The translations under genes and the position numbers were made by a program. Below the pieces are notes generated by a model. That model made no database searches. It saw only the letters and a program-made list of their open reading frames with translations, and was not told the DNA's origin. Shown here piece by piece: positions 1-64,000 of a stretch of DNA of 64,000 nucleotides. Source of the DNA: Thermoanaerobaculia bacterium (GTDB taxonomy: Bacteria > Acidobacteriota > Thermoanaerobaculia > Multivoradales > J023); contig JALCBJ010000025.1 in assembly GCA_028066595.1 (NCBI GenBank), positions 1 to 64,000 on the forward strand, given 5' to 3'. How positions within the stretch are numbered: the first letter of the stretch is position 1; each line of letters begins with the position of its first letter.

Positions 1-1064
1 AATCGCGGCACCTCCGTCGTGACGAAACGTCCGAGCAGTGGCAGGGCGATCGCCGCCACGGCGAGTCCGACCGCCGCTCCCCCGGCTGCGAGTACCAAGG
101 CCTCCGCGAGTAGCTGTCTGAGGAGCTGGAAGGGCGAGGCACCCATGGAGACCCGTACGGCGATCTCCCTCTCCCGAGCCAGAGAGCGGGTATAGAGCAA
201 CGTCGAGACATTGAGGACGCCGATCACCAGCAGCAGACCGACGGCACCGAAGAGGACCAGGAGCGCGGGCCGGTAGTATCCCAATTGGTCGTGAAGGAGC
301 GGCACGAGTCGCATCGACCAACCGGCATTCGAATCGGCGTGATCCGTGCCGAGCCGGGCAGCCAGACCATCGGTGGCCGCTTGGGCCGCCGCGAGAGTGA
401 CGTCGGGTGCCAACCGGGCGACCCCCTCCATGAAATGGGCATATCGGCTGTGTTGTGTCAGATCCCAACGCAGACGCTGCCAGACGTCCACCTCGTCGGG
501 AAAGTGGAATCCTGCGGGCATCACGCCGACGATTTCGTAGGCCGCGCCGTTGAACATGAGCGGCTTTCCAACGATGCCCGTGTCCGCTCCGTAGCGGGTC
601 CGCCACAGTCGGTCGCTGATCACAGCCACTGACTGGTCCGAAGAATGGAACGGACCATCCTCTGGGAATCCGATACCGACCTGGGGTCGGACTCCTAGAA
701 CCTCGAAAAGATTGGCGCTCGTCTCGATCGTTTCGACCCGCGTCGGCTCCATTCCCGGGTCTACCAAGTTGACCGCCGGGCGCCACCACGCAGCAGCGTC
801 CGCGAACACGTCGAGCTCCCGGTGATCCATGAAATTCACCGGCGACATCGGTTCCTGAGACAGGCCTTTCTCGGTGTTGTAGTCCCACAACGCGACCAGG
901 CGATCCGGTTCGGAGTACGGCAGCGGTTGCAAGACGACCGAGTCGACCACGGTGAAGACCGTCGTAGCGGCGGCGATCGCCAAGCCCATCACGAGGACCG
1001 TGAGGAGGGCGAAGCGAGGTTGCCGCCGGAGCTGATGGAAGGCGAGACGGAGTGCGTGAATCAT
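1..1064 (-). CDS. ADOP-type FtsX/MacB permease, C-terminal part outside the window
   Basis: The reading frame opens at the ATG at 1062-1064 and runs off the window start, leaving about 354 N-terminal residues. It begins MIHALRLAFHQLRRQPRFAL followed by a hydrophobic segment (residues about 18-45), then a MacB-type periplasmic domain with the phrase VVGVMPAGFHFP-like (here EIVGVMPAGFHFP), then a second hydrophobic stretch near residues 275-340 with the FtsX-type phrase REREIAVRVSMGAS. This is the layout of the acidobacterial duplicated orphan permeases, which carry MacB_PCD and FtsX modules without an adjacent ATPase. No ABC ATPase is visible beside it here, but the upstream context in the direction of its 3' end is outside the window. 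The substrate cannot be told from sequence. Confidence 0.85.
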   Translation of the reverse strand, partial: MIHALRLAFHQLRRQPRFALLTVLVMGLAIAAATTVFTVVDSVVLQPLPYSEPDRLVALWDYNTEKGLSQEPMSPVNFMDHRELDVFADAAAWWRPAVNLVDPGMEPTRVETIETSANLFEVLGVRPQVGIGFPEDGPFHSSDQSVAVISDRLWRTRYGADTGIVGKPLMFNGAAYEIVGVMPAGFHFPDEVDVWQRLRWDLTQHSRYAHFMEGVARLAPDVTLAAAQAATDGLAARLGTDHADSNAGWSMRLVPLLHDQLGYYRPALLVLFGAVGLLLVIGVLNVSTLLYTRSLAREREIAVRVSMGASPFQLLRQLLAEALVLAAGGAAVGLAVAAIALPLLGRFVTTEVPR

Positions 1065-1182
1065 GAGTGCTCCTGATCGCGCAGTTCATGCGCCGGGACA
1101 GTTGGCTTTCTCGTAGGTACGCCCTGCCGCGCGATGGGTTACGGATACGACCTGTCGGCGCAAGAAGCGAAGGCGCGGTGGA

Positions 1183-1698
1183 TCACTCAGGTGGCTCGGT
1201 GGGCGCTCCCCCTGCCTTCATCTGCCGCATCGCCATCTCTCCGGCCACCTTGCCGAGATCCTCCTTGTACTCGAACGAATAGAAGCGCCAAGCGTCCTGT
1301 GGTCGGTAGAACTTGAAGTACAGACTGACCGGCGAGCGATCGAAGTGACCGACGTACCAGAGATAGACGAAGCGATCGGTCACAGACTGCTTCGACAGCA
1401 GCTCGTGGTGATGCAGTTGGCCGACCAGCTCGGGTAGTGACTCGAATTGTCGCCGGATTTGTGAGAGATCGTCCGGCTGAATCCACGGATTACCCGAATA
1501 GAGCGCATCGAACGCCTTTCCGAAGTCGCCGTCCTCGAGGGTTGCAAAGAAGCGGTCCACCTGTTCCTGGTAGCCGAGCGATGGCGGTGTCGATGTCTCG
1601 GTCGGCTGGTTTTCTTCCGCGCGTGCCGGCAGTGCGAGGCAGAAAAGGGCCAAGACGATCATCCAGAGTGAGGTGGGTAGTTCGGAGCTTGTCGGCAT
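1183..1698 (-). CDS. Small secreted protein resembling DUF4019 proteins
   Basis: An open frame extends upstream to 1785, but the ATG at 1696-1698 is preferred: it has GAGGAG eight bases upstream and starts a normal signal peptide (MPTSSELPTSLWMIVLALFC, then a cleavage-like ALPARA). The mature part of about 145 residues has an aromatic-rich C-terminal half (RFVYLWYVGHFDRSPVSLYF) reminiscent of small DUF4019-like fold proteins. It lies downstream of the permease start on the opposite side of a divergent gap from ffh. The role is unknown. The DUF4019 likeness is an impression and should be tested with a profile search. Confidence 0.7.
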   Translation of the reverse strand: MPTSSELPTSLWMIVLALFCLALPARAEENQPTETSTPPSLGYQEQVDRFFATLEDGDFGKAFDALYSGNPWIQPDDLSQIRRQFESLPELVGQLHHHELLSKQSVTDRFVYLWYVGHFDRSPVSLYFKFYRPQDAWRFYSFEYKEDLGKVAGEMAMRQMKAGGAPTEPPE

Positions 1699-1938
1699 AA
1701 CGTGTCTCCTCAGGTCGTCGAGCTGGACTTCGAACAGACTCCTATCGGTGGGCGCGACTACATCAATTCCGGTGGGTCCGGTCAACGCCGGAACGACGGA
1801 CCCGCGAAGATGGGTCGGATCTCGATCCCCGCTGTCTTTGCGGCGCTTCTGGCCGTCCGCTAGGATCGGGAGCCTGTTTGCCGGAGCGCCACGGCAAACG
1901 GAATCAGTGAATCCGGCTCTCGACAGGAAGGTCTCAAC

Positions 1939-3345
1939 ATGTTCGACGGTCTACAGGGAAAGCTCCAGGGGGTCTTCAAACGCCTCAAGGGCGAGGGCAA
2001 AGTCTCCAAGGAAGTGCTCGACGCGGCACTGCGGGAGATCCGCCTGGCGTTGCTCGAGGCCGACGTCAATTTTCGCGTCGTCAAGAGCTTCGTCCAGCGC
2101 ATCCGAGAGCGTGCGCTCGGTGAGAAGGTTCTCGCCAGCCTGACGCCCGCTCAGCAGGTGATCAAGATCGTCAAGGACGAGCTCGTGGACCTCCTCGGCG
2201 ACGAAGGCCAGGAGATTCAGATCGCGGGCTCGCCTTCGGTGACCATGCTGTGCGGCCTCCAAGGTTCCGGCAAGACCACCACGGCCGGAAAACTGGCCCT
2301 CCGGCTCAAGGAGCAAGGACGCCATCCCGTGCTGGTGGCTGCTGATCTACAGCGCGCCGCTGCGGTGGAGCAGCTGGTACAGGTAGCTGCTCAGGTGGCG
2401 GTTCCGGTGATCACGCCGAAGACGCGGGAGGGTGTCCTCGACGTGGCCAAACGTTCGCTGAAGGAAGCGAAAGAGCGAGGCCACGACGTGATGATCCTCG
2501 ACAGCGCCGGCCGGTTGCATGTCGACGACACCCTGATGGAGGAGCTACAGAAAGTCTCGGACATCGTTCGGCCGACCGAGACGCTGTTCGTCGCCGATGC
2601 CATGACCGGTCAAGACGCCGTCAAGTCGGCGCAGCAGTTCGCCGAGTCCATGTCACTCACCGGCGTGATCCTCACCAAGACCGACGGCGACACCCGCGGC
2701 GGCGCGGCGCTGTCGATCCGGACCGTGGCACAGGTACCGATCCGGTATCTCGGAACCGGCGAGAAACTCCAGGACATCGACCTCTTTCATCCCGAGCGTC
2801 TGGCGTCACGCATTTTGGGAATGGGCGACGTTCTCTCCTTGATCGAGAAGGCCGAGCAGGGTCTCGACGCAGCCGAGACCGAGCGCCTGGCCCGGCGTAT
2901 GGTGAGTCAGGAATTCACCCTCCTCGACTTGCGGGACCAGTTGCGTCAGCTGCGCAAGCTCGGGCCTCTCTCGTCCTTGTTGGAGCTGATGCCCAAGGTG
3001 GGGCCGTTCAAGCAACTCGATCCCTCGAAGGTGGATGACGGCGAGCTGAAACGCGTGGAGGCGATCATCAACTCGATGACGCCACTGGAACGGGAGAAGC
3101 CCGCTGTGCTCAACGCCAAGCGAAAGAAGCGGATCGCTCGCGGCTCGGGCAACAGGGTGCAGGATGTGAACAAGGTGCTCAAGCAGTACATGGCCATGCG
3201 CAAGATGATGAAGGGCAAGCAGGGTAAGCTCTTCCGCAAGGCGATGAAGGGTGGCTTGCCGGGCGGCATGCCCGGAGGCGACGACCTGTTCGGGGGTGGC
3301 GGCCTGCCGGGTGGCTTCCCGGGTGGACAACTACCCAAATTCTGA
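1939..3345 (+). CDS. ffh: Signal recognition particle GTPase Ffh (SRP54)
   Basis: A 468-residue protein with the standard SRP54 order: N-terminal helical bundle, GTPase (G domain) and methionine-rich M domain. The P-loop GLQGSGKTTT lies near residue 106; the G3 box reads DSAGR instead of the usual DTAGR, and TKTDGDTRGGAALS gives the TKxD box. The M domain carries SGNRVQDVNKVLKQY, the usual RNA-binding region, and ends in a Gly/Pro-rich tail. It binds 4.5S RNA and targets nascent membrane proteins to the FtsY receptor. AGGAAGG stands about eight bases before the ATG. No 4.5S RNA gene or rpsP was recognised next to it. Length is slightly above the usual 450. Confidence 0.97.
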   Translation: MFDGLQGKLQGVFKRLKGEGKVSKEVLDAALREIRLALLEADVNFRVVKSFVQRIRERALGEKVLASLTPAQQVIKIVKDELVDLLGDEGQEIQIAGSPSVTMLCGLQGSGKTTTAGKLALRLKEQGRHPVLVAADLQRAAAVEQLVQVAAQVAVPVITPKTREGVLDVAKRSLKEAKERGHDVMILDSAGRLHVDDTLMEELQKVSDIVRPTETLFVADAMTGQDAVKSAQQFAESMSLTGVILTKTDGDTRGGAALSIRTVAQVPIRYLGTGEKLQDIDLFHPERLASRILGMGDVLSLIEKAEQGLDAAETERLARRMVSQEFTLLDLRDQLRQLRKLGPLSSLLELMPKVGPFKQLDPSKVDDGELKRVEAIINSMTPLEREKPAVLNAKRKKRIARGSGNRVQDVNKVLKQYMAMRKMMKGKQGKLFRKAMKGGLPGGMPGGDDLFGGGGLPGGFPGGQLPKF

Positions 3346-3394
3346 CGTTGTCAGTATCCGAGCCGCTACCCCGGGTGGCTGTGTGATGAATATT

Positions 3395-3419
3395 GATCAA
3401 TTTGTCAGATGAATTGATC
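3395..3419. repeat. AT-rich inverted repeat after ffh
   Basis: GATCAATT at 3395-3402 and its exact complement AATTGATC at 3412-3419 flank a nine-base loop. Further TTGATC/GATTTGATC words lie just downstream. There is no T-tract, so it is a poor intrinsic terminator and could instead be a protein-binding site. The function is unproven. Confidence 0.4.
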
Positions 3420-3629
3420 TGATCCAGTGATTTGATCTTGCTTCCTGTTTCTGGTGCAGGTAACTTCTGGATATACCAAGTCGACGCCTCGGAGGAGATC
3501 AGCTCTTCGCACTGACTGACGAAGTTTCGCAGTCGGAACGTTGAATGATCGCTGCTGCATCGCCTTGCGAGGCACCGCTCTCGACACCGGTCGAAGGTGT
3601 GCAATTTGCCTCGGTGCATAGGTGTGCCC

Positions 3630-3645
3630 TGGCAAGTCGGTTGCG
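3630..3645 (+). promoter_or_regulatory. Sigma-54 (RpoN) -24/-12 promoter of the pilus operon
   Basis: The sequence TGGCAAGTCGGTTGCG matches the sigma-54 consensus TGGCAC-N5-TTGC at nine of ten defined positions, with the invariant GG (3631-3632) and GC (3643-3644) separated by the required ten bases. Transcription would start near 3655, about 70 bases ahead of the PilV-like start codon at 3727. Sigma-54 control of pilin genes is known in Pseudomonas (PilR) and Myxococcus, which supports the reading. No enhancer site was identified. Confidence 0.7.
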
Positions 3646-3726
3646 AATCGCCTGACACTTCTGTCGATGAGCACAGGAGATGGATCAGGCCTCGAGACCC
3701 GCGGTCTAGACACCAGGAGATGAGAG

Positions 3727-4326
3727 ATGCGACGTGAGCGGGCTGAAGACAGACGAACTCAGCGAGGTATGTCGGTGGTCGAAGTGCTCGTGGCCGCCTC
3801 GCTCCTTTTGACTGTCGCAGTAGGAATCCTTGCTTTGCTGACCCGCTCGCTGCAGAACAACACCCGTGGTTGGGAGGCTACTCAGACGTCGAACCATGCC
3901 CGGACTGCTCTCGATCAGCGCCTCGGCGAGGCGCTTACCGCGCCCGGGTTGGAAATCGCCGCTGGATCGAATGAAAGAAAAAACGAGCTCTTCTGGTCCG
4001 GAGGCTCGAACGTTCTCGACAACGACGACGAGGAAGGTTGGTACGACTCGGAGTCGGAGGCGGCGGGAACCGTTTTCGTCCGGAGAACCGAGATCGTCAG
4101 GCAGTACAACGTCCGGTCGCTATTGGGCGAGAGCAGCGGGCTGAACGATGAGGGTGAGTATGTCTTCGAGCTCGAGCGAGAGCGCATCGACACCCCTCTG
4201 TCCGGTGACGTGGAGCCGAGATTCGTCCACATCAAGCGCATCGAGGTGACGATCGAGGGTCGTAGACAGGGTGGAGCTCTGGGGGCTGGGCAGCGGTTGA
4301 AGTCCGAAACCTACAAGTCCTTCTGA
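3727..4326 (+). CDS. Type IV pilus minor pilin, PilV-like
   Basis: A 199-residue prepilin. The leader MRRERAEDRRTQRG is followed by the class III cleavage context G|MSVVEVLVAASLL, with Glu at mature position 5 and a hydrophobic N-terminal helix of about 20 residues. The remaining soluble part is acidic and has no strongly recognisable fold. AGGAGA lies seven bases before the start. It is the first gene of a tight set of five, and its neighbours (PilW-, PilX- and PilY1-like) make a PilV role likely. It should be processed by the prepilin peptidase PilD and prime pilus assembly with the other minor pilins. Confidence 0.85.
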   Translation: MRRERAEDRRTQRGMSVVEVLVAASLLLTVAVGILALLTRSLQNNTRGWEATQTSNHARTALDQRLGEALTAPGLEIAAGSNERKNELFWSGGSNVLDNDDEEGWYDSESEAAGTVFVRRTEIVRQYNVRSLLGESSGLNDEGEYVFELERERIDTPLSGDVEPRFVHIKRIEVTIEGRRQGGALGAGQRLKSETYKSF

Positions 4327-4329
4327 TCG

Positions 4330-5616
4330 ATGGACGCGCTCCCGTTGGATCCTCGCAATCGCTGCCGCCATCTCGCCCTCGGACGGGTCAGTCGGGGCTA
4401 CTCCCTGATCGAGCTCCTCGTCGCTCTGGCGATGATGGTGGTCGTGCTGATCGCAGCGCTCGTGCTGCTCGACACGACGAACCGTGCGACTCGGACACAG
4501 GTCTCCAGGGCAGACGTCCAGCACTCGCTACGCCTCGCGCAGGGCGAGATTGCCGGCAAGGTCCGGATGGCCGGCCGAGGCGGTTTGCTCGCCGCGACCA
4601 CGTCTCGACCCTGGCCGGATGGAGTCGCCTTGGAGGTCGACAACAACGTCGAGGACGACCGTACTCTCTTTCCCTCGGATCTGAATAGCCCGAAGATCAA
4701 GGAAGGAACCGACGTCCTCGTAGTACGCGGTTCCTTTGACCTCCCGCTCTACTATCTGAACCCTCTCGATTCGAGCCGATTTCAGTTCGACCCGGCGCGG
4801 GGTGTCGGCTCGGTGATCGTTCCTCGCAGAACACCGAATGGGGGCTTCGTCCAGGACCTCGAGCTCTTGGCCGAGCTGCGGTCCGACGCCCGTGAGGCCG
4901 AGGCGATTGTGGTCGTGAGCCCGTTCGACGACGACGTTTACGGTGTGGCGCTGATCGATTGGTCTGCTTCGAGGTTCGACCCGGGGAGTGACACGTTTCG
5001 TCTCGGCTTCACGTTCGAAGACGATCCAGCGGCGATCGATCCGCGAAATCCCGACAACGTCCTGCATGCGGCGTCGGCCCTATCGAGCGGCGGCGCGTTT
5101 CCTCGGGAGCTGTTCCGAGCAGGATTCAAGACGCTTGGCATTCTCGAGGAACACCGTTACTTCGTCCGCGATCCATCAGACGAGTCCGGCGCAAGCTTGG
5201 GAAGTCAGCCGAAGCTCAGCGTCGTCCGAACGCTCCTCAACCGAGACGAATACTGGCACGAGAACCCTGCAAGGCCGTACTCGGAGCCTTGGGAAGACGT
5301 CGTCGACGGAATCTCCGACCTCCAGATCGCGCTCGGTTTTGCCGATCCGGAGAGCGGCGAGGTGACGGAGACCACAGACGGCGCCGATGACCTTTGGTTC
5401 TTGAATCATCCCGCCGAATCGGTTCCCGAGGGAGATCTGACTTTGGTGCGAATCACGACATTGGCTCGATCTGCTGCTCCTGATCGCAACAGCGAGGCGA
5501 AGGTACTCCTGCGGCTCGAAGACCGAAGCTACACGGATGAGGACATCAACTCTCCCGTCGAGCGCAAGTACCGGCGGTTCTTCCTGCCTACGGTCGTCAG
5601 CCTTCGCAACCTCTGA
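4330..5616 (+). CDS. Type IV pilus minor pilin, PilW-like
   Basis: A 428-residue prepilin starting three bases after the preceding stop. The basic leader of 23 residues ends in the cleavage context G|YSLIELLVALAMM, with Glu at mature position 5, followed by a hydrophobic helix to about residue 45. The large C-terminal part is long for a pilin, which is typical of PilW proteins, and is rich in Asp and Arg. It probably sits in the pilus priming complex together with the PilV-, PilX- and PilY1-like products encoded beside it. Assignment as PilW rests on size, position and the N-terminal motif, not on a detailed match. Confidence 0.85.
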   Translation: MDALPLDPRNRCRHLALGRVSRGYSLIELLVALAMMVVVLIAALVLLDTTNRATRTQVSRADVQHSLRLAQGEIAGKVRMAGRGGLLAATTSRPWPDGVALEVDNNVEDDRTLFPSDLNSPKIKEGTDVLVVRGSFDLPLYYLNPLDSSRFQFDPARGVGSVIVPRRTPNGGFVQDLELLAELRSDAREAEAIVVVSPFDDDVYGVALIDWSASRFDPGSDTFRLGFTFEDDPAAIDPRNPDNVLHAASALSSGGAFPRELFRAGFKTLGILEEHRYFVRDPSDESGASLGSQPKLSVVRTLLNRDEYWHENPARPYSEPWEDVVDGISDLQIALGFADPESGEVTETTDGADDLWFLNHPAESVPEGDLTLVRITTLARSAAPDRNSEAKVLLRLEDRSYTDEDINSPVERKYRRFFLPTVVSLRNL

Positions 5617-5628
5617 TCGGAGAGTCCT

Positions 5629-6234
5629 ATGCCGAAGAAGCCCCCACAGCCTGGCCGGAACCTGAAGTCTCCTGGTTCCGGATTTCCTCCGACGGAGCGT
5701 CGGTACCATCGGGGCAACGCGTATCTGGTCACCGTGATGGTGATGATCATCGTGATGCTCTTGGGTCTGTCGCTCGGAACCGTCACCCAGACCGAGATGC
5801 TGATCGGCTCCAGAGAGAGGAACCATCAGCGCATGTTCTACCTGGCCGAAGGAGGGCTTCATCTGGCGGTCGCTCGCCTGCTGGTGAGCGCAGATCCGAG
5901 AGCGGCGCGCCTGGAGTGGGTACTACCGCCAGCCTATGACTTCACCTCGGAGGGTGGTTCTCGAGGTCTTTCGCTTCGCGGCGTGGTACGGCTGGCACCC
6001 GTCAAATCACCGTCCGCCTTGCCATGTCAATTGTGTAGCCAAGGCGCTCTCGAATATCAGACCGACTGGCAGACGGTTCGTCTGCCGGTCACGGTACGGG
6101 GCGAGATGGAGAGCGAGGGCGGTCGGTCCTTGGCGCGACGGCGAGTCAGCTCGTTGCTCGACGTCATGCCATGGAGCGGCGAGCTGTCGGTCACCGGACC
6201 CGACCTACGCGACGCCGACATCGAGTTCAACTGA
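5629..6234 (+). CDS. Type IV pilus assembly protein, PilX-like
   Basis: A 201-residue protein with a basic N-terminus, one membrane helix (residues about 32-52, AYLVTVMVMIIVMLLGLSLG) and the PilX N-terminal-domain phrase GSRERNHQRMFYLAEGGLHL, in which a conserved FYLAE-type segment follows the helix. A classical G|xxxxE cleavage motif is absent, as in many PilX/GspK-like proteins. GGAGAG precedes the ATG. It lies 12 bases after the PilW-like gene and ends exactly where the PilY1-like frame begins, so translation is probably coupled. Two cysteines (PCQLCSQ, residues about 130) could form a disulfide. Confidence 0.85.
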   Translation: MPKKPPQPGRNLKSPGSGFPPTERRYHRGNAYLVTVMVMIIVMLLGLSLGTVTQTEMLIGSRERNHQRMFYLAEGGLHLAVARLLVSADPRAARLEWVLPPAYDFTSEGGSRGLSLRGVVRLAPVKSPSALPCQLCSQGALEYQTDWQTVRLPVTVRGEMESEGGRSLARRRVSSLLDVMPWSGELSVTGPDLRDADIEFN

Positions 6235-9200
6235 GTGGCGTCGCTGGCCGAATCTCTCCTAGGTCCGATGAGCCGATTCCATCGTTCTTCTGTCGTTCGC
6301 TTTCCTCTGCTGCCGGTTCCGATATCCGGGTGGGTAGCCGTCGCCTGCTTTGTCTGCATTCTGGGGTCGTGGGTGCTGGGGTCGTCTGTAGCGAGGGCTG
6401 ACGATACCGAGTTACTGCGCGCGAACAGCAGCAACCCGTTTCTGTTCATCTTGTTGGACAATTCGCGATCCATGGCGGCATCTCTCGACGACCGCTGGGT
6501 TCATGCCGGTGCGGATGATCCGCGGTCACGCCTGTACATCGCCAAAGAGATCCTCTACGAAGAGCTCGGCAGCTTGAGCACCGTGCGTTACGGCCTCGCG
6601 ACCCTCGACCAGGACGAGGTTCGGGTCGTGTCCAAGCACTATCTCTATTTCGTCGCCGACACGCCCGCCAATGTCGAAGCCATGGCCGGAATCCCCGGAG
6701 CCCTGAATGGTTACCCGGCGCTCGAGCCCGGGAACCAGATCGAGTCGCTGCAGACCGACGATGCGACCGGCTCTGATGGGAGGGTGGTCGAAATCGATGG
6801 GGATCTCCTGACTCTCGGACGGACGTTTCCGTTTGATGGCTCGGGCCGGCAGACGCCTTCTGGAGGCACGTGCATCGATCCACTCGATCTGGCGACGGAA
6901 CGTGAAGCGATCAATCGCTATCCGAAATTCGGTGAGGCTGGCCGCGACACCGTCACGATGTGGATCGAGGGGAACACCGGTGTCGTCTTTCGTCTCCGCT
7001 GGCAGCGACCCTCAGGCGCTGCCTGGCGTTTGGGTGATGACCACATCGAGGTGCGGCTTCAGGTTGCGGAGGTCGGCGGCTGTAGTCCCGAGGCGATCGG
7101 TCCCGAGTTGGACCTCGAGCTCGAGCTTCGGCTGTGGAAGCCGTTCCTCTGGGTCGACGACGCCCACGGTGCCAGTTTCACCGCTGCTGGTGATGACGGA
7201 CGCTGCGGCGGAGTGAATGCCATCGAGAAGGCCGGCGGTTTCTGGAGTCTCGCTCCTCTGGACGTCGATAGCGCGGGGAGGTGTTCGAACAAGCCGTTTT
7301 CTGGCCAGGGTTGGGAAGGCAACTACGACACCGGGCAACCCTTCACGACCAACCCAGGTTACGAACGTTCTCTGTCCTCGGGTCTCGGGAGCTTCGACAG
7401 CTACTGCGACAGCGCGTCCTCGAATGCAACCGGGTGTGTGAATCTCAAGCACCCCACAACCTATTCGACGGATCCGGACGTACGAGAGGCCGACGTCGGC
7501 GACCTGGTGCCGTTCCACTGGGGCTCGACTCACCACGCGACCCTGTTGTCGCGTCTCAATCCGAATCACGGGATCGGAGCCGATGATTTCGGCGTTGCGC
7601 GCTACTTTGGCGATACCTTGCGGGAAGGGGCCGGATCTCTCGGGTTGGTCTCGAGCTCCAGAAGGCCTATTCTGGCGGCTGGAAACAGCCCGATCGGGGC
7701 TGCAGTAAGGGATTTTCGCTGCTGGTTCGTGGGCGAGGAGTCCGACGAGTGTCGCCGGAACGGTTCGTTTCAGGTGTCGTACGGTCGCGGCCTTCTTCCG
7801 CTTCTGCGGGAGCGCGACTCTGGTCTATGGACCTGTCGCCGTCCGTTCCTGATCGTGATAACCGATCTCTACGGGAACTGTACCCAGGATGACGACGTGG
7901 CCCGCGTCGCCGGTATGTTCCGAGAGACCGGCGAGTCGGGACTGCAGAACGGTGTCAGCACCTGGTTGCTCAACATGGGTCAGAGTCGTTGCGGTGGTCT
8001 GTCCAATGCCGGGACGGGCAGGGTCATCGATATCGAAAGCAGATCGGAGTTTCGCCATGTTCTGCGCCAGATCCTGGGTGAGGTCGAAGAGACGTCTCGA
8101 ACGTTCGCTGCAGCCGCCGTACCGGCAGCGCAAGCCGACGTAAAGGACAAGATCTACTTTTCCCGGTTCACGCCCCTGCACGACAAGGGTGTTTGGCCGG
8201 GTGAGCTACTGGCGTTCAGGAAACCGGTACCGACCCGGGAGATCCCAGGCCTGGACGGCGCGACCCACTCGGTGCCGGACGAGGATCGGAGCGTTTGGGA
8301 CGCGGGACGCGAGATGTTGGTGCAGTCGCCGGATCCCGGCTCGCTGGCAGGGCCTTACTCCACCCGCTCCGATCTGAGAATCGGTGCCGGTAGCACCGAA
8401 AGGCGGGTCTACTACATGGTCGAGCCTCGACTCTGGAACTACTTTGCGCCGGTTTCCGGAAGTCTCACAACGCTCGACCGCAGTGAAACCTACTCAGAGA
8501 ACGACTTACGCAACGACATGTGGGAGGCCATGGGGCTCGTCGATCGTGGACCTCTAACGGGGGAGACTCTGCACGACATCCAGTCGAGCAATGCCCTCGA
8601 CGGATACTTGAGATCGGCACACTCGACGCTCCGGTACTCCTTGGTCGAGAAGCGGGCTCTGGACAGCGCGGGACGGACTCTGCGCAACTTCGTCCTCGGC
8701 GACATGTTCCACTCCTCACCTCGGTTGATGGGGAGTCCGTCCAACTCGCGCTACCTGGCCGATCCCGAGAGCTTTCCCGGATACGAGGAGTTCTCGGCGC
8801 GCCATGAGAAGCGACGGAGAATGCTATTCGTCGGCGCCAACGATGGAATGTTGCACGCCTTCGATGCGGGTCGATGGCAAGGGAGTCTGAGCGAGGGTGA
8901 GTTCGACGATGGCAGCGGTCGAGAGATCTTCGGCTACGTGCCCCGCGAAGCGGTCCGGGGTCTCCGGGCCTTGAGCGAGAACCGAGAAGATCACCGTTGG
9001 TTCGTGGACGGAACGCCGCAGATCGCCGACGTTTGGATCGATGTCTCCGGAGATGGAGCGAGGGAGTGGCGTACCATCCTTTTCGGTGGCATGCGACGGG
9101 GCGGCAGAACCGTCTTCGCACTCGACGTCACCCAGCCCGATCCGGTGCGGGAAGTGACCCGCGATCTGGGCGGTACGACGGTGACGATGGGCTACCTACC

Positions 9201-10659
9201 GACGCGGAACGAGATCGTCCCGTCGTGTTGGGATGATCACGTGGCCCTCGAGTCGGGCGTTCGAATACCGAACGACGGCGATTGCGACGCTCTTCCGTTC
9301 GGTACCCCGCTCTGGGAGATCACTGATTCCAGCGACGACGACGAGAGCGGCAAGGCCGATATGGGCGAGAGCTGGTCTTCGGTCGAGGTCGGTCCGATCC
9401 GCATCCGCAACCGACTCGGGGATAGCGATCGCGAGGAACTCCGTTGGGTCGCCATCTTCGGCGGGGGATTCGATCCCGACGGGGCGACGGACCATGGTCA
9501 GGGCAACTGGCTCTACATGGCGGACATCGAGAGTGGCGAGATCATCTACAAGCGCCGACTAGGAGCCGAAGGGTCGGTAGCCGCCCCTCCGAAGGCACTC
9601 GACACCGACCTCGATGGGGTCCTCGATCGTGTCTACGTCGCTACGACCCACGGGCAGCTGTGGCGCCTCGACATGAGCACTGTGCCTCGCCTGGTAGACG
9701 TAGATAGGAAGTGCCCCAAGGCTGCCTACGAAGGCGTGTGTATCGACGAAGATCACACCTCATGGGATCCGGTTCTCTTCTTCGACAGCTTGACCCAGGA
9801 ATCCGATGACCAAGGCAACCCGGTTGCGCAAAGGCGTCCCTTTTTCTTCGCACCGACGGCGTTCTACGTCGGTCAATTGGGTGGGTTCGGCATCGCTGTG
9901 GGTACCGGCAACCGGGATGACCTTTGGGCTTCGGGACCGCGTGGCGGCAATCGGTTCTACGTTTTCGCCGACGAGGTCTGTAGCAGCTCCACGGGCGACA
10001 CGAGTCGCTGCCTTCCAACGTCGGACCTACCGCTATACGAGAGTGACCTGGTGGACGTCACGGGCGGCGGTGCCGCGTGCGGCAACGAGGTGGTGACGGA
10101 CATCGATCAGCGGGAGACGGGAAAACGGGGGTGGTACCTTCGGCTCGGTCAGGTACCTGTAACCGCTTCGGGTGGCGAGGGTTCAGCGGACACTATCTTC
10201 GATGCTGCCGACGAGCGGGTGGTGAGCCCGGCCCTGACTCTCTCCGGTTTGACAGTCTTCAATACCTACGTTCCCGAGACCATGCGAACCCAGGCCTCTG
10301 ATGGTCCGCGCTGTACCCGCCGCGGGATGGGTCGCAGCTATCTTCTCTATACGGCCAGCGGCTGCGCTCTCGATATCCAGGAGTCCGACACTCTGGTCGG
10401 CGATGTATTCGTGGATCGAAACGTGACGGGTGAAAATGATCCGACGCAAGACACTGGCGCCGATGGGGAATCGGCGGCGGATCCTTGCATTGGAAACGAG
10501 GCGTTGCATCAGGAGATTCGGGACACCCTCTTTCCCAGTACATGCCGTTTCTCTGAGCTCCTCCGCTACCCCCTATTGGTCAATCGAAGCGACACTGGGG
10601 TAAAGTGCCTGGTAGAGATGCCGTTGTGCATCCAGCAGAAGAACTGGAAGGAGTTCTGA
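6235..10659 (+). CDS. PilY1-like pilus tip adhesin/assembly protein with VWA-like motif
   Basis: A 1474-residue secreted protein. The frame can start with GTG at 6235, directly after the PilX-like stop, or with ATG at 6268; both keep a long signal peptide ending near VARA (residue about 55). Soon after comes a metal-ion-dependent-adhesion-type motif DNSRSM (residues 75-80), as in the VWA domain of PilY1. The C-terminal half is the PilY1 beta-propeller: MLFVGANDGMLHAFDAG from residue about 863 and a calcium-loop DTDLDGVLD at 1123-1131 followed by the blade phrase VYVATTHGQLWRLDM. PilY1 proteins sit at the pilus tip, bind calcium and control extension, retraction and surface adhesion. Larger than Pseudomonas PilY1 (about 1160). 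Confidence 0.92.
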   Translation: MASLAESLLGPMSRFHRSSVVRFPLLPVPISGWVAVACFVCILGSWVLGSSVARADDTELLRANSSNPFLFILLDNSRSMAASLDDRWVHAGADDPRSRLYIAKEILYEELGSLSTVRYGLATLDQDEVRVVSKHYLYFVADTPANVEAMAGIPGALNGYPALEPGNQIESLQTDDATGSDGRVVEIDGDLLTLGRTFPFDGSGRQTPSGGTCIDPLDLATEREAINRYPKFGEAGRDTVTMWIEGNTGVVFRLRWQRPSGAAWRLGDDHIEVRLQVAEVGGCSPEAIGPELDLELELRLWKPFLWVDDAHGASFTAAGDDGRCGGVNAIEKAGGFWSLAPLDVDSAGRCSNKPFSGQGWEGNYDTGQPFTTNPGYERSLSSGLGSFDSYCDSASSNATGCVNLKHPTTYSTDPDVREADVGDLVPFHWGSTHHATLLSRLNPNHGIGADDFGVARYFGDTLREGAGSLGLVSSSRRPILAAGNSPIGAAVRDFRCWFVGEESDECRRNGSFQVSYGRGLLPLLRERDSGLWTCRRPFLIVITDLYGNCTQDDDVARVAGMFRETGESGLQNGVSTWLLNMGQSRCGGLSNAGTGRVIDIESRSEFRHVLRQILGEVEETSRTFAAAAVPAAQADVKDKIYFSRFTPLHDKGVWPGELLAFRKPVPTREIPGLDGATHSVPDEDRSVWDAGREMLVQSPDPGSLAGPYSTRSDLRIGAGSTERRVYYMVEPRLWNYFAPVSGSLTTLDRSETYSENDLRNDMWEAMGLVDRGPLTGETLHDIQSSNALDGYLRSAHSTLRYSLVEKRALDSAGRTLRNFVLGDMFHSSPRLMGSPSNSRYLADPESFPGYEEFSARHEKRRRMLFVGANDGMLHAFDAGRWQGSLSEGEFDDGSGREIFGYVPREAVRGLRALSENREDHRWFVDGTPQIADVWIDVSGDGAREWRTILFGGMRRGGRTVFALDVTQPDPVREVTRDLGGTTVTMGYLPTRNEIVPSCWDDHVALESGVRIPNDGDCDALPFGTPLWEITDSSDDDESGKADMGESWSSVEVGPIRIRNRLGDSDREELRWVAIFGGGFDPDGATDHGQGNWLYMADIESGEIIYKRRLGAEGSVAAPPKALDTDLDGVLDRVYVATTHGQLWRLDMSTVPRLVDVDRKCPKAAYEGVCIDEDHTSWDPVLFFDSLTQESDDQGNPVAQRRPFFFAPTAFYVGQLGGFGIAVGTGNRDDLWASGPRGGNRFYVFADEVCSSSTGDTSRCLPTSDLPLYESDLVDVTGGGAACGNEVVTDIDQRETGKRGWYLRLGQVPVTASGGEGSADTIFDAADERVVSPALTLSGLTVFNTYVPETMRTQASDGPRCTRRGMGRSYLLYTASGCALDIQESDTLVGDVFVDRNVTGENDPTQDTGADGESAADPCIGNEALHQEIRDTLFPSTCRFSELLRYPLLVNRSDTGVKCLVEMPLCIQQKNWKEF

Positions 10660-10660
10660 T

Positions 10661-11353
10661 TTGACCCCATCCGGACCGAACCGTACGCCGAGTATCCGTC
10701 TTGTATTGATCCTGTTTGTAGCTCTCCTGTCGCTGCCGGCGACGGCCGATTGGCTGGTGATGGAAGATGGCTCGCGGCTGGAAACCCGTGGCCCGTGGTC
10801 CGTTGACGGACGGCGAGTGATTTTCACGCAGGCCAACGGTACTTTGTCCGCACTGCGTACACGCGAAGTCGATCTGACGGCGAGTGAGGCGTTGACCGAG
10901 GCACGGGAGCGGGCTGCGGAAGCTGCGAGAGCCGAACCGCCCGCCGAGGCCCGACCCGAGCCGCGCTGGGTGTTCACGAACCGAGACATCCCGACGGCTT
11001 CCCCGGTGGTGCAAGAAGAGCTAGAGATCGAGCCTCTGGTAGGAGCCGAGGGCTTCACCTTACGTAGCGTGGAAGAGAGGGTCGACGCGACTGGCAACAA
11101 CTTGGTGGTGCGAGGGGTTCTGATCAACGATGCTGACATCGCCGCCTCTCTGGTCGCCGTCCGGGTGTCGATCCTTTCTCCGGTCGACGGCGGCACCCTC
11201 GATGTTGTGCAGGCGATCGTCTCGCACCCGGATCTCTTGCCCAACTCGGCGACCCGCTTCACTGCCAGCTTCGATGACCTGTCGCCGGGGTTCGGCCTCG
11301 TCCAGGTCGAGGTGGAAGTGTTGGACGGGTCGAACCGTTCCAGAGTCGGCTAG
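10661..11353 (+). CDS. Secreted FxLYD-like protein ending the pilus operon
   Basis: A 230-residue protein starting with TTG at 10661, chosen because GGAAGGAG lies seven bases upstream inside the end of the PilY1-like gene. It has a signal peptide (LVLILFVALLSLPATA) and then a short segment, WLVMEDGSRLETRGPW, that looks like the small DUF-type sheet domain found after many acidobacterial signal peptides. An Ala/Glu-rich linker (residues about 72-108) follows. The C-terminal 110 residues (NNLVVRGVLINDADIAASLV and following) read like an FxLYD beta-sandwich. It probably acts in the periplasm or at the cell surface together with the pilus tip protein. No enzymatic motif is seen. Confidence 0.75.
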   Translation: MTPSGPNRTPSIRLVLILFVALLSLPATADWLVMEDGSRLETRGPWSVDGRRVIFTQANGTLSALRTREVDLTASEALTEARERAAEAARAEPPAEARPEPRWVFTNRDIPTASPVVQEELEIEPLVGAEGFTLRSVEERVDATGNNLVVRGVLINDADIAASLVAVRVSILSPVDGGTLDVVQAIVSHPDLLPNSATRFTASFDDLSPGFGLVQVEVEVLDGSNRSRVG

Positions 11354-11496
11354 TCGGTCGGCGCAACGCCGAGTCGTTCAGTTGAGGTCTGTCGATATGG
11401 GCTGGACGTGGGGCCGCAACACCGAGATAGGGCGCGCCAGCGGCTAGCACCACAGCCGCTCTGCGATCGGCCTCCGCGAGCGTGTTTCGCGACGAG

Positions 11497-12531
11497 TCAG
11501 CGCGCCAGGTGGTCGAATCCGGTGGCAGGTAGGGCCCGCAGCCGTCCGCATCGGTTCAACTCGACGATGCCGGTGGTCACCCGGCCGATCTCCCGGCAGC
11601 CACCAGAGCCCGGGCCGGGCGCCTCCACGCCGGGCGCCTCCACGCCGGGCGCCTCCATGCCGGGCGCCTCCACGTCCGCGGGCAGTGCGAAGAGGAGCAC
11701 GTAGTCTTCACCACCTCCAAGGGCAGCCTCGAGCGGGTCGGCGTCGAGAAACTCGGCCAGAGCTCGGTCGTCTTCCGGTAGCGAGATGGCTTCCGCCTCG
11801 ATCACCGCACCGACGCCGCTCTCGGCGCAGAGTCGGTGAAGATCCTTGGCCAGCCCGTCCGATACGTCGAGGCCGGCGGAGCGAGGGAGACGCACGAGAT
11901 CGACACCGAGGCCGAGCTGTTCCTTGACGTGCTTCAGCGGCTCCACGTGGCAGCGGACGGCGCGTTCCGCAGCGGCGAGCAACTCCGGCGGCAGGTGGCG
12001 CGGCAAGCTGAGGACACCGGAGTCATCGAGGCGGGCACCCAGCTGGCCCAGCAGGAACCCCAGATGGGAACGTCCCACCGGCCCCCCGAGCCAGAGTCTG
12101 TCTCCCGGACGTGCGTTCGATCGGGGCATGAAGCGTTCTGCACCGTCGGCGCGCCTGCCGAGAAGAGTCAGGGTCGCGGTATACCGATCACCTCTGGACA
12201 CATCTCCGCCGGAGAGCGTCAGGCCCACGGCGATCGCGTCGTAGAGAAACCCCTCGAAGAACCGCCGGTGGTCGAAGTCCGGAGGCGCGGCCAGGGTGAG
12301 AAACGCATGGGCAGGTTGCGCGCCCACCGCCGCGAGATCGGATAGGTTTACCGCCAGCAGCCGCCTCGCCAAGACTTCCTCGTCGAGACCTTCGGGAATG
12401 TGAATGCCCTCGGTCTGTGTGTCCACGGTTACGGCCCACGGTTCGCCAAGATCGAGGAAGGCACAGTCGTCCACCAGCGCACTGGTACCCGGCCGGCTGT
12501 TGAGCCAGCTGATCAGACGTTCTTCGGTCAT
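11497..12531 (-). CDS. thiL: Thiamine-monophosphate kinase ThiL
   Basis: A 344-residue ThiL: it phosphorylates thiamine monophosphate to the diphosphate cofactor with ATP. The family landmarks are present in order: VDDCAFLD (the GDDCAV-type Mg site, with Val for Gly), TQTEGIHI, AVNLSDLAAVGAQP, LSGGDVSRGD, and a C-terminal DVSDGLAKDLHRLC and GGGEDYVLLFALP. Between the last motif and the C-terminus sits a repetitive insertion of GMEAP/GVEAP units encoded by a 15-bp minisatellite. It lies about 100 bases downstream of lon on the same strand. The N-terminus is slightly short, starting directly at MTEERLISWL. Function is judged secure despite the repeat. Confidence 0.93.
   Translation of the reverse strand: MTEERLISWLNSRPGTSALVDDCAFLDLGEPWAVTVDTQTEGIHIPEGLDEEVLARRLLAVNLSDLAAVGAQPAHAFLTLAAPPDFDHRRFFEGFLYDAIAVGLTLSGGDVSRGDRYTATLTLLGRRADGAERFMPRSNARPGDRLWLGGPVGRSHLGFLLGQLGARLDDSGVLSLPRHLPPELLAAAERAVRCHVEPLKHVKEQLGLGVDLVRLPRSAGLDVSDGLAKDLHRLCAESGVGAVIEAEAISLPEDDRALAEFLDADPLEAALGGGEDYVLLFALPADVEAPGMEAPGVEAPGVEAPGPGSGGCREIGRVTTGIVELNRCGRLRALPATGFDHLAR
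11616..11674. repeat. 15-bp in-frame tandem repeat inside thiL
   Basis: About 3.9 copies of the unit CGGGCGCCTCCACGC at 11616-11630, 11631-11645, 11646-11660 and 11661-11674, with one substitution in copy three (CATGC). Read on the minus strand it encodes the pentapeptide GVEAP/GMEAP. Because the unit is a multiple of three, copy-number change would not break the frame. Confidence 0.9.
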
Positions 12532-12634
12532 CGGAATCCTCTCGGAAGCTCTCTCGTCGAGAGAAGTGCTCGGCTCAACCCCTTCGCCGAAGCTGAGCTG
12601 GACATGGAGTTCTCATGACTCCGGTTCATCGGGT

Positions 12635-15103
12635 CTATGAGCCTGCTGGCAAGAGTGTCGTTTCGAGTACCTCGTCCATGTGTTTCAGACAATGGATGTC
12701 GAGGTCTTTTCGCACTGTTCGAGGAAGCTCGCTCAACTCACGCTCGTTGAGCGCAGGGATCACGATCGTCTGAATCCCTGCAGCGCGGGCGGCGAGCGCT
12801 TTCTCCTTCAAGCCGCCGATGGGTAGGACGTCGCCCCGCAAGGTGATCTCGCCGGTCATGGCGACCTGCCGGTTCACCGGACGGCCGGTGAGCAAGGACA
12901 GGATGGCGGTGGCAATGGTGATGCCTGCAGAGGGTCCGTCCTTTGGAATGGAACCGGCCGGTGCATGAACGTGCACGTCGTGCGTGGCGAAGAATCCACG
13001 GCTCCCGTCGTTGCGCGGTGGGGCGGAGTCGGAGTCATCGAGACCGTTCTCTGCCGCCCATTTCCTGGCGTAGGAAAGCGCTGCTTGAGCCGACTCGCGC
13101 ATCACCTCACCTAGTTGTCCGGTCAGTCGCAGCTTGCCGCTTCCCGGCACCGCAATCGTCTCGATGAGGAGCAGGTCGCCGCCTGCTGCGGTCCAGGCGA
13201 GACCGGTGGCGACACCGACGCGGTGGTGGTCCAGCAGCGACTCGTGAAAGTGCTTCTCCGGGCCCAGCAGACTCTCCACCCGCCGCGCGTCGAGTCGGGT
13301 GGGCCCCTGCGCTGACCCCCTGGTCTGGTCCGCGCTGGACGCTACCCTTACCGCCACCTTTCGGCAGAGGGAGGCGATCTCTCGTTCCAAGTTCCGCAGC
13401 CCGGCTTCGCGGGTATAGCCCCGGATCACCTTCTCGATTCCCTTGTCTGTGAAGTGCAGATGCTCGGTGGTCAGGCCGTTGGCGTCCATCTGCTTCGGGA
13501 TCAGGTGTCGGCGAGCGATGGTGGTCTTTTCCTCGCGCGTATACCCGGATAGACGCAAGACTTCCATGCGGTCGAGGAATGCCGGCTGTATCGGATCCAG
13601 AAGGTTGGCCGTCGTGATGAAGAGAACCTCCGTGAGGTCGTAGCCCAGTCCCAGGTAGTGATCCCGAAACGCGTGGTTCTGTTCGGGGTCGAGCACCTCC
13701 AGGAGCGCGGCCGAGGGGTCACCGCGGTGGTCGGAGCCGATCTTGTCGATCTCGTCGAGCATGAAAACCGGATTCGACGTGCCCGCCTGATGGAGTCCCT
13801 GGAGAATCCGACCCGGCAATGCACCTACGTAGGTGCGCCGGTGGCCGCGGATCTCCGCCTCGTCACGCACCCCGCCGAGGGACAGTCGCACGAATTTGCG
13901 TCCGAGAGCTCGGGCGATCGAACGGCCCAGGGACGTCTTTCCGACACCCGGAGGTCCGACGAAGCAGAGAATCGGTCCCTTGCTGTCCGGCTTCAGCCGG
14001 CGCACGGCCAGATATTCCACGATGCGTTGTTTGATCTGGTCCAGACCGTAGTGATCGTCGTCGAGTACGCGACGCGCGTGGTCGAGGTCGAGGTCGTCGT
14101 CGCTCTTTACCCGCCACGGCAAGCCGGTGAGCCAGTCCAGATATGTGCGAATGACGGTGTTTTCGCCGCTTTCCGGGTGGCTACGTTCGAGCCGGAGGAT
14201 CTGTTTGTCCAGCTCGGCCAGCGCCTCCTCGGGCAGTCCTTTCTCCGTCGCCAACGTGCGGAAACTGGCCACCTCTTCGGCCAACTCGTCGGTCTCACCG
14301 AGCTCCTCCTGAATCGCCCGCAGTTGCTGTCGCAGGAAGTACTCCCGATGGCTGCGATCGATCTCGCCTTGTGCCTGCGAGGAGATCTCGTGCTGCATGG
14401 CGAGAAGCTCGATCTCCCGGGCCAGTAGTCCCTCGACCCGTGCCAGGCGTTCGACGGGATCGAGAACCTCGAGTACAGCCTGAGCATCCTCGCTGTCGAG
14501 ATCGAGATTCGATGCCACCAAATCCGCCAGGCGTCCCGGGTCTTCGAGGTGCGAGGCGAGGGTCAGGATGTCGTCGGGTACCTCACGACCCAGGTGCCCG
14601 ATCTCGTCGAGATGCCCGCGGACGTTGCGTAGCAAAGCCGTCGCTCGCAAGCGATCAGACGAGGCGACTTCGTCCGAACGGTCCTTCGGTTGGTCCGAGG
14701 AGTTGCTCGACGAGGAAGCAGGCTCGTCGAGCCGCTCCACGCGTCCCCGCGGGTAGGGCTCTACCTGGGAAAGGTGGTCGAGGCGCGCTCGCAGTAGACC
14801 TTGTACCAGGATCCTGGTGTTGCCGTCCGGTAGCTTGAGCATTCGCAGGATCCTGCCTACGGTACCGACGGATTCGAGATCAGCGGTGGACGCTACGGCC
14901 GCTTCGGAATCCTTACGTGTCGACAGCAGGATCAGCCGGTCGCCGGACAGTGCTTGGTCCACTGCCAGAACGCCGTGCTCGGGATCGACCGACAACGGTA
15001 CGATGACCCAAGGGAAGACCACCGTGCGCGTGAGGGGCAGGACTGGCAGGACGTCGGGTACCTCGACGTCGCGCTCGGGGTCAGTCGGGGTCGGCGAGCT
15101 CAT
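12635..15103 (-). CDS. lon: ATP-dependent protease Lon
   Basis: An 822-residue Lon protease. It has the N-terminal substrate-recognition domain (PVLPLTRTVVFPWVIVPLSV near residue 19), the AAA+ module with Walker A GPPGVGKTSL and Walker B VFMLDEIDKIG, and the C-terminal Ser-Lys protease domain with catalytic Ser in PKDGPSAGIT (residue about 725) and the catalytic Lys in GGLKEKALAA (about 768). It degrades misfolded and regulatory proteins in the cytoplasm. A Ser/Asp-rich insertion around residues 125-145 (EPASSSSNSSDQ) is unusual for the N-domain. Its start codon overlaps the nrdR stop by four bases (ATGA), so the two are co-translated. thiL follows. Confidence 0.97.
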   Translation of the reverse strand: MSSPTPTDPERDVEVPDVLPVLPLTRTVVFPWVIVPLSVDPEHGVLAVDQALSGDRLILLSTRKDSEAAVASTADLESVGTVGRILRMLKLPDGNTRILVQGLLRARLDHLSQVEPYPRGRVERLDEPASSSSNSSDQPKDRSDEVASSDRLRATALLRNVRGHLDEIGHLGREVPDDILTLASHLEDPGRLADLVASNLDLDSEDAQAVLEVLDPVERLARVEGLLAREIELLAMQHEISSQAQGEIDRSHREYFLRQQLRAIQEELGETDELAEEVASFRTLATEKGLPEEALAELDKQILRLERSHPESGENTVIRTYLDWLTGLPWRVKSDDDLDLDHARRVLDDDHYGLDQIKQRIVEYLAVRRLKPDSKGPILCFVGPPGVGKTSLGRSIARALGRKFVRLSLGGVRDEAEIRGHRRTYVGALPGRILQGLHQAGTSNPVFMLDEIDKIGSDHRGDPSAALLEVLDPEQNHAFRDHYLGLGYDLTEVLFITTANLLDPIQPAFLDRMEVLRLSGYTREEKTTIARRHLIPKQMDANGLTTEHLHFTDKGIEKVIRGYTREAGLRNLEREIASLCRKVAVRVASSADQTRGSAQGPTRLDARRVESLLGPEKHFHESLLDHHRVGVATGLAWTAAGGDLLLIETIAVPGSGKLRLTGQLGEVMRESAQAALSYARKWAAENGLDDSDSAPPRNDGSRGFFATHDVHVHAPAGSIPKDGPSAGITIATAILSLLTGRPVNRQVAMTGEITLRGDVLPIGGLKEKALAARAAGIQTIVIPALNERELSELPRTVRKDLDIHCLKHMDEVLETTLLPAGS

Positions 15104-15618
15104 TCGGCATGCTCGGCCCGGTCGTCGTCGGTCTGCGTTTCTCCACGTCCGGCGGGATCCTCGGTCGACTTGCCGAGCAAGCTCTGGATCTCCTCGACGA
15201 ACGAACCGATATCCTCGAACTTGCGATAGACCGAGGCAAAGCGCACATAGGCGACCTGGTCGAGATCCCGCAACTGTTCCATGACGGTCGTTCCGATCTC
15301 GTGGGTCGAGATCTCGCGTTCCTCACGGCGGTGCAACAGTTGCTCTAGGTGCTCGACGATGTCCTCCTGCTGCCGGGCGGCTATCGGCCGCTTCTCACAT
15401 GCCTTCATCAGGCCAGCGAGAAGCTTCTGTCGGCTGAACTCCTCTCGGCGTCCGTCGGTCTTCACCACCAAGTAGGGGATCGCCTCGATCTGCTCGTACG
15501 ACGTGAAACGCCGACCGCATTCCAAACATTCGCGACGTCGCCGGATGGTCGCGCCATCCCGGCTCTCCCGCGAATCCACCACGCGGTCGTCGTTGGCCGA
15601 GCAGAAAGGACACTTCAT
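15100..15618 (-). CDS. nrdR: Transcriptional repressor NrdR
   Basis: A 172-residue NrdR. The N-terminal zinc ribbon has CPFC (residues 3-6) and CLEC further on, followed by RRFTSYEQIE and the ATP-cone domain (LVVKTDGRREEFSRQKLLAG). NrdR senses ATP/dATP and represses ribonucleotide reductase genes by binding NrdR boxes. Homologs are usually 150-165 residues; the extra tail (PAGRGETQTDDDRAEHAE) is acidic and probably disordered. The stop overlaps the lon start by four bases, and an MglA-like gene ends 56 bases upstream. No ribonucleotide reductase gene is in the window. Confidence 0.96.
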   Translation of the reverse strand: MKCPFCSANDDRVVDSRESRDGATIRRRRECLECGRRFTSYEQIEAIPYLVVKTDGRREEFSRQKLLAGLMKACEKRPIAARQQEDIVEHLEQLLHRREEREISTHEIGTTVMEQLRDLDQVAYVRFASVYRKFEDIGSFVEEIQSLLGKSTEDPAGRGETQTDDDRAEHAE

Positions 15619-15674
15619 CGGAGAAAGGCAGGTCTGCGAAACGCTGGCTTCGCCGGCAGAGCTTGACTCGCGGG

Positions 15675-17429
15675 TCAGCCGGCGGAGGAACGTAACGCGA
15701 TGTGAAGACGTAGCATCAGACGTTCGATATCGCCCGGACGTTCGATGTCGACCGTCAACTTGCGGGCTTCGTCCAGCAAAGCACGGTGTTCATCGTCCTC
15801 CACCTGCAGGGTCAAGGAGAATCTGCGGGCTCGCCGTAGCGAATCGCCGAGCGCCAAGTCGAGCTCGCGTCGGACCTCTTGCTGGCCGTTGACCTGTGCC
15901 GCCTTCGCGGCTTTGGGGTCGAGGGTCTGTCGTCGGAGCTCTTCCAACTCGGCCAGGACATCGATGCCACCGCTCTTCCGCTTCTTCTTCCGCCCCGGTG
16001 GGGAAGCGGCTGGCGCCGGTTTCGGCTGTGCTTTGCTGGGCTCGGGAGCTGGTGCGGCGGTAGCTGCCTTGGACGCCGCAGTCTTGGCGGCGGGCGGCGC
16101 AGCAGGTTCCGGCGCAGTCCGCGCGGGCGTAGCCGGCTCCGGTGCGGCTTGCGCTGGCTCTGGTGTTGTCTTCGCAGGGGCAGCCTGCTCTGATGCTGTC
16201 GGCTTTGGCGAGACGGCCTCAGGCGCGGCCGGCTCAGGCGCGGCCGGCTCAGGCGCGGCCGGCTCAGGCGCGGCCAGCTCAGGCGCGGCCGGCTCTGATG
16301 GGGCGGGCTCTGGAACGGATTGCGCAGGCGCGGCCGGCTCCGGGTCGTCCGTCTCGAACTCCACCGGTTCGAGTTCCGGAGGCGCTTCGATCGCCAGCTC
16401 TTCTACCTTCTCTGCCTCTTCGGCTTTTTGCGCCTCGGGCTTGGCAGCGTCAGGCTTGGCAGCGTCGCCTGTTGTCGGATCCATGCCGACGGCGGTGCCG
16501 GTCGTCTTGAGCCCTGCAGCGGCGGCCACCTCGGGGTCGATTTCCACCGACTCGAGCTCGCCTGCACTGGCTTTGGCCTCCGAGACGGACTCAGCCGCCG
16601 CCGCAGCCTTCTCGACGGGCGCAACGGCAGCTGGCGGTTCCGCTTCTTTGGCCTTGGCTTCCGCGGCCGCTGGTGTTTTCGTTTGCTCCGTCTCCGTTTC
16701 GGCTTTTGCGGCCTGATCCCCTTTCGGCGGCGGCGCTGCAGGCATAGGGGAACCACTCTTCCGTGGCGGAGGTGCCGCGGGCATCGGGCGTCCCGGTGCA
16801 GCAGCGGGCTTGGGCTTGGATGTACTCTCGCCCCGGCCCTTGGTCATGCGGTTCTTCAGCGCGATGAGCGTTGCCTTGGAGATCGTCTTGAGAGTCTCGA
16901 AGACACCGTCTCCGTTCAAGGCGGAGGCTTCTACAGCTGGCCACCCACCCTTGTTCAACGACTCGTCTAGCTCTTCGACCGAGAGGATGTTGGGCAGATC
17001 GCGTTTGTTGTACTGAAGCACCACCGGGATGGTCTCCAGGTCGAGCCCCATCTCCGCTAGGTTCTCCTCGAGATTCTCGAACGATTCGACATTGGCGTTG
17101 AGCATCGGCCGCTGCGAGTCGGCGACGAAGACCACGCCATCGACCCCTTTCAGCACGAGTTTCCGGGTCGTGTTGTAAAACACCTGACCCGGTACGGTGT
17201 AGAGCTGGATCCGCGTGGTGAAACCCGCGATCTTGCCCACATCGATCGGCAGGAGATCGAAGAAGAGGGTTCGATCCGTCTCGGTCGCCAAAGACACCAT
17301 CTCGCCACGGGAGTCGTTGCCCGTATGGTCGTAGATGTACTGCAGATTGGTCGTCTTGCCGCACAGACCCGGGCCGTAGTACACGACCTTCGCGTGCATC
17401 TGCATGGTGCTGTAGTTGAAGAAGACCAT
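15675..17429 (-). CDS. MglA-like small GTPase with long Pro/Ala/Glu-rich tail
   Basis: A 584-residue protein. Residues 1 to about 195 are a MglA-type Ras-like GTPase: G1 YYGPGLCGKTTN (about 17-28), G3 region TVPGQVFYNTTR with the MglA-typical PGQ in place of DxxGQ, and G4 NKRD. Classic MglA proteins stop here (about 195 residues). A 280-residue low-complexity stretch follows, rich in Ala, Pro, Glu and Lys, with tandem PEPAA units. It ends in a Lys/Arg patch (RKKKRKSGG) and a helical, charged C-terminal region (about 490-584, GIDVLAELEELRRQTLDPKA). MglA sets polarity of type IV pili and gliding machinery in Myxococcus. No MglB roadblock partner is adjacent. Confidence 0.88.
   Translation of the reverse strand: MVFFNYSTMQMHAKVVYYGPGLCGKTTNLQYIYDHTGNDSRGEMVSLATETDRTLFFDLLPIDVGKIAGFTTRIQLYTVPGQVFYNTTRKLVLKGVDGVVFVADSQRPMLNANVESFENLEENLAEMGLDLETIPVVLQYNKRDLPNILSVEELDESLNKGGWPAVEASALNGDGVFETLKTISKATLIALKNRMTKGRGESTSKPKPAAAPGRPMPAAPPPRKSGSPMPAAPPPKGDQAAKAETETEQTKTPAAAEAKAKEAEPPAAVAPVEKAAAAAESVSEAKASAGELESVEIDPEVAAAAGLKTTGTAVGMDPTTGDAAKPDAAKPEAQKAEEAEKVEELAIEAPPELEPVEFETDDPEPAAPAQSVPEPAPSEPAAPELAAPEPAAPEPAAPEPAAPEAVSPKPTASEQAAPAKTTPEPAQAAPEPATPARTAPEPAAPPAAKTAASKAATAAPAPEPSKAQPKPAPAASPPGRKKKRKSGGIDVLAELEELRRQTLDPKAAKAAQVNGQQEVRRELDLALGDSLRRARRFSLTLQVEDDEHRALLDEARKLTVDIERPGDIERLMLRLHIALRSSAG
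16216..16290. repeat. 15-bp tandem repeat in the MglA-like gene tail
   Basis: Five near-identical copies of the 15-base unit GGCTCAGGCGCGGCC in phase at 16216-16230 (first base variants), 16231-16245, 16246-16260, 16261-16275 and 16276-16290 (AGCTCAGG variant). On the minus strand each encodes APEPA. The unit keeps the frame. Degenerate Ala/Pro/Glu units extend to both sides. Confidence 0.85.
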
Positions 17430-17561
17430 ACGAAAAAGGGTCCCGAGACAGTGGTCTTAGGGGACGAAGAGCTTAGCAGGCGCCCCATGGGGGGTCAACG
17501 ATGAAGACGGCGTGCCGGTGTGTCGGACAATGACCCGTAAATCACCGCCATACAGGGCGTT

Positions 17562-18536
17562 TCAGGCGCTACGAGAGGTGTCGCGAGGGCGGTCTGAACC
17601 ACCCGTCTCGGCAGTCGGAACAGCTACCTCGCGGGTCTCCGCGGGCCCTTGACCGGACGGTGCCGTTTGCCGCAGCGTTTCCCGCCAGGAAGCCTCCACG
17701 GTGGGGAGCAGATCCGGGCAGACGGTCTGCAGCGCGGCTCGATGCCGTTCGAGGGTCTCCATGTCGTCGCGAGCCGCTGGTCCGGTGATGGCTGTAGATA
17801 GCGCGCGCGGACCATCTGTTTCTGCCGACTCGGCTGCAACGTCCACGGCGCCGAGTAGGAGGGCGAGATATCCGCTCAGGAGCTCGTCTGGAAGATCGGC
17901 TCGGTGCATCAGCTCCGCTACTGCCGCGAGTAGCGTCACGACGCCGCCGGCCGCGAGGCTGGCTGCCAGGTGGTAGACCACGCGCCGGTCGCCCGAGATC
18001 TGGTGGGCGGTGCCATGCCACGCAGCCACCAGCCGGCGTGCTACCGTCAGCGCTTCGGGATCGCCGTCCATGGCAAAGAACCGACACGAATCCGCCGACG
18101 GCAAGACGTGCGGGAAGGCGCACAGCGGATGGAGGGAGCCGATGGCGATGCCGACGCTACGCAGGGGCGCGAGCACTTCGCTGTCGAAACTACCCGAGGT
18201 ATGGAGAACGGCACGGAATGGCGGTGGCTGGTCGCGCAGGCTCTCGGCCCATGAAAGCGTGACGGGCACCAATGCATGGTCGGCAATCGTCAGCAGCAGA
18301 GCGTCGAACGGCTCGATCGTCGCCGGCAGGTTCGCGATGTCGTCGAACGAGACTCCGGGAGCGGGGGGCATCTCTCTCGGTGTCTCGGATCGGCTAACAA
18401 CGAGCCCCAACTCGGCTCCTGCGCTAGTCGCCCAGGTGGCCAGACTGCGTCCAACCCGACCCGGTCCGGCGACAGCCAAACGCAGCCCGCTGAGCGGCAG
18501 GTCTTCTCGACTTTGCGATCTGCCGGGTCCGGGCAT
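17562..18536 (-). CDS. Rossmann-fold/DUF2520 domain protein
   Basis: A 324-residue protein. The N-terminal half is a Rossmann dinucleotide-binding fold with the glycine motif AVAGPGRVGRSLA (about residues 21-33). The C-terminal helical half (from about HPLCAF to ETLRQ) fits DUF2520, as in proteins of the ketopantoate-reductase/6-phosphogluconate-dehydrogenase-like group: GSLHPLCAFPHV and YHLAASLAAGG are the recognisable phrases. It probably reduces or dehydrogenates a small substrate with NAD(P), but the substrate is unknown. It lies divergent from hrcA and about 130 bases upstream of the MglA-like gene. Confidence 0.85.
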   Translation of the reverse strand: MPGPGRSQSREDLPLSGLRLAVAGPGRVGRSLATWATSAGAELGLVVSRSETPREMPPAPGVSFDDIANLPATIEPFDALLLTIADHALVPVTLSWAESLRDQPPPFRAVLHTSGSFDSEVLAPLRSVGIAIGSLHPLCAFPHVLPSADSCRFFAMDGDPEALTVARRLVAAWHGTAHQISGDRRVVYHLAASLAAGGVVTLLAAVAELMHRADLPDELLSGYLALLLGAVDVAAESAETDGPRALSTAITGPAARDDMETLERHRAALQTVCPDLLPTVEASWRETLRQTAPSGQGPAETREVAVPTAETGGSDRPRDTSRSA

Positions 18537-18649
18537 GCTACTACGCTACAATAAATCGTCGAAAACAAAGGGCTTGTCGTCGGCCATGGTCGCCCACGCC
18601 ATGTCACCTCACGCTCCCCATCGAATCCTATCCCGCCCACGCCAGAATC

Positions 18650-19780
18650 GTGTCTCTCAGCCGACCCGACCTTCATCGCTCGAGCCGCGACGCGGATGCC
18701 CCGCGCGGCTTGGCTCGACCCATCACGGGCGAAGACCTGTCGGAGCGGGAACAGTCGATCTTGAAGGACGTCATCCACACCTACGTCCTGACCGGCGAGC
18801 CGGTGAGCTCGCGCACTGTCTCGAAGCACGCCCAGCATGGCCTTTCCGCGGCGTCGATTCGCAACGTCATGGCCGATCTCGAGGACATGGACCTGCTCTG
18901 TCAGCCGCATACTTCGGCGGGCCGTGTGCCCACCGAGGCAGCCTACCGGTTGTACGTACAGGCCCTGATGACCCGCTCGTCGCTGTCGCCACAGGACAAA
19001 CACTACATCGAGGATCGTCTGCGCGAAGCTGGCGATGCCGAGCAGACCATGGCGGCGATCACCCACTTGTTGTCCGAGCTGTCCGATCAGGTGGGCGTCG
19101 TCCTGACGCCGGTCGTGGACGAGATCTTCCTCAAGTCGGCCGACTTCGTGCCGATCGGCCGTCGCAAAGTGCTTTGCGTTCTGGTGTCCACATCAGGCTT
19201 CATCGACAACGTGACGGTTAGGACCGATGAAGAGGTGACGCGTGACGACCTCGTGCGCATGTCGAACTACGTCACCGAGAGCTTTTCTGGCAAGCGCCTG
19301 CGCCGGATACGGGAAGATCTCCTGCGCCGGATGGCGAGCGAGAAGAGCGACGTCGACCGATGGCTCACAGGAGCACTGCGACTGGCACAGCAGGCCCTGC
19401 ACGGATCGGCGGAGCAGGAGGTCTTGCTCGAAGGTGCATCCAGTCTTCTGGGCCGTCCGGAACTCTCCGATGTAGAGCGGGTCAGGCGCATGCTCGACAC
19501 CTTCGCCGACCAAGCGCGACTGGTGAATCTTCTGTCGAGATGCCTGGAATCAGAGGGTGGTGTGCGGGTGTTCATAGGTGAAGACAGCGACGTCACATCC
19601 GAGCTTGAGTTCAGTATGGTGGCGACCACCTATGGATCTGGAGACGGTGCTTTGGGTAGCCTCGGCGTGATCGGCCCGTCGCGCATGGAGTATCCGCGCA
19701 TGGTGCCGCTGGTACGACACCTGGGAAAGACGTTGAGCCGGGCGCTGTCGCAAGCCGAGTCGGGCCGCCGTCTGCCTTGA
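18650..19780 (+). CDS. hrcA: Heat-inducible transcription repressor HrcA
   Basis: A 376-residue HrcA starting with GTG at 18650. The winged-helix N-terminus contains LSEREQSILKDVIHTYVLTG and the DNA-binding phrase GLSAASIRNVMADLEDMDLL with the TSAGRVPTEAAYRLYV motif that follows. The C-terminal half has the GAF-like/dimerisation domain (VFIGEDSDVTSELEFSMVAT). HrcA represses chaperone genes by binding CIRCE elements and is stabilised by GroEL. It heads the set hrcA-grpE-dnaK-dnaJ, the usual order. I could not find a CIRCE element before any of the four genes, so its operator here may be divergent or outside the window. Confidence 0.96.
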   Translation: MSLSRPDLHRSSRDADAPRGLARPITGEDLSEREQSILKDVIHTYVLTGEPVSSRTVSKHAQHGLSAASIRNVMADLEDMDLLCQPHTSAGRVPTEAAYRLYVQALMTRSSLSPQDKHYIEDRLREAGDAEQTMAAITHLLSELSDQVGVVLTPVVDEIFLKSADFVPIGRRKVLCVLVSTSGFIDNVTVRTDEEVTRDDLVRMSNYVTESFSGKRLRRIREDLLRRMASEKSDVDRWLTGALRLAQQALHGSAEQEVLLEGASSLLGRPELSDVERVRRMLDTFADQARLVNLLSRCLESEGGVRVFIGEDSDVTSELEFSMVATTYGSGDGALGSLGVIGPSRMEYPRMVPLVRHLGKTLSRALSQAESGRRLP

Positions 19781-19822
19781 CCGAATGATTCGCAACCGAA
19801 CCTCGCCTGAGGAGAACCTGAA

Positions 19823-20608
19823 GTGATGACCGAGCCGAACGAGAAGGACCAGTCCAAGGAGAGCGGCTCCTACGAACTCAGCCTCGACGACACCTTGGTG
19901 CGCCTACCGGAGGAGGGTATGGACGCTCTCTACGAAGATGCAGTCGAGGCGGTGGAAAGACGCCGCAAGCCGAAGGACGACGAGGACCCGGTGTCAGCGG
20001 ACGAAACCTCCGGTGACGAGTCGGCTGAAGAATCGAATGCTGAAGCTCCCGAAATGTCCCAGGCCGCGGCAGAGAATGCCGAGATGCTGCGCGATCGTCT
20101 GGTGCGTACCATCGCGGACTTCGACAACTTCCGCAAGCGTACGGACCGGGAGAAGGCGGATGTCCGGCGGCAGGCGGCAGGTTCGGTACTCCGTGAGATC
20201 CTCGAAGTAGTCGACAACTTGGAGCGCGCACTGTCCGCGTCGGGTAAACTCGACGAGCTGAAGCAGGGCGTGGAAATGATCCTGAGGCAGCAGGTCGACA
20301 TCCTGCGCCGTCACGGCGTGGAGCGCGTGGAGTCGGTGGGACAGCCCTTCGACCCCAATCTCCACGAGGCGGTGGCGCGGGAAGAGGGGGACGCCGATCT
20401 CGACGTTCCTACCGTCGCTACAGAAATGCAGGCAGGCTACCGTCATCACGATCGGCTCTTGCGACCGGCGATGGTTACGGTCGCGGTGCCTCCGGCCAAG
20501 CCCAAAGTCGACGTCCGAGAGGTCGTCGCGGAAGGCACGACCGGGGACAACGAGGACGTGGACTTCGACTACGATGACGAAAATACCGTGATCGGAATCG
20601 ACGTTTGA
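19823..20608 (+). CDS. grpE: Nucleotide exchange factor GrpE
   Basis: A 261-residue GrpE, long for the family (about 180-210). The N-terminus (residues 1-80) is acidic and disordered, then the helical dimer region starts around ENAEMLRDRLVRTIADFDNF with the family phrase RKRTDREKADVRRQA. The beta domain carries PFDPNLHEAVAREEGD and the GYRHHDRLLRPAMVTVA motif. The C-terminal tail is strongly acidic. GAGGAG at 19809-19814 is eight bases before the GTG at 19823 and eleven before the ATG at 19826; either start is possible. It releases ADP from DnaK, encoded 95 bases downstream. Confidence 0.95.
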   Translation: MMTEPNEKDQSKESGSYELSLDDTLVRLPEEGMDALYEDAVEAVERRRKPKDDEDPVSADETSGDESAEESNAEAPEMSQAAAENAEMLRDRLVRTIADFDNFRKRTDREKADVRRQAAGSVLREILEVVDNLERALSASGKLDELKQGVEMILRQQVDILRRHGVERVESVGQPFDPNLHEAVAREEGDADLDVPTVATEMQAGYRHHDRLLRPAMVTVAVPPAKPKVDVREVVAEGTTGDNEDVDFDYDDENTVIGIDV

Positions 20609-20614
20609 GCCATA

Positions 20615-20654
20615 CTTCGCCTGCGAGACGCACGGCAAGGAAGCGTAGGCGAAG
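20615..20654. promoter_or_regulatory. Inverted repeat between grpE and dnaK
   Basis: CTTCGCCTGCG (20615-20625) and CGTAGGCGAAG (20644-20654) are complementary at ten of eleven positions around an 18-base spacer. It lies between the grpE stop (20608) and the dnaK start (20704). It does not match CIRCE. It could be an operator, an RNA hairpin attenuating grpE-dnaK readthrough, or an mRNA processing site; no choice can be made from sequence. Confidence 0.45.
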
Positions 20655-20703
20655 CTCGAACGGCAATCAGCGGTAGGACGGCGAGAAGGCAGGACAGGGC
20701 AGA

Positions 20704-22521
<1,818 letters not shown>

Positions 22522-22730
22522 GCCCGACCGTACATCACGACGCGGACCGGCGCTCGATGTACACGACGTCCCGGCGTTGTCCTTCACCTCTGTGTGCCGC
22601 GGCGGTCTCGCGGTACCTCGAGCCCGCTCTCGCTATGGTGGCCGGGGAATGTCGTCGGCGCACGGACTGTTGGCTTGCAGAGGGCCGGACGACCCAGGCC
22701 TAGAGTTCATACCCGAATCGAGCTGCCCGT

Positions 22731-23825
22731 ATGAGTGAGAAACGCGACTACTACGAGGTCCTGGAGGTGTCCCGTGATGCCGGGGCCGACGAGATCAAGA
22801 AGGCTTATCGCAAGCTGGCCGTGAAATATCATCCGGATCGCAACCCGGACGACGCCGAGGCGGAGAGCAGGTTCAAGGAAGCGGCCGAAGCCTATTCGGT
22901 ACTTTCGGATCCGCAGAAGCGCCAGCGTTATGACCGGTTCGGTCACGAGACCGGCGCGGGCGGGTTCTCCGGCTTCGATCCGACGATCTTCGGTGACTTC
23001 TCGGATATTTTGGGAGATCTGTTCGGATTCGGCCGGCGACGTCGGCCAGGAGGTGGCGTTCCCGGGGCCGATCTCCGGTATGACCTGGAGATCACCTTCG
23101 AAGAGGCGGCATTCGGTATCAAGAGGGAGCTCGAGTTCCCTCGCTTGACCACATGCGAGCCTTGTGGCGGCAGTGGTAGCGCCGATGGGAAGACCCAGGT
23201 CTGCAACACATGTGGTGGCACCGGCCAAGTACGCTTTCAGCAGGGGTTCTTCAGCGTGGCGCGCACTTGTCCGGACTGTCACGGCGTGGGACGAAAGATC
23301 AGCGCCCCGTGCACCATATGTCATGGTGAAGGGCGTTTGGAGAAGATCAAGCGGCTCGAGGTCACGATTCCGGCTGGGATCGATCACGGGATGCGCCTGC
23401 GGCTGCGCGGCGAGGGCGAGCACGGACTGCGCGGAGGGCCTCCGGGCGATCTCGACGTGGTCGTTCACCTATCGCCCCACGAACGCTACGAGCGAGATGG
23501 TGTCGATGTCCACGCATCACTCGACCTAACCTATGCGCAGCTGGTGCTGGGCGCGGAAGTGGAGGTCGAAACACTCTACGGAACGGAGGAGGTCAAGATC
23601 CCTTCGGGAACACAGCCGGGACACCAGATCCGGATCCGCGGCGAAGGAATCCCTCACCTGCGCACGGACCGCCGCGGCGATCACGTCCTGCATTGCACCT
23701 TGAAGGTGCCGAAGCCGAGAGAACTCGACGAGAGGCAGCTCGACCTGCTGCGGGAGCTGGCCGAGCTGGAAGGCGTCGAGGTCAAAGAGGGCGTGCTGGA
23801 GAAGATGAAGCACCTGTTCTCCTGA
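22731..23825 (+). CDS. dnaJ: Chaperone protein DnaJ (Hsp40)
   Basis: A 364-residue type I Hsp40. The J domain has the HPD tripeptide at residues 34-36 ([10 protein letters not shown]), then a short Gly/Phe region ([16 protein letters not shown]). Four zinc-binding repeats follow: [24 protein letters not shown] and CTICHGEG. The C-terminal beta domains carry [20 protein letters not shown]. It delivers substrates to DnaK and stimulates its ATPase. A 209-base gap separates it from dnaK, larger than elsewhere in the cluster, so it may also have its own promoter. All cysteines and the HPD motif are intact. Confidence 0.97.
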
Positions 23826-23868
23826 CCCCGACACTGCGTGTGGATGTCGGGGCGCGGCGGTCGACTCC

Positions 23869-24840
23869 TCAGGGAGTCGCCAGATCCCAAGCCGCCGTGT
23901 TTCCAGACTCGAAGCCGTCGATGAAGATCGCCGCATCGCAGGAGTTGCGCACGGCACCGATGTATAGCTCGAAGCTCGGGAGGTCGTCGATCAGCGAGAA
24001 GGCGCCGGTGGTGGTGTCGAGGGTGCCGTAGTTGGCGTCGCCTCCATCCTCGTAGGCCCAGTGATAGAGGATTCCGGTGTCGTTGTCGAAGTCGATGTCC
24101 TGGGCGAAGTTGAGGCCGATGCCCAGACTTCCCACGAGGGTGGCGTTTCCGGTGGCCGGATCGATCTGGTAGAGGTTGTCCGTGAACAGCGAGATGGCGA
24201 ACATCTCACCGTCGCAATTCATCGATGCGCCCAGGACGTCCGCGTTGATAGTGCCCACCGTCGTCTGGGCCGCGGTGGCTGGATCGATCGTCAGGAGCGT
24301 GCCGGTCTGGTTGACCTCGTCGAGCGAGAATCCGTAGATCGTGCCCGAAACCGGGTCGACGACCAGCGAAACCCAGAGCTCTCCCGACGGCGGAGTGAGC
24401 GCACCTATCGAAGTGAACGTAGCGGCACTGATGCCATAGGTGCCGAACTGGTTGGTCGATCGGTTGATGGCGTACAGAGTCTGCCCGTCCGGCGAGAAGT
24501 CATAGCCGGTAATGAACTGAGGCAGGGTACCGATGAAGTCCAACGAAGCCATGCTGGAAACCGGGTGTGTCGAGTAGTCGCCAGTGTCGAGCCAGATATC
24601 GAGCGTGTGGGCCGTTGCTGCTGTGCCGTCCGTGGCGGCGACGGCTGTCGGTATTGCGGAGGCGGTATCGGTCTCATCGACGCAGAATCTGGCGTAGAAG
24701 GTACCTGGCGTGTTCGATGTCTTTCCGATGCTGGAGCAGGTGTCGTCGGCCACGGAAGGCAAGGCGACGCAGATCGCGAGCAGGATCAGGAGGGCGTGCG
24801 ACCAGGCACGGGTGTTCCTATCGGGTATCGATGACATCAC
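23869..24840 (-). CDS. Secreted propeller-like protein with C-terminal DGFESG motif
   Basis: A 323-residue protein with a signal peptide (HALLILLAICVALPSVADD, after a basic N-terminus). The centre has repeated phrases such as GYDFSPDGQTLYAINR, LVVDPVSGTIYGFSLD and ISLFTDNLYQIDPATG, which look like YVTN/DUF4394-type beta-propeller blades. The C-terminus ends FIDGFESGNTAAWDLATP, matching the DGFESG-x-xxAW tail seen on many secreted proteins of acidobacteria and some gammaproteobacteria, possibly an anchoring or sorting signal. It lies convergent to dnaJ and divergent from prmA. Function unknown; no catalytic residues are evident. Confidence 0.78.
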   Translation of the reverse strand: MMSSIPDRNTRAWSHALLILLAICVALPSVADDTCSSIGKTSNTPGTFYARFCVDETDTASAIPTAVAATDGTAATAHTLDIWLDTGDYSTHPVSSMASLDFIGTLPQFITGYDFSPDGQTLYAINRSTNQFGTYGISAATFTSIGALTPPSGELWVSLVVDPVSGTIYGFSLDEVNQTGTLLTIDPATAAQTTVGTINADVLGASMNCDGEMFAISLFTDNLYQIDPATGNATLVGSLGIGLNFAQDIDFDNDTGILYHWAYEDGGDANYGTLDTTTGAFSLIDDLPSFELYIGAVRNSCDAAIFIDGFESGNTAAWDLATP

Positions 24841-25024
24841 GTGAGCCCCTTCAAGTTGTGTCCGGGAGAGGACGGGTTGTGCTCATGGGAGGGACGGACC
24901 CGGCCCTGTTTCGCGATGTCAGAGACTTCGGCTCAGAAGTGGGTGATCTCGACAGGCGTCTGGAGCGGAGCGTCGGCGGGGGGCGCCGCTTGCCAGCCGC
25001 TGCCGGCTCGGTCAGGATCGCGGC

Positions 25025-25912
25025 ATGGCCACGTATCGCCAGATCACGTATTGCGTACCAGTCGCTCGAGAAGACGAATTCGCCTCCTGGTTGGCGATCC
25101 GGGGCAGCGTCGGGTGCTCGGTCGTGCCGGATGCGTCGGATCCGGACGCGGTTCGCCTGACGGCGTATTTCCAGGATGACGGCCCGAATTTGTCGGCAGA
25201 CGATCTAGCGGCCTGGCGAGCGGTAGAAGCGTCGTCGACACGGCTCAAAGACGCCGACTGGCTCGCGACCTACCGCGCCGCCAGTATGCCCTTCGACGTC
25301 GGAGCATCGTTCCGCATCGACCCGAGAGAACCGCAGGGCGGAACGGTACGCGAGGCAGCCAATGAGGGAACCTCTGACCAAGGGCGGACGCTGCTGCACA
25401 TTCCGGCGCGCACCGCCTTCGGCACCGGTAGCCACGAGTCCACCCGGCTTTGTATCCGCTGGCTCGAAGAGCTGGCCGAGCGGGCGGACTTCAGAACTCG
25501 GCTCATTCTCGACGTCGGCACCGGTTCCGGCATCCTCGCACTGTGCGCAGAGAAGCTCGGCGCGCGTCCTGTGTTGAGTTACGACCTCGACGCGGCGTCG
25601 GTGCTCGTCGCCCGCGACAACGCCCTCAGCAACGGTTGCGGTCCCCTGATCTGGGCCGGGACCCTGGCATCGCTGTCCCAGCGTGCCCGCTTCGATCTGG
25701 TGCTGGTCAACGTGTTGCCTGAGCGAATCCTGGAGGACTACCCGGACCTTGTCGCAAGACTCCACGACCGTGCGCAGGTGGTCAGCTCCGGCAACCTGGT
25801 AGCGCGCCGCGACGAGCTGCTGGCGAGATTCGGCGAGCTGGGTCTGGAGCTGGTGGGAGAGAAGACCGACGGGGAGTGGATGGCGTTCCTGCTGCGCAAG
25901 GTCGGGCCGTGA
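25025..25912 (+). CDS. prmA: Ribosomal protein L11 methyltransferase PrmA
   Basis: A 295-residue methyltransferase. The family N-terminal ferredoxin-like domain (about 1-110) precedes the class I S-adenosylmethionine site LDVGTGSGILALCAEKLGA (about 159-177), an acidic ribose-binding end to strand 2 (YDLDAASV) and the substrate-side motif LVLVNVLPERILED, corresponding to the NIL-type motif of PrmA. The phrase ARTAFGTGSHESTRLCI is diagnostic for the family. It trimethylates L11. The stop codon overlaps the following rsmE start as GTGA, a common gene pair. The substrate assignment rests on family likeness. Confidence 0.93.
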   Translation: MATYRQITYCVPVAREDEFASWLAIRGSVGCSVVPDASDPDAVRLTAYFQDDGPNLSADDLAAWRAVEASSTRLKDADWLATYRAASMPFDVGASFRIDPREPQGGTVREAANEGTSDQGRTLLHIPARTAFGTGSHESTRLCIRWLEELAERADFRTRLILDVGTGSGILALCAEKLGARPVLSYDLDAASVLVARDNALSNGCGPLIWAGTLASLSQRARFDLVLVNVLPERILEDYPDLVARLHDRAQVVSSGNLVARRDELLARFGELGLELVGEKTDGEWMAFLLRKVGP

Positions 25913-26610
25913 TTACACACCTGACGGACCCGGAGGCCTTCGGAAGCGAGACCCTCGTCATCGAGGGTGACGCGTACCGCCATCTGTTTCGCTCGCGCCG
26001 CGTGCGAAATGGGGCAGAGCTCCGCGTGGTGGATGGGCTCGGGAACGCTCGTCGGGGCGTCGTCAGCTCTGTGTCGAAGACGACCGCCAAGGTGTCGCTG
26101 GGCAGGCCGATACCCTCAGGCGAGCCGACGGTCCAGCTCGAGCTCGTCGTCGGTGCTCTTCGCCCCGAGCGTGCCGACTTTCTTGTCGAGAAGGCGACGG
26201 AGTTGGGGGCTGTGGCGATTCGGTTCCTACGCACCGAGCGGACACCGCGACGCTACGGTGCGAGCCGGGTCGGCCGCTGGTCGCGAGTGGCGGCGTCGGC
26301 GGTGGAACAGTGCCACCGTTCTCGCTTGCCCGACGTGACGGTGCATGCAGAAGGCGAGGTCGTCGAGATATTGGAGGGCATCACCCGCTCGAGGGGGCGG
26401 AGCTTTGTCCTCGCACCTGGAGGTGACGGCGTGCTCACGTCGGGCGCCGCCGACCCGATCGCCGTGCTCGTGGGTCCAGAGGGCGGCTTCAGCGCGGACG
26501 AGATGGCGCGGCTGAGAGACCTTGGAGCCGTTTCAGTAGACCTGGGCGAACGCGTCCTGCGTGTCGAGACCGCTGCGCTGGCCGCCGCGTCGAAGCTGCT
26601 TCTGCCCTGA
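25909..26610 (+). CDS. rsmE: 16S rRNA m3U1498 methyltransferase RsmE
   Basis: A 233-residue SPOUT methyltransferase. The frame is open upstream to 25876, but the GTG at 25909 overlapping the prmA stop (GTGA) begins the true N-terminus ITHLTDPEAF, an RsmE-like PUA-type region. Landmarks are LVVGALRPERADFLVEKATELG, PIAVLVGPEGGFSADEM (the SPOUT knot glycine motif) and DLGERVLRVETAALAA. It methylates N3 of U1498 in 16S rRNA. Coupled translation with prmA is likely. The fold and motif set make this a firm call. Confidence 0.95.
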   Translation: MITHLTDPEAFGSETLVIEGDAYRHLFRSRRVRNGAELRVVDGLGNARRGVVSSVSKTTAKVSLGRPIPSGEPTVQLELVVGALRPERADFLVEKATELGAVAIRFLRTERTPRRYGASRVGRWSRVAASAVEQCHRSRLPDVTVHAEGEVVEILEGITRSRGRSFVLAPGGDGVLTSGAADPIAVLVGPEGGFSADEMARLRDLGAVSVDLGERVLRVETAALAAASKLLLP

Positions 26611-26656
26611 GGGAGCAACCACTCTCCGAGCCGCCGTTTCGGCAATGCACCGGAGG

Positions 26657-29209
26657 CTACTCATCCCGCAGCAGGGCCGCGGTCTCCAGTCTCATGGCCT
26701 CACGTACGGGCTCGAATCCCGCTAGCAGGATGGCGCCGAGGAGCACGCCGCCAGCGGCCAGCCAACTGGTCGGCGAGCCGGTGCCGACACCGAAGAGAAG
26801 ACCTTCGAGGAGCTTCGAAGCGGGGGCTACGAGCCAGACTCCGGCGAGCACTCCGAGGATCGAGCTGCGGCAGGACGGGCCGGCGAGGCGGGTCAGGAGG
26901 TGACGACGGCTGGCGCCGAGCGCAGTACGGACGGCGAGCTCGCCTCGTTGGCGGACGAAGCTGTGAGAGAGGCCACCGTAGATCCCCACCAGGCAGAAAA
27001 GGAGCAGCGCAGCGGCCACGGCGACGAGAATCGAGCGGATCTGCTGCTCCAAGGCGAAGTGTTCCTCTAGAAGGCTTCGTAGCGGCCGGATCGACAGCAC
27101 GGGTACTTTCGGATCGACACGCGCGACGCTGGCGCGAACGTCGCGCATCAGGCGTGGCGAAGCCGGCAGTTCGGAACGCACCAGAACCGTCGCCGAGGTG
27201 GCCAGAGACGCCGCGATCATGGAGTAGCTGCTCTGGGCGTGGGCCATGTAGAGCGTCGGCTTCGACTCCTCTCCGAGGGTGGCGTAGCGTCCGTCTTCCA
27301 CCACGCCGACGACCGTATGGGGTTCCTCTGCCATCACCAGACTCATCTGCCGTCCGAGTGCGGATCGATCGCTCCACAACCTCGTCGCGAGGCTGCGGTT
27401 GATGATCAGGACCGGTGGTGCGGAGGCATCGTCGCTGAGCGCGAAATCACGACCTTCCAGCACCGGCCTGCCGATCGTGGAGAAGAATCCAGATCCCACC
27501 AGCGCGTGATGCGCTGCGTGGTGCTCACCGCTCGGTGGCGGATCTGCACCCTGTGCCTGGATCGTCAGGTCGACCATCGGACCCGAATCCAGGAGCGGCA
27601 ACGTGGCGGCCAGGGATGCTCCCTCGACTCCGGCCACGCGTTGTAGGGCCTGATCGATCTGCTGGAATGAGTCGAGCGCCGCTGCACCGTCGTGGCCGGC
27701 GGCTCCCACATCGAGCCCGATGGCCAGCAAGCGATCGGAAGCCTCGGAGGAGACTCCGGAGTCCACCTGACGGTAGGCCTCGACGGTTCGAACGAGCTGA
27801 AACGCGCACCCGAGAGCGACGAAGGCAAGCGCCACCTGGCCCGCAACGAAAAGTTGCCTGGCACTTGATGCCGAGTGGGGCCGCGCTCGCCTCTTCCCAA
27901 AGGCGAGGGTCCAAGTCGGCGTTACGGCCAGCAGGAACGTGCCCAGGACGCCCAAGACCAACATCGGAACGAGCTGACGTGCATCCAGGACCACATCGAC
28001 CTGGGCGCCTTGCGGCAGTCGGAGTCGCCGGATCAGTGGAAGCAAGAGAAAGCTGCACAGCGGTGCGGCTGCCAAGGCGCTCAAACCGAGAATCAATCCT
28101 TCCAACGATGCTGCGGCACGCACCTGTTTCACGTCGGCTCCGAGGGCAGAACGGAGCTTCCATTCGTCGTCCCGGTCGGAGGCGCGTATTGCCACCAGTC
28201 CAGCTGCGTTGGCGTAGGCCACCAGGAAAGCGCAGCCGAGAGCAGAGAGCAGCAGGGTGATGTGATGCTCGAGGGCCGTGCGGCGGTCGGCACCGCCGAA
28301 AGCGCGCTCGATGAGCGGTACGGCCGCCAGACCGCGATCGTGCCAGGCCTCGGGCCGTACAGCTTCGAGCTCGTCGCGAACACGTAGCAGCAGACCGTCG
28401 CCGGCCGAGGCTCCGACGTCGGCACCGAGGCGCGCGATCACCTGCAACCAAGCCTTCTCATCGCGTTTGGCTGCGAACTGACCGTCGATTCCCGTGGCCA
28501 GGCGCTCGAAGGTGGAGATCGGGACGAATATCCTTGGCCTATGCAGGTGGCTGGTACCAACGAAACCGGGTGGCAGCACACCGACCACCGTCGCGACGCG
28601 ACCCTGCAGCCGGATGGTGCGCCCCAGGATCTCCGCTCGGCCGCCGAGCTCCAACCAGAGATCGTGCCCCAAGGCCGCCTCTAGACCAGGCGCCGTTTGT
28701 TGGTCGTCCGCGGGCAGATCGCGGGGCCAACGGCCGAGAGTAGGTGTCACTCGCAGCGTCTCGCCGTAGCCGTCGGAATGGATCAGCGCCCGCAGGCGTG
28801 TGGTTCCGACCTCCAGCGGCGTCCGTTCGGCTGATTCGGGATCTGGCGAGTCGTCGGGCGAGACGGCTGACAGGCCGAGTTGGGTCGGGTAGAAGGCGGC
28901 CGTCTCCGAGCCTGGATGGAGGCTCCGTCGCAGAGCCTCGAAATCGGGCCATGAGAGGGAGGTGTTACCGCCTCGTGGGTCCGAGGAGGTGCGTTCGACG
29001 ATCACGAGGTCTTCGGGAGCGTCCACCACCGGCAACGGTCGAAGCAGCAGGCGGTCGGCTACCGACAACACCAGGCATACCAGTGCCAGGCCGACGGTCA
29101 AAGAGGCGAAGACGGCCAGGGACGTCAGCGGGCGGGCCGCGAGACGACGGCAAGCAACCCGCAGCTCGAGGGCAGCGCTCGGGAGCGAAGGAGCGATCGG
29201 CCAGGACAT
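26657..29209 (-). CDS. ADOP-type FtsX/MacB permease
   Basis: An 850-residue protein using the ATG at 29207-29209 (MSWPIAPSLPS); the frame is open another 105 codons upstream but that stretch has no pattern and overlaps the pilT promoter region. It has the duplicated MacB_PCD/FtsX layout: a membrane segment near 25-55, a large soluble domain, three segments around 280-390, a second soluble domain (about 420-640, with LSLVMAEEPHTVVGVVEDGR), and three more helices near the C-terminus (RQRGELAVRTALGASRRHLL). No ATPase is adjacent. It is the same kind of orphan permease as the truncated gene at the window start. The transported molecule is unknown. Confidence 0.88.
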   Translation of the reverse strand: MSWPIAPSLPSAALELRVACRRLAARPLTSLAVFASLTVGLALVCLVLSVADRLLLRPLPVVDAPEDLVIVERTSSDPRGGNTSLSWPDFEALRRSLHPGSETAAFYPTQLGLSAVSPDDSPDPESAERTPLEVGTTRLRALIHSDGYGETLRVTPTLGRWPRDLPADDQQTAPGLEAALGHDLWLELGGRAEILGRTIRLQGRVATVVGVLPPGFVGTSHLHRPRIFVPISTFERLATGIDGQFAAKRDEKAWLQVIARLGADVGASAGDGLLLRVRDELEAVRPEAWHDRGLAAVPLIERAFGGADRRTALEHHITLLLSALGCAFLVAYANAAGLVAIRASDRDDEWKLRSALGADVKQVRAAASLEGLILGLSALAAAPLCSFLLLPLIRRLRLPQGAQVDVVLDARQLVPMLVLGVLGTFLLAVTPTWTLAFGKRRARPHSASSARQLFVAGQVALAFVALGCAFQLVRTVEAYRQVDSGVSSEASDRLLAIGLDVGAAGHDGAAALDSFQQIDQALQRVAGVEGASLAATLPLLDSGPMVDLTIQAQGADPPPSGEHHAAHHALVGSGFFSTIGRPVLEGRDFALSDDASAPPVLIINRSLATRLWSDRSALGRQMSLVMAEEPHTVVGVVEDGRYATLGEESKPTLYMAHAQSSYSMIAASLATSATVLVRSELPASPRLMRDVRASVARVDPKVPVLSIRPLRSLLEEHFALEQQIRSILVAVAAALLLFCLVGIYGGLSHSFVRQRGELAVRTALGASRRHLLTRLAGPSCRSSILGVLAGVWLVAPASKLLEGLLFGVGTGSPTSWLAAGGVLLGAILLAGFEPVREAMRLETAALLRDE

Positions 29210-29389
29210 GACGAATGTACCTCTGGATGTGGACGGGATCGGGGCGAGACGCTTCTCGGTGGGAAGTACCCCGAGGCCCAGATCGGTCACATTCAGACGC
29301 CGGTCGCCGACCGGTGGCGGGTTAGGGGCGTGTGCTACGATTTGCTCGTCTAGCGCCCTTTCCATGGCCGTGAAAGTGCAGGAAACGCC

Positions 29390-30571
29390 ATGAATATCAA
29401 CGATCTTCTGAAGCTCGCGGTGGAGCGCAACGCTTCCGATCTCCATCTCAAGGTCGGTAGCCACCCGATGATCCGCATCGACGGAGCGTTGGCGCCGATG
29501 CAGGAGCTGAAGCGCCTCATGCAAGAGGACACCATCCAGATGGCGTACTCGATCATGAACGCTCGGCAGAAGCAGCGCTTCAAGGAAGAGCTAGACCTAG
29601 ATTTGGCGTACTCGGTCCCCGGCCTTGGTCGCTTCCGTTGCAACATCTTCCAGCAGCGCGGCGTGGTCGGCATGGTGTTGCGCGTCATCCCGGCGCGTAT
29701 CAAGTCGATCCGCGAGCTGATGCTGCCCCAGGTGCTGGAGAAGATCGGCGAAGAGCGGCGCGGTTTGGTGCTCTGTACCGGCACCACCGGCTCCGGAAAG
29801 TCGACGACGCTGGCGGCGGTGATCGACCACGTCAACTCCAACCGAGCCGAGCACATCGTCACCATCGAAGATCCCATCGAGTTCCTGCATCGCGACAAGA
29901 AGAGTCTCGTGAACCAGCGGGAGATCGATGTCGACACCCGTGGTTTCGCGCCGGCACTACGCGCCGCCATGCGTCAGGATCCCGACGTGGTTCTGGTGGG
30001 CGAGATGCGCGACTTCGAGACCATCGAGACGGCGCTGCACGCCGCCGAGACCGGTCACCTGGTGTTCTCGACCCTACACACTCTCGATGCCACCGAGACC
30101 ATCAACCGCATCATCTCGGTCTTCCCGCCCCATCACCAGAAGCAGATCCGTATCCAGCTCGCCCAGGTGCTCAAGGCGGTGATCTCCCTGCGCCTGGTGC
30201 CGCGAGCCGATGGTCAGGGTCGTGTACCGGCGGCCGAGATCATGATCACCACGCCGTACATTCGAGACTGCATCGAGAACAAGGACAAGACCAAGTTCAT
30301 CCGCGAGCAGATCTCGCTGGGTACCAGTCAGTACGGTATGCAGACCTTCGACCAGTCGCTCTTCTTCCTCTACAAGGGCGGCCTCATCACCGTCGAAGAA
30401 GCCCTCAAGCGCTGCACCAATCCCGACGAATTCAAGCTCAAGCTCGCCGGTGTCCAGTTCACCTCCGACGAAGCTCTGGAGAACATGGAAGGCGCCATGG
30501 CCCTGGCAGGCGACGACGACCTTCTATCGGAAGACTCGCTGTTCGACGGCGAGATCGAACGAATCGGGTAG
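29390..30571 (+). CDS. pilT: Type IV pilus retraction ATPase PilT
   Basis: A 393-residue GspE/PilT-family ATPase. It has the PAS-like N-domain (NINDLLKLAVERNASDLHLKV opening), Walker A GTTGSGKST near residue 131, Asp-box and Walker B (PDVVLVGEMRDFETIETAL), the His-box phrase TGHLVFSTLHT, and the PilT signature AIRNLIRE-type region near the C-terminus replaced by ITTPYIRDCIENKDKTKFIRE. PilT hexamers retract type IV pili by depolymerising pilin. It stands alone, about 18 kb from the minor-pilin operon in this window. No PilU follows; a DHFR-like gene comes next after 93 bases. Confidence 0.96.
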   Translation: MNINDLLKLAVERNASDLHLKVGSHPMIRIDGALAPMQELKRLMQEDTIQMAYSIMNARQKQRFKEELDLDLAYSVPGLGRFRCNIFQQRGVVGMVLRVIPARIKSIRELMLPQVLEKIGEERRGLVLCTGTTGSGKSTTLAAVIDHVNSNRAEHIVTIEDPIEFLHRDKKSLVNQREIDVDTRGFAPALRAAMRQDPDVVLVGEMRDFETIETALHAAETGHLVFSTLHTLDATETINRIISVFPPHHQKQIRIQLAQVLKAVISLRLVPRADGQGRVPAAEIMITTPYIRDCIENKDKTKFIREQISLGTSQYGMQTFDQSLFFLYKGGLITVEEALKRCTNPDEFKLKLAGVQFTSDEALENMEGAMALAGDDDLLSEDSLFDGEIERIG

Positions 30572-30664
30572 GCGGGCATCGCGGGCGCTTGCCCCCGGCC
30601 CTACTTGACTTCATAGGAGCCGGCCGAACGCAGATCAGGGCCGAGTTCACGGCTCGATGCTCAT

Positions 30665-31225
30665 ATGCGACCGAAATGTTCCATCTACATCGCCACGAGC
30701 TTGGATGGTTTCATCTCCCGGCTGGACGGTGGTATCGACTGGTTGGAGGTGGTGGATCCGTTGATCCCGGCAGGTGAGGACTGCGGGTTCGCGGAGCACA
30801 TGGCGACGGTGGACGCCATGGTCATGGGGCGGGAGACGTTCGAGACCGCGGTCGGGTTTGGCGGTGAGTGGCCGTATGGCCAGACGCGTATCGTCGTCTG
30901 GACCCGGCAGACGGACTATGGGGTTCCGGTGTCGGTCGCGGACTGTGTCACGACATCGGGCGAAGAGCCAGCTCGACTTCTGGAGTCGCTGGCGGCGGAG
31001 GGCGTGACGCACGTCTATGTCGACGGTGGCTTGACGATTCGGAGCTTTCTGGCCGAGGATCTGATCGACGAGATCACGATCACGACGATTCCGATGCTCA
31101 TCGGCGAGGGGCGACCGCTCTTCGGCCCGCTGAAGTCGGACATCGAGCTGGAGTTCCTGTGGAGCCGCTCATGGGATTTCGGGCTCGTTCAGACCAAATA
31201 CGCGGTTCGTCGCTCGTCTGACTGA
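30665..31225 (+). CDS. Dihydrofolate reductase-like (RibD C-terminal domain) protein
   Basis: A 186-residue protein of the RibD C-terminal/DHFR-like superfamily (YyaP/YwjB group). Landmarks: YIATSLDGFISRLDGGIDWL at the N-terminus, MVMGRETFETAV, VYVDGGLTIRSFLAEDLIDE and TITTIPMLIGEGRPLF. These match the NADPH-binding fold, but members of this group usually have no proven DHFR activity and act on unknown substrates. The gene is a single-domain protein without the RibD deaminase half. It lies between pilT and the convergent sulfatase-like gene. Confidence 0.88.
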   Translation: MRPKCSIYIATSLDGFISRLDGGIDWLEVVDPLIPAGEDCGFAEHMATVDAMVMGRETFETAVGFGGEWPYGQTRIVVWTRQTDYGVPVSVADCVTTSGEEPARLLESLAAEGVTHVYVDGGLTIRSFLAEDLIDEITITTIPMLIGEGRPLFGPLKSDIELEFLWSRSWDFGLVQTKYAVRRSSD

Positions 31226-31239
31226 ACCAGGCGATCCGG

Positions 31240-33798
31240 CTACTCGACGTAGCCCAGCGCCTTCAGTGCTTCGACCTGCTCCGGCGAGAGATCTGCCTCC
31301 TCGCCGGCCTCGAACTCGGCAGCCAGCGCTAGGTGTTTCTTCCAAAGGAGCCACAGCCTACGCTCCGACTCTCCGACGAGCTTAGGATTGGGCTCGGCCA
31401 CGTGCTGCACAGCGCGCGGATCCGCCTCGACATCGTAGATGAGTAGTCTGGAGATCTCGTCGAATTGTCGCGCCCGCCATCGCCCGCCAGCCGGCGCAGG
31501 ATGACGGCCCGTGGCCGGAGGCGACAGATGGTCTGCGGTGCGGATCTCGAGCGACCGGCCCCAGCGCCCATCGAGGATTTCTAGGTTACCGACCAAGCTG
31601 CCATCGTCGGCGAGGCGAAACTCGTCGAAGACGACGGGGGCTGGCTCCCAGCTCTTGCCATCGTTCAGAAGTAGCGGAGCCAGCGACTGACCCTGGGCGA
31701 TCTCGGGCTGGGGCAGAGCGGCAAGATCTAGGATCGTCGGCAACACATCGATCATCGACACCGCGTGCTCGATTCTGCGTCCGCCCTCGATACGGCCCGG
31801 CCAGACGACGATCAACGGAATGTGCGATTGGAACTCGCCGAACAGAGCACCTTGCCAGGCCTCTGGCTGCGGATCGAGAAGACCGCGCCCGAACCGGGGA
31901 TAGCTGGCGGCTGGGTGACCATGGTCCGAACCGATGACGAGCAAGGTGTTCTGCCACTCGCCACGGGCCTTGAGCTCCTTCACCAGCTCACCGAGTTGGT
32001 GATCCTGGTGGAGCATGGCCTCGTCGTGCATGTCCCGCAGGGTGGTGTAGAACTCCTGTGGGTCCAGATCGTGCTCCGCCAGTTGTGCTTGCCAGTGCTC
32101 GTGAACACTGGCGGAGGTGTGGTTGAACGGGAAGCGCATGCGGAGCATCTGCTCCGTGAACGCTCTGCTTTGTTCCTTGGGGACGAACCGTCCGGCGAAC
32201 GGCTCTTGCGGATGGTGCGGCGGATGAACGTCAGTGGTCTGAAAGTGCGCCCAGTAGGGACCCGGGTACGCGTCGCGCCACCGCCAGAACTGGCCTTGAA
32301 GTACTTTCGACGAGATGGCCTCGATGGGATCGAGCGGTGCGCCGCGTTTTCCGAAGTCACGGAAGACGTCGACGCCGCGCTCGAGACCCGAGAGACTGCC
32401 GGCGTTGGGATTGAAGGTGAAGACGCCGGTGTGAAACCCCGCGTCGTGAAAGTGCTCGGCCATGGTCTTGGCATCGACCGGAATGGGATTGGCGTCGTCG
32501 CGCAGACCTCCCAGGACGCTGTGGTGTAGCGAGGTCATGAACGACGCGGTGGACGGCATGGTCCATGTGGAGTTGCTGTAGGCCCGATCGAAGACCACGC
32601 CCTCCGCTGCGATCCGTTCCAGGTTCGGAGTCGTCGGCCGCTCGTAGCCGTAGAGGCTCATGTGGCCTGCACTGGCACCATCGATGACGTAGAAGATGAC
32701 GTTCGGTGGCTTCGCGGCGACGGAATCCTCTTCCGTGGTGCCGGACACCGTCGGCGAAGCCCAGAACGAGATGGCCGGCTCGTCGGCTTCCGACACGAGG
32801 GTCAGCGTGATGTGGCTGCCCGACCAGCGGGACAGGTCCACCGAGTGCTGGCGCCACGCTTCCAGCGGGGCAACGATCTCGTCGAGGAGCCTCTCGACCG
32901 ATGCTCCGTCGTCCACCTCGATCGCCATGCGGGCGTTGCGGTGAAAGGCCCCGAGCGCCAGATCGAGGCGCCCCGCCGATGGCACCTCGAAGGAATAGGA
33001 GATGCGCGCGGGTGTATGGGCGTAGATCGCCCGACGTTGCGGGCCGAAGTCCTCGTGCTGGGACGATGAGACGGACCGGATCCCGGTCCCCGCTCCGGCG
33101 TATGCCGCGCCGGCAGGCACCAACGTGATGGATCGTATTTCTAGCTCGGCCGGCTCTCCGGCTCCGAGCTCGATGGCGATCTGCCGCACGGGCTCGGTCA
33201 CGGGCCCGCCGAAGCCGACCAGGTCGGTGCGGTAGGTGTGGAGCTCACCGTCCGCCTGTACGCCGGTTGCAGTTCCGAAGAACTGGGTCGGCCACTGGTC
33301 GTCGGGCGATTCTCCGCGTTGATCTCGCACGTTGTAGCCGATGCCTACCCAACGAACCGGACCCGAGGCCCGCGCCTCGATCTCCACGCGGCGCCACGCG
33401 CTCGGGTCGAAGGCCGGCACCTCGAGGAAGATGCCGCCGTGTAGGACTTCCACCGGATCTTGGGGCGCGCGGCTCGTCGCGGTCAGGCGGACACGGAGTC
33501 CACCCCCCGTCGATTCGAGCTCCACGGGCGTGGCGCGATCCACCAGCGTCGGCAGAGCTTTCCAAGCCGTTGGGGCTTCGCCACCGAACTCCCAGCGAAG
33601 AGGCTTCGCGAGGTCCTCGTGTTCTTCCGCTCCTTCGATTCGGGCCGAGCCGAGCCGATCTTCGAGATGGATCGGCATGTCCGGAGGACCCGTGGTATCC
33701 GGCAGATCACAAGCGGTCATCGAGATGATGACAATGGCCGTCCAGCGCAAAACGCCGGGACATCGGCTGCACCGTGTAGCTCTGAGAGTCACTTTCAT
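31240..33798 (-). CDS. Sulfatase-like (PF00884) lipoprotein with noncanonical active site
   Basis: An 852-residue protein. The frame is open up to 34326, but its upstream part overlaps the DUF6265 gene antisense-free in another frame and is low-quality; the ATG at 33796-33798 starts a likely lipoprotein signal (VLRWTAIVIISMTAC, Cys 30). Residues about 50-280 look like two carbohydrate-binding-like beta domains. The alkaline-phosphatase-fold domain starts at KPPNVIFYVIDGASAGH; the nucleophile position, normally Cys/Ser in C/S-x-P-x-R, reads T-M-P-S-T (STWTMPSTASFMTSL). The metal site SDHGH remains. So Thr would be the nucleophile, as in some phosphotransferases of this superfamily. Substrate unknown. 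Confidence 0.82.
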   Translation of the reverse strand: MKVTLRATRCSRCPGVLRWTAIVIISMTACDLPDTTGPPDMPIHLEDRLGSARIEGAEEHEDLAKPLRWEFGGEAPTAWKALPTLVDRATPVELESTGGGLRVRLTATSRAPQDPVEVLHGGIFLEVPAFDPSAWRRVEIEARASGPVRWVGIGYNVRDQRGESPDDQWPTQFFGTATGVQADGELHTYRTDLVGFGGPVTEPVRQIAIELGAGEPAELEIRSITLVPAGAAYAGAGTGIRSVSSSQHEDFGPQRRAIYAHTPARISYSFEVPSAGRLDLALGAFHRNARMAIEVDDGASVERLLDEIVAPLEAWRQHSVDLSRWSGSHITLTLVSEADEPAISFWASPTVSGTTEEDSVAAKPPNVIFYVIDGASAGHMSLYGYERPTTPNLERIAAEGVVFDRAYSNSTWTMPSTASFMTSLHHSVLGGLRDDANPIPVDAKTMAEHFHDAGFHTGVFTFNPNAGSLSGLERGVDVFRDFGKRGAPLDPIEAISSKVLQGQFWRWRDAYPGPYWAHFQTTDVHPPHHPQEPFAGRFVPKEQSRAFTEQMLRMRFPFNHTSASVHEHWQAQLAEHDLDPQEFYTTLRDMHDEAMLHQDHQLGELVKELKARGEWQNTLLVIGSDHGHPAASYPRFGRGLLDPQPEAWQGALFGEFQSHIPLIVVWPGRIEGGRRIEHAVSMIDVLPTILDLAALPQPEIAQGQSLAPLLLNDGKSWEPAPVVFDEFRLADDGSLVGNLEILDGRWGRSLEIRTADHLSPPATGRHPAPAGGRWRARQFDEISRLLIYDVEADPRAVQHVAEPNPKLVGESERRLWLLWKKHLALAAEFEAGEEADLSPEQVEALKALGYVE

Positions 33799-33848
33799 CG
33801 AAGGTCCGGGGCCGTGACTCGTGCAGCTTACCCCGGTCCTTCGAGAGC

Positions 33849-34415
33849 TCAATCCAGCTCGGCGACGAGACTCCACTCGAGATCGAAACCGCGGACCGCG
33901 TCTCCTTCTCCGGCCTCGACTCGCGCGCGAAGCTGCTCGCCGGTGCGACGATAGATGATGCGTTGGGGGAAGTCGTGCCCGGGATTGGCGAAGACCGCGT
34001 GGCCCGGTCCTACTTCGGCCAGGGTAAACGGTGTGGGGGGTGCTCCACCGGGACTGGCCCAGTACACGATCTTGCGGTCGCCGTCGTCCCCTACCGTCTC
34101 CTCCAGCCGCAGGAACTCCCATTGGATTCCGTTGGGTATCACGGTGCGGTTCAGACCGAGCATGACCCCGCCGCGAGCCGACATCCAGAGTTCTTCGAGG
34201 GTCGTGCCGCCCGACTCGGCACGCCAAGAGCCCACGAGGAAGGCGAGCTGGCTCAGCCCGGGCGAGTCCTCTGACCGGGTTTCGGCGCGAAGTGGCACCT
34301 GCGCCGCCAACCCGAGCGCGAGGCACACAGCGATCGCCACGGGTACGACGGGTAGCTTCGGGAGACGGCGATCGGAGTCGAGAGTAGACACCTGCGGTGG
34401 GGCTGTGGAGGTCAT
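33849..34415 (-). CDS. DUF6265-like secreted protein
   Basis: A 188-residue protein with a hydrophobic export segment at about residues 26-42 (PVAIAVCLALGLAAQ) after a longish polar start. The body shows the DUF6265 phrases LAFLVGSWRAESGGTTLEEL, ARGGVMLGLNRTV, WEFLRLEETV and FANPGHDFPQRIIYRR. Members are small beta-barrel-like secreted proteins of unknown function. The sulfatase-like gene starts 50 bases beyond its stop on the same strand and may be co-transcribed. An AraC regulator is divergent. Confidence 0.82.
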   Translation of the reverse strand: MTSTAPPQVSTLDSDRRLPKLPVVPVAIAVCLALGLAAQVPLRAETRSEDSPGLSQLAFLVGSWRAESGGTTLEELWMSARGGVMLGLNRTVIPNGIQWEFLRLEETVGDDGDRKIVYWASPGGAPPTPFTLAEVGPGHAVFANPGHDFPQRIIYRRTGEQLRARVEAGEGDAVRGFDLEWSLVAELD

Positions 34416-34547
34416 AGCTTCTCCTCGGTTCGTTTCAGACGACCAGCGATGCAGCGCGCAGCCTAAGATGTGCGACGAGGGATGTCTTGGATCTTTGCGT
34501 CAGCTTGGCAGATCCGTCGCATCATCTGAAGGAGACGAGGATCGGGT

Positions 34548-35459
34548 ATGGACTACGTCGAACGGCAACTGGGACCCAGACTTTGGCCCTATGTCGAGTG
34601 TCTCTGGGACCTGGAGGCGTCGGCTACGGTCGAGCCGACGGTGGAACGGGTCGTCCCGGACGGTTGTATGGAGCTCGTCATTCATTGGGGAGACCGATTC
34701 GCCGAGGTCGGTGACGTGTCGATCGTGGACGAGCTCGGCGAGCCCACGTTCCAGCTACAACCCCGTGCCTTGGTCGCAGGCCAGCGGGAACTACCGCTGT
34801 TCTTGCGGTCGACGGGCCATGTCGGAGTCACGGCAGCACGATTTCGCCCGGGCGGAGCCTTGCCGTTCCTGCACGACCGAATCGACCTCTTTCGCAGCCA
34901 GACGGTGGATCTTGAAGATCTGATTGGGAGGGAATGTACCGACCTGATCGGGAAGCTGGCCGGCGCCGAGCACGCGCCTGGGCGAATGGACGTCCTGGAG
35001 GAGTGGCTGGCAGGGCGGATGCGGCCGTTGCCTGCGACCCATCTGACCGTCGATCGCGCGATCGCTCTCCTCGGAACGGGAGAGTCCAGAATCCACGGTG
35101 CGGCTCTGGCAGCGGCAGCGGGCTGTTCCCGGCGCACTCTGGAGAGACGGTTCCGCGAGAGGGTAGGGCTCGGACCAGGAGCTCTGCGGCGAATCCTTCG
35201 TCTACAGTCGGTCCTACTCCACCTGGAGAGAAGACCCTGGCTATCTTGGGCCGAGATCGCCGTGGAGAGTGGTTACTGCGATCAGGCCCATCTCGTGCGC
35301 GACTTTCGCAGGTACACCGGCATGAAGCCGACAGATTGGCGCGGCGAGGAGACCGGCATGGCGGACTTCTTCGTCGACGCCGACCGGCTCGAGCGGCTTC
35401 TACTCGAGGGGCCGTCGCTGGGTGAGGTCCCGGTACAGGGGCCCGATGTCATCACCTGA
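34548..35459 (+). CDS. AraC-family regulator with DUF6597-like N-terminus
   Basis: A 303-residue regulator. The N-terminal half fits the DUF6597 sensor: YVECLWDLEA, VVPDGCMELVIHWGDRF and TGHVGVTAARFRPGGALPF are its recognisable phrases. The C-terminal 110 residues are the AraC HTH: the first helix pair has AAAAGCSRRTLERRFRERVG and the second WAEIAVESGYCDQAHLVRDF, ending in TGMKPTDWR. Genes of this kind often control neighbouring stress or catabolic genes. The divergent DUF6265 gene is the obvious candidate target. Confidence 0.9.
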   Translation: MDYVERQLGPRLWPYVECLWDLEASATVEPTVERVVPDGCMELVIHWGDRFAEVGDVSIVDELGEPTFQLQPRALVAGQRELPLFLRSTGHVGVTAARFRPGGALPFLHDRIDLFRSQTVDLEDLIGRECTDLIGKLAGAEHAPGRMDVLEEWLAGRMRPLPATHLTVDRAIALLGTGESRIHGAALAAAAGCSRRTLERRFRERVGLGPGALRRILRLQSVLLHLERRPWLSWAEIAVESGYCDQAHLVRDFRRYTGMKPTDWRGEETGMADFFVDADRLERLLLEGPSLGEVPVQGPDVIT

Positions 35460-35579
35460 GCCGATCAGAGGCTCGGCCCGGACAACACCCGGGCACCACG
35501 CGCATGCAGGCGCCTTCTTCGGCCCATTGGCCGGGATCGTCTGCAGGTCGATAGCAGGCCGCTTCGGACAGCTGGGCGA

Positions 35580-37106
35580 TCAAGGAGCGGTGCGCCGTAC
35601 ATGAATCAGCTGGCTTCGGAATCTCCCGACCTGGAGTGGAGTGGCGTGGGTTCGCCAGCCAGGGTCGTTCTTCGCATCGAACGCGACTCGCATCATTACC
35701 TCGCCGCCGAGCCATGGAGCGTCGTAGAGCATGTGAAAACGCCCTGGATAGGCTTCTAAACGGCCGTTGCGGAAAGGCAATTCGAAGAAGATGCAGTGGC
35801 CACGGGTCGGCTTTTCGAAGTCGTAGCCCATGGCCGGGTAGTGAATTCTGTAGTGTTCGTAGAGGCCGTAGAACACCGGGTCGACGTCACTGAGCTTCAA
35901 CAGTTCCCGGAGGCCCTGATCCTGTAGATCGGCCAGCTCCAGGTAGGCCATCGACCGCTCGGTGACGGCGAAGCGGGTCGAGTCCGCTTCTGGATAGAAA
36001 TGTCCTTTTCGATTCGCCAAGAAGAACAGCGATAGAGCGATCAGACCTGTCACCCCCAGCCGGGGGCGGCGCGCCCCGACCATTGCCACGGTTCCCAGCA
36101 GCGCCACTGGGACGACCTGGAGGTAGTAGCGGGGCAGTAGGTTGACCGAGGTATCCGCCAGGGCGAGTACGACGTAGAACGTAAAAAAGGTGACCACGAG
36201 TGCCGAGGATGCGAGGGCTGCGCGGGCGGGTTTGTCATCCCCGTCGCCTACACCTCGCCAAGGCCGAAACACGGCGCTCGAAGCGATGAAAACCACGAGC
36301 ACTGCCATCAGGTCAGGGATCGAGCCGGCATAGTAGAGCTGCGCTTCCCATGTCGCGAAGCTTCCCGTGGGATGGGGGCGTACCAGCAGAAAGACGCCGG
36401 CGTAGAGAAGAGGGCCAGCGGCGAGGCGCACCACGTCGCCGAGTCGCTGTCGCGACGCTACTGGAGTCAACAGGGCGCAAAGCGCCAGCGCGCCCCCGAT
36501 AATCATGCCGGGTGGCTTGACCAGTGCAGCCAGTGTCGTCCAGATTCCAGCGAGTACGGTCCGCCCTTCCACCCAGTCCGCCAGCGCCGCTGACGCGAAA
36601 GCGAGGATCGGTATCTCTAGATACATATATCCTGCCTGTACGGAGAAGAGCGGGCACATCGCAACGGATAGCACGCCGGCCAACGCCCAGCACCGCGACA
36701 GATCTGCGGGCATCAGATGCACGGCCAGCCGCCACAAGCTCGTCAGCGCCCAAGCGGAGAGGGCGAAATGCACCAGATGGAGTACGGGTAGGACGATCTC
36801 CGGGCGCTCCCCGATCGACCAATACACGACGGCGGTGGCCCACGTGACGATCGACAGACCGTGGATGTTTGGGCCGCCGTACATGTAGCCGGGCTGCTCG
36901 AGAAGAGCGGACACGTCGAAGTCGAGGCGAGCCAGGGTGATCGCCGCGGGAAAGACGCTCTGAGCCCCGTCCCAGACGGGCGGCTGTGAGATCACTGGCC
37001 ACTTCGTCGCCAGCATCAGAAACAGCATGCCGAGGAAAATGCGACTGTGGGTGAGCTGAGGCTCTAATCGGCGGAGTGCTTCGATTGCGGGAGACGATCG
37101 GGTCAC
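35580..37106 (-). CDS. GT39-like polytopic membrane glycosyltransferase
   Basis: A 508-residue membrane protein starting with GTG at 37106. Roughly ten hydrophobic segments are visible. The first loop reads PVWDGAQSVFPAAITL, resembling the Asp-containing loop of GT39/ArnT-type mannosyl or aminoarabinose transferases that use lipid-linked sugar donors. The C-terminal 110 residues are soluble and would face the periplasm. Family membership is based on the topology and the Asp loop only; it may equally be a DUF2029-type or uncharacterised GT-C protein. It lies downstream of the YiiX-like gene on the same strand. Confidence 0.7.
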   Translation of the reverse strand: MTRSSPAIEALRRLEPQLTHSRIFLGMLFLMLATKWPVISQPPVWDGAQSVFPAAITLARLDFDVSALLEQPGYMYGGPNIHGLSIVTWATAVVYWSIGERPEIVLPVLHLVHFALSAWALTSLWRLAVHLMPADLSRCWALAGVLSVAMCPLFSVQAGYMYLEIPILAFASAALADWVEGRTVLAGIWTTLAALVKPPGMIIGGALALCALLTPVASRQRLGDVVRLAAGPLLYAGVFLLVRPHPTGSFATWEAQLYYAGSIPDLMAVLVVFIASSAVFRPWRGVGDGDDKPARAALASSALVVTFFTFYVVLALADTSVNLLPRYYLQVVPVALLGTVAMVGARRPRLGVTGLIALSLFFLANRKGHFYPEADSTRFAVTERSMAYLELADLQDQGLRELLKLSDVDPVFYGLYEHYRIHYPAMGYDFEKPTRGHCIFFELPFRNGRLEAYPGRFHMLYDAPWLGGEVMMRVAFDAKNDPGWRTHATPLQVGRFRSQLIHVRRTAP

Positions 37107-37160
37107 GTCGGAACTCTCTCTGCCATCCAGGTCGCGGTCGGCCTGGTTAGGACAGTACCG

Positions 37161-38567
37161 TCAGTCGGCACTCACGTAGCTGCGACGCAGCGGCCCGACC
37201 GCTTCTTCGCCGACGTAGAGGTGGGTTGGGTCTTCGGCCGTCCCGTACACCGCGATGACTTCGAATAGATCGCTCGAGAAGGCCAAATCCAACAAGTCCT
37301 CTGCCGACAAGGTCGGTCGGCCGGCACGCTCCGTGAGGCCGAGCTCGACGCCAGCCAGACCGTCGTAGCCCCGATAGATGACCTCGGTGCAAACGAGCCG
37401 GTCGGAACGGAAGAAGTCAAAGTCGAAGTTGTAGCCCTTGCCTTCGTGGCGCGCTGCCCGTGACAAGGCCTCGGCGATCACGTTTTCGTCGAGACGAGGC
37501 CGAATCACGGCCACCGCGTCGACAGCCAGCGTCTCCTCGAGAGGGCGGAAGCGGACACCGTCCTTCAGGGCTTCGAGGACCCGGTTGTCTCCACTCCACA
37601 TCTCGCGGCGCTCGTCGTCGATCTCGACCCGGAGACGGTCGCGATCACTGGCCGAACCGACGTACAACGCTGCGTGGGGCCAGAATCCGGGTAGGAAGAG
37701 GTTGGTCATGGCCCGTTCGTGTCGGGTGGCCAAGACGTCGCCCGGGCGGAGGAGATCGGCCAGTTTCTGGCGAACGTTCTCGTCGACGCGTTTGGGCTGG
37801 CAATGGTCTCGGATCTCGGCCACGACAGTGCCCGACCCCTCCATCAGGGAGAAGAAGCCCTGATCTCTCGCCGAGGCGAAGCGGCGGCGCAACGAGTGGC
37901 TCTGGAAGCTGGCGAACAGACGCAGGAATCCACGCGTGCTGCGGTCGAGCGACGACTCGAGCCAGGACAAACGATCCGCCACCGGCTGCAGGAGCCTGCT
38001 TTGCGGACGATACAGGTCGCGGTCGATCCGTAGAGCCAACCGCTCGCGAAGTCCGATCGCTTCGTCTAGAAACAGCGCCGACGCCGGGTCCGCCAGGCTT
38101 TCGAAAACGGCTGTGAATTGCTTGCGCGGAATGCGGTGTTCGGCCACGCCCTCGTTCAACTTGCGCTGTGTAATCGAGTCCGTGGCCAGCTGCATCACCA
38201 AGAAGCGGTCGAGGTGGACAATGGCGCACGCCGCGCCATAGCCGAGACCGAAGGCTGTCCATGCATCCTCGTCGTCCGCCATCTCCGACTCGAAGGAGCT
38301 GAGATCGCCGCCATGGGCCGCGATCAGTTCTCCGAGCAATTCCCACAGCGCGCTGCGCACGGAAAGGAACCGGGAGAACCAGTCGATCAGGAAGTCTTCC
38401 TCCGCCGGACGGAAGTACCCTCGCTCGACAGCGAGGGCCACCGCACCCATCGGCGCATGCTCCACCAGGCCACGCGCACCGTCCACCAGAGGTGCAAAGG
38501 CGTCAGCAGCGCGGTCCACCGCCAGCGGCAAGCTCCAACCAGGGAAGTACGGCATCGCTTCGGTCAT
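37161..38567 (-). CDS. YiiX/YebB-like NlpC/P60 cysteine peptidase
   Basis: A 468-residue protein. The C-terminal half (residues about 270-430) has a permuted NlpC/P60 (YiiX-type) core: FWPHAALYVG carries the His of the dyad and DRLVCTEVIYRGYDGLAG the Cys. Between them is an extended region with GDVLATRHER, the usual opening phrase of the YiiX family. The N-terminal 260 residues are helical, without a recognised domain, and make the protein about twice the usual length of YiiX. No signal peptide is evident. It may cleave a lipid-linked or peptidoglycan amide bond, but the substrate is unknown. Confidence 0.8.
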   Translation of the reverse strand: MTEAMPYFPGWSLPLAVDRAADAFAPLVDGARGLVEHAPMGAVALAVERGYFRPAEEDFLIDWFSRFLSVRSALWELLGELIAAHGGDLSSFESEMADDEDAWTAFGLGYGAACAIVHLDRFLVMQLATDSITQRKLNEGVAEHRIPRKQFTAVFESLADPASALFLDEAIGLRERLALRIDRDLYRPQSRLLQPVADRLSWLESSLDRSTRGFLRLFASFQSHSLRRRFASARDQGFFSLMEGSGTVVAEIRDHCQPKRVDENVRQKLADLLRPGDVLATRHERAMTNLFLPGFWPHAALYVGSASDRDRLRVEIDDERREMWSGDNRVLEALKDGVRFRPLEETLAVDAVAVIRPRLDENVIAEALSRAARHEGKGYNFDFDFFRSDRLVCTEVIYRGYDGLAGVELGLTERAGRPTLSAEDLLDLAFSSDLFEVIAVYGTAEDPTHLYVGEEAVGPLRRSYVSAD

Positions 38568-39009
38568 GGAGGGAACGGTAGCAAAACTCAGGTGTGCTTC
38601 GGAGTAATACCGGTGTTTCGTCCGCGTCTTGGCCGCAGTGTGCTGCGCAGTTGGTGAGGCCGCCTGGATATCTCTTCCAGCGGATTCGGGCGTTTCGGTA
38701 ACCGTGAATGTCCGCGGGCCCGGTCCAGGCTTCGGGCTGCTTCAGGGCAGAGCGAGCCACGGACTGGTTCCGCCCGTTGGTGGTACTTGACGCCGGTTCA
38801 ATGTTGGAGCCGCTGCAGCGTCAACAACTACGACGCACCGTAGAGGCAAGCGAGGAGATGAACCGAGCATCTGCTGCTATCGATTCGCAGATGATTTTGA
38901 GAACAGAGTAAAAATTGCAATATCGAGATAGTTGCATTAGTCGATACATTTTGGTAACGTTGATTTCCGTTGTTTCAGAGTTTTGAACCAATTACTGGAG
39001 GGAACCACC
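38568..39009. other. Intergenic region with AT-rich segment before the beta-helix gene
   Basis: The last 130 bases (38880-39009) are clearly AT-richer than the surrounding genes and end in GGAGGG at 38997-39002, seven bases before the GTG at 39010. It contains several TTGCA words (38915-38935 region) but no -35/-10 pair that I would call. The rest of the gap shows no credible ORF. Confidence 0.5.
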
Positions 39010-39270
39010 GTGAACAAGACACTTACTATCCTTGTTGGTCTGATGGCCATCGCGACTTCGGCCTTTGGCGTGGATTGCACCGTCGCAAGTCCGACTGGAA
39101 TCGCTGACCAGACGACTTTGAACGTGAAGGACTACGGCGCCACTGGCGACGGCACGACAAACGATCGTCCCTGCATCCAGGCGGCGATCGATGATGCCGA
39201 CGACGCTGGACACGCGGTACATTTTCCGCCAGGTGTCTACCTGATCGACGTCGACAGCGCTCACAGTTAG
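39010..39270 (+). pseudogene. Pectate-lyase-like beta-helix gene, N-terminal fragment before a frameshift
   Basis: An 86-codon fragment starting with GTG behind GGAGGG. It has a signal peptide (LTILVGLMAIATSAFG) and then the standard opening of Pectate_lyase_3 proteins, NVKDYGATGDGTTNDRPCIQ and HFPPGVYLIDVD, which is the first coil of the right-handed beta-helix. It stops at TAG 39268-39270. The downstream coils continue in the next reading frame from the overlap zone 39245-39270, so this is one gene broken by a single-base shift or a sequencing error. Confidence 0.75.
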
Positions 39271-39280
39271 CGAGGTCGGC

Positions 39281-40555
39281 TTGATCGGTCCGGAAGCAGC
39301 TACGAACCTTACGCCGTCTGCCGTCGGCGACCCGACTGATTCGAGTTTTCGAGCTGCCGTTCTGAAGATCGAGAACGGTACCTCAAACCCGGCGCTCGAG
39401 ATCGGAAGCGGGGTCCACGTCAAGAATCTTCAGTTCTGGTATCCGGATCAAGGGGAAACCGACGATCCGGCCGTTCTGAAGAACGAGCCTACGATCGAAG
39501 TCGATACTTCGGTGTCGCAGAAGCTCATCGTGATCGACAACTGCGTTTTTGTGAATAGCTACGATGCGATTCGCATCGGCGATACAGGAATCGAGAGTTC
39601 GTCGACACCAGGGCTCGGCCCCGTTTGGATCACTGACAACTACATCTACGGGATCAACATCGGAGTTGTCGTAGGGAATACGACGGCTCCCATATTTATC
39701 CTTTCCAACAACTTCACCCGTGCCCTCTTCGTTCCGATCGGTGACGAAGATCCGGTGGGCGACTATACGGGTGACAACGGCGAAGCGATTCGGATCGAAG
39801 GACCGACGTCCGTCGACGACGCGGACGAGATTTCACGTTCACCGGGTATCAAAATCGAAGCCAACACGATCTTCGGTTATCGGAGAGGCATTCGGATCCA
39901 CAGCGGATACATGAATCTGGGACTCATCAGCAACAATGTCTTCGACAGCGTGGAAGAAGGGATAAAGACTAGCGGTGACTTCGGCGGTATCGCCGCCTTG
40001 ACCATCACGGGCAACTCTTTTAGGCCGAAACGCGATGGCAATCTGTCAACTGTGGCCACCCCCCGGGGGCGGGCGCTCTTCCTGAACGGTGGTCAGGCGC
40101 ACCGATTCGAGTTCAGTGGCAACTACATCAACCTTGCCAGCAGGGCGAGCATCGAGATCAAGACCTCGCCGTCGGCTACCTATCCGTCGAGCGAACGCAA
40201 CTTCATGAGCATCTCCAACAACTATTTCAGTGGGAATCCTAGCGAAGGACACCTCTTGCTCGACGACGATGACACGGACCTCGTGTTCGAAGGGAACACT
40301 CTGCTGAAGAGCGGTAATGGCAACTACACTGCGATCCAGATAGAGAACGCACGTGACGTCGACTTGGTTAGCAACACGTTCTCTGAGTTTTACCAAGTGC
40401 TGGATGTCCCATCGGGCGCGAGCGTTTCCAATCTCAGTCTGCGCTCGAACCTGTCTCGGAGGTCGACCGCTTCCGATGCTTGTGTCATCACTGGAACGGT
40501 GTCTGGCACGACGTTCGAGTCTGGAAACTCGTGGGACGGCTCCTCGGGTTGCTAG
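39281..40555 (+). CDS. Pectate-lyase-like right-handed beta-helix protein, main part after the frameshift
   Basis: A 424-residue reading frame from TTG 39281 that is the continuation of the preceding fragment: the frame is open back to 39245 and would read ALTVSEVGLIGPEAATN after the shift. It contains many short beta-helix repeats with Asn ladders (ITDNYIYGINIGVVVGNTT, SNNVFDSVEEGIKTSGD, FEGNTLLKSGNGNYTAIQ). It has no recognisable catalytic lysine/arginine set that I can assign. It resembles GH28/PL-like secreted surface proteins and ends just before a strong hairpin. It is AT-richer than its neighbours, which hints at lateral transfer. A single-contig artefact remains possible. Confidence 0.75.
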   Translation: MIGPEAATNLTPSAVGDPTDSSFRAAVLKIENGTSNPALEIGSGVHVKNLQFWYPDQGETDDPAVLKNEPTIEVDTSVSQKLIVIDNCVFVNSYDAIRIGDTGIESSSTPGLGPVWITDNYIYGINIGVVVGNTTAPIFILSNNFTRALFVPIGDEDPVGDYTGDNGEAIRIEGPTSVDDADEISRSPGIKIEANTIFGYRRGIRIHSGYMNLGLISNNVFDSVEEGIKTSGDFGGIAALTITGNSFRPKRDGNLSTVATPRGRALFLNGGQAHRFEFSGNYINLASRASIEIKTSPSATYPSSERNFMSISNNYFSGNPSEGHLLLDDDDTDLVFEGNTLLKSGNGNYTAIQIENARDVDLVSNTFSEFYQVLDVPSGASVSNLSLRSNLSRRSTASDACVITGTVSGTTFESGNSWDGSSGC

Positions 40556-40601
40556 CGTGGGTAGATAGTGGGCGAGTGACTCTGCTGCCCTAGTTTCTAG
40601 A

Positions 40602-40630
40602 CGCCGCTCCGGCAGCTTGCCGGAGCGGCG
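40602..40630. terminator. Strong hairpin, probable terminator after the beta-helix gene
   Basis: A perfect 13-bp stem, CGCCGCTCCGGCA paired with TGCCGGAGCGGCG, with a three-base loop. A weak T-run (CCTTTGG) follows on the plus strand, so it may terminate transcription of the beta-helix gene. It also rules against the TTG at 40636 as the start of the MFS gene, since that would lie only six bases after the stem. Confidence 0.6.
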
Positions 40631-40665
40631 AACCTTTGGCGGTTGGCCGTCGTATCGTCCACCGC

Positions 40666-41952
40666 ATGTTTACTCCGCGCCAAGATCCTGGTTCCAGTCC
40701 GGTCCCGACCTACCGGCAGAAGCTCTCTCTAATAGGGTCACTCTATGTCGCCCAGGCGATCCCGCTCGGTTTTTTTCTGACGGCGTTGCCAGTCATCCTG
40801 CGGGAGGGCGGCTTGCCCCACGAAACGGTCGGGCTCTTCGCCATGGTGGCCATGCCCTGGATTTTGAAATGGGCCTGGGCGCCGTTTGTAGATCGGTTCG
40901 GTGCTGGCTCTCGTCATGGACACTACCGCTCGTGGATCGCGGTTCTTCAGACAATGTCCGTGGCTGCCGTAGTAGTCATGTCGTGGATCGAACCGTCGGT
41001 TCAACTCGTTGTGTTGGCCGCGGTTGCCGCGGTCTTCATGCTGGTGTCGGCGACTCAGGATGTGGCTACGGACGGGCTATCCGTTCGCATCCTCGGTGCC
41101 AGCGAACGCGGCCCAGGAAACGGCTGGCAGGTCGGCGGCTACTACCTTGGCCAGGTGCTGGGCGGGGGCGTGATGTTGGTGGTCTTCTCCCGCTTCGGTT
41201 GGTCGGTGGCGATGCTGGCCATGGCTTCGTTCCTCGCCCTCCCCTTGGCGCAGATCGCTCGATTTCGCGAGTCCAGCGCGCCCGACGGGCCCGTTCACGA
41301 GCGAGTCGGATTCCGCGATCTGGGCCGCTTTCTAAAGCGCACGGGTAGTCGTTGGGTGGCCATCCTGCTCGTGTTCCGAATCGGCGAGACTGTCTCCCTT
41401 TTCGTCTACCACCAGCATCTCGTAGACCTGGGTCTGGGTTTAGATCAGATCGGGTTCGTCGTCGGAGTTGTCGAGAGCTTGGCAGCATTCATCGGTGCTC
41501 TGCTGGGTGGCCATCTGCTACTCCAACTCGGTCGCCGCACTGCACTCGTGACATTTGCCTCTCTCCAGGCGGGCGCGATCGCGAGCCTGCTGTTACCGAC
41601 GTTTGGTGCTCACCACGGTGCGGTGTTGTTGGCTGTGGCGGCCGGGGTTGCATTCACCGGTGGGATGGCGACGGCTGCGCTCTATACCGCGATGATGGAT
41701 GCGGCCGGACAGCGCACGGCAGGAACCGACTTCACGCTGCAGCAGAGCTTGGCGGCCGTCGGACCGATTATCGCGACGGGCCTATCGGGTTTCGTCGTGG
41801 CACTGGGTGGCTACGGTGCCCTCTACGCCCTCGCAGTAGGACTGGCGCTGCTCGCGGTGACGTTGGTTCGGGGTGCGACTCTGCCTCAGGCCGAGCGCCT
41901 GCCGGCCGAGCCGGATGCGGCCCGCGAGGGCGACGGTGTCGTGTTTGCCTGA
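40666..41952 (+). CDS. MFS transporter, AmpG-like
   Basis: A 428-residue major facilitator using ATG 40666, because the frame extension to TTG 40636 runs into the hairpin. About twelve hydrophobic segments are visible. The N-terminal phrase SLYVAQAIPLGFFLTALPVI and the loop APFVDRFGAGSRHGHYRSWI resemble the AmpG/acetyl-CoA-transporter (PAT) family, which includes the muropeptide permease AmpG. The WAPFVDR segment is the family loop-2 region. The specific substrate is not proven. It is convergent with hflX. Confidence 0.85.
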   Translation: MFTPRQDPGSSPVPTYRQKLSLIGSLYVAQAIPLGFFLTALPVILREGGLPHETVGLFAMVAMPWILKWAWAPFVDRFGAGSRHGHYRSWIAVLQTMSVAAVVVMSWIEPSVQLVVLAAVAAVFMLVSATQDVATDGLSVRILGASERGPGNGWQVGGYYLGQVLGGGVMLVVFSRFGWSVAMLAMASFLALPLAQIARFRESSAPDGPVHERVGFRDLGRFLKRTGSRWVAILLVFRIGETVSLFVYHQHLVDLGLGLDQIGFVVGVVESLAAFIGALLGGHLLLQLGRRTALVTFASLQAGAIASLLLPTFGAHHGAVLLAVAAGVAFTGGMATAALYTAMMDAAGQRTAGTDFTLQQSLAAVGPIIATGLSGFVVALGGYGALYALAVGLALLAVTLVRGATLPQAERLPAEPDAAREGDGVVFA

Positions 41953-41963
41953 ATCGGCCTAGT

Positions 41964-43130
41964 TCAGCCCGCGGTTGCCGTCTGCAACCAGAGTTCGTCT
42001 TCGCTCGCCGATTCGGACAGGCCGTAGAGACGGAACGCCAGATGGCGACGCAGCTCCTCGACACCTTCTCCGGTGGTCGCCGAGACCTCGAAGATGTCGG
42101 CTCCGTAGCCGAGAGGTTCGGACGAAGGCCGATGCCCGTTCAGGCGGTCGATCTTGTTGTGTACCAGGACCACGCGCTCCGGGTCCACTTCGAGGTCCTG
42201 CAGCACGTCGCGGGCCACTGTCTGCTGCTCTTCCCAGACCTCGTGACTGCGATCAACCACATGCAACACCAGATCGGCTGCGTGGACTTGGCCCATGGTG
42301 CTGCGGAACGAGGCCACCAGGTGATGAGGGAGCTTGCGGATAAAGCCGACGGTGTCGGCGAATACGGCGACCTTGCCTGCCGCGAGATGGCCGCGCCGAA
42401 GCTTGGAGTCGAGGGTCGCGAAGACCTGGTCGCGAACCAAAGTGTGAGATCCGGTCAGCCGGTTGAACAGTGTCGATTTTCCGGCGTTGGTGTACCCCGC
42501 CAGCGCCACCTCGGGTACGCCTCGACGGTTGCGCCGCTGAACTTTTCGGGTACGTTCGATGCTCTTTAGGTCTCGCTCCAATTTCTGGATCCGTGTGCGC
42601 AGCATGCGCCGATCGGCCTCGAGCTGCGTCTCGCCCTCGCCACCGCGGACGCCGATACCACCTTGCTGTCGTGACAGGTGGCCCCACCGCCGGGTCAGCC
42701 TGGGTAGCAGGTAGCGTAAGCGCGCCAGCTCTACCTGGGTACGTGCTTCCGACGTGCGGGCGCGCTGGTGGAAGATTTCCAAGATCAGTCCCGAGCGATC
42801 CATGACCGCGGCGCCGGTGAGCTCCTCGAGAACCTTGATCTGACTGGCCGTCAGATCGTCGTCGAAGAGCACCAGGTCGATCTCGTGTTCCTTCACCGAA
42901 GCACCGATCTGCTCGGCCTTGCCCTTTCCGACGTAGGCTCCTGGATCCGGCTTGTCGCGATTCTGAATGGTCTGGCCGCGTACCCGCCCGCCAGCCGCGG
43001 TCGCCAACCCCTTCAGCTCGTCGAGGTGCTCCTCTACTTCCAGCACGGGTTGACTCCCCAGGCGCACTCCGACCAGCCAGCAGCGCGGTCGGCCTACGAA
43101 CGGGTCGCGGTCTTCGAAGTCTTGACTCAT
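41964..43130 (-). CDS. hflX: GTPase HflX
   Basis: A 388-residue ribosome-associated GTPase. The N-terminal HflX domain (about 1-200) contains the ATP-binding-like VGKGKAEQIGASVKEHEIDL and a leucine-rich coiled coil. The G domain starts near LAGYTNAGKSTLFNRLTG (G1), with FADTVGFIRKLPH (DTVGF motif, G3) and HNKID (G4). HflX splits stalled 70S ribosomes after heat stress and hydrolyses GTP. The gene ends 11 bases from the convergent MFS stop. It is slightly short (usual 400-430), mainly in the C-terminal part. Confidence 0.95.
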   Translation of the reverse strand: MSQDFEDRDPFVGRPRCWLVGVRLGSQPVLEVEEHLDELKGLATAAGGRVRGQTIQNRDKPDPGAYVGKGKAEQIGASVKEHEIDLVLFDDDLTASQIKVLEELTGAAVMDRSGLILEIFHQRARTSEARTQVELARLRYLLPRLTRRWGHLSRQQGGIGVRGGEGETQLEADRRMLRTRIQKLERDLKSIERTRKVQRRNRRGVPEVALAGYTNAGKSTLFNRLTGSHTLVRDQVFATLDSKLRRGHLAAGKVAVFADTVGFIRKLPHHLVASFRSTMGQVHAADLVLHVVDRSHEVWEEQQTVARDVLQDLEVDPERVVLVHNKIDRLNGHRPSSEPLGYGADIFEVSATTGEGVEELRRHLAFRLYGLSESASEDELWLQTATAG

Positions 43131-43254
43131 GGGCGCATCCTAGCGAATCGTCGCCCGTCCTGTTCACCCATGAGAAACCGCGCCGGAGGTTGATCGAGGA
43201 CGGGCCACTTCGGTACTTGGATCGACCTTGTACGCGCTATAGTCAGCCGCCGAG

Positions 43255-43794
43255 ATGAGCGACACTGAGTCCCAGCCTGTGAACCGTCCGTCTTCCGTGA
43301 AGCGTGGCCTCGTTTGGAGCACCCACCTGGTGTTCTGCTTCGTGCTGGCGCTGTCGGCCTTTGTGTTGTTTTGGCCGAAACCCGATCCAGACCAAGCTCC
43401 CAGCGGCGAGTTGGTGGATTCGGCGGGTGAAGAGGTCGACCTGGAAGAGCGCATGGCCGGGGTGACGCTCGTTCATTTTTGGGCTACCTGGTGCCCGCCG
43501 TGCATCGCCGAGGTGCCGTCCATCCGGCGTCTGGCGGCCGACCACGCCAACGCCGACTTTTCGTTGATCATGGTTGCGGTGGCCGACGACGTGAAGAAGG
43601 CCACGGAATTCCTCGGCGACGGAGAAACTCTCTTCGACCCGGCCTGGGACCTAGCGCACGACTACGGCACCACCAAGTTGCCGGAGACCCACCTGGTCGT
43701 GGACGGCAAGGTGTTGGAGAGCTTCATCGGCGCGACGGACTGGGATCGCGAAGACGTGCGCCGGAAGGTCCAGGCGGCGCTCGACGGCGTCTAG
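43255..43794 (+). CDS. TlpA-family thiol-disulfide protein
   Basis: A 179-residue thioredoxin-fold protein with an N-terminal membrane anchor (residues about 19-40, STHLVFCFVLALSAFVLFW) so that the catalytic domain faces the periplasm. The active site is WATWCPPCIAEVPS (Cys near 85 and 88), the TlpA/ResA-type WCxxC with two prolines. It probably reduces or oxidises disulfides in cytochrome or envelope proteins. Its stop overlaps the end of the convergent barrel gene by four bases. No cytochrome c maturation genes are nearby to sharpen the role. Confidence 0.88.
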   Translation: MSDTESQPVNRPSSVKRGLVWSTHLVFCFVLALSAFVLFWPKPDPDQAPSGELVDSAGEEVDLEERMAGVTLVHFWATWCPPCIAEVPSIRRLAADHANADFSLIMVAVADDVKKATEFLGDGETLFDPAWDLAHDYGTTKLPETHLVVDGKVLESFIGATDWDREDVRRKVQAALDGV

Positions 43795-44345
43795 AAGCTG
43801 AACGTGACGCCGGCCATCGCTGTCGTCCAGCCCTGCTCGTCGTCGAGGTCGGCCCAGTAGCCGCTCAGCTGCAGCAGGACGCCCCAGCGTTCGGTGATGG
43901 CGAACTCTCCGTTGATGCCTAGTGTCACGCCGACTCCTTCGTCGTCGGCAAGCCCGAGATCGCCGCGGCGCTGGAAGTATCCCAGGCCGAAAAAGATGCC
44001 CGAGAGGTAGAAGTCTTCCGGCAGGCGATACTCACTCGACACGGTGAGCCATGTCAGCTCGCCGTCGAACGCAAAGAGATCGTCGCTGGAGTCCAAGTCG
44101 AGCTGACCGATACGGACCATAACCAGGTCGCGGATCCCGCGTTGGTAACCGAATTGCGCTTCGATGGATCGGTGATCGAAGGGATCACCGTCGACGGCAC
44201 CACCGACTCCGCCCAGCAGGCCGACGTGATAGCCCTGCCCTTCGGCAGGGGGAGCGATCATCGATGCAGTCAGAAGCAAGCCGAAGAGCACGGTGATCCG
44301 CGCGAGACGTTTGGTGGCAGTCGTCAGGGTCGGGAAAAGAGTCAT
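43791..44345 (-). CDS. Outer-membrane beta-barrel protein
   Basis: A 184-residue protein with a signal peptide (RLARITVLFGLLLTASMIAP) followed by alternating-hydrophobicity strands such as ELTWLTVSSEYRLP, YLSGIFFGLGYFQRR and MAGVTFSF. The final residue is Phe, the usual barrel insertion signal. It resembles the Lipid A 3-O-deacylase/OmpW-sized barrels by length and pattern but I cannot name a family. It overlaps the convergent tlpA-like gene by four bases. Confidence 0.7.
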   Translation of the reverse strand: MTLFPTLTTATKRLARITVLFGLLLTASMIAPPAEGQGYHVGLLGGVGGAVDGDPFDHRSIEAQFGYQRGIRDLVMVRIGQLDLDSSDDLFAFDGELTWLTVSSEYRLPEDFYLSGIFFGLGYFQRRGDLGLADDEGVGVTLGINGEFAITERWGVLLQLSGYWADLDDEQGWTTAMAGVTFSF

Positions 44346-44557
44346 CTGAGAGACCTGTGGGAAGTGGCGGGTCCAGCGGGGAGTGAGCCGTCGCGCGACA
44401 GCGGCCTGATTCTACCCGGGTGAGCGCCAGGCCGGCTTTTCTTCGTCCTATGTCGTGAGTGGCGGCTGCGCGTCATTCAGCGATCGCGACGGAGCTCCGG
44501 AGAACTGTGGATCGGGACTCGGCGCGTGGCTCCCGCGTGATCAGAGGAGATGCTTGG

Positions 44558-45358
44558 ATGGCTGAAAGAAAGGAACCGCCCGGCGCACCTTGCGACACGC
44601 CGGGCCGTGGAGAGACTTGCACAGAGGTGTACGGAGCGAGGACTCGGACCGTCTCGTTTCCGACCTTTCGGGACGTGGTTCGGCAGGTTCTCCACGTCCT
44701 GTTGCCATGTCCATGTCTGGCATGTGGGAGTCCGGTGTCGGAGCCTCCGCGATCGCCCGGACTGTGCTCGAGATGTTTGGAACAGCTGGTCTGTCCGCCA
44801 GATCGGGCGATCCCTTGTGCGTTCTCATACCGCCCGCCCCTAGATCTGGTGATTCAGGCGATGAAGTTTCGTCGGCTCGACTATTTGGCCGAACCGTTGG
44901 CCGACCTGGCAGCTCCGTCGATACGAAACCTGGTCAGTTCGGCAGGAGGCATCGACTCCGTGGTTCCGGTGCCGCTCCACTGGCGTCGCCGGTTTCACCG
45001 CGGCTACGATCAAGCGGCGTTGCTTGCCTCAGCGCTTGCACGGCGTCTCGAACGTCCAGTTTCGAACGTTCTGCGCAGGGTGCGCGCGACGCCGGCGCAG
45101 AGCCTCCACGACCGCTCGCAGCGACGGCGGAACCTGGCAGGCGCATTCTTGGTCCGGACACGCGCCCAAGCCCTGGTCCGCGGCCGCAAGATCCTGCTCG
45201 TAGACGATGTGATCACCACCGGAGCAACCATGGAAGAAGCTGCAAGAGAGCTTCGGCGCAGCGGAGCCCTGGCGGTACAACCCTTTGCAATCGCATGGAC
45301 GCCTGACGAAGAGGAAGGGGACGAGAACCCCGAGGAAGTAGACAACAGGTGTGTCTGA
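44558..45358 (+). CDS. comF: ComF-family phosphoribosyltransferase-like protein
   Basis: A 266-residue ComF protein. The ATG at 44558 is chosen because GAGGAG lies nine bases upstream; the frame extends to 44459 without a credible start. It has the N-terminal zinc ribbon (CPCLACGS and LCSRCLEQL) and a PRTase domain with FHRGYDQAALLASALARRL and the PRPP loop ILLVDDVITTGATMEEAAREL. ComF is needed for DNA uptake in competent bacteria, possibly through interaction with PriA, and its catalytic role is uncertain. Other competence genes apart from pilus genes are not seen in the window. Confidence 0.88.
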   Translation: MAERKEPPGAPCDTPGRGETCTEVYGARTRTVSFPTFRDVVRQVLHVLLPCPCLACGSPVSEPPRSPGLCSRCLEQLVCPPDRAIPCAFSYRPPLDLVIQAMKFRRLDYLAEPLADLAAPSIRNLVSSAGGIDSVVPVPLHWRRRFHRGYDQAALLASALARRLERPVSNVLRRVRATPAQSLHDRSQRRRNLAGAFLVRTRAQALVRGRKILLVDDVITTGATMEEAARELRRSGALAVQPFAIAWTPDEEEGDENPEEVDNRCV

Positions 45359-45729
45359 AATGAAACATGGGTTGTAGAAACACAACATCCGACTAGTCGG
45401 CATGCTGAGCGACCCTGATTCGTGGCCGTAGTGGTGATGCGTTATCTGTTGTCAATATTGAGTTTATGTTTCATAGCAGATCGTGCATTGCTTTCACGCC
45501 ATGGTCCGCCGCTTGCACCCGCGTTGGGAAAATGTCGACACGGGCCGAAGTGGGGATCTAGGATGGGAACGTTGTACACTTCAACCTCCACTGGCTTCAG
45601 ATCTACGCCGTCCGGCGTGGGCAGCGGTTGATCCCCTCCTCACAGCGATTCGCGCCGACTTTCTGGTCTCCCTTCTCGGTCACCGCTATCCTGAACGCTA
45701 CGGACCCGACCCTCCCAAGAGAAAAGCGA
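45359..45729. other. Intergenic region between comF and an outer-membrane protein gene
   Basis: This 371-base gap has an AT-richer centre (45370-45490), a 12-base palindrome at 45389-45400, and matching ATGAAACAT (45360-45368)/ATGTTTCAT (45466-45474) arms about 100 bases apart. A promoter for the following gene probably lies here, but I cannot fix a -35/-10 pair. No credible small ORF is seen. Confidence 0.5.
45389..45400. repeat. 12-bp perfect palindrome
   Basis: CCGACTAGTCGG reads the same on both strands. Its position 30 bases after the comF stop suggests a dimeric-regulator site, but it has no second copy nearby and may be chance. Confidence 0.3.
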
Positions 45730-47706
45730 ATGACTCGAACTCCAACGACACCACTCGTCCTATGCAGCTCGGCCGCACTGAGCCTCTTGCTGTGTACGGG
45801 GGTCGCCGGCGCATCGTCCGGTGGCGAGGTGGTGTCGGGAGTCGCTCCGGCCCTGTCCGCGCCATCCGCGCACGCGGCGCCTGCCGTCGAAGGACGGGTC
45901 GTACGCGCGGGCTCTCCGGTTCCAGAAGTGCTCGTTTACGCCTTCGAGGTCGCCAGCCGGAAGCTCGAGAAGGTCAGCTCAGACGGTCAGGGGCGCTTCC
46001 TCTTCGACCGTCTTCCCGCCGGGATGTACAAGCTGGTGGCCTTCAAACCGGGATTCGTTCCGGCCATCGAGCTGCTGTTGCGGCGCAGCCCCACGGACGG
46101 CCAGTTCGTCGAGATGCAGTTGCAAGAGGCGACGACGGGCGACGTACGCGACGGAGAACACTATTGGTCGGTACGTGGGCGCGTGCCCGCCGATGTCCTG
46201 CGAGACATGCAGGGCATCGAACTCGCATCCCGTATCTCCAGCCGTAGCGGCTTTGGAGATCGCTTGGGTCAGCCTGCATTTCAGCTGCAGCACAGCGAAG
46301 CGTTCGAGGCAGAAATGCGTGCTCTCGGTGGTGTCGAAGGGTTCGGTGGCAGCCGAGTCCAGAGCACCACCGCAGAGGTTGGTCTTCGCGGAGCGGTCGG
46401 CAGCGTCCAGCTCGGAGTCGACGGAACGATCCAGCAGCTCAGCTCTGTTGATCGCTCGTACTCGGATGGCGAAGTCCGTACGATGACCCTGCAGATGGCG
46501 GCCAGCGAGGATCAGCATCTACGCCTCGCGACGTCACAGAGTCAGTTGGCTGCGCTGTCGGCGGCTGGCATCCAGCCCGTCGACATGCGGCGGTACCAGG
46601 TCGATTGGTCAGGGCGTGCCGGCGACGAAGGCGAGACCCGGGTCTCGGCCAGCTACGTCGAGGAGTCGAACTACCATCGTAGCGGCGGGCTCGAGCCGGC
46701 AGCGGTCCCGGGTGCATCCCAGACATGGGACCTCTCCGGGTCCTACAACGGAACGTTCGGCAAGACGGCGATCGATACGGGTCTCACGTACCGTCAACGA
46801 TCGCTTTTGGGCGATTTGAATACCGACTCCGACCACGTGCTCGACGAACAGATCGGGATCTACGGGATCGCCGGCATGCAGATCGTGCCCCGCGTCCTGG
46901 TGGAGTACGGACTGTTCTCGTCGGTGCGCGACGGCAGCCTTTCGCTGATGCCCCACGGTGGTGTCGTGGTGGAATTGGGGAGCGGCTGGAAGGGCGGTGC
47001 CAGCGCCGCACAGCGAGTAGAGGACGGGCACGATCTCGATTCGTACCAGGGTTTCGACACAGCGTTTTTCAACGATGAGTCCAGCTGCCGCCGCTCTGGA
47101 GAGGCCTGTTACGAGGTCTTCCTGTCCCACTCGTCGAGGGACGATCAGGAGATCACCCTCGGTGCGGTGCAGCGACAGTACGCCGAGACGCTGCGTGTCT
47201 ACTTCAGTCCGGATTTCTTCGATCGGTTGGAGAGTCTCTTCGTCGTCGAAGGCGACCGAGTGCCGGAGTTCCAGTTCAGCATGATGCGGCGGATCACGCC
47301 GAAGGTCTTGGCCAAGCTCGAGTCGAACTACGCCTCGGGTGGTGGTGGCATCTTCTACGCTACCGACAACGCCGCATATGAGAATCAGGTGCGATACCTG
47401 GTGACCTCGCTCGACACCCAGTTCCAGCAAACCTCGACCGGGGTCTTCGTGGCTTTCCACCATCTGGAACAGAGCTTGAATCCGCTGGCTACGGAGCAGG
47501 CTCAGCAGGGCGATGCGAAGAACGGAGTCGAGGTGCAGAGGCTTCAGCTGATGCTGACCCAGGATCTGTCGGCCTTGGTGGACATGGCGACACGCTGGGC
47601 GGTACGTCTCAATATGGAAGTCAGCCGTGGCGCTACGCCTTATACGCTGACCCATGACGACGAGATGTACAAGAAGCTGTCAGGCGGGATTTCGGTCAGT
47701 TTCTGA
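45730..47706 (+). CDS. Outer-membrane barrel protein with carboxypeptidase-regulatory-like N-domain
   Basis: A 658-residue protein; ATG 45730 is preferred over TTG 45628, since it directly precedes a signal peptide (TPLVLCSSAALSLLLCTGVA). After the signal comes a CarboxypepD_reg-like beta-sandwich (EGRVVRAGSPVPEVLVYAFE ... PAGMYKLVAFKPGFVP), as in TonB-dependent receptors of Bacteroidetes and acidobacteria. No TonB box or plug domain was recognised; the rest is a long run of amphipathic strands ending LSGGISVSF, with the terminal Phe of outer-membrane barrels. It may be a porin or adhesin rather than a true TonB receptor. Confidence 0.78.
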   Translation: MTRTPTTPLVLCSSAALSLLLCTGVAGASSGGEVVSGVAPALSAPSAHAAPAVEGRVVRAGSPVPEVLVYAFEVASRKLEKVSSDGQGRFLFDRLPAGMYKLVAFKPGFVPAIELLLRRSPTDGQFVEMQLQEATTGDVRDGEHYWSVRGRVPADVLRDMQGIELASRISSRSGFGDRLGQPAFQLQHSEAFEAEMRALGGVEGFGGSRVQSTTAEVGLRGAVGSVQLGVDGTIQQLSSVDRSYSDGEVRTMTLQMAASEDQHLRLATSQSQLAALSAAGIQPVDMRRYQVDWSGRAGDEGETRVSASYVEESNYHRSGGLEPAAVPGASQTWDLSGSYNGTFGKTAIDTGLTYRQRSLLGDLNTDSDHVLDEQIGIYGIAGMQIVPRVLVEYGLFSSVRDGSLSLMPHGGVVVELGSGWKGGASAAQRVEDGHDLDSYQGFDTAFFNDESSCRRSGEACYEVFLSHSSRDDQEITLGAVQRQYAETLRVYFSPDFFDRLESLFVVEGDRVPEFQFSMMRRITPKVLAKLESNYASGGGGIFYATDNAAYENQVRYLVTSLDTQFQQTSTGVFVAFHHLEQSLNPLATEQAQQGDAKNGVEVQRLQLMLTQDLSALVDMATRWAVRLNMEVSRGATPYTLTHDDEMYKKLSGGISVSF

Positions 47707-48043
47707 GCTGATCGCGCACCTAGCCGCTCATTCGATTGGATCCATCGTTCTGTATCCGTTCAGTGGATTGGATCCCAGGCGTGCTCCGCGGACTCTCGTA
47801 GAGCTGCGAAACCGACGAAAACGTCGATCCATCAAGGTTTTTCTCGCGCCTCGGTGTTTGGATTCAAAAATCTGAGTCGTGGCATGGAACCTGCTAGTTC
47901 TCTTCGAGATGGCTGAGTCGGTTCGAAGCCAGTCTTCGGACTCATCTTCGAGTACTGGATCGGCTTATCGACGATCTGTTTCCACATCTCTTTTCAGGTT
48001 CGACCGCGGGGTGGCAACACCTCCCAACCCCTTTTTCTAGTTC
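47707..48043. other. Intergenic region upstream of the histidine kinase
   Basis: A 337-base gap. GATTGGATCC occurs twice in direct orientation (47734-47743 and 47766-47775), each containing the palindrome GGATCC. Nothing else is recognised. A sigma-54 signal was looked for and not found; no ORF of interest is present. Confidence 0.45.
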
Positions 48044-50911
48044 ATGTCGAAACGCCGAATCGCCTTTCTCGGCCTCGCGCTTTTTCTGACGGTCCTCCTC
48101 GCCGGATTCGCGGGTACGTCGTTCGAACGCCGTCTCACTTCGTTCGAGCCGCTCGGTGTCGAGGTCACCCAGAAAGAGAACGCGTGGCAGGTGGAGTCGG
48201 TGACCGTGGAGTCCACAGGTCTCCTCGCCGGCGACCAGATCCTGACAGTCGAGGGAGAGACGCCGCGCAATCTCGAAGAGCTTCGCAGCTCGCTGCGGGC
48301 CCGTCCGGAAGCGGGATTGCTGGTCGTGCGCGGTCAGGAGCTCGTCGAGGTCGCCTACGCGCGGCCAGGCCTGCAGATCGGCTGGTCCTATCTCGTCGTT
48401 GCCCTGATCGGCGTCTTCTACCTGGTGGTGGGTTTGATCACGGCGCTCAAGGACCACAACCTGCATGCGCGGCTGTTCTTCTTCTGGTGCTGGACGAGCG
48501 CAGCCCTTTACATCCTGAGCCCGGTCATGCCGCCGGTGACGGCCGGCGACGAGTGGATCTTCGCCTTCGATCAGCTGGCACGTCTGCTGCTGCCAGCCTT
48601 GACTCTGCATCTCTTCCTGACCTTTCCTACGCGGCTGAGCTCGAACCCGTGGCTCGGTCGGGTGATCCCGGCGCTCTACGTGCCTTCGGCCTTTTTCGGC
48701 CTCTACCACTTCGAGCAGATTCCGCGTTTCTCACTGAGCGGCGGCCGGTTGTTCGGTCCGGTCACCGACGCCCAGTTGCTCCTCGTCGACCGACTGGAGC
48801 TGTTGTGGCTACTGGTCTGCGTCGTCCTATCCATCGGAGTCGTCGCGCTACGCTTCCGCCGCAGCTCGGGTTGGGAGCACAGACGTCAAACCCAGTGGAT
48901 TCTGACGGGCTTGTTGGCGGGCTACGCGCCGTTCACGGTCCTCTATCTGGTTCCATTCGCCCTCGGACTGCGCTGGCCGGAATGGACCTCGGTGCTCGCG
49001 GTGTTGCCGTTGGCCCTAGTGCCGCTGGCGTTCGCCTGGGCCATTCTCAAGTACAAGCTCCTAGACCTCGACGTCATTCTTCGGGATGTGGTGTCGTGGA
49101 CTGCAACGGGAATGGTCGGCATTTTCGGCTTCGAGCTGGTACACCTCGTAATCCAAGCCAACGTGCCCGCGGAGCAGGCGCTCGGGCGGAACGTCTTGAC
49201 GTTTGCGGCTGGGCTCACACTCGCCGCAGTACTGATCCCTACGCGCCGCACGCTGGCGGATCGCCTGGAATCCTGGCAGCACGGTGGACGTATCGGACCT
49301 CGGCGCCAGCTGCGTGGGCTTGGACACGAGTTGCTTTTCCAGCGCAACCTCGACCGCCTTTGCGCCGACCTGATCGAAGGCCTCGAGGACGCCTTGGTGG
49401 CCCGGGCCAATCTCTACTTGGTACAGGGGAGCGAGGGCTTGGCGCCGGTGAAGTTGCCACCGCAGGATCAGCAGAGCGCGTCCGGCACATGGAATAGTGC
49501 ACCGTCTACGAAGAGAGATTCGGGCGACGAGGGAATACCCCGTTTTCTTGGTTTCGATGATCTGGGTGGTGATCTGTGGAACCGCGATGTCGAATCGATT
49601 TCGGCGATACAGCTGTCGACGGAGCAGCTGAGCGCGTCACAGCGCCTCTTTCTAGCCGGCTTTCGGTATGCCTTTCCCATGACCGTTCGTGGACACCGGA
49701 TCGGGGTGTTGGTCATGGGCTACAAATTCGATGACGAGCCGTTGGCTGGGGAGGACATCGACCTGGTAACCAGCGTCCTCGATCGAGCAGCTCTGGCCAT
49801 CGAGAACGCGCAGTTGCTCGAAGAGGTGCACCTCCGACTCGACGAGGTGCAGCAGCTGGAGTCGTACAACGAGGGGATTCTGGAATCGACACCGGCGGGG
49901 ATCGCCGTGCTCGATGACGGCGATACGGTAATTTCCGTCAACCACGCCTTCGCAGCGCTCTGTGGCTTCGAGCGACCCCGAGCTGTCGGTCGCAACATCG
50001 CAGATCTTCTCCCGGTTCGGCCGCTTCCCAAGTCGGGGGAGGGGTTAGTGGAGGTGGCTTGGTGCGAGCCGTCGGGCGCAGAGCGCTATATGCAGCTCTC
50101 TGTCGCGAGCTGGTCGGATTCCGGAGATGACGGTGGTCGCCGCGTTTTGGTGGCTCAGGATGTGTCTGCTCGCGTCACCATGGAACTGGAACTGAAGGAG
50201 AAGGAGCACCTCGCCTCTCTCGGCGTTTTGGCCGCGGGCGTGGCGCACGAAGTCAACACGCCGCTCACCGGCATCTCTTCCTACGCTCAGTTTCTCCTCG
50301 CCGACACGCCCGAGGACGATCCGCATTTCGCCATCCTCAAGAAAATGGAGCGGCAGACCTTCCGCGCTGCGCAGATCGTCAACAACCTGCTCGACTTCGC
50401 CCGGAATCGTCACGGTGAAACCTCCAAGGTGGACTTCGCCTGCCTGATCGGAGATTGTTTGCACCTGCTCGAGGAGCGAGCCGATCGGGTAGGGGTCGAC
50501 ATCGACTACTCGCGTCCGGACGGGGAGTACGATGTCCTGGGTAACGAGAGCGAGCTGCACCAGGTGATCACCAACCTGGTGGTGAACGCGTTCGAAGCGA
50601 TGGCCAACCAGGACGAGGCACGACTCGTTCGTCTGCGGGTCGATCGTCATGTACATCGAATACGCCTTCGTATCTCAGACACTGGGCCCGGTGTAGCCGG
50701 GGAGCGGCTCGACAGCATCTTCAAACCGTTCTTTTCCAGCAAGCTGGAACAGGGAGGTTCCGGTCTGGGTTTGGCGATCACTTACAACATCGTGCGGCGG
50801 CACGGTGGTGAGGTGTCCGTGGAAAACCACGAAGGCAAGCGTGGTTGTACCTTCACGGTGGAGCTCCCTCAACACGCTCCCGAAATCACGGACGCCGGGG
50901 CGGCTCGATGA
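48044..50911 (+). CDS. Membrane histidine kinase with PDZ-like, GAF and PAS domains
   Basis: A 955-residue sensor kinase. Order: membrane anchor (about 8-26), a PDZ-like segment (about 30-100, STGLLAGDQILTVEGETPRN), some nine membrane helices (115 to about 395), a GAF domain (about 430-600), a PAS domain (about 625-715, ESTPAGIAVLDDGDTVISVN), HisKA with the phospho-His in GVAHEVNTPLTG (His 735), and HATPase_c (N box HQVITNLVVNAFEA, G1 DTGPG, G2 GSGLGL). The H box is of the NtrB type, fitting the NtrC-type regulator whose start overlaps its stop (ATGA). It probably senses an envelope signal and phosphorylates that regulator. Confidence 0.92.
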   Translation: MSKRRIAFLGLALFLTVLLAGFAGTSFERRLTSFEPLGVEVTQKENAWQVESVTVESTGLLAGDQILTVEGETPRNLEELRSSLRARPEAGLLVVRGQELVEVAYARPGLQIGWSYLVVALIGVFYLVVGLITALKDHNLHARLFFFWCWTSAALYILSPVMPPVTAGDEWIFAFDQLARLLLPALTLHLFLTFPTRLSSNPWLGRVIPALYVPSAFFGLYHFEQIPRFSLSGGRLFGPVTDAQLLLVDRLELLWLLVCVVLSIGVVALRFRRSSGWEHRRQTQWILTGLLAGYAPFTVLYLVPFALGLRWPEWTSVLAVLPLALVPLAFAWAILKYKLLDLDVILRDVVSWTATGMVGIFGFELVHLVIQANVPAEQALGRNVLTFAAGLTLAAVLIPTRRTLADRLESWQHGGRIGPRRQLRGLGHELLFQRNLDRLCADLIEGLEDALVARANLYLVQGSEGLAPVKLPPQDQQSASGTWNSAPSTKRDSGDEGIPRFLGFDDLGGDLWNRDVESISAIQLSTEQLSASQRLFLAGFRYAFPMTVRGHRIGVLVMGYKFDDEPLAGEDIDLVTSVLDRAALAIENAQLLEEVHLRLDEVQQLESYNEGILESTPAGIAVLDDGDTVISVNHAFAALCGFERPRAVGRNIADLLPVRPLPKSGEGLVEVAWCEPSGAERYMQLSVASWSDSGDDGGRRVLVAQDVSARVTMELELKEKEHLASLGVLAAGVAHEVNTPLTGISSYAQFLLADTPEDDPHFAILKKMERQTFRAAQIVNNLLDFARNRHGETSKVDFACLIGDCLHLLEERADRVGVDIDYSRPDGEYDVLGNESELHQVITNLVVNAFEAMANQDEARLVRLRVDRHVHRIRLRISDTGPGVAGERLDSIFKPFFSSKLEQGGSGLGLAITYNIVRRHGGEVSVENHEGKRGCTFTVELPQHAPEITDAGAAR

Positions 50912-52287
50912 ACATCCTGATCGTCGATGACGAGGAGGTTCTGCAGGACGTCCTCACTTCGCTCGTGCGCAAGGAAGGCTGGAATCCTCTCAGCGCTCGA
51001 ACCGGCGAAGCAGCGTTGGAGATCCTCGACCAGGAGAGCGTCGATCTGGTTCTCCTCGATCTCATGTTGCCGAAGATGTCGGGCATGGAGGTGCTCAAGC
51101 AGATTCGGCAACGTCAGCCGGACCAGGTCGTGGTGATCATCACGGCCTACTCTTCGATCGAAGGTGCGATCGAAGCCATGCGCGAAGGTGCCTTCCACTA
51201 CATTCCCAAGCCGTTCAAGAACGAAGAAGTCCTGCTCACGATCCGCAACGGCTTGGAGCGGCGACAGCTGGCCGACGAAAACAAGGCACTGAAGCGCCAA
51301 CTCCAGAAACGGTACGGTTTCGACAGCATCATCGGCAAGTCGAAACCAATGCAGCAGGTATTCGAGTTGGTGGAGCTGGCGGCGCCGTCCAAGTCCAACA
51401 TCTTGATCCTGGGAGAAAGCGGTACCGGGAAGGAGCTGGTGGCCAAAGCGATCCATCACCATTCGCGGCGCGCAGACGGGCCCTTCGTCACGGTGAATTC
51501 CGGTTCCATGCCCCACGATTTGCTGGAATCGAATCTCTTCGGCCATGTCAAAGGCGCGTTCACCGGAGCCGTCAGCTCCAAGAAGGGCCTGTTCGAAGCC
51601 GCGGCCGGCGGCACCATCTTCTTCGACGAGATCGGCAATATCCCTCTCGAGACGCAGGCGAAGTTGCTACGCGTCGTACAGGAACGGGAGTTCATGCGCC
51701 TCGGGGGCGTCGACGTGATCAAGGCCGATGTTCGCATCGTCGCCGCCACCAACGCCGATCTGGAGGAGATGGTCGGCGAGACGAGGTTCCGCGAGGATCT
51801 CTACTATCGTCTGGCGGTGATCAGTATCGGCCTACCGCCGCTCCATCGCCGCACGGAGGACATTCCGCTGCTGGCCCGGCATTTCTTGAGCAAGTATGCC
51901 CAGGAGAACGAGAAGGAGATCTCCGACATCTCGCCACCGGCGATGGAGATGCTCCTCGACTACGGATGGCCCGGCAACGTACGCGAGCTCGAGAACGTCA
52001 TCGAGCGCGCCGTGGTGCTTTCGACAGGCGAGGAGCTCGACGTCGATCTCTTGCCCCACAATGTGCGCGAACCCAAGGCACAGGCGACACCGCCACCGGA
52101 GCTGCCCACCAACGGACAGAGCTTCAAGGATGCGGTGTCGGCCTACGAGCGAGCTCTGATCGTCAAGGCATTGCGCTCCACCGGTGGAGTACAGAAACGA
52201 GCGGCCGAGCTCTTGAAAGTCAAGCCGACGACTCTGCACGAAATGATGAAGCGGCTCGAGATCTCGACCGACGCCTTGGATCTATAG
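50908..52287 (+). CDS. NtrC-family sigma-54-dependent response regulator
   Basis: A 459-residue regulator starting at ATG 50908 within the kinase stop (ATGA overlap). The receiver domain has Asp 51 (VDLVLLDLMLPKMSG) as phosphorylation site. The AAA+ domain has Walker A GESGTGKE (about 169-176), the sigma-54 contact loop GAFTGA (216-221) and GGTIFFDEIGN Walker B. The Fis-type HTH is near the C-terminus (QKRAAELLKVKPTTLHEMMK). It activates sigma-54 promoters from enhancer sites; the strong sigma-54 promoter of the minor-pilin operon in this window is a candidate target, as in PilS-PilR systems. Confidence 0.95.
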   Translation: MNILIVDDEEVLQDVLTSLVRKEGWNPLSARTGEAALEILDQESVDLVLLDLMLPKMSGMEVLKQIRQRQPDQVVVIITAYSSIEGAIEAMREGAFHYIPKPFKNEEVLLTIRNGLERRQLADENKALKRQLQKRYGFDSIIGKSKPMQQVFELVELAAPSKSNILILGESGTGKELVAKAIHHHSRRADGPFVTVNSGSMPHDLLESNLFGHVKGAFTGAVSSKKGLFEAAAGGTIFFDEIGNIPLETQAKLLRVVQEREFMRLGGVDVIKADVRIVAATNADLEEMVGETRFREDLYYRLAVISIGLPPLHRRTEDIPLLARHFLSKYAQENEKEISDISPPAMEMLLDYGWPGNVRELENVIERAVVLSTGEELDVDLLPHNVREPKAQATPPPELPTNGQSFKDAVSAYERALIVKALRSTGGVQKRAAELLKVKPTTLHEMMKRLEISTDALDL

Positions 52288-52374
52288 ATCCGGATTCATC
52301 TCCGGGCGTACCGCTGCCGGCGGTTCGGACATAGAATCGCGGGGCTCCCTATCTACGTTCCCCGAGAGGTTCTG

Positions 52375-54957
52375 ATGGTTCGCATCGTCTTGTCTACTTG
52401 TGCTCTGGCAGCGCTCGTGTGGACTCCGCTCTTCGCGGATCAACCGTTGGTCGCTCCTACGTCTGATGGCTACGTTCTCCAGGGTCCGGCGGCCCGAGCT
52501 GGTCTTCCGCATCCGGAACGGTTCCTGGCGTATCGTCTCGGCAGCCGCTACACCCCCCATCACCGTGTAGTGGACTATCTCGAGGCGCTGGCCGAGGCGT
52601 CGGATCGCGTCCGGCTCTCGGAGTATGGACGTACCGTCGAGGATCGGCCGCTGCATCTGGTGATGATCTCGTCGCCGGGAAATCTGGCGCGGTTGGATCA
52701 GATCTTCGAAACCAGCCGACGACTGGGAACCGAACCGGGGCCGTCGTTGGAAGACCAGCCCGCGCTCGTCTGGTTGGCCTATGGCGTCCACGGAAACGAG
52801 ACCTCCGCGGCGGAGGCCGCACTGGCGGTGGCCTGGCAGCTCGCCGCCGGGCCGTTGGAAGATCTCGAGGACGTCGTAGTCCTTCTCGATCCGCTGGTCA
52901 ATCCCGACGGCCGAGCGCGATACGTGCAGTGGTTTCGAGAGGTCTCGGGGCGTGAGCCCGACTCCCATGTCGACGCCGTCGAGCACAGGGAGCCATGGCC
53001 CGGCGGCCGATTCAATCACTATCTCTTCGACCTCAACCGAGATTGGACCTGGCTGACCCAGCGCGAAACCCGTCAGCGCCTCGCCATCTATCGGCGAGTC
53101 GAGCCTCAGGTCTATGTCGACGTTCATGAGATGAGCGCGTCGTCGACCTACTATTTCCCACCGCCGGCGCGTCCAGTGCTACCGCTGCTCCGCGGATCGA
53201 TGGATGACTTCGAGTTGTTTGGTAGGGGCAATGCCGACGCGTTCGACGAGCGAGGCTGGACATATTTCGTGCGGGAGGTCTACGACTTCTTCTATCCCGG
53301 TTATGGCGATACCTATCCAACGCTCCGAGGCAGCTTGGGTATGACGTATGAAATGGCCGGTGGAGGTGGGGCTGGCAAGCTTCTGGAGCGGCGCGACGGC
53401 ACCCGGCTCAGCTTGGCCGATCGCGTCGCGCGTCATGCCGTGGCAACACTCGAGACCGTACGTACAGCGGCGCGGAATCGGGAGCGTTTGGTTCGACGTG
53501 CCGCACAGCGCCGTGCCGAGGGCTTATCGCTTCCCGTCCGCACCTACCTGTGGCGTGCAGACCAGCCGGAGGCTCGCGCACTCGCCGATCTCCTGGTGCG
53601 GCACGGTCTGTCCGTACGGAGACTCGAGGGGCAGGAGGAACTCCGAGTGCAGCCGGTCTGGCCCGGTGACGAGGTTCTGCGGACGTTTCGAGCCGGAACC
53701 TTCGCCGCCTCCACCGACCAAGTCGATGCGTCGGTCCTCCGGGCTCTCCTAGAGCCTCATCACGATTTGGCATCGGACTTCCTAGAGCGGCAGAAGCGGC
53801 GTCTGGAGGCGGGGGAGGGAGAAGAGATCTTCGACGTCACCGCTTGGTCTCTACCTCTGGCGTACGGCGTCGAAGCCTGGATTCATGACGGTAGGGTGGC
53901 GGGATCTCTGCTCCGAGGTGGGGCACTGGATACAACCGTCCTGGATCCGGTCGTGGCTTCACCGATCGGTTGGCGAGTCGCACCGCAGGGTCTGGCCGGT
54001 CACAAGTTCGCAGCGGGGCTGTTCCGCGAGGGAGTCAGGACGCGGATCGCGACGGCTCCGACCCGAGGCGATCTCTATGGCAGCGGCTATCGACCCGACG
54101 GCAAGGGAACCCTGCTCGTGCCGAGAGAGGGGAACGACGCAGCGGTCATCGATATCCTGACGCGCCTGAGCACCGACACGGGGGTGGTGGTCGAGTCGCT
54201 CACCGCCGGACTCTTGGCGGACGAACGCAATGCCGGATCGGGCGCCTATCGGCGTGTCGTGCCGCCGACGGTCGGTTTGGTGGCAGGCCGTGGCGTCTCG
54301 CCTACCAGCCACGGCGCACTCTGGCACCTCTTCGACCAGGTAGTGCAGATGCCGGTACGCCGGCTGGACGTCGATCGTCTGGCGAACGCAGCGCTGGACG
54401 AGCTCGACGTGCTCGTCCTGCCGGACGGCCGGTGGGGACGGGTGTCCGAGCGGGCGCGGAAGGCGCTAGATCGCTGGCTGAGGGACGGCGGCGTGCTGGT
54501 GGCCATCGCAGGAGCCCACGATCTGGCGAAGGAGGCGGATTGGACCGAGATCGAGCCCCGCGTGGTTGCCGAGGCATCGGACGATTCCGAACCGCCCGCC
54601 CGAGCGACGGATCCGTCGGTCCCTGGTGCCTTTGTCGGCGGCCAGATGCAGATCCGCCATCGGTTGGCGCTCGGTAGCACCCAAGAGGTCGCGGTTCTCA
54701 TGCGGGGTTCCCGGTTCTTGGAGCCTTCGGGTGACCCACAGGTGGACCTCCTCGTGGTGCGAACCGACGAGCCGCGTCTGTCGGGTCTGCTTTGGCCGGA
54801 GGCGGAGAGTCTCGTTGCCGGCTCCCTCCTGGTCGGCACGGAAGGTGTCGGAGACGGATTGCTGGTCACCTTCGCCCAGGATCCTGGCTTTCGAGGATTT
54901 GTCCGATCGACGATGGACCTGCTGCTCGATGTCGTCTTCTACGGACCCAGCGTGTGA
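52375..54957 (+). CDS. M14-family zinc carboxypeptidase, secreted
   Basis: An 860-residue secreted peptidase with a signal peptide (VLSTCALAALVWTPLFAD). The zinc ligands of the M14 family are in place: HGNE (His 139 and Glu 142, in YGVHGNETSAAE), His 251 (VDVHEMSASSTYYF) and the catalytic Glu 326 (GMTYEMAGG). The C-terminal 500 residues contain a glutamine-amidotransferase-like segment (DELDVLVLPDGRWG) and a barrel-like C-terminus, typical of large acidobacterial M14 proteins. It probably degrades peptides in the periplasm or outside. It starts 87 bases after the NtrC-type gene. Confidence 0.9.
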   Translation: MVRIVLSTCALAALVWTPLFADQPLVAPTSDGYVLQGPAARAGLPHPERFLAYRLGSRYTPHHRVVDYLEALAEASDRVRLSEYGRTVEDRPLHLVMISSPGNLARLDQIFETSRRLGTEPGPSLEDQPALVWLAYGVHGNETSAAEAALAVAWQLAAGPLEDLEDVVVLLDPLVNPDGRARYVQWFREVSGREPDSHVDAVEHREPWPGGRFNHYLFDLNRDWTWLTQRETRQRLAIYRRVEPQVYVDVHEMSASSTYYFPPPARPVLPLLRGSMDDFELFGRGNADAFDERGWTYFVREVYDFFYPGYGDTYPTLRGSLGMTYEMAGGGGAGKLLERRDGTRLSLADRVARHAVATLETVRTAARNRERLVRRAAQRRAEGLSLPVRTYLWRADQPEARALADLLVRHGLSVRRLEGQEELRVQPVWPGDEVLRTFRAGTFAASTDQVDASVLRALLEPHHDLASDFLERQKRRLEAGEGEEIFDVTAWSLPLAYGVEAWIHDGRVAGSLLRGGALDTTVLDPVVASPIGWRVAPQGLAGHKFAAGLFREGVRTRIATAPTRGDLYGSGYRPDGKGTLLVPREGNDAAVIDILTRLSTDTGVVVESLTAGLLADERNAGSGAYRRVVPPTVGLVAGRGVSPTSHGALWHLFDQVVQMPVRRLDVDRLANAALDELDVLVLPDGRWGRVSERARKALDRWLRDGGVLVAIAGAHDLAKEADWTEIEPRVVAEASDDSEPPARATDPSVPGAFVGGQMQIRHRLALGSTQEVAVLMRGSRFLEPSGDPQVDLLVVRTDEPRLSGLLWPEAESLVAGSLLVGTEGVGDGLLVTFAQDPGFRGFVRSTMDLLLDVVFYGPSV

Positions 54958-55063
54958 AGAACCTCCTTTTCGTCGAGCCGGTCAGAGCTCACCGTCCGCC
55001 CCGACCTGGAAGGAGTCGTTTCGCCGCTTGGGATAGGGCCACTTTGATGGCAGACGTCGAAGC

Positions 55064-55552
55064 ATGAGTCCTCGCGTCCCGAAGAGCTGTCGTGAGAAGG
55101 CCCTGGATTTGCTGGCACGGCGGTCGCACTTCCGTCGCGAGCTCGAGCGCAAGCTGACGCGACGTGGCTATGACGAATTCGAGATCGAAGAGACGCTGGA
55201 GCGTCTGACCCAAGGTGGGTGGTTGGATGATGTTCGGACCGCCGAAGAGTTCGTCGCTACACGCCTCCGTCGTGGTCCGGTCGGTCCGGCGAAGCTCCGT
55301 ACCGAGCTCAGAGCCCGAGGCGTAGACGACGACGATGCGCGTCGAGTGGTGGCCGCGGCGCAGCCGAATGGTGATCTAGAGCTCGCACGCACCGCTGCGG
55401 AGGGCAAGGTTCGGCACGCGCCCGACGTCATGGACACGGAGACGCTCCACAAACTGCTACGTTCGGTCGCCCGTCATCTCCAGGGCAAGGGCTTCTCTGG
55501 CGAGAGCATCGGTCGGGTCGTCGACGAGGTGCGCCACCGGCTCGAGCCCTGA
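55064..55552 (+). CDS. recX: Regulatory protein RecX
   Basis: A 162-residue RecX. Three helix-triplet repeats are recognisable: DLLARRSHFRRELERKLTRR, LERLTQGGWLDDVRTAEEFV and the third with KLLRSVARHLQGKGFSGESI. RecX inhibits RecA filament activity. recA is not adjacent, so it is an orphan in this window. The final 79 bases (55474-55552) are covered on the other strand by the 3' end of the glycosyltransferase gene. The N-terminus has a good ATG but no strong ribosome site. Confidence 0.9.
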   Translation: MSPRVPKSCREKALDLLARRSHFRRELERKLTRRGYDEFEIEETLERLTQGGWLDDVRTAEEFVATRLRRGPVGPAKLRTELRARGVDDDDARRVVAAAQPNGDLELARTAAEGKVRHAPDVMDTETLHKLLRSVARHLQGKGFSGESIGRVVDEVRHRLEP

Positions 55553-56661
55553 GCTTTGGGCCGATCCTCCTGGAGGAGCCTGCTCAGGAGAGCCGCCGTC
55601 CGTGGCACGATCTCGTCCCGGTTGTAGTGCCGTCGCACGTGGTCCCAACCCCGCATCCCGATCCCTTGTCGTAGGTGGAGATCGTCGAGTAACTTGCGAA
55701 TGGCCGAGAACCACTCCAGTTCCGATCGGGCCAGGAATCCCGTGTTACCTCCGCGTACGATGTCTCGGTTGACACCCACCGGGGAGGCGACGCACGGCAG
55801 AGCGTGTGACATGTACTGGAGCAACTTGAACCCACACTTCCCTCGTGACCACGTGTCGTCAGTGAGAGGCATGAGACCGATGTCAGCCGATGCCAGGGCC
55901 GGGGTTTCGACCTGCTCTGACCATGGGATCCACTCGATGTTTGCCTCTGGCCAGGGGGGTGGTTGCGAGCAGATCACCCGTAGTTTGAGATCAGGGTAGA
56001 GCTGCTGCAGCTCGGTCAGCGGTCGGCGGATCAGCTCGAGGTACTTGAGATTCTCCGGCATCCCGATCCAGACCAACGTCCGACCGGTCCCTTTCTTCTC
56101 TCCAACGGGGAGCAGGTCGATCGACGTCGGGATCGTTTCGACCCAATTCGAATGCTCCCGAGATGCGCTGGCCAGCTGCTCGTTGCCGGCCAAGACGAGG
56201 TGGGCCAAACGGCAGGTATGACGGAACTTGATTCGCCGAAGGGAGGAACGATCTGGCTCGGACTCGAGTCTGGCGGCCTGGCGGACATAGATGGCGTCGT
56301 CGAAGTCGAACACGATCCGAGTCGGAAGAGTGGTCAGCAGGAGCGGTTCACCGAGTCCGAGCTTGATCTTCGCGAGCACCAGCACGTCGGTCTGGGCGAG
56401 CTCCCGTCGGCGTCTCAGGATTCGACGGAAGTAACGCCCCTTCGCGATTTCTTCGACCCGGCAGCGCCAGCCCTGATCGGCGAGCAGAGCGAGCAACGGA
56501 CGATGTCGATGGCGGAAGGAAGGTGAACGAGCGTCGTAGGTCCAGAAGAGAATCCGTGGAGGTCGTGGTGTCCGCTGCGACCGCTTCCAGGAGGGCGTAA
56601 CGGGCGGGTCCGGTCTGGGAACGGCGGTGACGGTACGTCCAGCAGGCCGACGGTGGCTCAT
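55474..56661 (-). CDS. GT4-type glycosyltransferase
   Basis: A 395-residue protein with a two-domain GT-B look: N-terminal segment PRILFWTYDARSPSFRHRHR and a C-terminal domain with RTLVWIGMPENLKYLELI and DIGLMPLTDDTWSRGKCGFK then LLQYMSHALPCVASPVGVNR, equivalent to the donor-binding E-x7-E region of GT4 enzymes. The last 26 codons lie antisense to recX and look like a read-through of its sequence, so the true end of the functional domain is near residue 365. The sugar and acceptor are unknown. The N-terminal 35 residues before PRILFW may include a wrong upstream start. Confidence 0.85.
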   Translation of the reverse strand: MSHRRPAGRTVTAVPRPDPPVTPSWKRSQRTPRPPRILFWTYDARSPSFRHRHRPLLALLADQGWRCRVEEIAKGRYFRRILRRRRELAQTDVLVLAKIKLGLGEPLLLTTLPTRIVFDFDDAIYVRQAARLESEPDRSSLRRIKFRHTCRLAHLVLAGNEQLASASREHSNWVETIPTSIDLLPVGEKKGTGRTLVWIGMPENLKYLELIRRPLTELQQLYPDLKLRVICSQPPPWPEANIEWIPWSEQVETPALASADIGLMPLTDDTWSRGKCGFKLLQYMSHALPCVASPVGVNRDIVRGGNTGFLARSELEWFSAIRKLLDDLHLRQGIGMRGWDHVRRHYNRDEIVPRTAALLSRLLQEDRPKAQGSSRWRTSSTTRPMLSPEKPLPWR

Positions 56662-57041
56662 GGGGGGCTCCTTTGCTTGCTGAATTGCTCAATCCAGGGA
56701 ACCCGAAGCAAGTGGAGAGCCACTCGGGACGAACGGGGCCCGCGGGCGCCTCTACGGGGACAGAACCGCGTCGTTCTGGTACGACCTGACGGCTACAGCT
56801 GGGATGCATCTTCGATTCGCATCGCGCACCACCGGCAGTGTCCTCGCGGTCCGACAGAGTGTCCGTTGCACGCGACGCCGGAACACGTCAGCATCTCGTT
56901 TCGATACTCGGGTCGACGACAAGGACTACCTAGCCTTGGCTCGAGACTCCGATAAAACCGCTCGGTTTCCTGTGTCGTTCGGCTAAGCCAAGTCAATTCA
57001 AGAGCTTAGGGCGACCGGCCGGGCGCTCATCCGCTGGACGA
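56662..57041. other. Intergenic region between a glycosyltransferase and a lytic transglycosylase
   Basis: A 380-base gap between two divergently oriented genes. I looked for a c-di-AMP (ydaO) riboswitch, which often precedes lytic transglycosylases, but its conserved blocks were not found. A segment GATAAAACCGCTCGGTTTCC (56950-56969) can form a short hairpin. No other recognised signal or credible small ORF. Confidence 0.45.
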
Positions 57042-57902
57042 ATGGCATGGCCTGCGGATAAACTCGTAAGTCTGATGGGCCTTTTGTCAACCGACCTACC
57101 TGGAAGCGTCCGTCGATCCGTTCGGGTCGGCCGGTCGATCTCGTCCATCGGGGTTGGTTGGGTCCTTCTGTGCACGGCGACCCTTACAGCGTGGGCCAAT
57201 GACCGGGCCCCGATGCCGGTGGCCGATACGGACGTGCGGGGCAGCGTCAAGGTGAAGACGCTGGGTGACGGAACCCGGGTGATCTTCAATGAGAACCGCC
57301 AGCAGCGAGCCCGTCGCACATCCCTGACGCTCACGAAACCTCCCCGTGATTCGGGTCTCGAATCCAAGATCGCGCGCTATGCGCGAGCTCAGGGACTCTC
57401 TCCACGGCTCGTCCAGGCGGTGGTGCAGGTGGAGTCCGGCTACAATCCCAGAGCCCTTTCGAATAAGGGCGCCATGGGGCTCATGCAGCTCATGCCGGCC
57501 ACTGCTCGCGAGATGGGCGTGACGGACGCCTACGACCCGGATCAGAATCTGCGTGGTGGCACGCGATACCTTTGGCAGCAGATTCGGCGCCACAAGGGCG
57601 ATCTGGAGCTGGCTCTGGCTGCGTACAACGCCGGGCCGACGGCGGTGGCTCGCTACGGTGGCGTGCCGCCTTACGACGAGACCCGCCGCTACATCGCCAA
57701 GGTCATCAGCCTGTACCAGAACTCACCGCCACCGGATTGGTTGCGTGCAGACGCACGCGCACAGGCGGTTGATCGGCGCATTGCTACGGCGGAAACGCTG
57801 GCCAAAGAGAACAAGACGCGTGCGGGCCAAAAGGTCTACCTCACGCGCGACGAGTCTGGGCGTATCGTGATGACCACGACGCCACCTCCCGATTCCCGGT
57901 AG
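57042..57902 (+). CDS. Lytic transglycosylase (SLT family) with flanking small domains
   Basis: A 286-residue protein; starts at 57042 or 57075 are both possible. A hydrophobic segment (about 33-50, SSIGVGWVLLCTATLTAW) is the export signal. The SLT domain (about 103-225) has the catalytic Glu 131 in VVQVESGYNPRALSN, followed by KGAMGLMQLMPATA and AYNAGPTAVARYGG. It cleaves the beta-1,4 link between MurNAc and GlcNAc in peptidoglycan, forming 1,6-anhydro ends. On either side are DUF4124-like patches (VKVKTLGDGTRVIFNE and QKVYLTRDESGRIVMTTT), which may form a small sheet domain. pgsA follows at 120 bases. Confidence 0.9.
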   Translation: MAWPADKLVSLMGLLSTDLPGSVRRSVRVGRSISSIGVGWVLLCTATLTAWANDRAPMPVADTDVRGSVKVKTLGDGTRVIFNENRQQRARRTSLTLTKPPRDSGLESKIARYARAQGLSPRLVQAVVQVESGYNPRALSNKGAMGLMQLMPATAREMGVTDAYDPDQNLRGGTRYLWQQIRRHKGDLELALAAYNAGPTAVARYGGVPPYDETRRYIAKVISLYQNSPPPDWLRADARAQAVDRRIATAETLAKENKTRAGQKVYLTRDESGRIVMTTTPPPDSR

Positions 57903-58023
57903 GCCACCGATCTGCCTCGCGTCGGGATCGATCGACCCCACCCGGCGAGTCCAACGATCTCCCGCAGATCCGGTAAGCTGAGCGTCCTGCGGCGCTCCCC
58001 GGGCGACAGGCCGCGGTTCCTTC

Positions 58024-58614
58024 ATGCTCAACCTGCCCAACCTCCTCACGATTCTCCGCATCTTGCTGGTGCCGGTACTCGTGGTCGTCTTGTTGACCAA
58101 GTTCGACGGGAAGGAGTTCGTCGGGCTGGCGGTGTTCCTCTTCGCCGCGCTGACCGACTTGCTCGACGGCATCATCGCGCGCCGGAAGCAGATGGTGACA
58201 CGGCTGGGCAAGCTCCTCGATCCGGCCGCCGACAAGATTCTCACCTCCGCAGCTTTCATTTCGCTGGTGGAGATGGGACGGGCTGCCGCGTGGATCGTGG
58301 TGGTGATCGTGGCACGCGAATTCGCCATCTCGACGTTGCGCAGCGTTGCAGCATCGCAAAATCAGGTCATTGCGGCGTCTTGGTCGGGCAAGCTCAAGAC
58401 CGTCACCCAGGTGGTCGCCATTTCGTTGTTGATCTTTCAGGACAACCTGGGGGATCTGGCATGGACGGGGACCGTGGCTCTGTGGGTGGCGTTGGTGGTA
58501 TCGGTCTACTCCGGCATCGAGTATGGATTCGCCTATTCCCACATGGTGATCGAAGACTCGCCTGGGGAACCTTCGGGATCGAACCACGCGGATCCGACCG
58601 CCGACGCCCGCTGA
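58024..58614 (+). CDS. pgsA: CDP-diacylglycerol-glycerol-3-phosphate 3-phosphatidyltransferase PgsA
   Basis: A 196-residue membrane protein with about five helices. The CDP-alcohol phosphotransferase motif D-x2-DG-x2-AR-x8-G-x3-D-x3-D is complete (DLLDGIIARRKQMV then TRLGKLLDPAADK, residues about 40-67). The N-terminus LNLPNLLTILRILLVPVL is typical. It makes phosphatidylglycerolphosphate, the first committed step to phosphatidylglycerol and cardiolipin. The RND exporter gene starts 15 bases after its stop and may be co-transcribed. The C-terminal tail is polar. Confidence 0.95.
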   Translation: MLNLPNLLTILRILLVPVLVVVLLTKFDGKEFVGLAVFLFAALTDLLDGIIARRKQMVTRLGKLLDPAADKILTSAAFISLVEMGRAAAWIVVVIVAREFAISTLRSVAASQNQVIAASWSGKLKTVTQVVAISLLIFQDNLGDLAWTGTVALWVALVVSVYSGIEYGFAYSHMVIEDSPGEPSGSNHADPTADAR

Positions 58615-58629
58615 ATCCTGTCGCTCGTC

Positions 58630-61188
58630 ATGTCGAACTTTCTGTATCGCATCGCGCGATTCGCCGAGGATCACCATCGGCCCATCCTTGCGGTGGCGCT
58701 AACCTTGATGGTGCTGGCCGCGGGTCTGCTGTTGCGCGTCCGCTTTGATCCCGACGTCCTCTCGCTTCTGCCACCCGAGGACGAGGCGGTGCAGACCTTC
58801 CGTCAGACGCTCGATGAGTTCGGAGCTCTCGATCTGCTTCTCGTTGTCGTGCGCGTACCCGAAGGGGCTGTGGTCGATCCGTACCAGCAGTTGGTGGATG
58901 AGCTGGCGAGCGAGCTACAGACCGTGCCGGAGCTCGAATACGTGGAGTATCGGATCGGCGATCCCGACGAGCTGCTGCGAACGTTTTTTCCTCGGGCGCT
59001 GCTCTACCTCGATGCGGAGCAACGCGAAGAGGTGCTGGAGCGGCTGGCCGCGGCCGGCTTGGAGACGCGCGCTGCCGAGTTGAAGCGGCAAGTGTTGTCT
59101 CCCCAAAGCGTCGTCACCAAGAAGCTGCACCAGCTCGATCCACTCGGGTTGGCGGAGGTCTTCCTCGGCCAAGTGCGCGGACGCCGTGGTTCTCTGGGCG
59201 TCGACTGGTCGAGCGGCTACTACCTGTCGGGCGACCGTCGCCTGTTCCTCCTGCTGGCGAAGCCTACCGGAGCATCCCAGGACATCCAGTTCACGCGCCA
59301 GTTGGTGCGGAGTATCGAGCCGAAGCTCGAGCGACTTCAGTCGCAATGGAACGAGCGCTGGAGGGAGGAGATCGCGGCCGGACGCATGCAGGCATCACCC
59401 GAGATCGCTCTCGGCGGCGGCTACCTGACTTCACTCGACGATGCCGACCTGATCCAACGTGACGTCATCGTCAATGCCTTCACGTCCATGGGCGTGGTGC
59501 TGTTGCTCTTCTTCTTCGCCTTCCGGCGGATGGGCCTCCTGATCTATGCCTTCCTGCCACTGTCGTGCGGCCTGCTGCTGACCTTTGGCTCCGCCGGTGC
59601 CACAGGTAAGGTGCTCAGCTCAGCTACTAGCGCCTGCGCCGCGCTTCTGATCGGCCTGGGGATCGACTTCGTCATCGTCTCCTACGGCCGCTACGTGGAA
59701 GAACGCAATCAGGGCGCTGCGCCAACCGAAGCGCTGCAGGCCATGACCGGATCCTGCGGGCGGGCGGTGGTGGTCGGTGGCGTGACCAGCGCGGCGACGT
59801 TCTACGCCTTCACCATCACGGAGTTCACCGGCCTTCGCCAGATGGGCTTCATGACGGCCACCGGCATTCTGTTGTGCATGCTGGCCGTGCTGCTCCTTTT
59901 GCCGGCGCTCCTCGCGTGGTCGGAGAAGCGCCACGCTGCTCGCGACTCGCGGCCGACACTCTTCGTCCACGGCTTCGGTGCCGGGCGGTTGGTGCGCTGG
60001 AGCGCCGAACGTCCGACAGTAGCCCTGGGCATCGGTCTGATGCTCACGGTGGCGTCGTCGATCTTGCTGCCGCGTCTCGAACTGGTGAGCGCCATTCAGA
60101 ACATGCGTCCGGACGGCAACCGCGGTATCCAGGTACAGACCGAAGTTGCCGAGCATTTCGGCTCCAACTTCAAGTACATGATGCTCGTGCTCTCGAGCGA
60201 CCGTCGAGACGAGGTCCTCGACCTCGCGGCGCAGGCCACCGAAGCAGCGCGACCCATGCTCGCGTCCGGCGATCTCTACCGCGTCGACTCCATTACATCG
60301 ATCATCCCGCCGCCGTCGAACCAGCAGCAGGTGCTCGAATGGTTGGTGGAGAACAGAGCCTCCCTCGACCCGGAGCGAGTGCGTACCGGCTTCTCGGAGT
60401 CGCTGCGCGCAGAAGGCCTCAACCCCGCCGCTTTCGGGGAGGGGCTCGACCTGCTGTCGGTGGCGCTGTCGGCGGAAGAGCCCGTCACGCCAGAGGACTT
60501 CGACGAGATGGACTCTACCCGCCGCCTGCTCCAGCGCTACTTGCGTCAGAGCGACGACGGCACCTGGCGTAGCGTCGTCTATCTCTACGCGCCGGAAAGC
60601 AAGTGGCGTCGTGAGCCGCCACCGGAAGCCGAGGTCCTGGCGTCGAAGCTCGGCCCTCAGGCGAAGCTCACCGGAGTCAACGTGGTCAGCCGTTCCCTGC
60701 GTCAGCAGGTTTGGAAAGACGCCGTCGGGGCCGCGGTCCTCGGTTCCCTGCTGGTCGCGTTTCTTCTCTGGCTCGACTTTCGTCGTATCTCCGACACGAT
60801 TCTCACGTTGGTTCCGCTGACGGTCGGCATCGTCTGGATGTTCGGTGTCATGGTGGTGATGGGTCTCGACCTCAACTTCATGAACATCTTCGTCACCACG
60901 ATGATTATCGGCATCGGCGTCGACTACGGCGTCCACATGCTGCACCGCCGTCGCGAGCTGCAGGACGCCGACGACGAAACCTTCATCGAAGGGCTGGCGG
61001 AAACCGGCCGCGCCATCGCCATGGCGGCCGTCACCACCTCTGTGGGCTTCGGCTCCCTGGCGTTGTCCCACTATCCGGGCCTGCGCACCATCGGCTATCT
61101 GGCCATTCTCGGTGCGGCTGCTACCGCTCTGGTGGCCATCACCATGCTGCCGGCCTACCTGATGCTCGTCCGGCGGACGCGGGTGTGA
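58630..61188 (+). CDS. RND/MMPL-family exporter, HpnN-like
   Basis: An 852-residue inner-membrane protein of the two-repeat RND layout: a first helix (about 18-36), a large periplasmic loop, a block of six helices (about 275-440), a second loop and another six-helix block (about 690-850). Landmarks are LLIGLGIDFVIVSYGRYVEE in the first block and TTMIIGIGVDYGVHMLHRR in the second, each carrying the conserved Asp of proton-driven MMPL/RND permeases. The arrangement resembles HpnN, which moves hopanoids to the outer membrane. No squalene-hopene or other hpn gene is in the window, so the substrate is inferred only. Confidence 0.88.
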   Translation: MSNFLYRIARFAEDHHRPILAVALTLMVLAAGLLLRVRFDPDVLSLLPPEDEAVQTFRQTLDEFGALDLLLVVVRVPEGAVVDPYQQLVDELASELQTVPELEYVEYRIGDPDELLRTFFPRALLYLDAEQREEVLERLAAAGLETRAAELKRQVLSPQSVVTKKLHQLDPLGLAEVFLGQVRGRRGSLGVDWSSGYYLSGDRRLFLLLAKPTGASQDIQFTRQLVRSIEPKLERLQSQWNERWREEIAAGRMQASPEIALGGGYLTSLDDADLIQRDVIVNAFTSMGVVLLLFFFAFRRMGLLIYAFLPLSCGLLLTFGSAGATGKVLSSATSACAALLIGLGIDFVIVSYGRYVEERNQGAAPTEALQAMTGSCGRAVVVGGVTSAATFYAFTITEFTGLRQMGFMTATGILLCMLAVLLLLPALLAWSEKRHAARDSRPTLFVHGFGAGRLVRWSAERPTVALGIGLMLTVASSILLPRLELVSAIQNMRPDGNRGIQVQTEVAEHFGSNFKYMMLVLSSDRRDEVLDLAAQATEAARPMLASGDLYRVDSITSIIPPPSNQQQVLEWLVENRASLDPERVRTGFSESLRAEGLNPAAFGEGLDLLSVALSAEEPVTPEDFDEMDSTRRLLQRYLRQSDDGTWRSVVYLYAPESKWRREPPPEAEVLASKLGPQAKLTGVNVVSRSLRQQVWKDAVGAAVLGSLLVAFLLWLDFRRISDTILTLVPLTVGIVWMFGVMVVMGLDLNFMNIFVTTMIIGIGVDYGVHMLHRRRELQDADDETFIEGLAETGRAIAMAAVTTSVGFGSLALSHYPGLRTIGYLAILGAAATALVAITMLPAYLMLVRRTRV

Positions 61189-61338
61189 TGCGGACGGCGG
61201 AGTTCGATCACACTCGCTGAAGCCAGTCGCTTCGGCGAAGTGGTCGGTACATGTCCGGTCGTCAGGAGAAACGACGTTGGGGTAGGTGAGAACTCGGGCC
61301 ACGAGCCCTCCCCCCAATGCCTTTCCTGAGGAGACGTC

Positions 61339-62397
61339 ATGCATGCCGACCGAATCTTCATCTATTTCGTGTTGTCGTTCCTTTTCCTTCCCGGCCGGGC
61401 CGAAGCGGACACTCTCCGTCTCGACAAGGTGCAGTACACGCCCGGGGAGACGATCCATGTCCGGTTCGAGGCCGAAAGCTATGCCGATGCCTGGGCCGGC
61501 ATCGTCCCTTCGTCGGTCGAACACGGGCAGGAATCCATCAACGATCAGAACGATGTGGAATATCGCTATCTGAACGGTGAAACTCAAGGTGTACTGGAGT
61601 TCCAGGCGCCGGCCGAGCCAGGACGCTATGACGTTCGCCTCAACGACTCAGACAACAGTGGCCGGGAGACCGCCCATGTGTCGTTTGTGGTGGCGAGACC
61701 CGATGCGGCCGAGGCCACCCTCGCCTTGGACAGCAAGAGGTATGCACCCGGCGCCGCGCTCGCGGTGTCCTTCACCGCGCCGGCAGGCTTGGCGGACGAC
61801 GCTTGGGTGGGCATCGTTCCCGCGGAAGTGCCTCACGGCGAAGAGTCGGTCAATGACCTCCACGACATCGCATACCAACATCTGAACGGGGATATTTCTG
61901 GCCGGCTTCAGTTCACGGCTCCGGCCACCGAAGGTCGGTGGACCGTCCGGCTGCACAACACCGACAGTAGCGGCCGCGAGCTGACCTCCGTACCGTTTCA
62001 GGTGGGTGGAGAGCTCGATGCGGCGGGTATGGCGGAACAGATCGCGACCACCGGACGAACGCCGGTCTACGGCATCCGATTCGAATCTGGCCAGGCGAAC
62101 CTCACGTCCAGGGCGAGTGGAGCCCTTTCCGAGGTAGCCAAGCTACTTCGGGAGAATCCCGATCTCCGGCTGCGCATCGAAGGCCATACCGATGACCGAG
62201 GCGGTGCCGACGTCAACATGGCTCTTTCGGTGCGCCGTGCCGAATCGGTGTTACAGCATTTGACAGCCGTGCATGGCATCCAGGCCGGACGGCTTACCGC
62301 GGTCGGGCGTGGAGCCGGTGATCCGGTGTCCAAGAACGATACGGCCGCCGGCCGCGCTCAGAACCGGCGCGTAGAGCTGGTCAAGGTCGACGCTTGA
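61339..62397 (+). CDS. OmpA-family protein with duplicated N-terminal module
   Basis: A 352-residue protein; GAGGAG at 61328-61333 precedes the ATG at 61339. A signal peptide (FIYFVLSFLFLPGRAEA) is followed by two copies of the same roughly 95-residue module: WAGIVPSSVEHGQESINDQN and WVGIVPAEVPHGEESVNDLH, each ending in RYDVRLNDSDNSGRE- or RWTVRLHNTDSSGRE-like phrases. The C-terminal OmpA domain starts near YGIRFESGQANL and has LRIEGHTDDRGGADVNMALS and AQNRRVELV, which bind peptidoglycan. The modules look like beta-sandwich repeats of unknown ligand. Confidence 0.88.
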   Translation: MHADRIFIYFVLSFLFLPGRAEADTLRLDKVQYTPGETIHVRFEAESYADAWAGIVPSSVEHGQESINDQNDVEYRYLNGETQGVLEFQAPAEPGRYDVRLNDSDNSGRETAHVSFVVARPDAAEATLALDSKRYAPGAALAVSFTAPAGLADDAWVGIVPAEVPHGEESVNDLHDIAYQHLNGDISGRLQFTAPATEGRWTVRLHNTDSSGRELTSVPFQVGGELDAAGMAEQIATTGRTPVYGIRFESGQANLTSRASGALSEVAKLLRENPDLRLRIEGHTDDRGGADVNMALSVRRAESVLQHLTAVHGIQAGRLTAVGRGAGDPVSKNDTAAGRAQNRRVELVKVDA

Positions 62398-62450
62398 GGT
62401 AGCGCACGGGTTTCGCGGCTACCGGCACAGGCGGCCGCCTCACGACCCGG

Positions 62451-62528
62451 GCTCCACTTCGATCCCGCTCCACTTCGACCCCAGCTCCGCTTCGACCCCC
62501 GCTCTACTTCGACCCCAGCTCTACCTCG
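62451..62528. repeat. 17-bp tandem repeat across the end of the sigma-factor gene
   Basis: About 4.6 copies of a 16-17-base unit (GCTCCACTTCGACCCCA and variants) at 62451-62466, 62467-62483, 62484-62500, 62501-62517 and a partial copy to 62528. The sigma-factor stop codon (TAG, complement at 62504-62506) lies inside the fourth unit, so the array covers the 3' end of the gene and its downstream region. Confidence 0.85.
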
Positions 62529-63061
62529 AGCCAGGCGCGAGCCTTGACCCAGGCGCGACGTACCGTACGCTCGGAGATGTCCAGGGCCTTCGCGGTCTCG
62601 GGTTCTGACAAGCCGAGGATGTAACGCATCTCGACCACCGAGCGCAGGCGCGGATCGAGCTCCTCGAGGCGCTCGAGCGCCTCGTCGATGGCGATCACTA
62701 ACTCGTATTGCTCACTGACCGGAATGTCCAGACCATCGAGACCAACCCGCCGGGCGCCGGCACCCCGTTTGACTCTCCCATGACGCCGCGCTTCGTCGAC
62801 CAGGAGCTGGCGCATGGCAACTGCGGCGACGGCGAAGAAGTGCCCCCGATGACGATAGGTACCGTCCGATCGCGCGAGCCGCAGATAGGCCTCGTGTGCC
62901 AGAACCGTCGTGTCGAGCGGCGCTCGGTTCCCGCCCGAACGACGTCGCTGGCTGCGGGCGAGCTTTCTCAGCTCGTCGTAGACGATCGGGACGAGCTCGT
63001 CGAACGCCGCCGCATCGCCACCCGCGTGGCGTTCGAGCAATTGAGTCAATCGACCGGCCAT
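62504..63061 (-). CDS. ECF-like RNA polymerase sigma factor (TIGR02999-like)
   Basis: A 185-residue sigma factor. It has a sigma-70 region 2 (DELVPIVYDELRKLARSQRR, then LAHEAYLRLARSDGTYRHRG) and region 4 (VVEMRYILGLSEPETAKALD, ISERTVRRAWVKARAWLE). The pattern fits the TIGR02999/Sig-70_X6 group found in acidobacteria and planctomycetes, often encoded next to a Ser/Thr kinase. The C-terminus (EVELGSK) is in the minisatellite. It is divergent from the kinase gene at 63129, and their 67-base gap probably holds both promoters. Target promoters unknown. Confidence 0.9.
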   Translation of the reverse strand: MAGRLTQLLERHAGGDAAAFDELVPIVYDELRKLARSQRRRSGGNRAPLDTTVLAHEAYLRLARSDGTYRHRGHFFAVAAVAMRQLLVDEARRHGRVKRGAGARRVGLDGLDIPVSEQYELVIAIDEALERLEELDPRLRSVVEMRYILGLSEPETAKALDISERTVRRAWVKARAWLEVELGSK

Positions 63062-63128
63062 CGTTTCCTTCGTGGTCGATATTACACTTCGGCCGCCTGA
63101 GCCGGATCGTAGTTAGAATCCTCGAGCC

Positions 63129-64000
63129 ATGTCGCGATCCGCGGAGTCTCGCTGGACGGTAATCGATTCGATCCTCGACCGAGCTCTCGATGCACCGCCG
63201 GCCGAGCGGCACGCCGTCGCCGAGTCGGCGTGTCGAGGTGACGAAGAGCTCGTGGCGAAGGTGCGTCAGCTCCTGGACGCTGCGCTCCGCGCCGAGTCTG
63301 CGCCCGACGTCCGCCTGGCCAGCCGGACGCCCGAAGTCTTCGATCGAGCCTTGGCGCGCCTCGACCGTTCCGACCTGCTGCCACCAGGCTCTCTGGTCGG
63401 CGCTTATCGAATCCTCGATGCCATCGGTGCAGGCGGCATGGGTCAGGTTTATCTGGCAGAGCGCGCGGACGGGCAGTTCGAGCGCCGGGTGGCCCTCAAG
63501 GTCTTGGCGGGCTGGACGGCCGATCTGACGAGTCGCAGTCGTTTCCAGAGGGAGCGACAGATCCTCGCCGGCCTCGACCACGATCACATCGCCATGTTGC
63601 TCGATGGTGGGCTCACCGACGACGGAAGACCTTTCTTCGTCCTTCGGTATGTAGACGGTGTTCCGATCACGGACTTCTGCACCGAGCATCGCTTGGGACG
63701 CGATGAACGCATTGCGTTGTTCCTGCAGGCGTGCGAGGCGGTTCAGTATGCCCACGGCCAGGGCGTGGTGCACCGTGACATCAAGCCGGCGAATCTACTG
63801 GTCTCCGAGCGTGACGACGGGCCGCCGCATCTGAGCGTGCTGGACTTCGGGATCGCTCGGATCGTAGGCGTCGTGGACCTCACGCGTACAGGAGATGTCA
63901 TCGGCACGCCTGCCTACATGGCTCCAGAACAGGCGCGCGGCGAAGTCGAATCGGTGGATCGACGCGCAGACGTCTTCGCGCTCGGGGTCGTGCTCTACGA
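63129..64000 (+). CDS. Ser/Thr protein kinase (Pkn type), 3' end outside the window
   Basis: The first 290 codons of a protein kinase, running off the window. A helical N-terminal segment of about 90 residues precedes the Hanks-type domain, which starts near GAYRILDAIGAGGMGQVYLA (glycine loop), with VALKVL (Lys of subdomain II), VVHRDIKPANLLV (catalytic loop), LDFGIARIV (DFG) and GTPAYMAPEQARGE (activation segment). Acidobacterial kinases with this start usually carry TPR repeats after the kinase domain. Paired with the divergent ECF sigma factor, it may phosphorylate that factor or act in the same pathway. Confidence 0.9.
   Translation, partial: MSRSAESRWTVIDSILDRALDAPPAERHAVAESACRGDEELVAKVRQLLDAALRAESAPDVRLASRTPEVFDRALARLDRSDLLPPGSLVGAYRILDAIGAGGMGQVYLAERADGQFERRVALKVLAGWTADLTSRSRFQRERQILAGLDHDHIAMLLDGGLTDDGRPFFVLRYVDGVPITDFCTEHRLGRDERIALFLQACEAVQYAHGQGVVHRDIKPANLLVSERDDGPPHLSVLDFGIARIVGVVDLTRTGDVIGTPAYMAPEQARGEVESVDRRADVFALGVVLY

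Follow-up and report, generated by a model that had tools for sequence, protein, structure and literature searches.

A plausible sigma-54 promoter ahead of a Thermoanaerobaculia minor-pilin operon whose dedicated regulator appears to have been lost

Minor pilins and PilY1 prime the assembly of type IV pili and form the pilus tip. In a Thermoanaerobaculia bacterium, an operon of this kind is preceded by a sequence resembling the -24/-12 promoters of sigma-54 (RpoN), and an NtrC-type activator with its kinase is encoded in the same 64,000-nucleotide stretch of DNA (the window), which is part of a 7.5-Mb draft genome (G000). This arrangement raises the question of whether the sequence is a functional promoter and which activator would serve it. 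The initial annotation had pointed to Pseudomonas as a precedent for sigma-54 control of pilin genes by PilS-PilR; this stands for pilA, which is driven by PilSR and RpoN, but not for the minor pilins of P. aeruginosa, where AlgR binds and directly activates fimU-pilVWXY1Y2E (PMC4064291). Several minor-pilin genes are nonetheless changed in a pilR mutant (PMC6058289), and in commensal Neisseria RpoN acts with Nps-Npa to control pilE (PMC6528607). In a search of largely open-access literature, we found no report connecting sigma-54 with type IV pili or pilus promoters in Acidobacteria.

Within the window, ffh ends at position 3345 and is followed, after 381 nt, by a pilV-like gene and four further genes, all on the plus strand. 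The region contains the following features:

3346..3629, plus strand: intergenic region between ffh and pilV, without GTTAC-N5-GTAAC and with no significant match to the repeats of the pilA and kinase operons
3630..3645, plus strand: -24/-12 element of sigma-54 type, TGGCAAGTCGGTTGCG, ahead of the minor-pilin operon
3727..4326, plus strand: minor prepilin resembling PilV, encoded first in the operon (prepilin motif GMSVVEVL; tblastn similarity to PilV-position genes of relatives)
4330..5616, plus strand: PilW minor prepilin (Pfam PF16074 and PF07963, N_methyl)
5629..6234, plus strand: PilX-like minor prepilin (Pfam PF14341, PilX_N)
6235..10659, plus strand: PilY1 (Pfam PF05567; groups with G001:C25 in a tree)
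10661..11353, plus strand: protein (DUF) of about 230 amino acids (tblastn matches to L205, L207, L208, L210 and others, at 31-52% identity)

The operon had been read as one of minor-pilin type, and the Pfam matches for PilW, PilX_N and PilY1, together with the prepilin motif in the first open reading frame, bear this out; that first frame itself has no Pfam match. The 230-residue protein matches nothing in Pfam or NCBIfam; it is found repeatedly behind pilY1 in the clade, as the last gene of the canonical minor-pilin cluster. Elsewhere in the window, at 15675-17429 on the minus strand, we read from the sequence an MglA-like GTPase domain with a long Ala/Pro-rich C-terminal extension.

The promoter-like site was correctly placed by the initial annotation: TGGCAAGTCGGTTGC occupies 3630-3644 on the plus strand and matches nine of the ten defined positions of TGGCAC-N5-TTGC, with exact GG-GC spacing. 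The distance to the first gene, given as 70 bases, is in fact 81 nt, from the end of the site at 3645 to the pilV-like ATG at 3727. Against the longer form TGGCACG-N4-TTGCW the site matches 10 of 12 positions, the two departures being A instead of C at -21 and G instead of A/T at -11; this G also occurs in three repeat-bearing promoters of relatives. To call the promoter 'textbook' was an overstatement, as the motif by itself is within chance: sites with at most two mismatches number 9 in the window where 8.0 are expected, and the 7.5-Mb genome has 55 copies of TGGCA-N6-TTGC, compared to 78 of the reversed pattern. Since there is no genome-wide enrichment over that control, we did not use motif statistics alone as proof. 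The position of the site was assessed with a scoring matrix that is approximate, being modelled on published compilations, and that was the same for all control comparisons. Across 156 kb of the window's genome, equally good sites occur at 0.016 per kb-strand, corresponding to P ~0.002 for any one 120-nt upstream stretch and to P 0.0045 for the 284-nt intergenic part. The position of 3630-3645 is unlikely by chance, although the motif alone is not. No sigma-70-like promoter was seen in the pilV upstream region by a simple scan, which covered this promoter type only.

A palindrome near -100 of the pilV promoter (GACTGACGAAGTTTCGCAGTC, 3514-3534) was dropped, being equalled in 8 of 60 shuffles. 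Just after ffh, at 3384-3440 and some 200 nt upstream of the -24/-12, lies an AT-rich stretch where imperfect palindromes overlap, together with TTGATC/TGATC repeats; it could be an operator. On the minus strand, a -24/-12-like sequence (TGGCTCTCCACTTGCT, 56707-56722) stands 45 nt before a glycosyltransferase-like gene (55474-56661).

Comparison with relatives provides the context in which the site can be judged. The relatives were found with the window's regulator and are MAGs labelled Thermoanaerobaculia and Acidobacteriota; PilW homologues are present in 57 of the 59 genomes of the order. For 60 of their loci, the orientation was set by the first prepilin gene and the 600 nt upstream of it were scanned; with the window, this gave 61 regions in total. 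A -24/-12 score of at least 12 was obtained in 28 of these 61 regions (window included), compared to 2 of 122 controls consisting of reverse-strand and downstream sequence. The relatives' element typically terminates in TTGCT and in most cases precedes the prepilin motif by 38-113 nt. A strong shared motif, TG[GA]CA-N4-tGTTACc-aaa-gGTAACgA, stands upstream of these sites and is essentially an inverted repeat, GTTAC-N5-GTAAC; at 27 loci its distance to the -24 is 87-101 nt, mainly 87-89 and 98-101 with three at 94-96. These distances are phased on the 10.5-bp helical repeat (R 0.61, p 0.0001 against uniform spacing), a requirement for looping from a single face of the helix. A composite pattern (the repeat, 82-104 nt, then GGYAY-N5-TTGC), sought in all 59 whole genomes, gave 14 matches compared to none for its reversed control, and 12 of the 14 stand directly before a prepilin gene; because the motif was derived from the same loci, matches there are expected, and it is the absence elsewhere that is the independent result. 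The composite of GTTAC-N5-GTAAC and -24/-12 is a near-single-target element. An isolated match to the upstream element, scoring 17.5 where the window's next best reaches 11.7, lies at 57563-57586 on the minus strand, opposite a lytic-transglycosylase-like frame (57042-57902); it has no -24/-12 at the right distance and is probably due to chance.

In 20-kb neighbourhoods, the usual cluster of the relatives runs pilA(s)-pilD-kinase-fimT-pilV-pilW-pilX-pilY1-DUF, with a strong -24/-12 before fimT, GTTAC-N5-GTAAC falling in many loci within the last codons of the kinase gene, and often a convergent NtrC-type activator after the DUF gene. A sister genome from the window's genus (G001:C53, L067:1-5201) carries the promoter with its repeat twice, ahead of fimT and again ahead of pilV. 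For the clade, these arrangements lend good support to predicted sigma-54 control of minor-pilin operons. The -24/-12, whose conservation in relatives the initial annotation proposed to check, is conserved for this operon type. It is absent, however, with a best score of 1.3, from G001:C25 in the sister genome, the homologous cluster closest to the window's, and GTTAC-N5-GTAAC is missing before the window's pilV, where the best element score is -3.6 compared to 16.4-33.7 in relatives. The other two repeat types of the clade were likewise not recognised upstream of the pilV site, where all their matches are at shuffle level.

The activators linked to these clusters form one orthologous group, at 58-71% identity among the longer pairs. 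The promoter-plus-repeat module is found in 28 of 33 genomes with a linked activator and in 4 of 21 without (Fisher p 2e-6, uncorrected for phylogeny, 14 of the negatives belonging to one genus). Three of the four exceptions are fragmented assemblies, and the fourth is the window's own genome, by virtue of a match at C140 in the joint scan (element score 10.3 at 40 nt) that we treat as spurious. A strong -24/-12 is likewise missing ahead of the minor pilins in other genomes without the linked activator (f2 and f4 genus g7). In the window's genome, the activator has no ortholog (best match 52%, at C214, a locus without pilin genes), the pilD-linked kinase is missing (best match 32% at an unrelated locus, compared to 45-80% within its family), and the composite of repeat and -24/-12 does not occur. 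An assembly gap is the less likely cause: pilA (72% identity) and pilD, the neighbours of these genes in relatives, persist side by side at C192 and are followed by unrelated genes, so that the loss looks real. The window's genome appears to have lost both the dedicated regulator and its DNA site.

The window's genome has two minor-pilin clusters, in the window and at C140. The PilY1 tree joins the window to G001:C25 (support 100, long branches), apart from the module-bearing G001:C53, and a quick tree of PilW weakly agrees. The idea that the operon is a relocated C53 cluster, both having a promoter-like site directly before pilV, was rejected because of this placement of PilY1 and because the promoter regions align no better than shuffles.

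For the relatives, the observed elements, spacing, gene linkage and co-occurrence are consistent with a mechanism whose remaining steps are drawn from knowledge of the protein families. The kinase next to pilD would probably phosphorylate the dedicated NtrC-type activator, whose gene lies at the opposite end of the cluster; this activator would bind GTTAC-N5-GTAAC some 90-100 nt upstream, loop to the polymerase and open the promoter; and the opened RpoN-polymerase complex would transcribe fimT to pilY1. In the window's genome, which has neither kinase, activator nor repeat, the promoter must need another activator or be inactive. A single rpoN (G000:C148; PF04552) and 33 matches to PF00158, about 25 of them strong, full-length activators, are present. 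We consider it more likely than not that 3630-3645 is a functional -24/-12 promoter for pilV-pilW-pilX-pilY1-DUF, served by another activator. RpoN-RNA polymerase would bind there and begin transcription near 3656, with one of those 25 or so activators acting through an unrecognised site. Sigma-54 control of the window's minor pilins is, in this sense, plausible but orphaned.

The strongest competitor, to which we assign a smaller yet considerable likelihood, is that the element has no function, whether as a chance match or as the relic of a decayed site, the operon being read from some other promoter or through from ffh. Several results count for this explanation: the pattern is no commoner than its reversed control, no recognisable element stands upstream, G001:C25 has no -24/-12, and the cognate activator and kinase are gone. 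The first three also count against our own, as do the lack of a strong -24/-12 in the other genomes without the activator and the G at -11. It must, however, accommodate the low probability of such a match at such a position, and the simple scan offers it no sigma-70-like promoter, within the types it covers.

A further alternative has the activator of the major pilin as the candidate partner. The pilA genes of the clade have a -24/-12 scoring 12-18 in 18 of 19 cases, and many of these promoters carry TGACA-N5-TGTCA or half-sites of it, which may be of the TGTC kind associated with PilR. The pilA of the window's genome retains a strong, near-consensus -24/-12 (TGGCACGAACTCTGCA, L218:9517-9532; G000:C192, ~126516) with TGTCA/TGACA half-sites. 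Major and minor pilins might then be co-regulated in this genome, the pilA activator having taken over the operon, and a poor version of its repeat, TGACGAAGTTTCGCA, does lie 98 nt upstream of the pilV site. That match, however, has 3 mismatches in 10 positions and is equalled somewhere in the region by 144 of 200 shuffles, and we regard a takeover as unlikely.

The other candidate is the two-component pair encoded in the window itself:

47727..47775, plus strand: degenerate TTGGAT/ATCCAA repeats, at the position of ATCCAA-N4-TTGGAT in relatives
47880..47895, plus strand: -24/-12 element TGGCATGGAACCTGCT belonging to the kinase-regulator operon and lying 148 nt upstream of the kinase gene at 48044
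48044..50911, plus strand: histidine kinase (PAS, HisKA and HATPase domain matches)
50908..52287, plus strand: NtrC-type sigma-54 activator (domain matches to receiver, AAA+ with GAFTGA and Fis-type HTH)

The initial annotation rightly recognised an NtrC-type activator and its kinase here, the sigma-54 domain being intact and GAFTGA present. The regulator has matches of 58-77% identity across Acidobacteriota and is only 39% identical to the cluster-linked activator group. Almost every Thermoanaerobaculia locus examined keeps this operon's -24/-12 (TGGCAYG-N4-NTGCT or similar), the site at 47880-47895 is better supported than that at 3630-3645, and the ATCCAA/TTGGAT repeats upstream suggest autoregulation. 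The proposed pairing of 48044-52287 with the pilV promoter, in the manner of PilS-PilR, is unsupported and very improbable. Although this activator is complete and PilR-RpoN pilin control exists in Pseudomonas and Geobacter (PMC6058289, PMC2725144), the two upstream regions share only two 9-mers, near chance level, ATCCAA-N4-TTGGAT is missing before pilV (122 of 200 shuffles are as good), the pair does not adjoin pilus genes in the window, and the cluster-linked activator of relatives is a different protein.

Beyond this locus, the results point to a wider arrangement, the truth of which we consider evenly poised. Around the type IV pilus, Thermoanaerobaculia may run three distinct sigma-54 switches, every one of them with an NtrC-type activator and a palindrome to itself. 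GTTAC-N5-GTAAC would serve the minor pilins together with PilY1, TGACA-N5-TGTCA the major pilin, and ATCCAA-N4-TTGGAT a kinase-regulator pair that occurs class-wide and regulates itself. On this view, the window's genome is a natural loss mutant of the first switch. The PilS-PilR/RpoN systems of P. aeruginosa and Geobacter sulfurreducens are similar in placing a sigma-54 promoter and an NtrC-type two-component activator at type IV pilus genes, and the clade's pilA likewise has a -24/-12; in contrast, the clade's minor-pilin operon has a separate activator and a separate repeat, and the window regulator does not adjoin pilA and goes with a third repeat type. FimS(AlgZ)-AlgR of P. aeruginosa is comparable as a two-component system, apart from the pilA regulator, that directly activates the minor-pilin operon, but AlgR is of LytTR type and has different sites, whereas the clade's activator is of NtrC type and predicted to be sigma-54-dependent. 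Nps-Npa/RpoN of commensal Neisseria resembles the clade in combining RpoN and a two-component pair at a pilin gene, related species using a different sigma factor; it concerns the major pilin rather than a minor-pilin operon, and belongs to another phylum.

The window offers a caution, in that a good-looking promoter can outlast its regulator and the nearest activator need not be its partner. The defined DNA element makes the minor-pilin regulon searchable and testable. Where Pseudomonas separates the control of major and minor pilins by AlgR, sigma-54 with a cluster-encoded activator is predicted to do so across families of an uncultured acidobacterial order. If the minor pilins do have a dedicated switch, apart from that of the major pilin, then pilus number or adhesion could be set independently of pilin supply.

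Follow-up and report, generated by a model that had tools for sequence, protein, structure and literature searches.

A five-gene type IVa minor-pilin/PilY1 operon in the window (the whole stretch of DNA that was analysed, 64,000 nucleotides) is closed by a gene, designated g5, whose product is likely a helper in assembling the type IV pilus tip, because most of the sampled related families have g5 in the same pilus cluster. Specifically, we see about an even chance that g5 encodes a periplasmic accessory dedicated to the tip complex of PilY1 and minor pilins, which would be TfcP-like in role and not in family. The five open reading frames are all on the plus strand and constitute a single operon (Table 1). 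A preliminary description had placed the five genes within gaps of at most 12 bases, and ORF calling confirmed this with intergenic gaps of 3, 12, 0, and 1 bases.

Table 1 Genes and sequence features of the minor-pilin/PilY1 operon in the window.
Feature	Position	Strand	Remarks
pilV-like minor pilin	3727-4326	+	ATG start; prepilin-like motif RGMSVVEVL; profile matches below cut-off
pilW minor pilin	4330-5616	+	ATG start; PilW PF16074 and N_methyl PF07963 above cut-off
pilX minor pilin	5629-6234	+	ATG start; PilX_N PF14341 above cut-off
pilY1-like tip adhesin	6235-10659	+	GTG start; 1474 aa; PF05567 above cut-off
MIDAS-like DNSRS motif	6457-6471	+	near PilY1 N-terminus; pattern D.S.S, residue 75
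EF-hand-like motif in PilY1	9601-9627	+	pattern Dx[DN]x[DN]GxxD, residue 1123
PilY1 C-terminal pentapeptide NWKEF	10642-10656	+	similar in many relatives
GGAAGGAG, proposed g5 ribosome-binding site	10646-10653	+	inside PilY1 coding end
g5, predicted exported protein	10661-11353	+	TTG start; 230 aa

The earlier typing of the first four genes as PilV, PilW, PilX, and PilY1 is supported by Pfam scores above the cut-off for PilW (28.5 vs 26 bits), PilX_N (28.5 vs 25.5), and T4P_PilY1 (79.9 vs 28.1), while the label PilV depends on weak profile matches and the operon position. The N_methyl and TIGR02523 PilV scores of the first gene (18 and 23.1 bits) are both below the respective cut-offs of 21.2 and 52.2, and tblastn matched this gene to a second operon of its own genome (L045) with an E value of 2e-26. 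The PilW and PilX minor pilins share the operon with PilY1 at gaps of 12 and 0 bases. A FimU-like match is absent from the window (tblastn, E up to 1e-6) and is present in the L045 operon; a pilD match is also absent from the window, and neither pilS nor pilR adjoins the window operon. The PilY1-like protein matched the solved domain of Pseudomonas aeruginosa PilY1 (3hx6) in phmmer with an E value of 1.2e-22, and no VWA domain was among its Pfam matches. The operon places a PilY1 that has a beta-propeller domain and an EF-hand-like loop after its minor pilins, and in this it is similar to known type IVa minor pilin/PilY1 (PilC) operons. Unlike these, it is closed by the two-domain, predicted exported g5, and no gene of this type was found to be described in the available parts of the literature on minor-pilin/PilY1 clusters. 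The minor pilin operon of Pseudomonas has the order fimU-pilVWXY1-pilY2-pilE. PilY2 of P. aeruginosa is encoded by a small gene directly behind pilY1, which is also the place of g5.

The window g5 showed no match to any profile family at E up to 1. It is the sole member of the 30 scanned without a match to the FxLYD domain (NCBIfam NF038353), which was matched by the other 29 at E up to 0.1 (best E 1.6e-11). The name “FxLYD-like” in the preliminary description is thus appropriate for the family. Pfam DUF3426 was matched by 12 of the 30 members at E up to 0.1. Both match regions are located in the C-terminal half of the g5 family, and the names NF038353 FxLYD and DUF3426 carry no functional information. 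Compared with these families, g5 adds an N-terminal domain and the linkage to pilus genes. The structure model of g5 consists of a small strand-rich N-terminal domain (residues 29–66), a linker, and an FxLYD/Ig-like sandwich, and the two-domain build is conserved among its relatives. Foldseek with the model gave no match at E ≤0.001, the best E value in a PDB profile search was 0.28, and no g5 match was found in PHROGs or, by tblastn, in a plasmid collection. A signal peptide was recognized by eye, and no further membrane anchor was evident in the same way. Because the translation contains no cysteine, g5 has no lipobox, and its assignment as a lipoprotein was discarded. The tails of the 30 members have a median length of 29.5 residues with 28% Asp/Glu overall. 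The tail of the window copy is short and hardly acidic (nine residues, one acidic), unlike those of most relatives, and a role of the acidic tails as a calcium buffer was discarded for this reason.

The Ig-like sandwich is a common adhesive fold. Its presence in the g5 model, together with the signal peptide and the missing lipobox, is consistent with g5 being a structural part of the tip that enters it together with PilY1 and the minor pilins, leaves the cell with them, and adds adhesion or reinforcement through its domains; the position and coupling data would agree with such a part as they do with an accessory. We consider this unlikely, since g5 has no prepilin match in Pfam and no other known route into the filament, and g5 in the genome G038 lies beside fimU with pilW, pilX, and pilY1 elsewhere. 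The Ig-like domain also aligned with FlaG/FlaF (5tug_A) of the archaellum, a type IV filament machine (Z 8.5, rmsd 2.5, 85 residues aligned). Like the archaellum stators FlaF/FlaG, g5 might therefore be a periplasmic scaffold that ties the pilus machine to the cell wall or aligns it. The modelled two domains with a flexible linker would be a plausible adaptor build, and g5 stays in the pilus cluster, yet sometimes away from pilY1. However, Ig domains of glycoside hydrolases score equally or higher (8q2h; Z 10.0, rmsd 2.3, 88 residues aligned), so that the likeness may reflect the common fold only, and g5 shows no evident anchor other than its signal peptide. A scaffold role thus appears quite unlikely.

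The linkage of g5 to pilY1 was examined in both directions, starting from g5 and starting from PilY1. Its conservation behind pilY1 in relatives, proposed as a check in the preliminary description, was clearly observed: outside genus g7, g5 is directly 3′ of PilY1 at 40 of 48 complete PilY1 places and in 37 of 41 genomes (leaving out G005, which was found via g5, gives 39 of 47 places and 36 of 40 genomes). Linked g5 occurs in the families f1, f3, f5, f6, f7, f8, and f9, and the linkage holds through most sampled families of the order. The order carrying g5 is known by name here only from metagenome-assembled records. The usual cluster has the order pilD-pilS-fimU-pilV-pilW-pilX-pilY1-g5 and faces pilR, and a second fimU-pilV-pilW-pilX-pilY1-g5 cluster is present in the genome of the window (L045). 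Since the same gene order recurs in most related genomes examined, its origin by chance is very unlikely. Matches to pilS, fimU, pilW, pilX, pilY1, g5, and pilR were found all together in 17 linked loci; the presence of pilSR-like genes nearby, in relatives of the window, is similar to Pseudomonas and to clusters 1–3 of Myxococcus xanthus. In other families of the class, PilY1 adjoins g5 or is one gene off in 6 (L185, L189, L190, L192, L193, and L194) of the 11 two-domain places read with flanks, and Pfam confirmed PilY1 in all four scanned of these six. Three of the 11 (L184, L186, and L191) have no pilus gene nearby. The distance trees of g5 and PilY1 for 40 linked pairs correlated at 0.55 (maximum of 1000 permutations, 0.24), which is a weak test because it includes shared species history, and the window copy is placed differently in the two trees.

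In 25 loci, 24 of them linked and the other being L183, the first pilus gene beyond g5 is pilR-like and convergent. In G038, g5 is located between fimU and pilR, and in L190, a locus from f13, PilY1 and g5 are separated by a PAS-domain histidine kinase. These arrangements would agree with g5 being a partner of the PilS/PilR two-component system, e.g., a periplasmic reporter of the state of the minor pilins or PilY1. Such a function is improbable in view of the window operon and several others, which carry g5 without an adjoining pilR match, and of the coupling of g5 to pilY1, with pilR being on the opposite strand.

PilY1 has no general need for g5, because it is present in all 14 genomes of genus g7, which have linked g5 at 0 of 14 PilY1 places and no g5 match. 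Among the 41 genomes outside g7, four do not have g5 directly behind any pilY1. In G001 and G038 it adjoins fimU, away from the pilY1 end, and in G007 it was found on a 5,657-base contig without a matched pilus gene. The client of g5 need not, therefore, be PilY1, and the tie of g5 is to the type IV pilus cluster and not strictly to pilY1. The g5 family is multi-copy, with six matches in the genome of the window at E up to 0.001 and more than one match in many genomes with g5. A two-domain copy on contig C145 of the former genome (L042) had no pilus gene in the 15 kb read, and proteins sharing the N-terminal part of g5 are encoded at the unlinked places C35, C148, and C153 of that genome. These unlinked copies are what would be expected if g5 is a passenger with a general envelope role that the operon structure holds in place, its N-terminal domain being a module found commonly in these genomes. 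That explanation is very improbable, as seven families carry the two-domain form immediately after pilY1, and two of the four genomes without pilY1 linkage have it next to fimU. Although unlinked copies exist, the linkage counts also reject g5 as a scattered gene unlinked to pilY1.

Type IVa pili have PilY1 as their adhesin and primer, and its maturation and handover to the minor pilins are largely open. A precedent for dedicated helpers encoded in minor-pilin/PilY1 clusters is TfcP from cluster 1 of M. xanthus, an exported accessory protein which is required for the stability of PilY1.1 at low calcium and whose gene is translationally coupled to a neighbour gene in the cluster (PMC13190605, PMC8833165). 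In sheared and purified pili, PilY1 is reported to be present and TfcP to be missing (PMC8833165). TfcP is like g5 in being an accessory protein, exported in its case and predicted to be so in that of g5, encoded within such a cluster, and differs as a cytochrome c with a CxxCH motif whose gene precedes pilY1.1. The g5 translation contains no cysteine and therefore no CxxCH, and g5 has another build and is located downstream of pilY1. MXAN_1370 in cluster 3 of M. xanthus is likewise an extra non-pilin gene and is reported to have a T2SS-T3SS_pil_N domain (PMC13190605), whereas the families listed for g5 members do not include this one. By analogy with the action proposed for TfcP on PilY1.1, g5 as a tip accessory would be exported via its signal peptide, bind PilY1, or PilY1 with PilX, in the periplasm, and aid the folding, calcium binding, or stability of PilY1 until its entry into the priming complex. 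The EF-hand-like motif of PilY1 was found in 35 of 40 proteins with g5 and 21 of 22 without g5; thus, nothing ties g5 to calcium, and a calcium link via this motif was discarded. If this accessory role is true, g5 is a second helper-like gene, unrelated to TfcP, that is kept behind pilY1, suggesting that such helpers arise repeatedly.

The PilY1 coding region ends as AAC TGG AAG GAG TTC TGA (10642–10659), and 7 bases separate GGAAGGAG from the TTG codon of g5 (10661), in agreement with the earlier remark that g5 starts with TTG directly behind a site overlapping the PilY1 end. A possible start codon is located within −4 to +4 bases of the PilY1 stop in 35 of 40 linked pairs. Where the PilY1 tail has Arg and g5 starts immediately, AGG/AGA is used in 11 of 14 cases and otherwise in 1 of 7 (Fisher one-sided p 0.009), the background use of AGG/AGA for Arg being 269 of 3648 (7%). 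In the window, 67% of random synonymous PilY1 tails match the motif equally well. There, the W-K-E peptide and ordinary codon usage are enough to give GGAAGGAG, and the window alone is no proof of coupling. The tight translational coupling suggested in the preliminary description is thus supported by the start positions and the AGG/AGA bias in relatives, while codon usage alone explains the window motif. These comparisons support the view that the conserved PilY1 tail doubles as the g5 ribosome site. Ribosomes ending PilY1 would then restart at once on g5, and the partner would be made beside the adhesin. More tentatively, g5 could be the founding member of an undescribed class of tip assembly factors that is widespread in the order, with a dual-purpose pilY1 end in which the same 15 bases encode a tail possibly docking PilX by strand addition and form the g5 ribosome site, locking the dosage of adhesin and factor; we regard this extended proposal as possible but doubtful. 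The structure model of the PilY1 C-terminus was too poor (mean pLDDT 56) to support any statement on the tail. The codon evidence provides a testable case of one DNA stretch serving as both a protein tail and the ribosome site of the next gene.

The five open reading frames proposed as an operon were found on the plus strand (Table), separated by gaps of 3, 12, 0 and 1 bases. The pilin-type features assigned to the first four hold for genes 2, 3 and 4, which match PilW, PilX and PilY1 models in Pfam above the cut-off, while PilV is weak, as gene 1 gives only weak matches to prepilin and PilV models (Pfam and NCBIfam). The PilY1-like protein also matches the solved PilY1 domain 3hx6. The putative ribosome-site motif is present inside the end of the PilY1 coding sequence, and 7 bases separate it from the TTG start of the fifth gene (g5). 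We regard this as a real, well conserved pilus operon, with g5 apparently an undescribed accessory gene.

Table. Features of the pilus operon and its downstream flank in the window.
Feature	Position	Strand	Remark
pilV-like gene	3727-4326	+	
pilW	4330-5616	+	
pilX	5629-6234	+	
pilY1-like gene	6235-10659	+	
DNSRS motif	PilY1-like residue 75		pattern search
EF-hand-like loop DTDLDGVLD	PilY1-like residue 1123		pattern search
Putative g5 ribosome-binding site GGAAGGAG	10646-10653	+	within last codons of PilY1-like gene
g5	10661-11353	+	230 aa
Thiamine-monophosphate kinase-like gene	11497-12531		convergent with operon; by eye
In-frame repeat VEAPGMEAPGVEAPGVEAPG	about 11610-11680		inside gene 11497-12531

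Linkage was counted from PilY1 and from g5. With E up to 0.01 the PilY1 model PF05567 matched 54 of the 59 genomes and none of the 14 control genomes; at E up to 1 a single control, Haloferax volcanii, matched below the cut-off. The 64 PilY1 places comprise 61 outside the own genome (hand-collapsed PF05567 rows), one in G005 found through g5, and two in the own genome; 62 are complete and two run off contigs. The gene g5 lies directly downstream in 40 of the 48 complete places outside genus g7 (37 of 41 genomes) and in 0 of 14 places within g7. The exceptions outside g7 are G001 (g5 within that cluster, flanked by fimU and pilV), G002 (two PilY1 genes flank a single g5, L123, and the second of them is the exception), the PilY1 of G007 and G015 (family f2), G038 (g5 between fimU and pilR, with pilW, pilX and pilY1 elsewhere), and extra PilY1 genes of G043 (two) and G050 (one). 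An extra g5-like gene was seen between pilW and pilX in G043 (L164).

Counted from g5, a match at E up to 0.001 was present in 45 of the 59 genomes (own genome included), many of them with several matches apiece; the 14 others are the 14 genomes of g7 (family f4). Among loci built from best matches only (29 loci, L013-L041, in 29 other genomes), PilY1 C-terminal coding adjoins g5 in 27. In L027 (G001) g5 lies within the pilus cluster, further upstream, and in L039 (G004) it is cut by the contig end, with no PilY1 match in 1.5 kb upstream; G004 holds another, linked copy. Named genomes contributed 16 g5 loci, all from records titled as MAGs (Thermoanaerobaculia 6, Acidobacteria/Acidobacteriota 8, Holophagales 1, "uncultured bacterium" 1), with g5 directly behind PilY1 in 13 but not in L080, L086 and L087; 15 of the 16 duplicate records compared above, and the counts are not independent (L087 and G038 have an identical g5 start). 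A draw of 297 genomes across the phylum gave some g5-profile match in 94, many to one domain only.

Cluster genes were called by tblastn (pilD, pilS, fimU, pilV, pilW, pilX and pilR) and by profiles (PilY1 and g5), the pilR and pilS labels denoting an NtrC-type regulator and kinase by similarity. Typically the genes run pilD-pilS-fimU-pilV-pilW-pilX-pilY1-g5, with pilR facing them. An opposite-strand pilR-like gene within 3 kb is the next pilus gene after g5 in 25 loci; among the remaining hits, 8 lie too close to a contig end, and 12, including the window, are followed by a different pilus gene or by none. In the 14 g7 loci, pilD, pilW and pilY1 were matched, and neither pilX (tblastn) nor g5 (profile) was. 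This genus (L132 and others) shows a reduced pilD-pilW-pilY1 arrangement, with PilY1 tails like VDWFENGMF. From other families of the class, 11 places matching both g5 parts were read with their flanks (L184-L194): PilY1 adjoins g5 or is one gene away in six (L185, L189, L190, L192, L193 and L194), a PilR-like gene is the neighbour in two (L187 and L188), and no pilus gene lies near in three (L184, L186 and L191). Four f13 loci were scanned with Pfam, which confirmed PilY1 in each and also the kinase of L190, and gave no hit for the PilY1-looking gene of L187. Outside the class, the three g5-matching places L195-L197 show no linkage.

Tight translational coupling of g5 to pilY1, as suggested in the preliminary description, draws its support from relatives rather than from the window motif. 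In 35 of 40 linked pairs the PilY1 stop has a candidate start codon no more than 4 bases away on either side (-4 to +4), and 13 of the 40 junctions show a TGATG overlap. PilY1 genes with no g5 directly behind (G007, G015, and the extra copies in G043 and G050) also keep tails of the type N-W-[KR]-[ED]-x, so this peptide is conserved in its own right. One possible reason is the strand addition predicted for PilX with PilY1 in Myxococcus and Neisseria (PMC13190605). On top of this peptide conservation there is a DNA-level signal. Outside g7, where g5 starts at once, 11 of the 14 arginines in the last five PilY1 codons are encoded by AGG or AGA (two of the 14, in L127 and L045, are outside the W-R position), versus 1 of 7 where g5 lies farther off or is missing (one-sided Fisher p 0.009, optimistic because the sequences are related); these genes give a background of 269 in 3648. 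Pairing of the tail with the anti-Shine-Dalgarno sequence was scored against the codon-usage expectation from random synonymous tails. The mean was -8.15 kcal/mol (expected -5.87) for 35 tight pairs, -5.64 (-4.04) for 5 distant pairs, -5.6 (-6.48) for 8 PilY1 without g5 outside g7, and -6.43 (-5.93) for 14 g7 tails; pairing reached by at most a tenth of random tails occurred in 13/35, 1/5, 0/8 and 2/14, respectively. For the window tail, which carries Lys, 67% of random synonymous tails pair as well, and its own motif is therefore no evidence for coupling.

The g5 protein begins with what by eye looks like a classical signal peptide ending ATA-D, and neither Pfam nor NCBIfam gives it a match at E up to 1. 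Its relatives in the order, 24-35% identical over its length, share a signal peptide, a block of ~45 residues (WLV..DG...ET.G.W...GR.V.F....GTLS.LR..EVDL..S), an LT..D motif, a variable linker and a C-terminal domain. The FxLYD-like label suits all 29 aligned relatives (NCBIfam FxLYD, E up to 0.1) and fails for the window protein, the sole non-matcher among 30; 12 of the 30 touch Pfam DUF3426. Acidic residues make up 24% of the linker and 28% of the C-terminal tail across the 30 members; the window tail has 9 residues, one acidic. An AlphaFold2 model (16 sequences, mean pLDDT 79.5) has a pTM of 0.44, which leaves the relative placing of domains unsure. It contains five short strands at residues 29-66, interpreted as a small barrel; a helix follows at 72-91, and residues 132-219 form a six-stranded sandwich. 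The top VIA-align matches are glycoside-hydrolase Ig domains (8q2h, Z 10.0, rmsd 2.3, 88 aligned), and FlaG/FlaF of the archaellum stator ranks a little lower (5tug_A, Z 8.5, rmsd 2.5, 85 aligned). This resemblance indicates a shared fold, not a function.

A type IV pilus role for g5 is likely, because it lies beside fimU, pilVWX, pilY1 and pilSR, carries a putative export signal and is probably coupled to pilY1. The adjacency of g5 to fimU where PilY1 is elsewhere somewhat favours three rivals to the reading of g5 as a PilY1 accessory, of which we consider a component of the pilus tip and a periplasmic scaffold unlikely and a partner of PilSR very unlikely. No paper on FxLYD was found in the open-access library searched, and g5 is not named in its titles and abstract openings on PilY1 in acidobacteria (papers that mention PilY1 once or twice apiece), Thermoanaerobaculia type IV pili or coupling. 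TfcP and MXAN_1370 are extra genes in the surveyed myxobacterial PilY1 clusters (PMC13190605); a term search of that survey gave no "Acidobacteri".

At E up to 0.001 the own genome holds six g5 matches: the window copy, a linked copy on contig C140, a two-domain copy on C145, and proteins on C35, C148 and C153 that share the N-terminal part. The C140 cluster has the order fimU-pilV-pilW-pilX-pilY1-g5 (L045, C140:12000-21212), and its PilY1 tail is FREGG, against NWKEF in the window. For the window operon, no fimU, pilD or adjacent pilS/pilR was matched. In a quick tree the window PilY1 sits on a long branch, near some PilY1 of f3 and apart from those of other genomes of its own family. The window cluster is possibly an acquired or an old duplicate cluster. 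Around position 7653 of C145, the lone two-domain paralogue (L042) has no matched pilus gene in 15 kb. At unlinked places of this genome (L004, L003 and L006) the N-terminal domain is joined to other C-terminal parts; in L004 the stretch after it contains a CSVC motif and looks glutaredoxin-like by eye.
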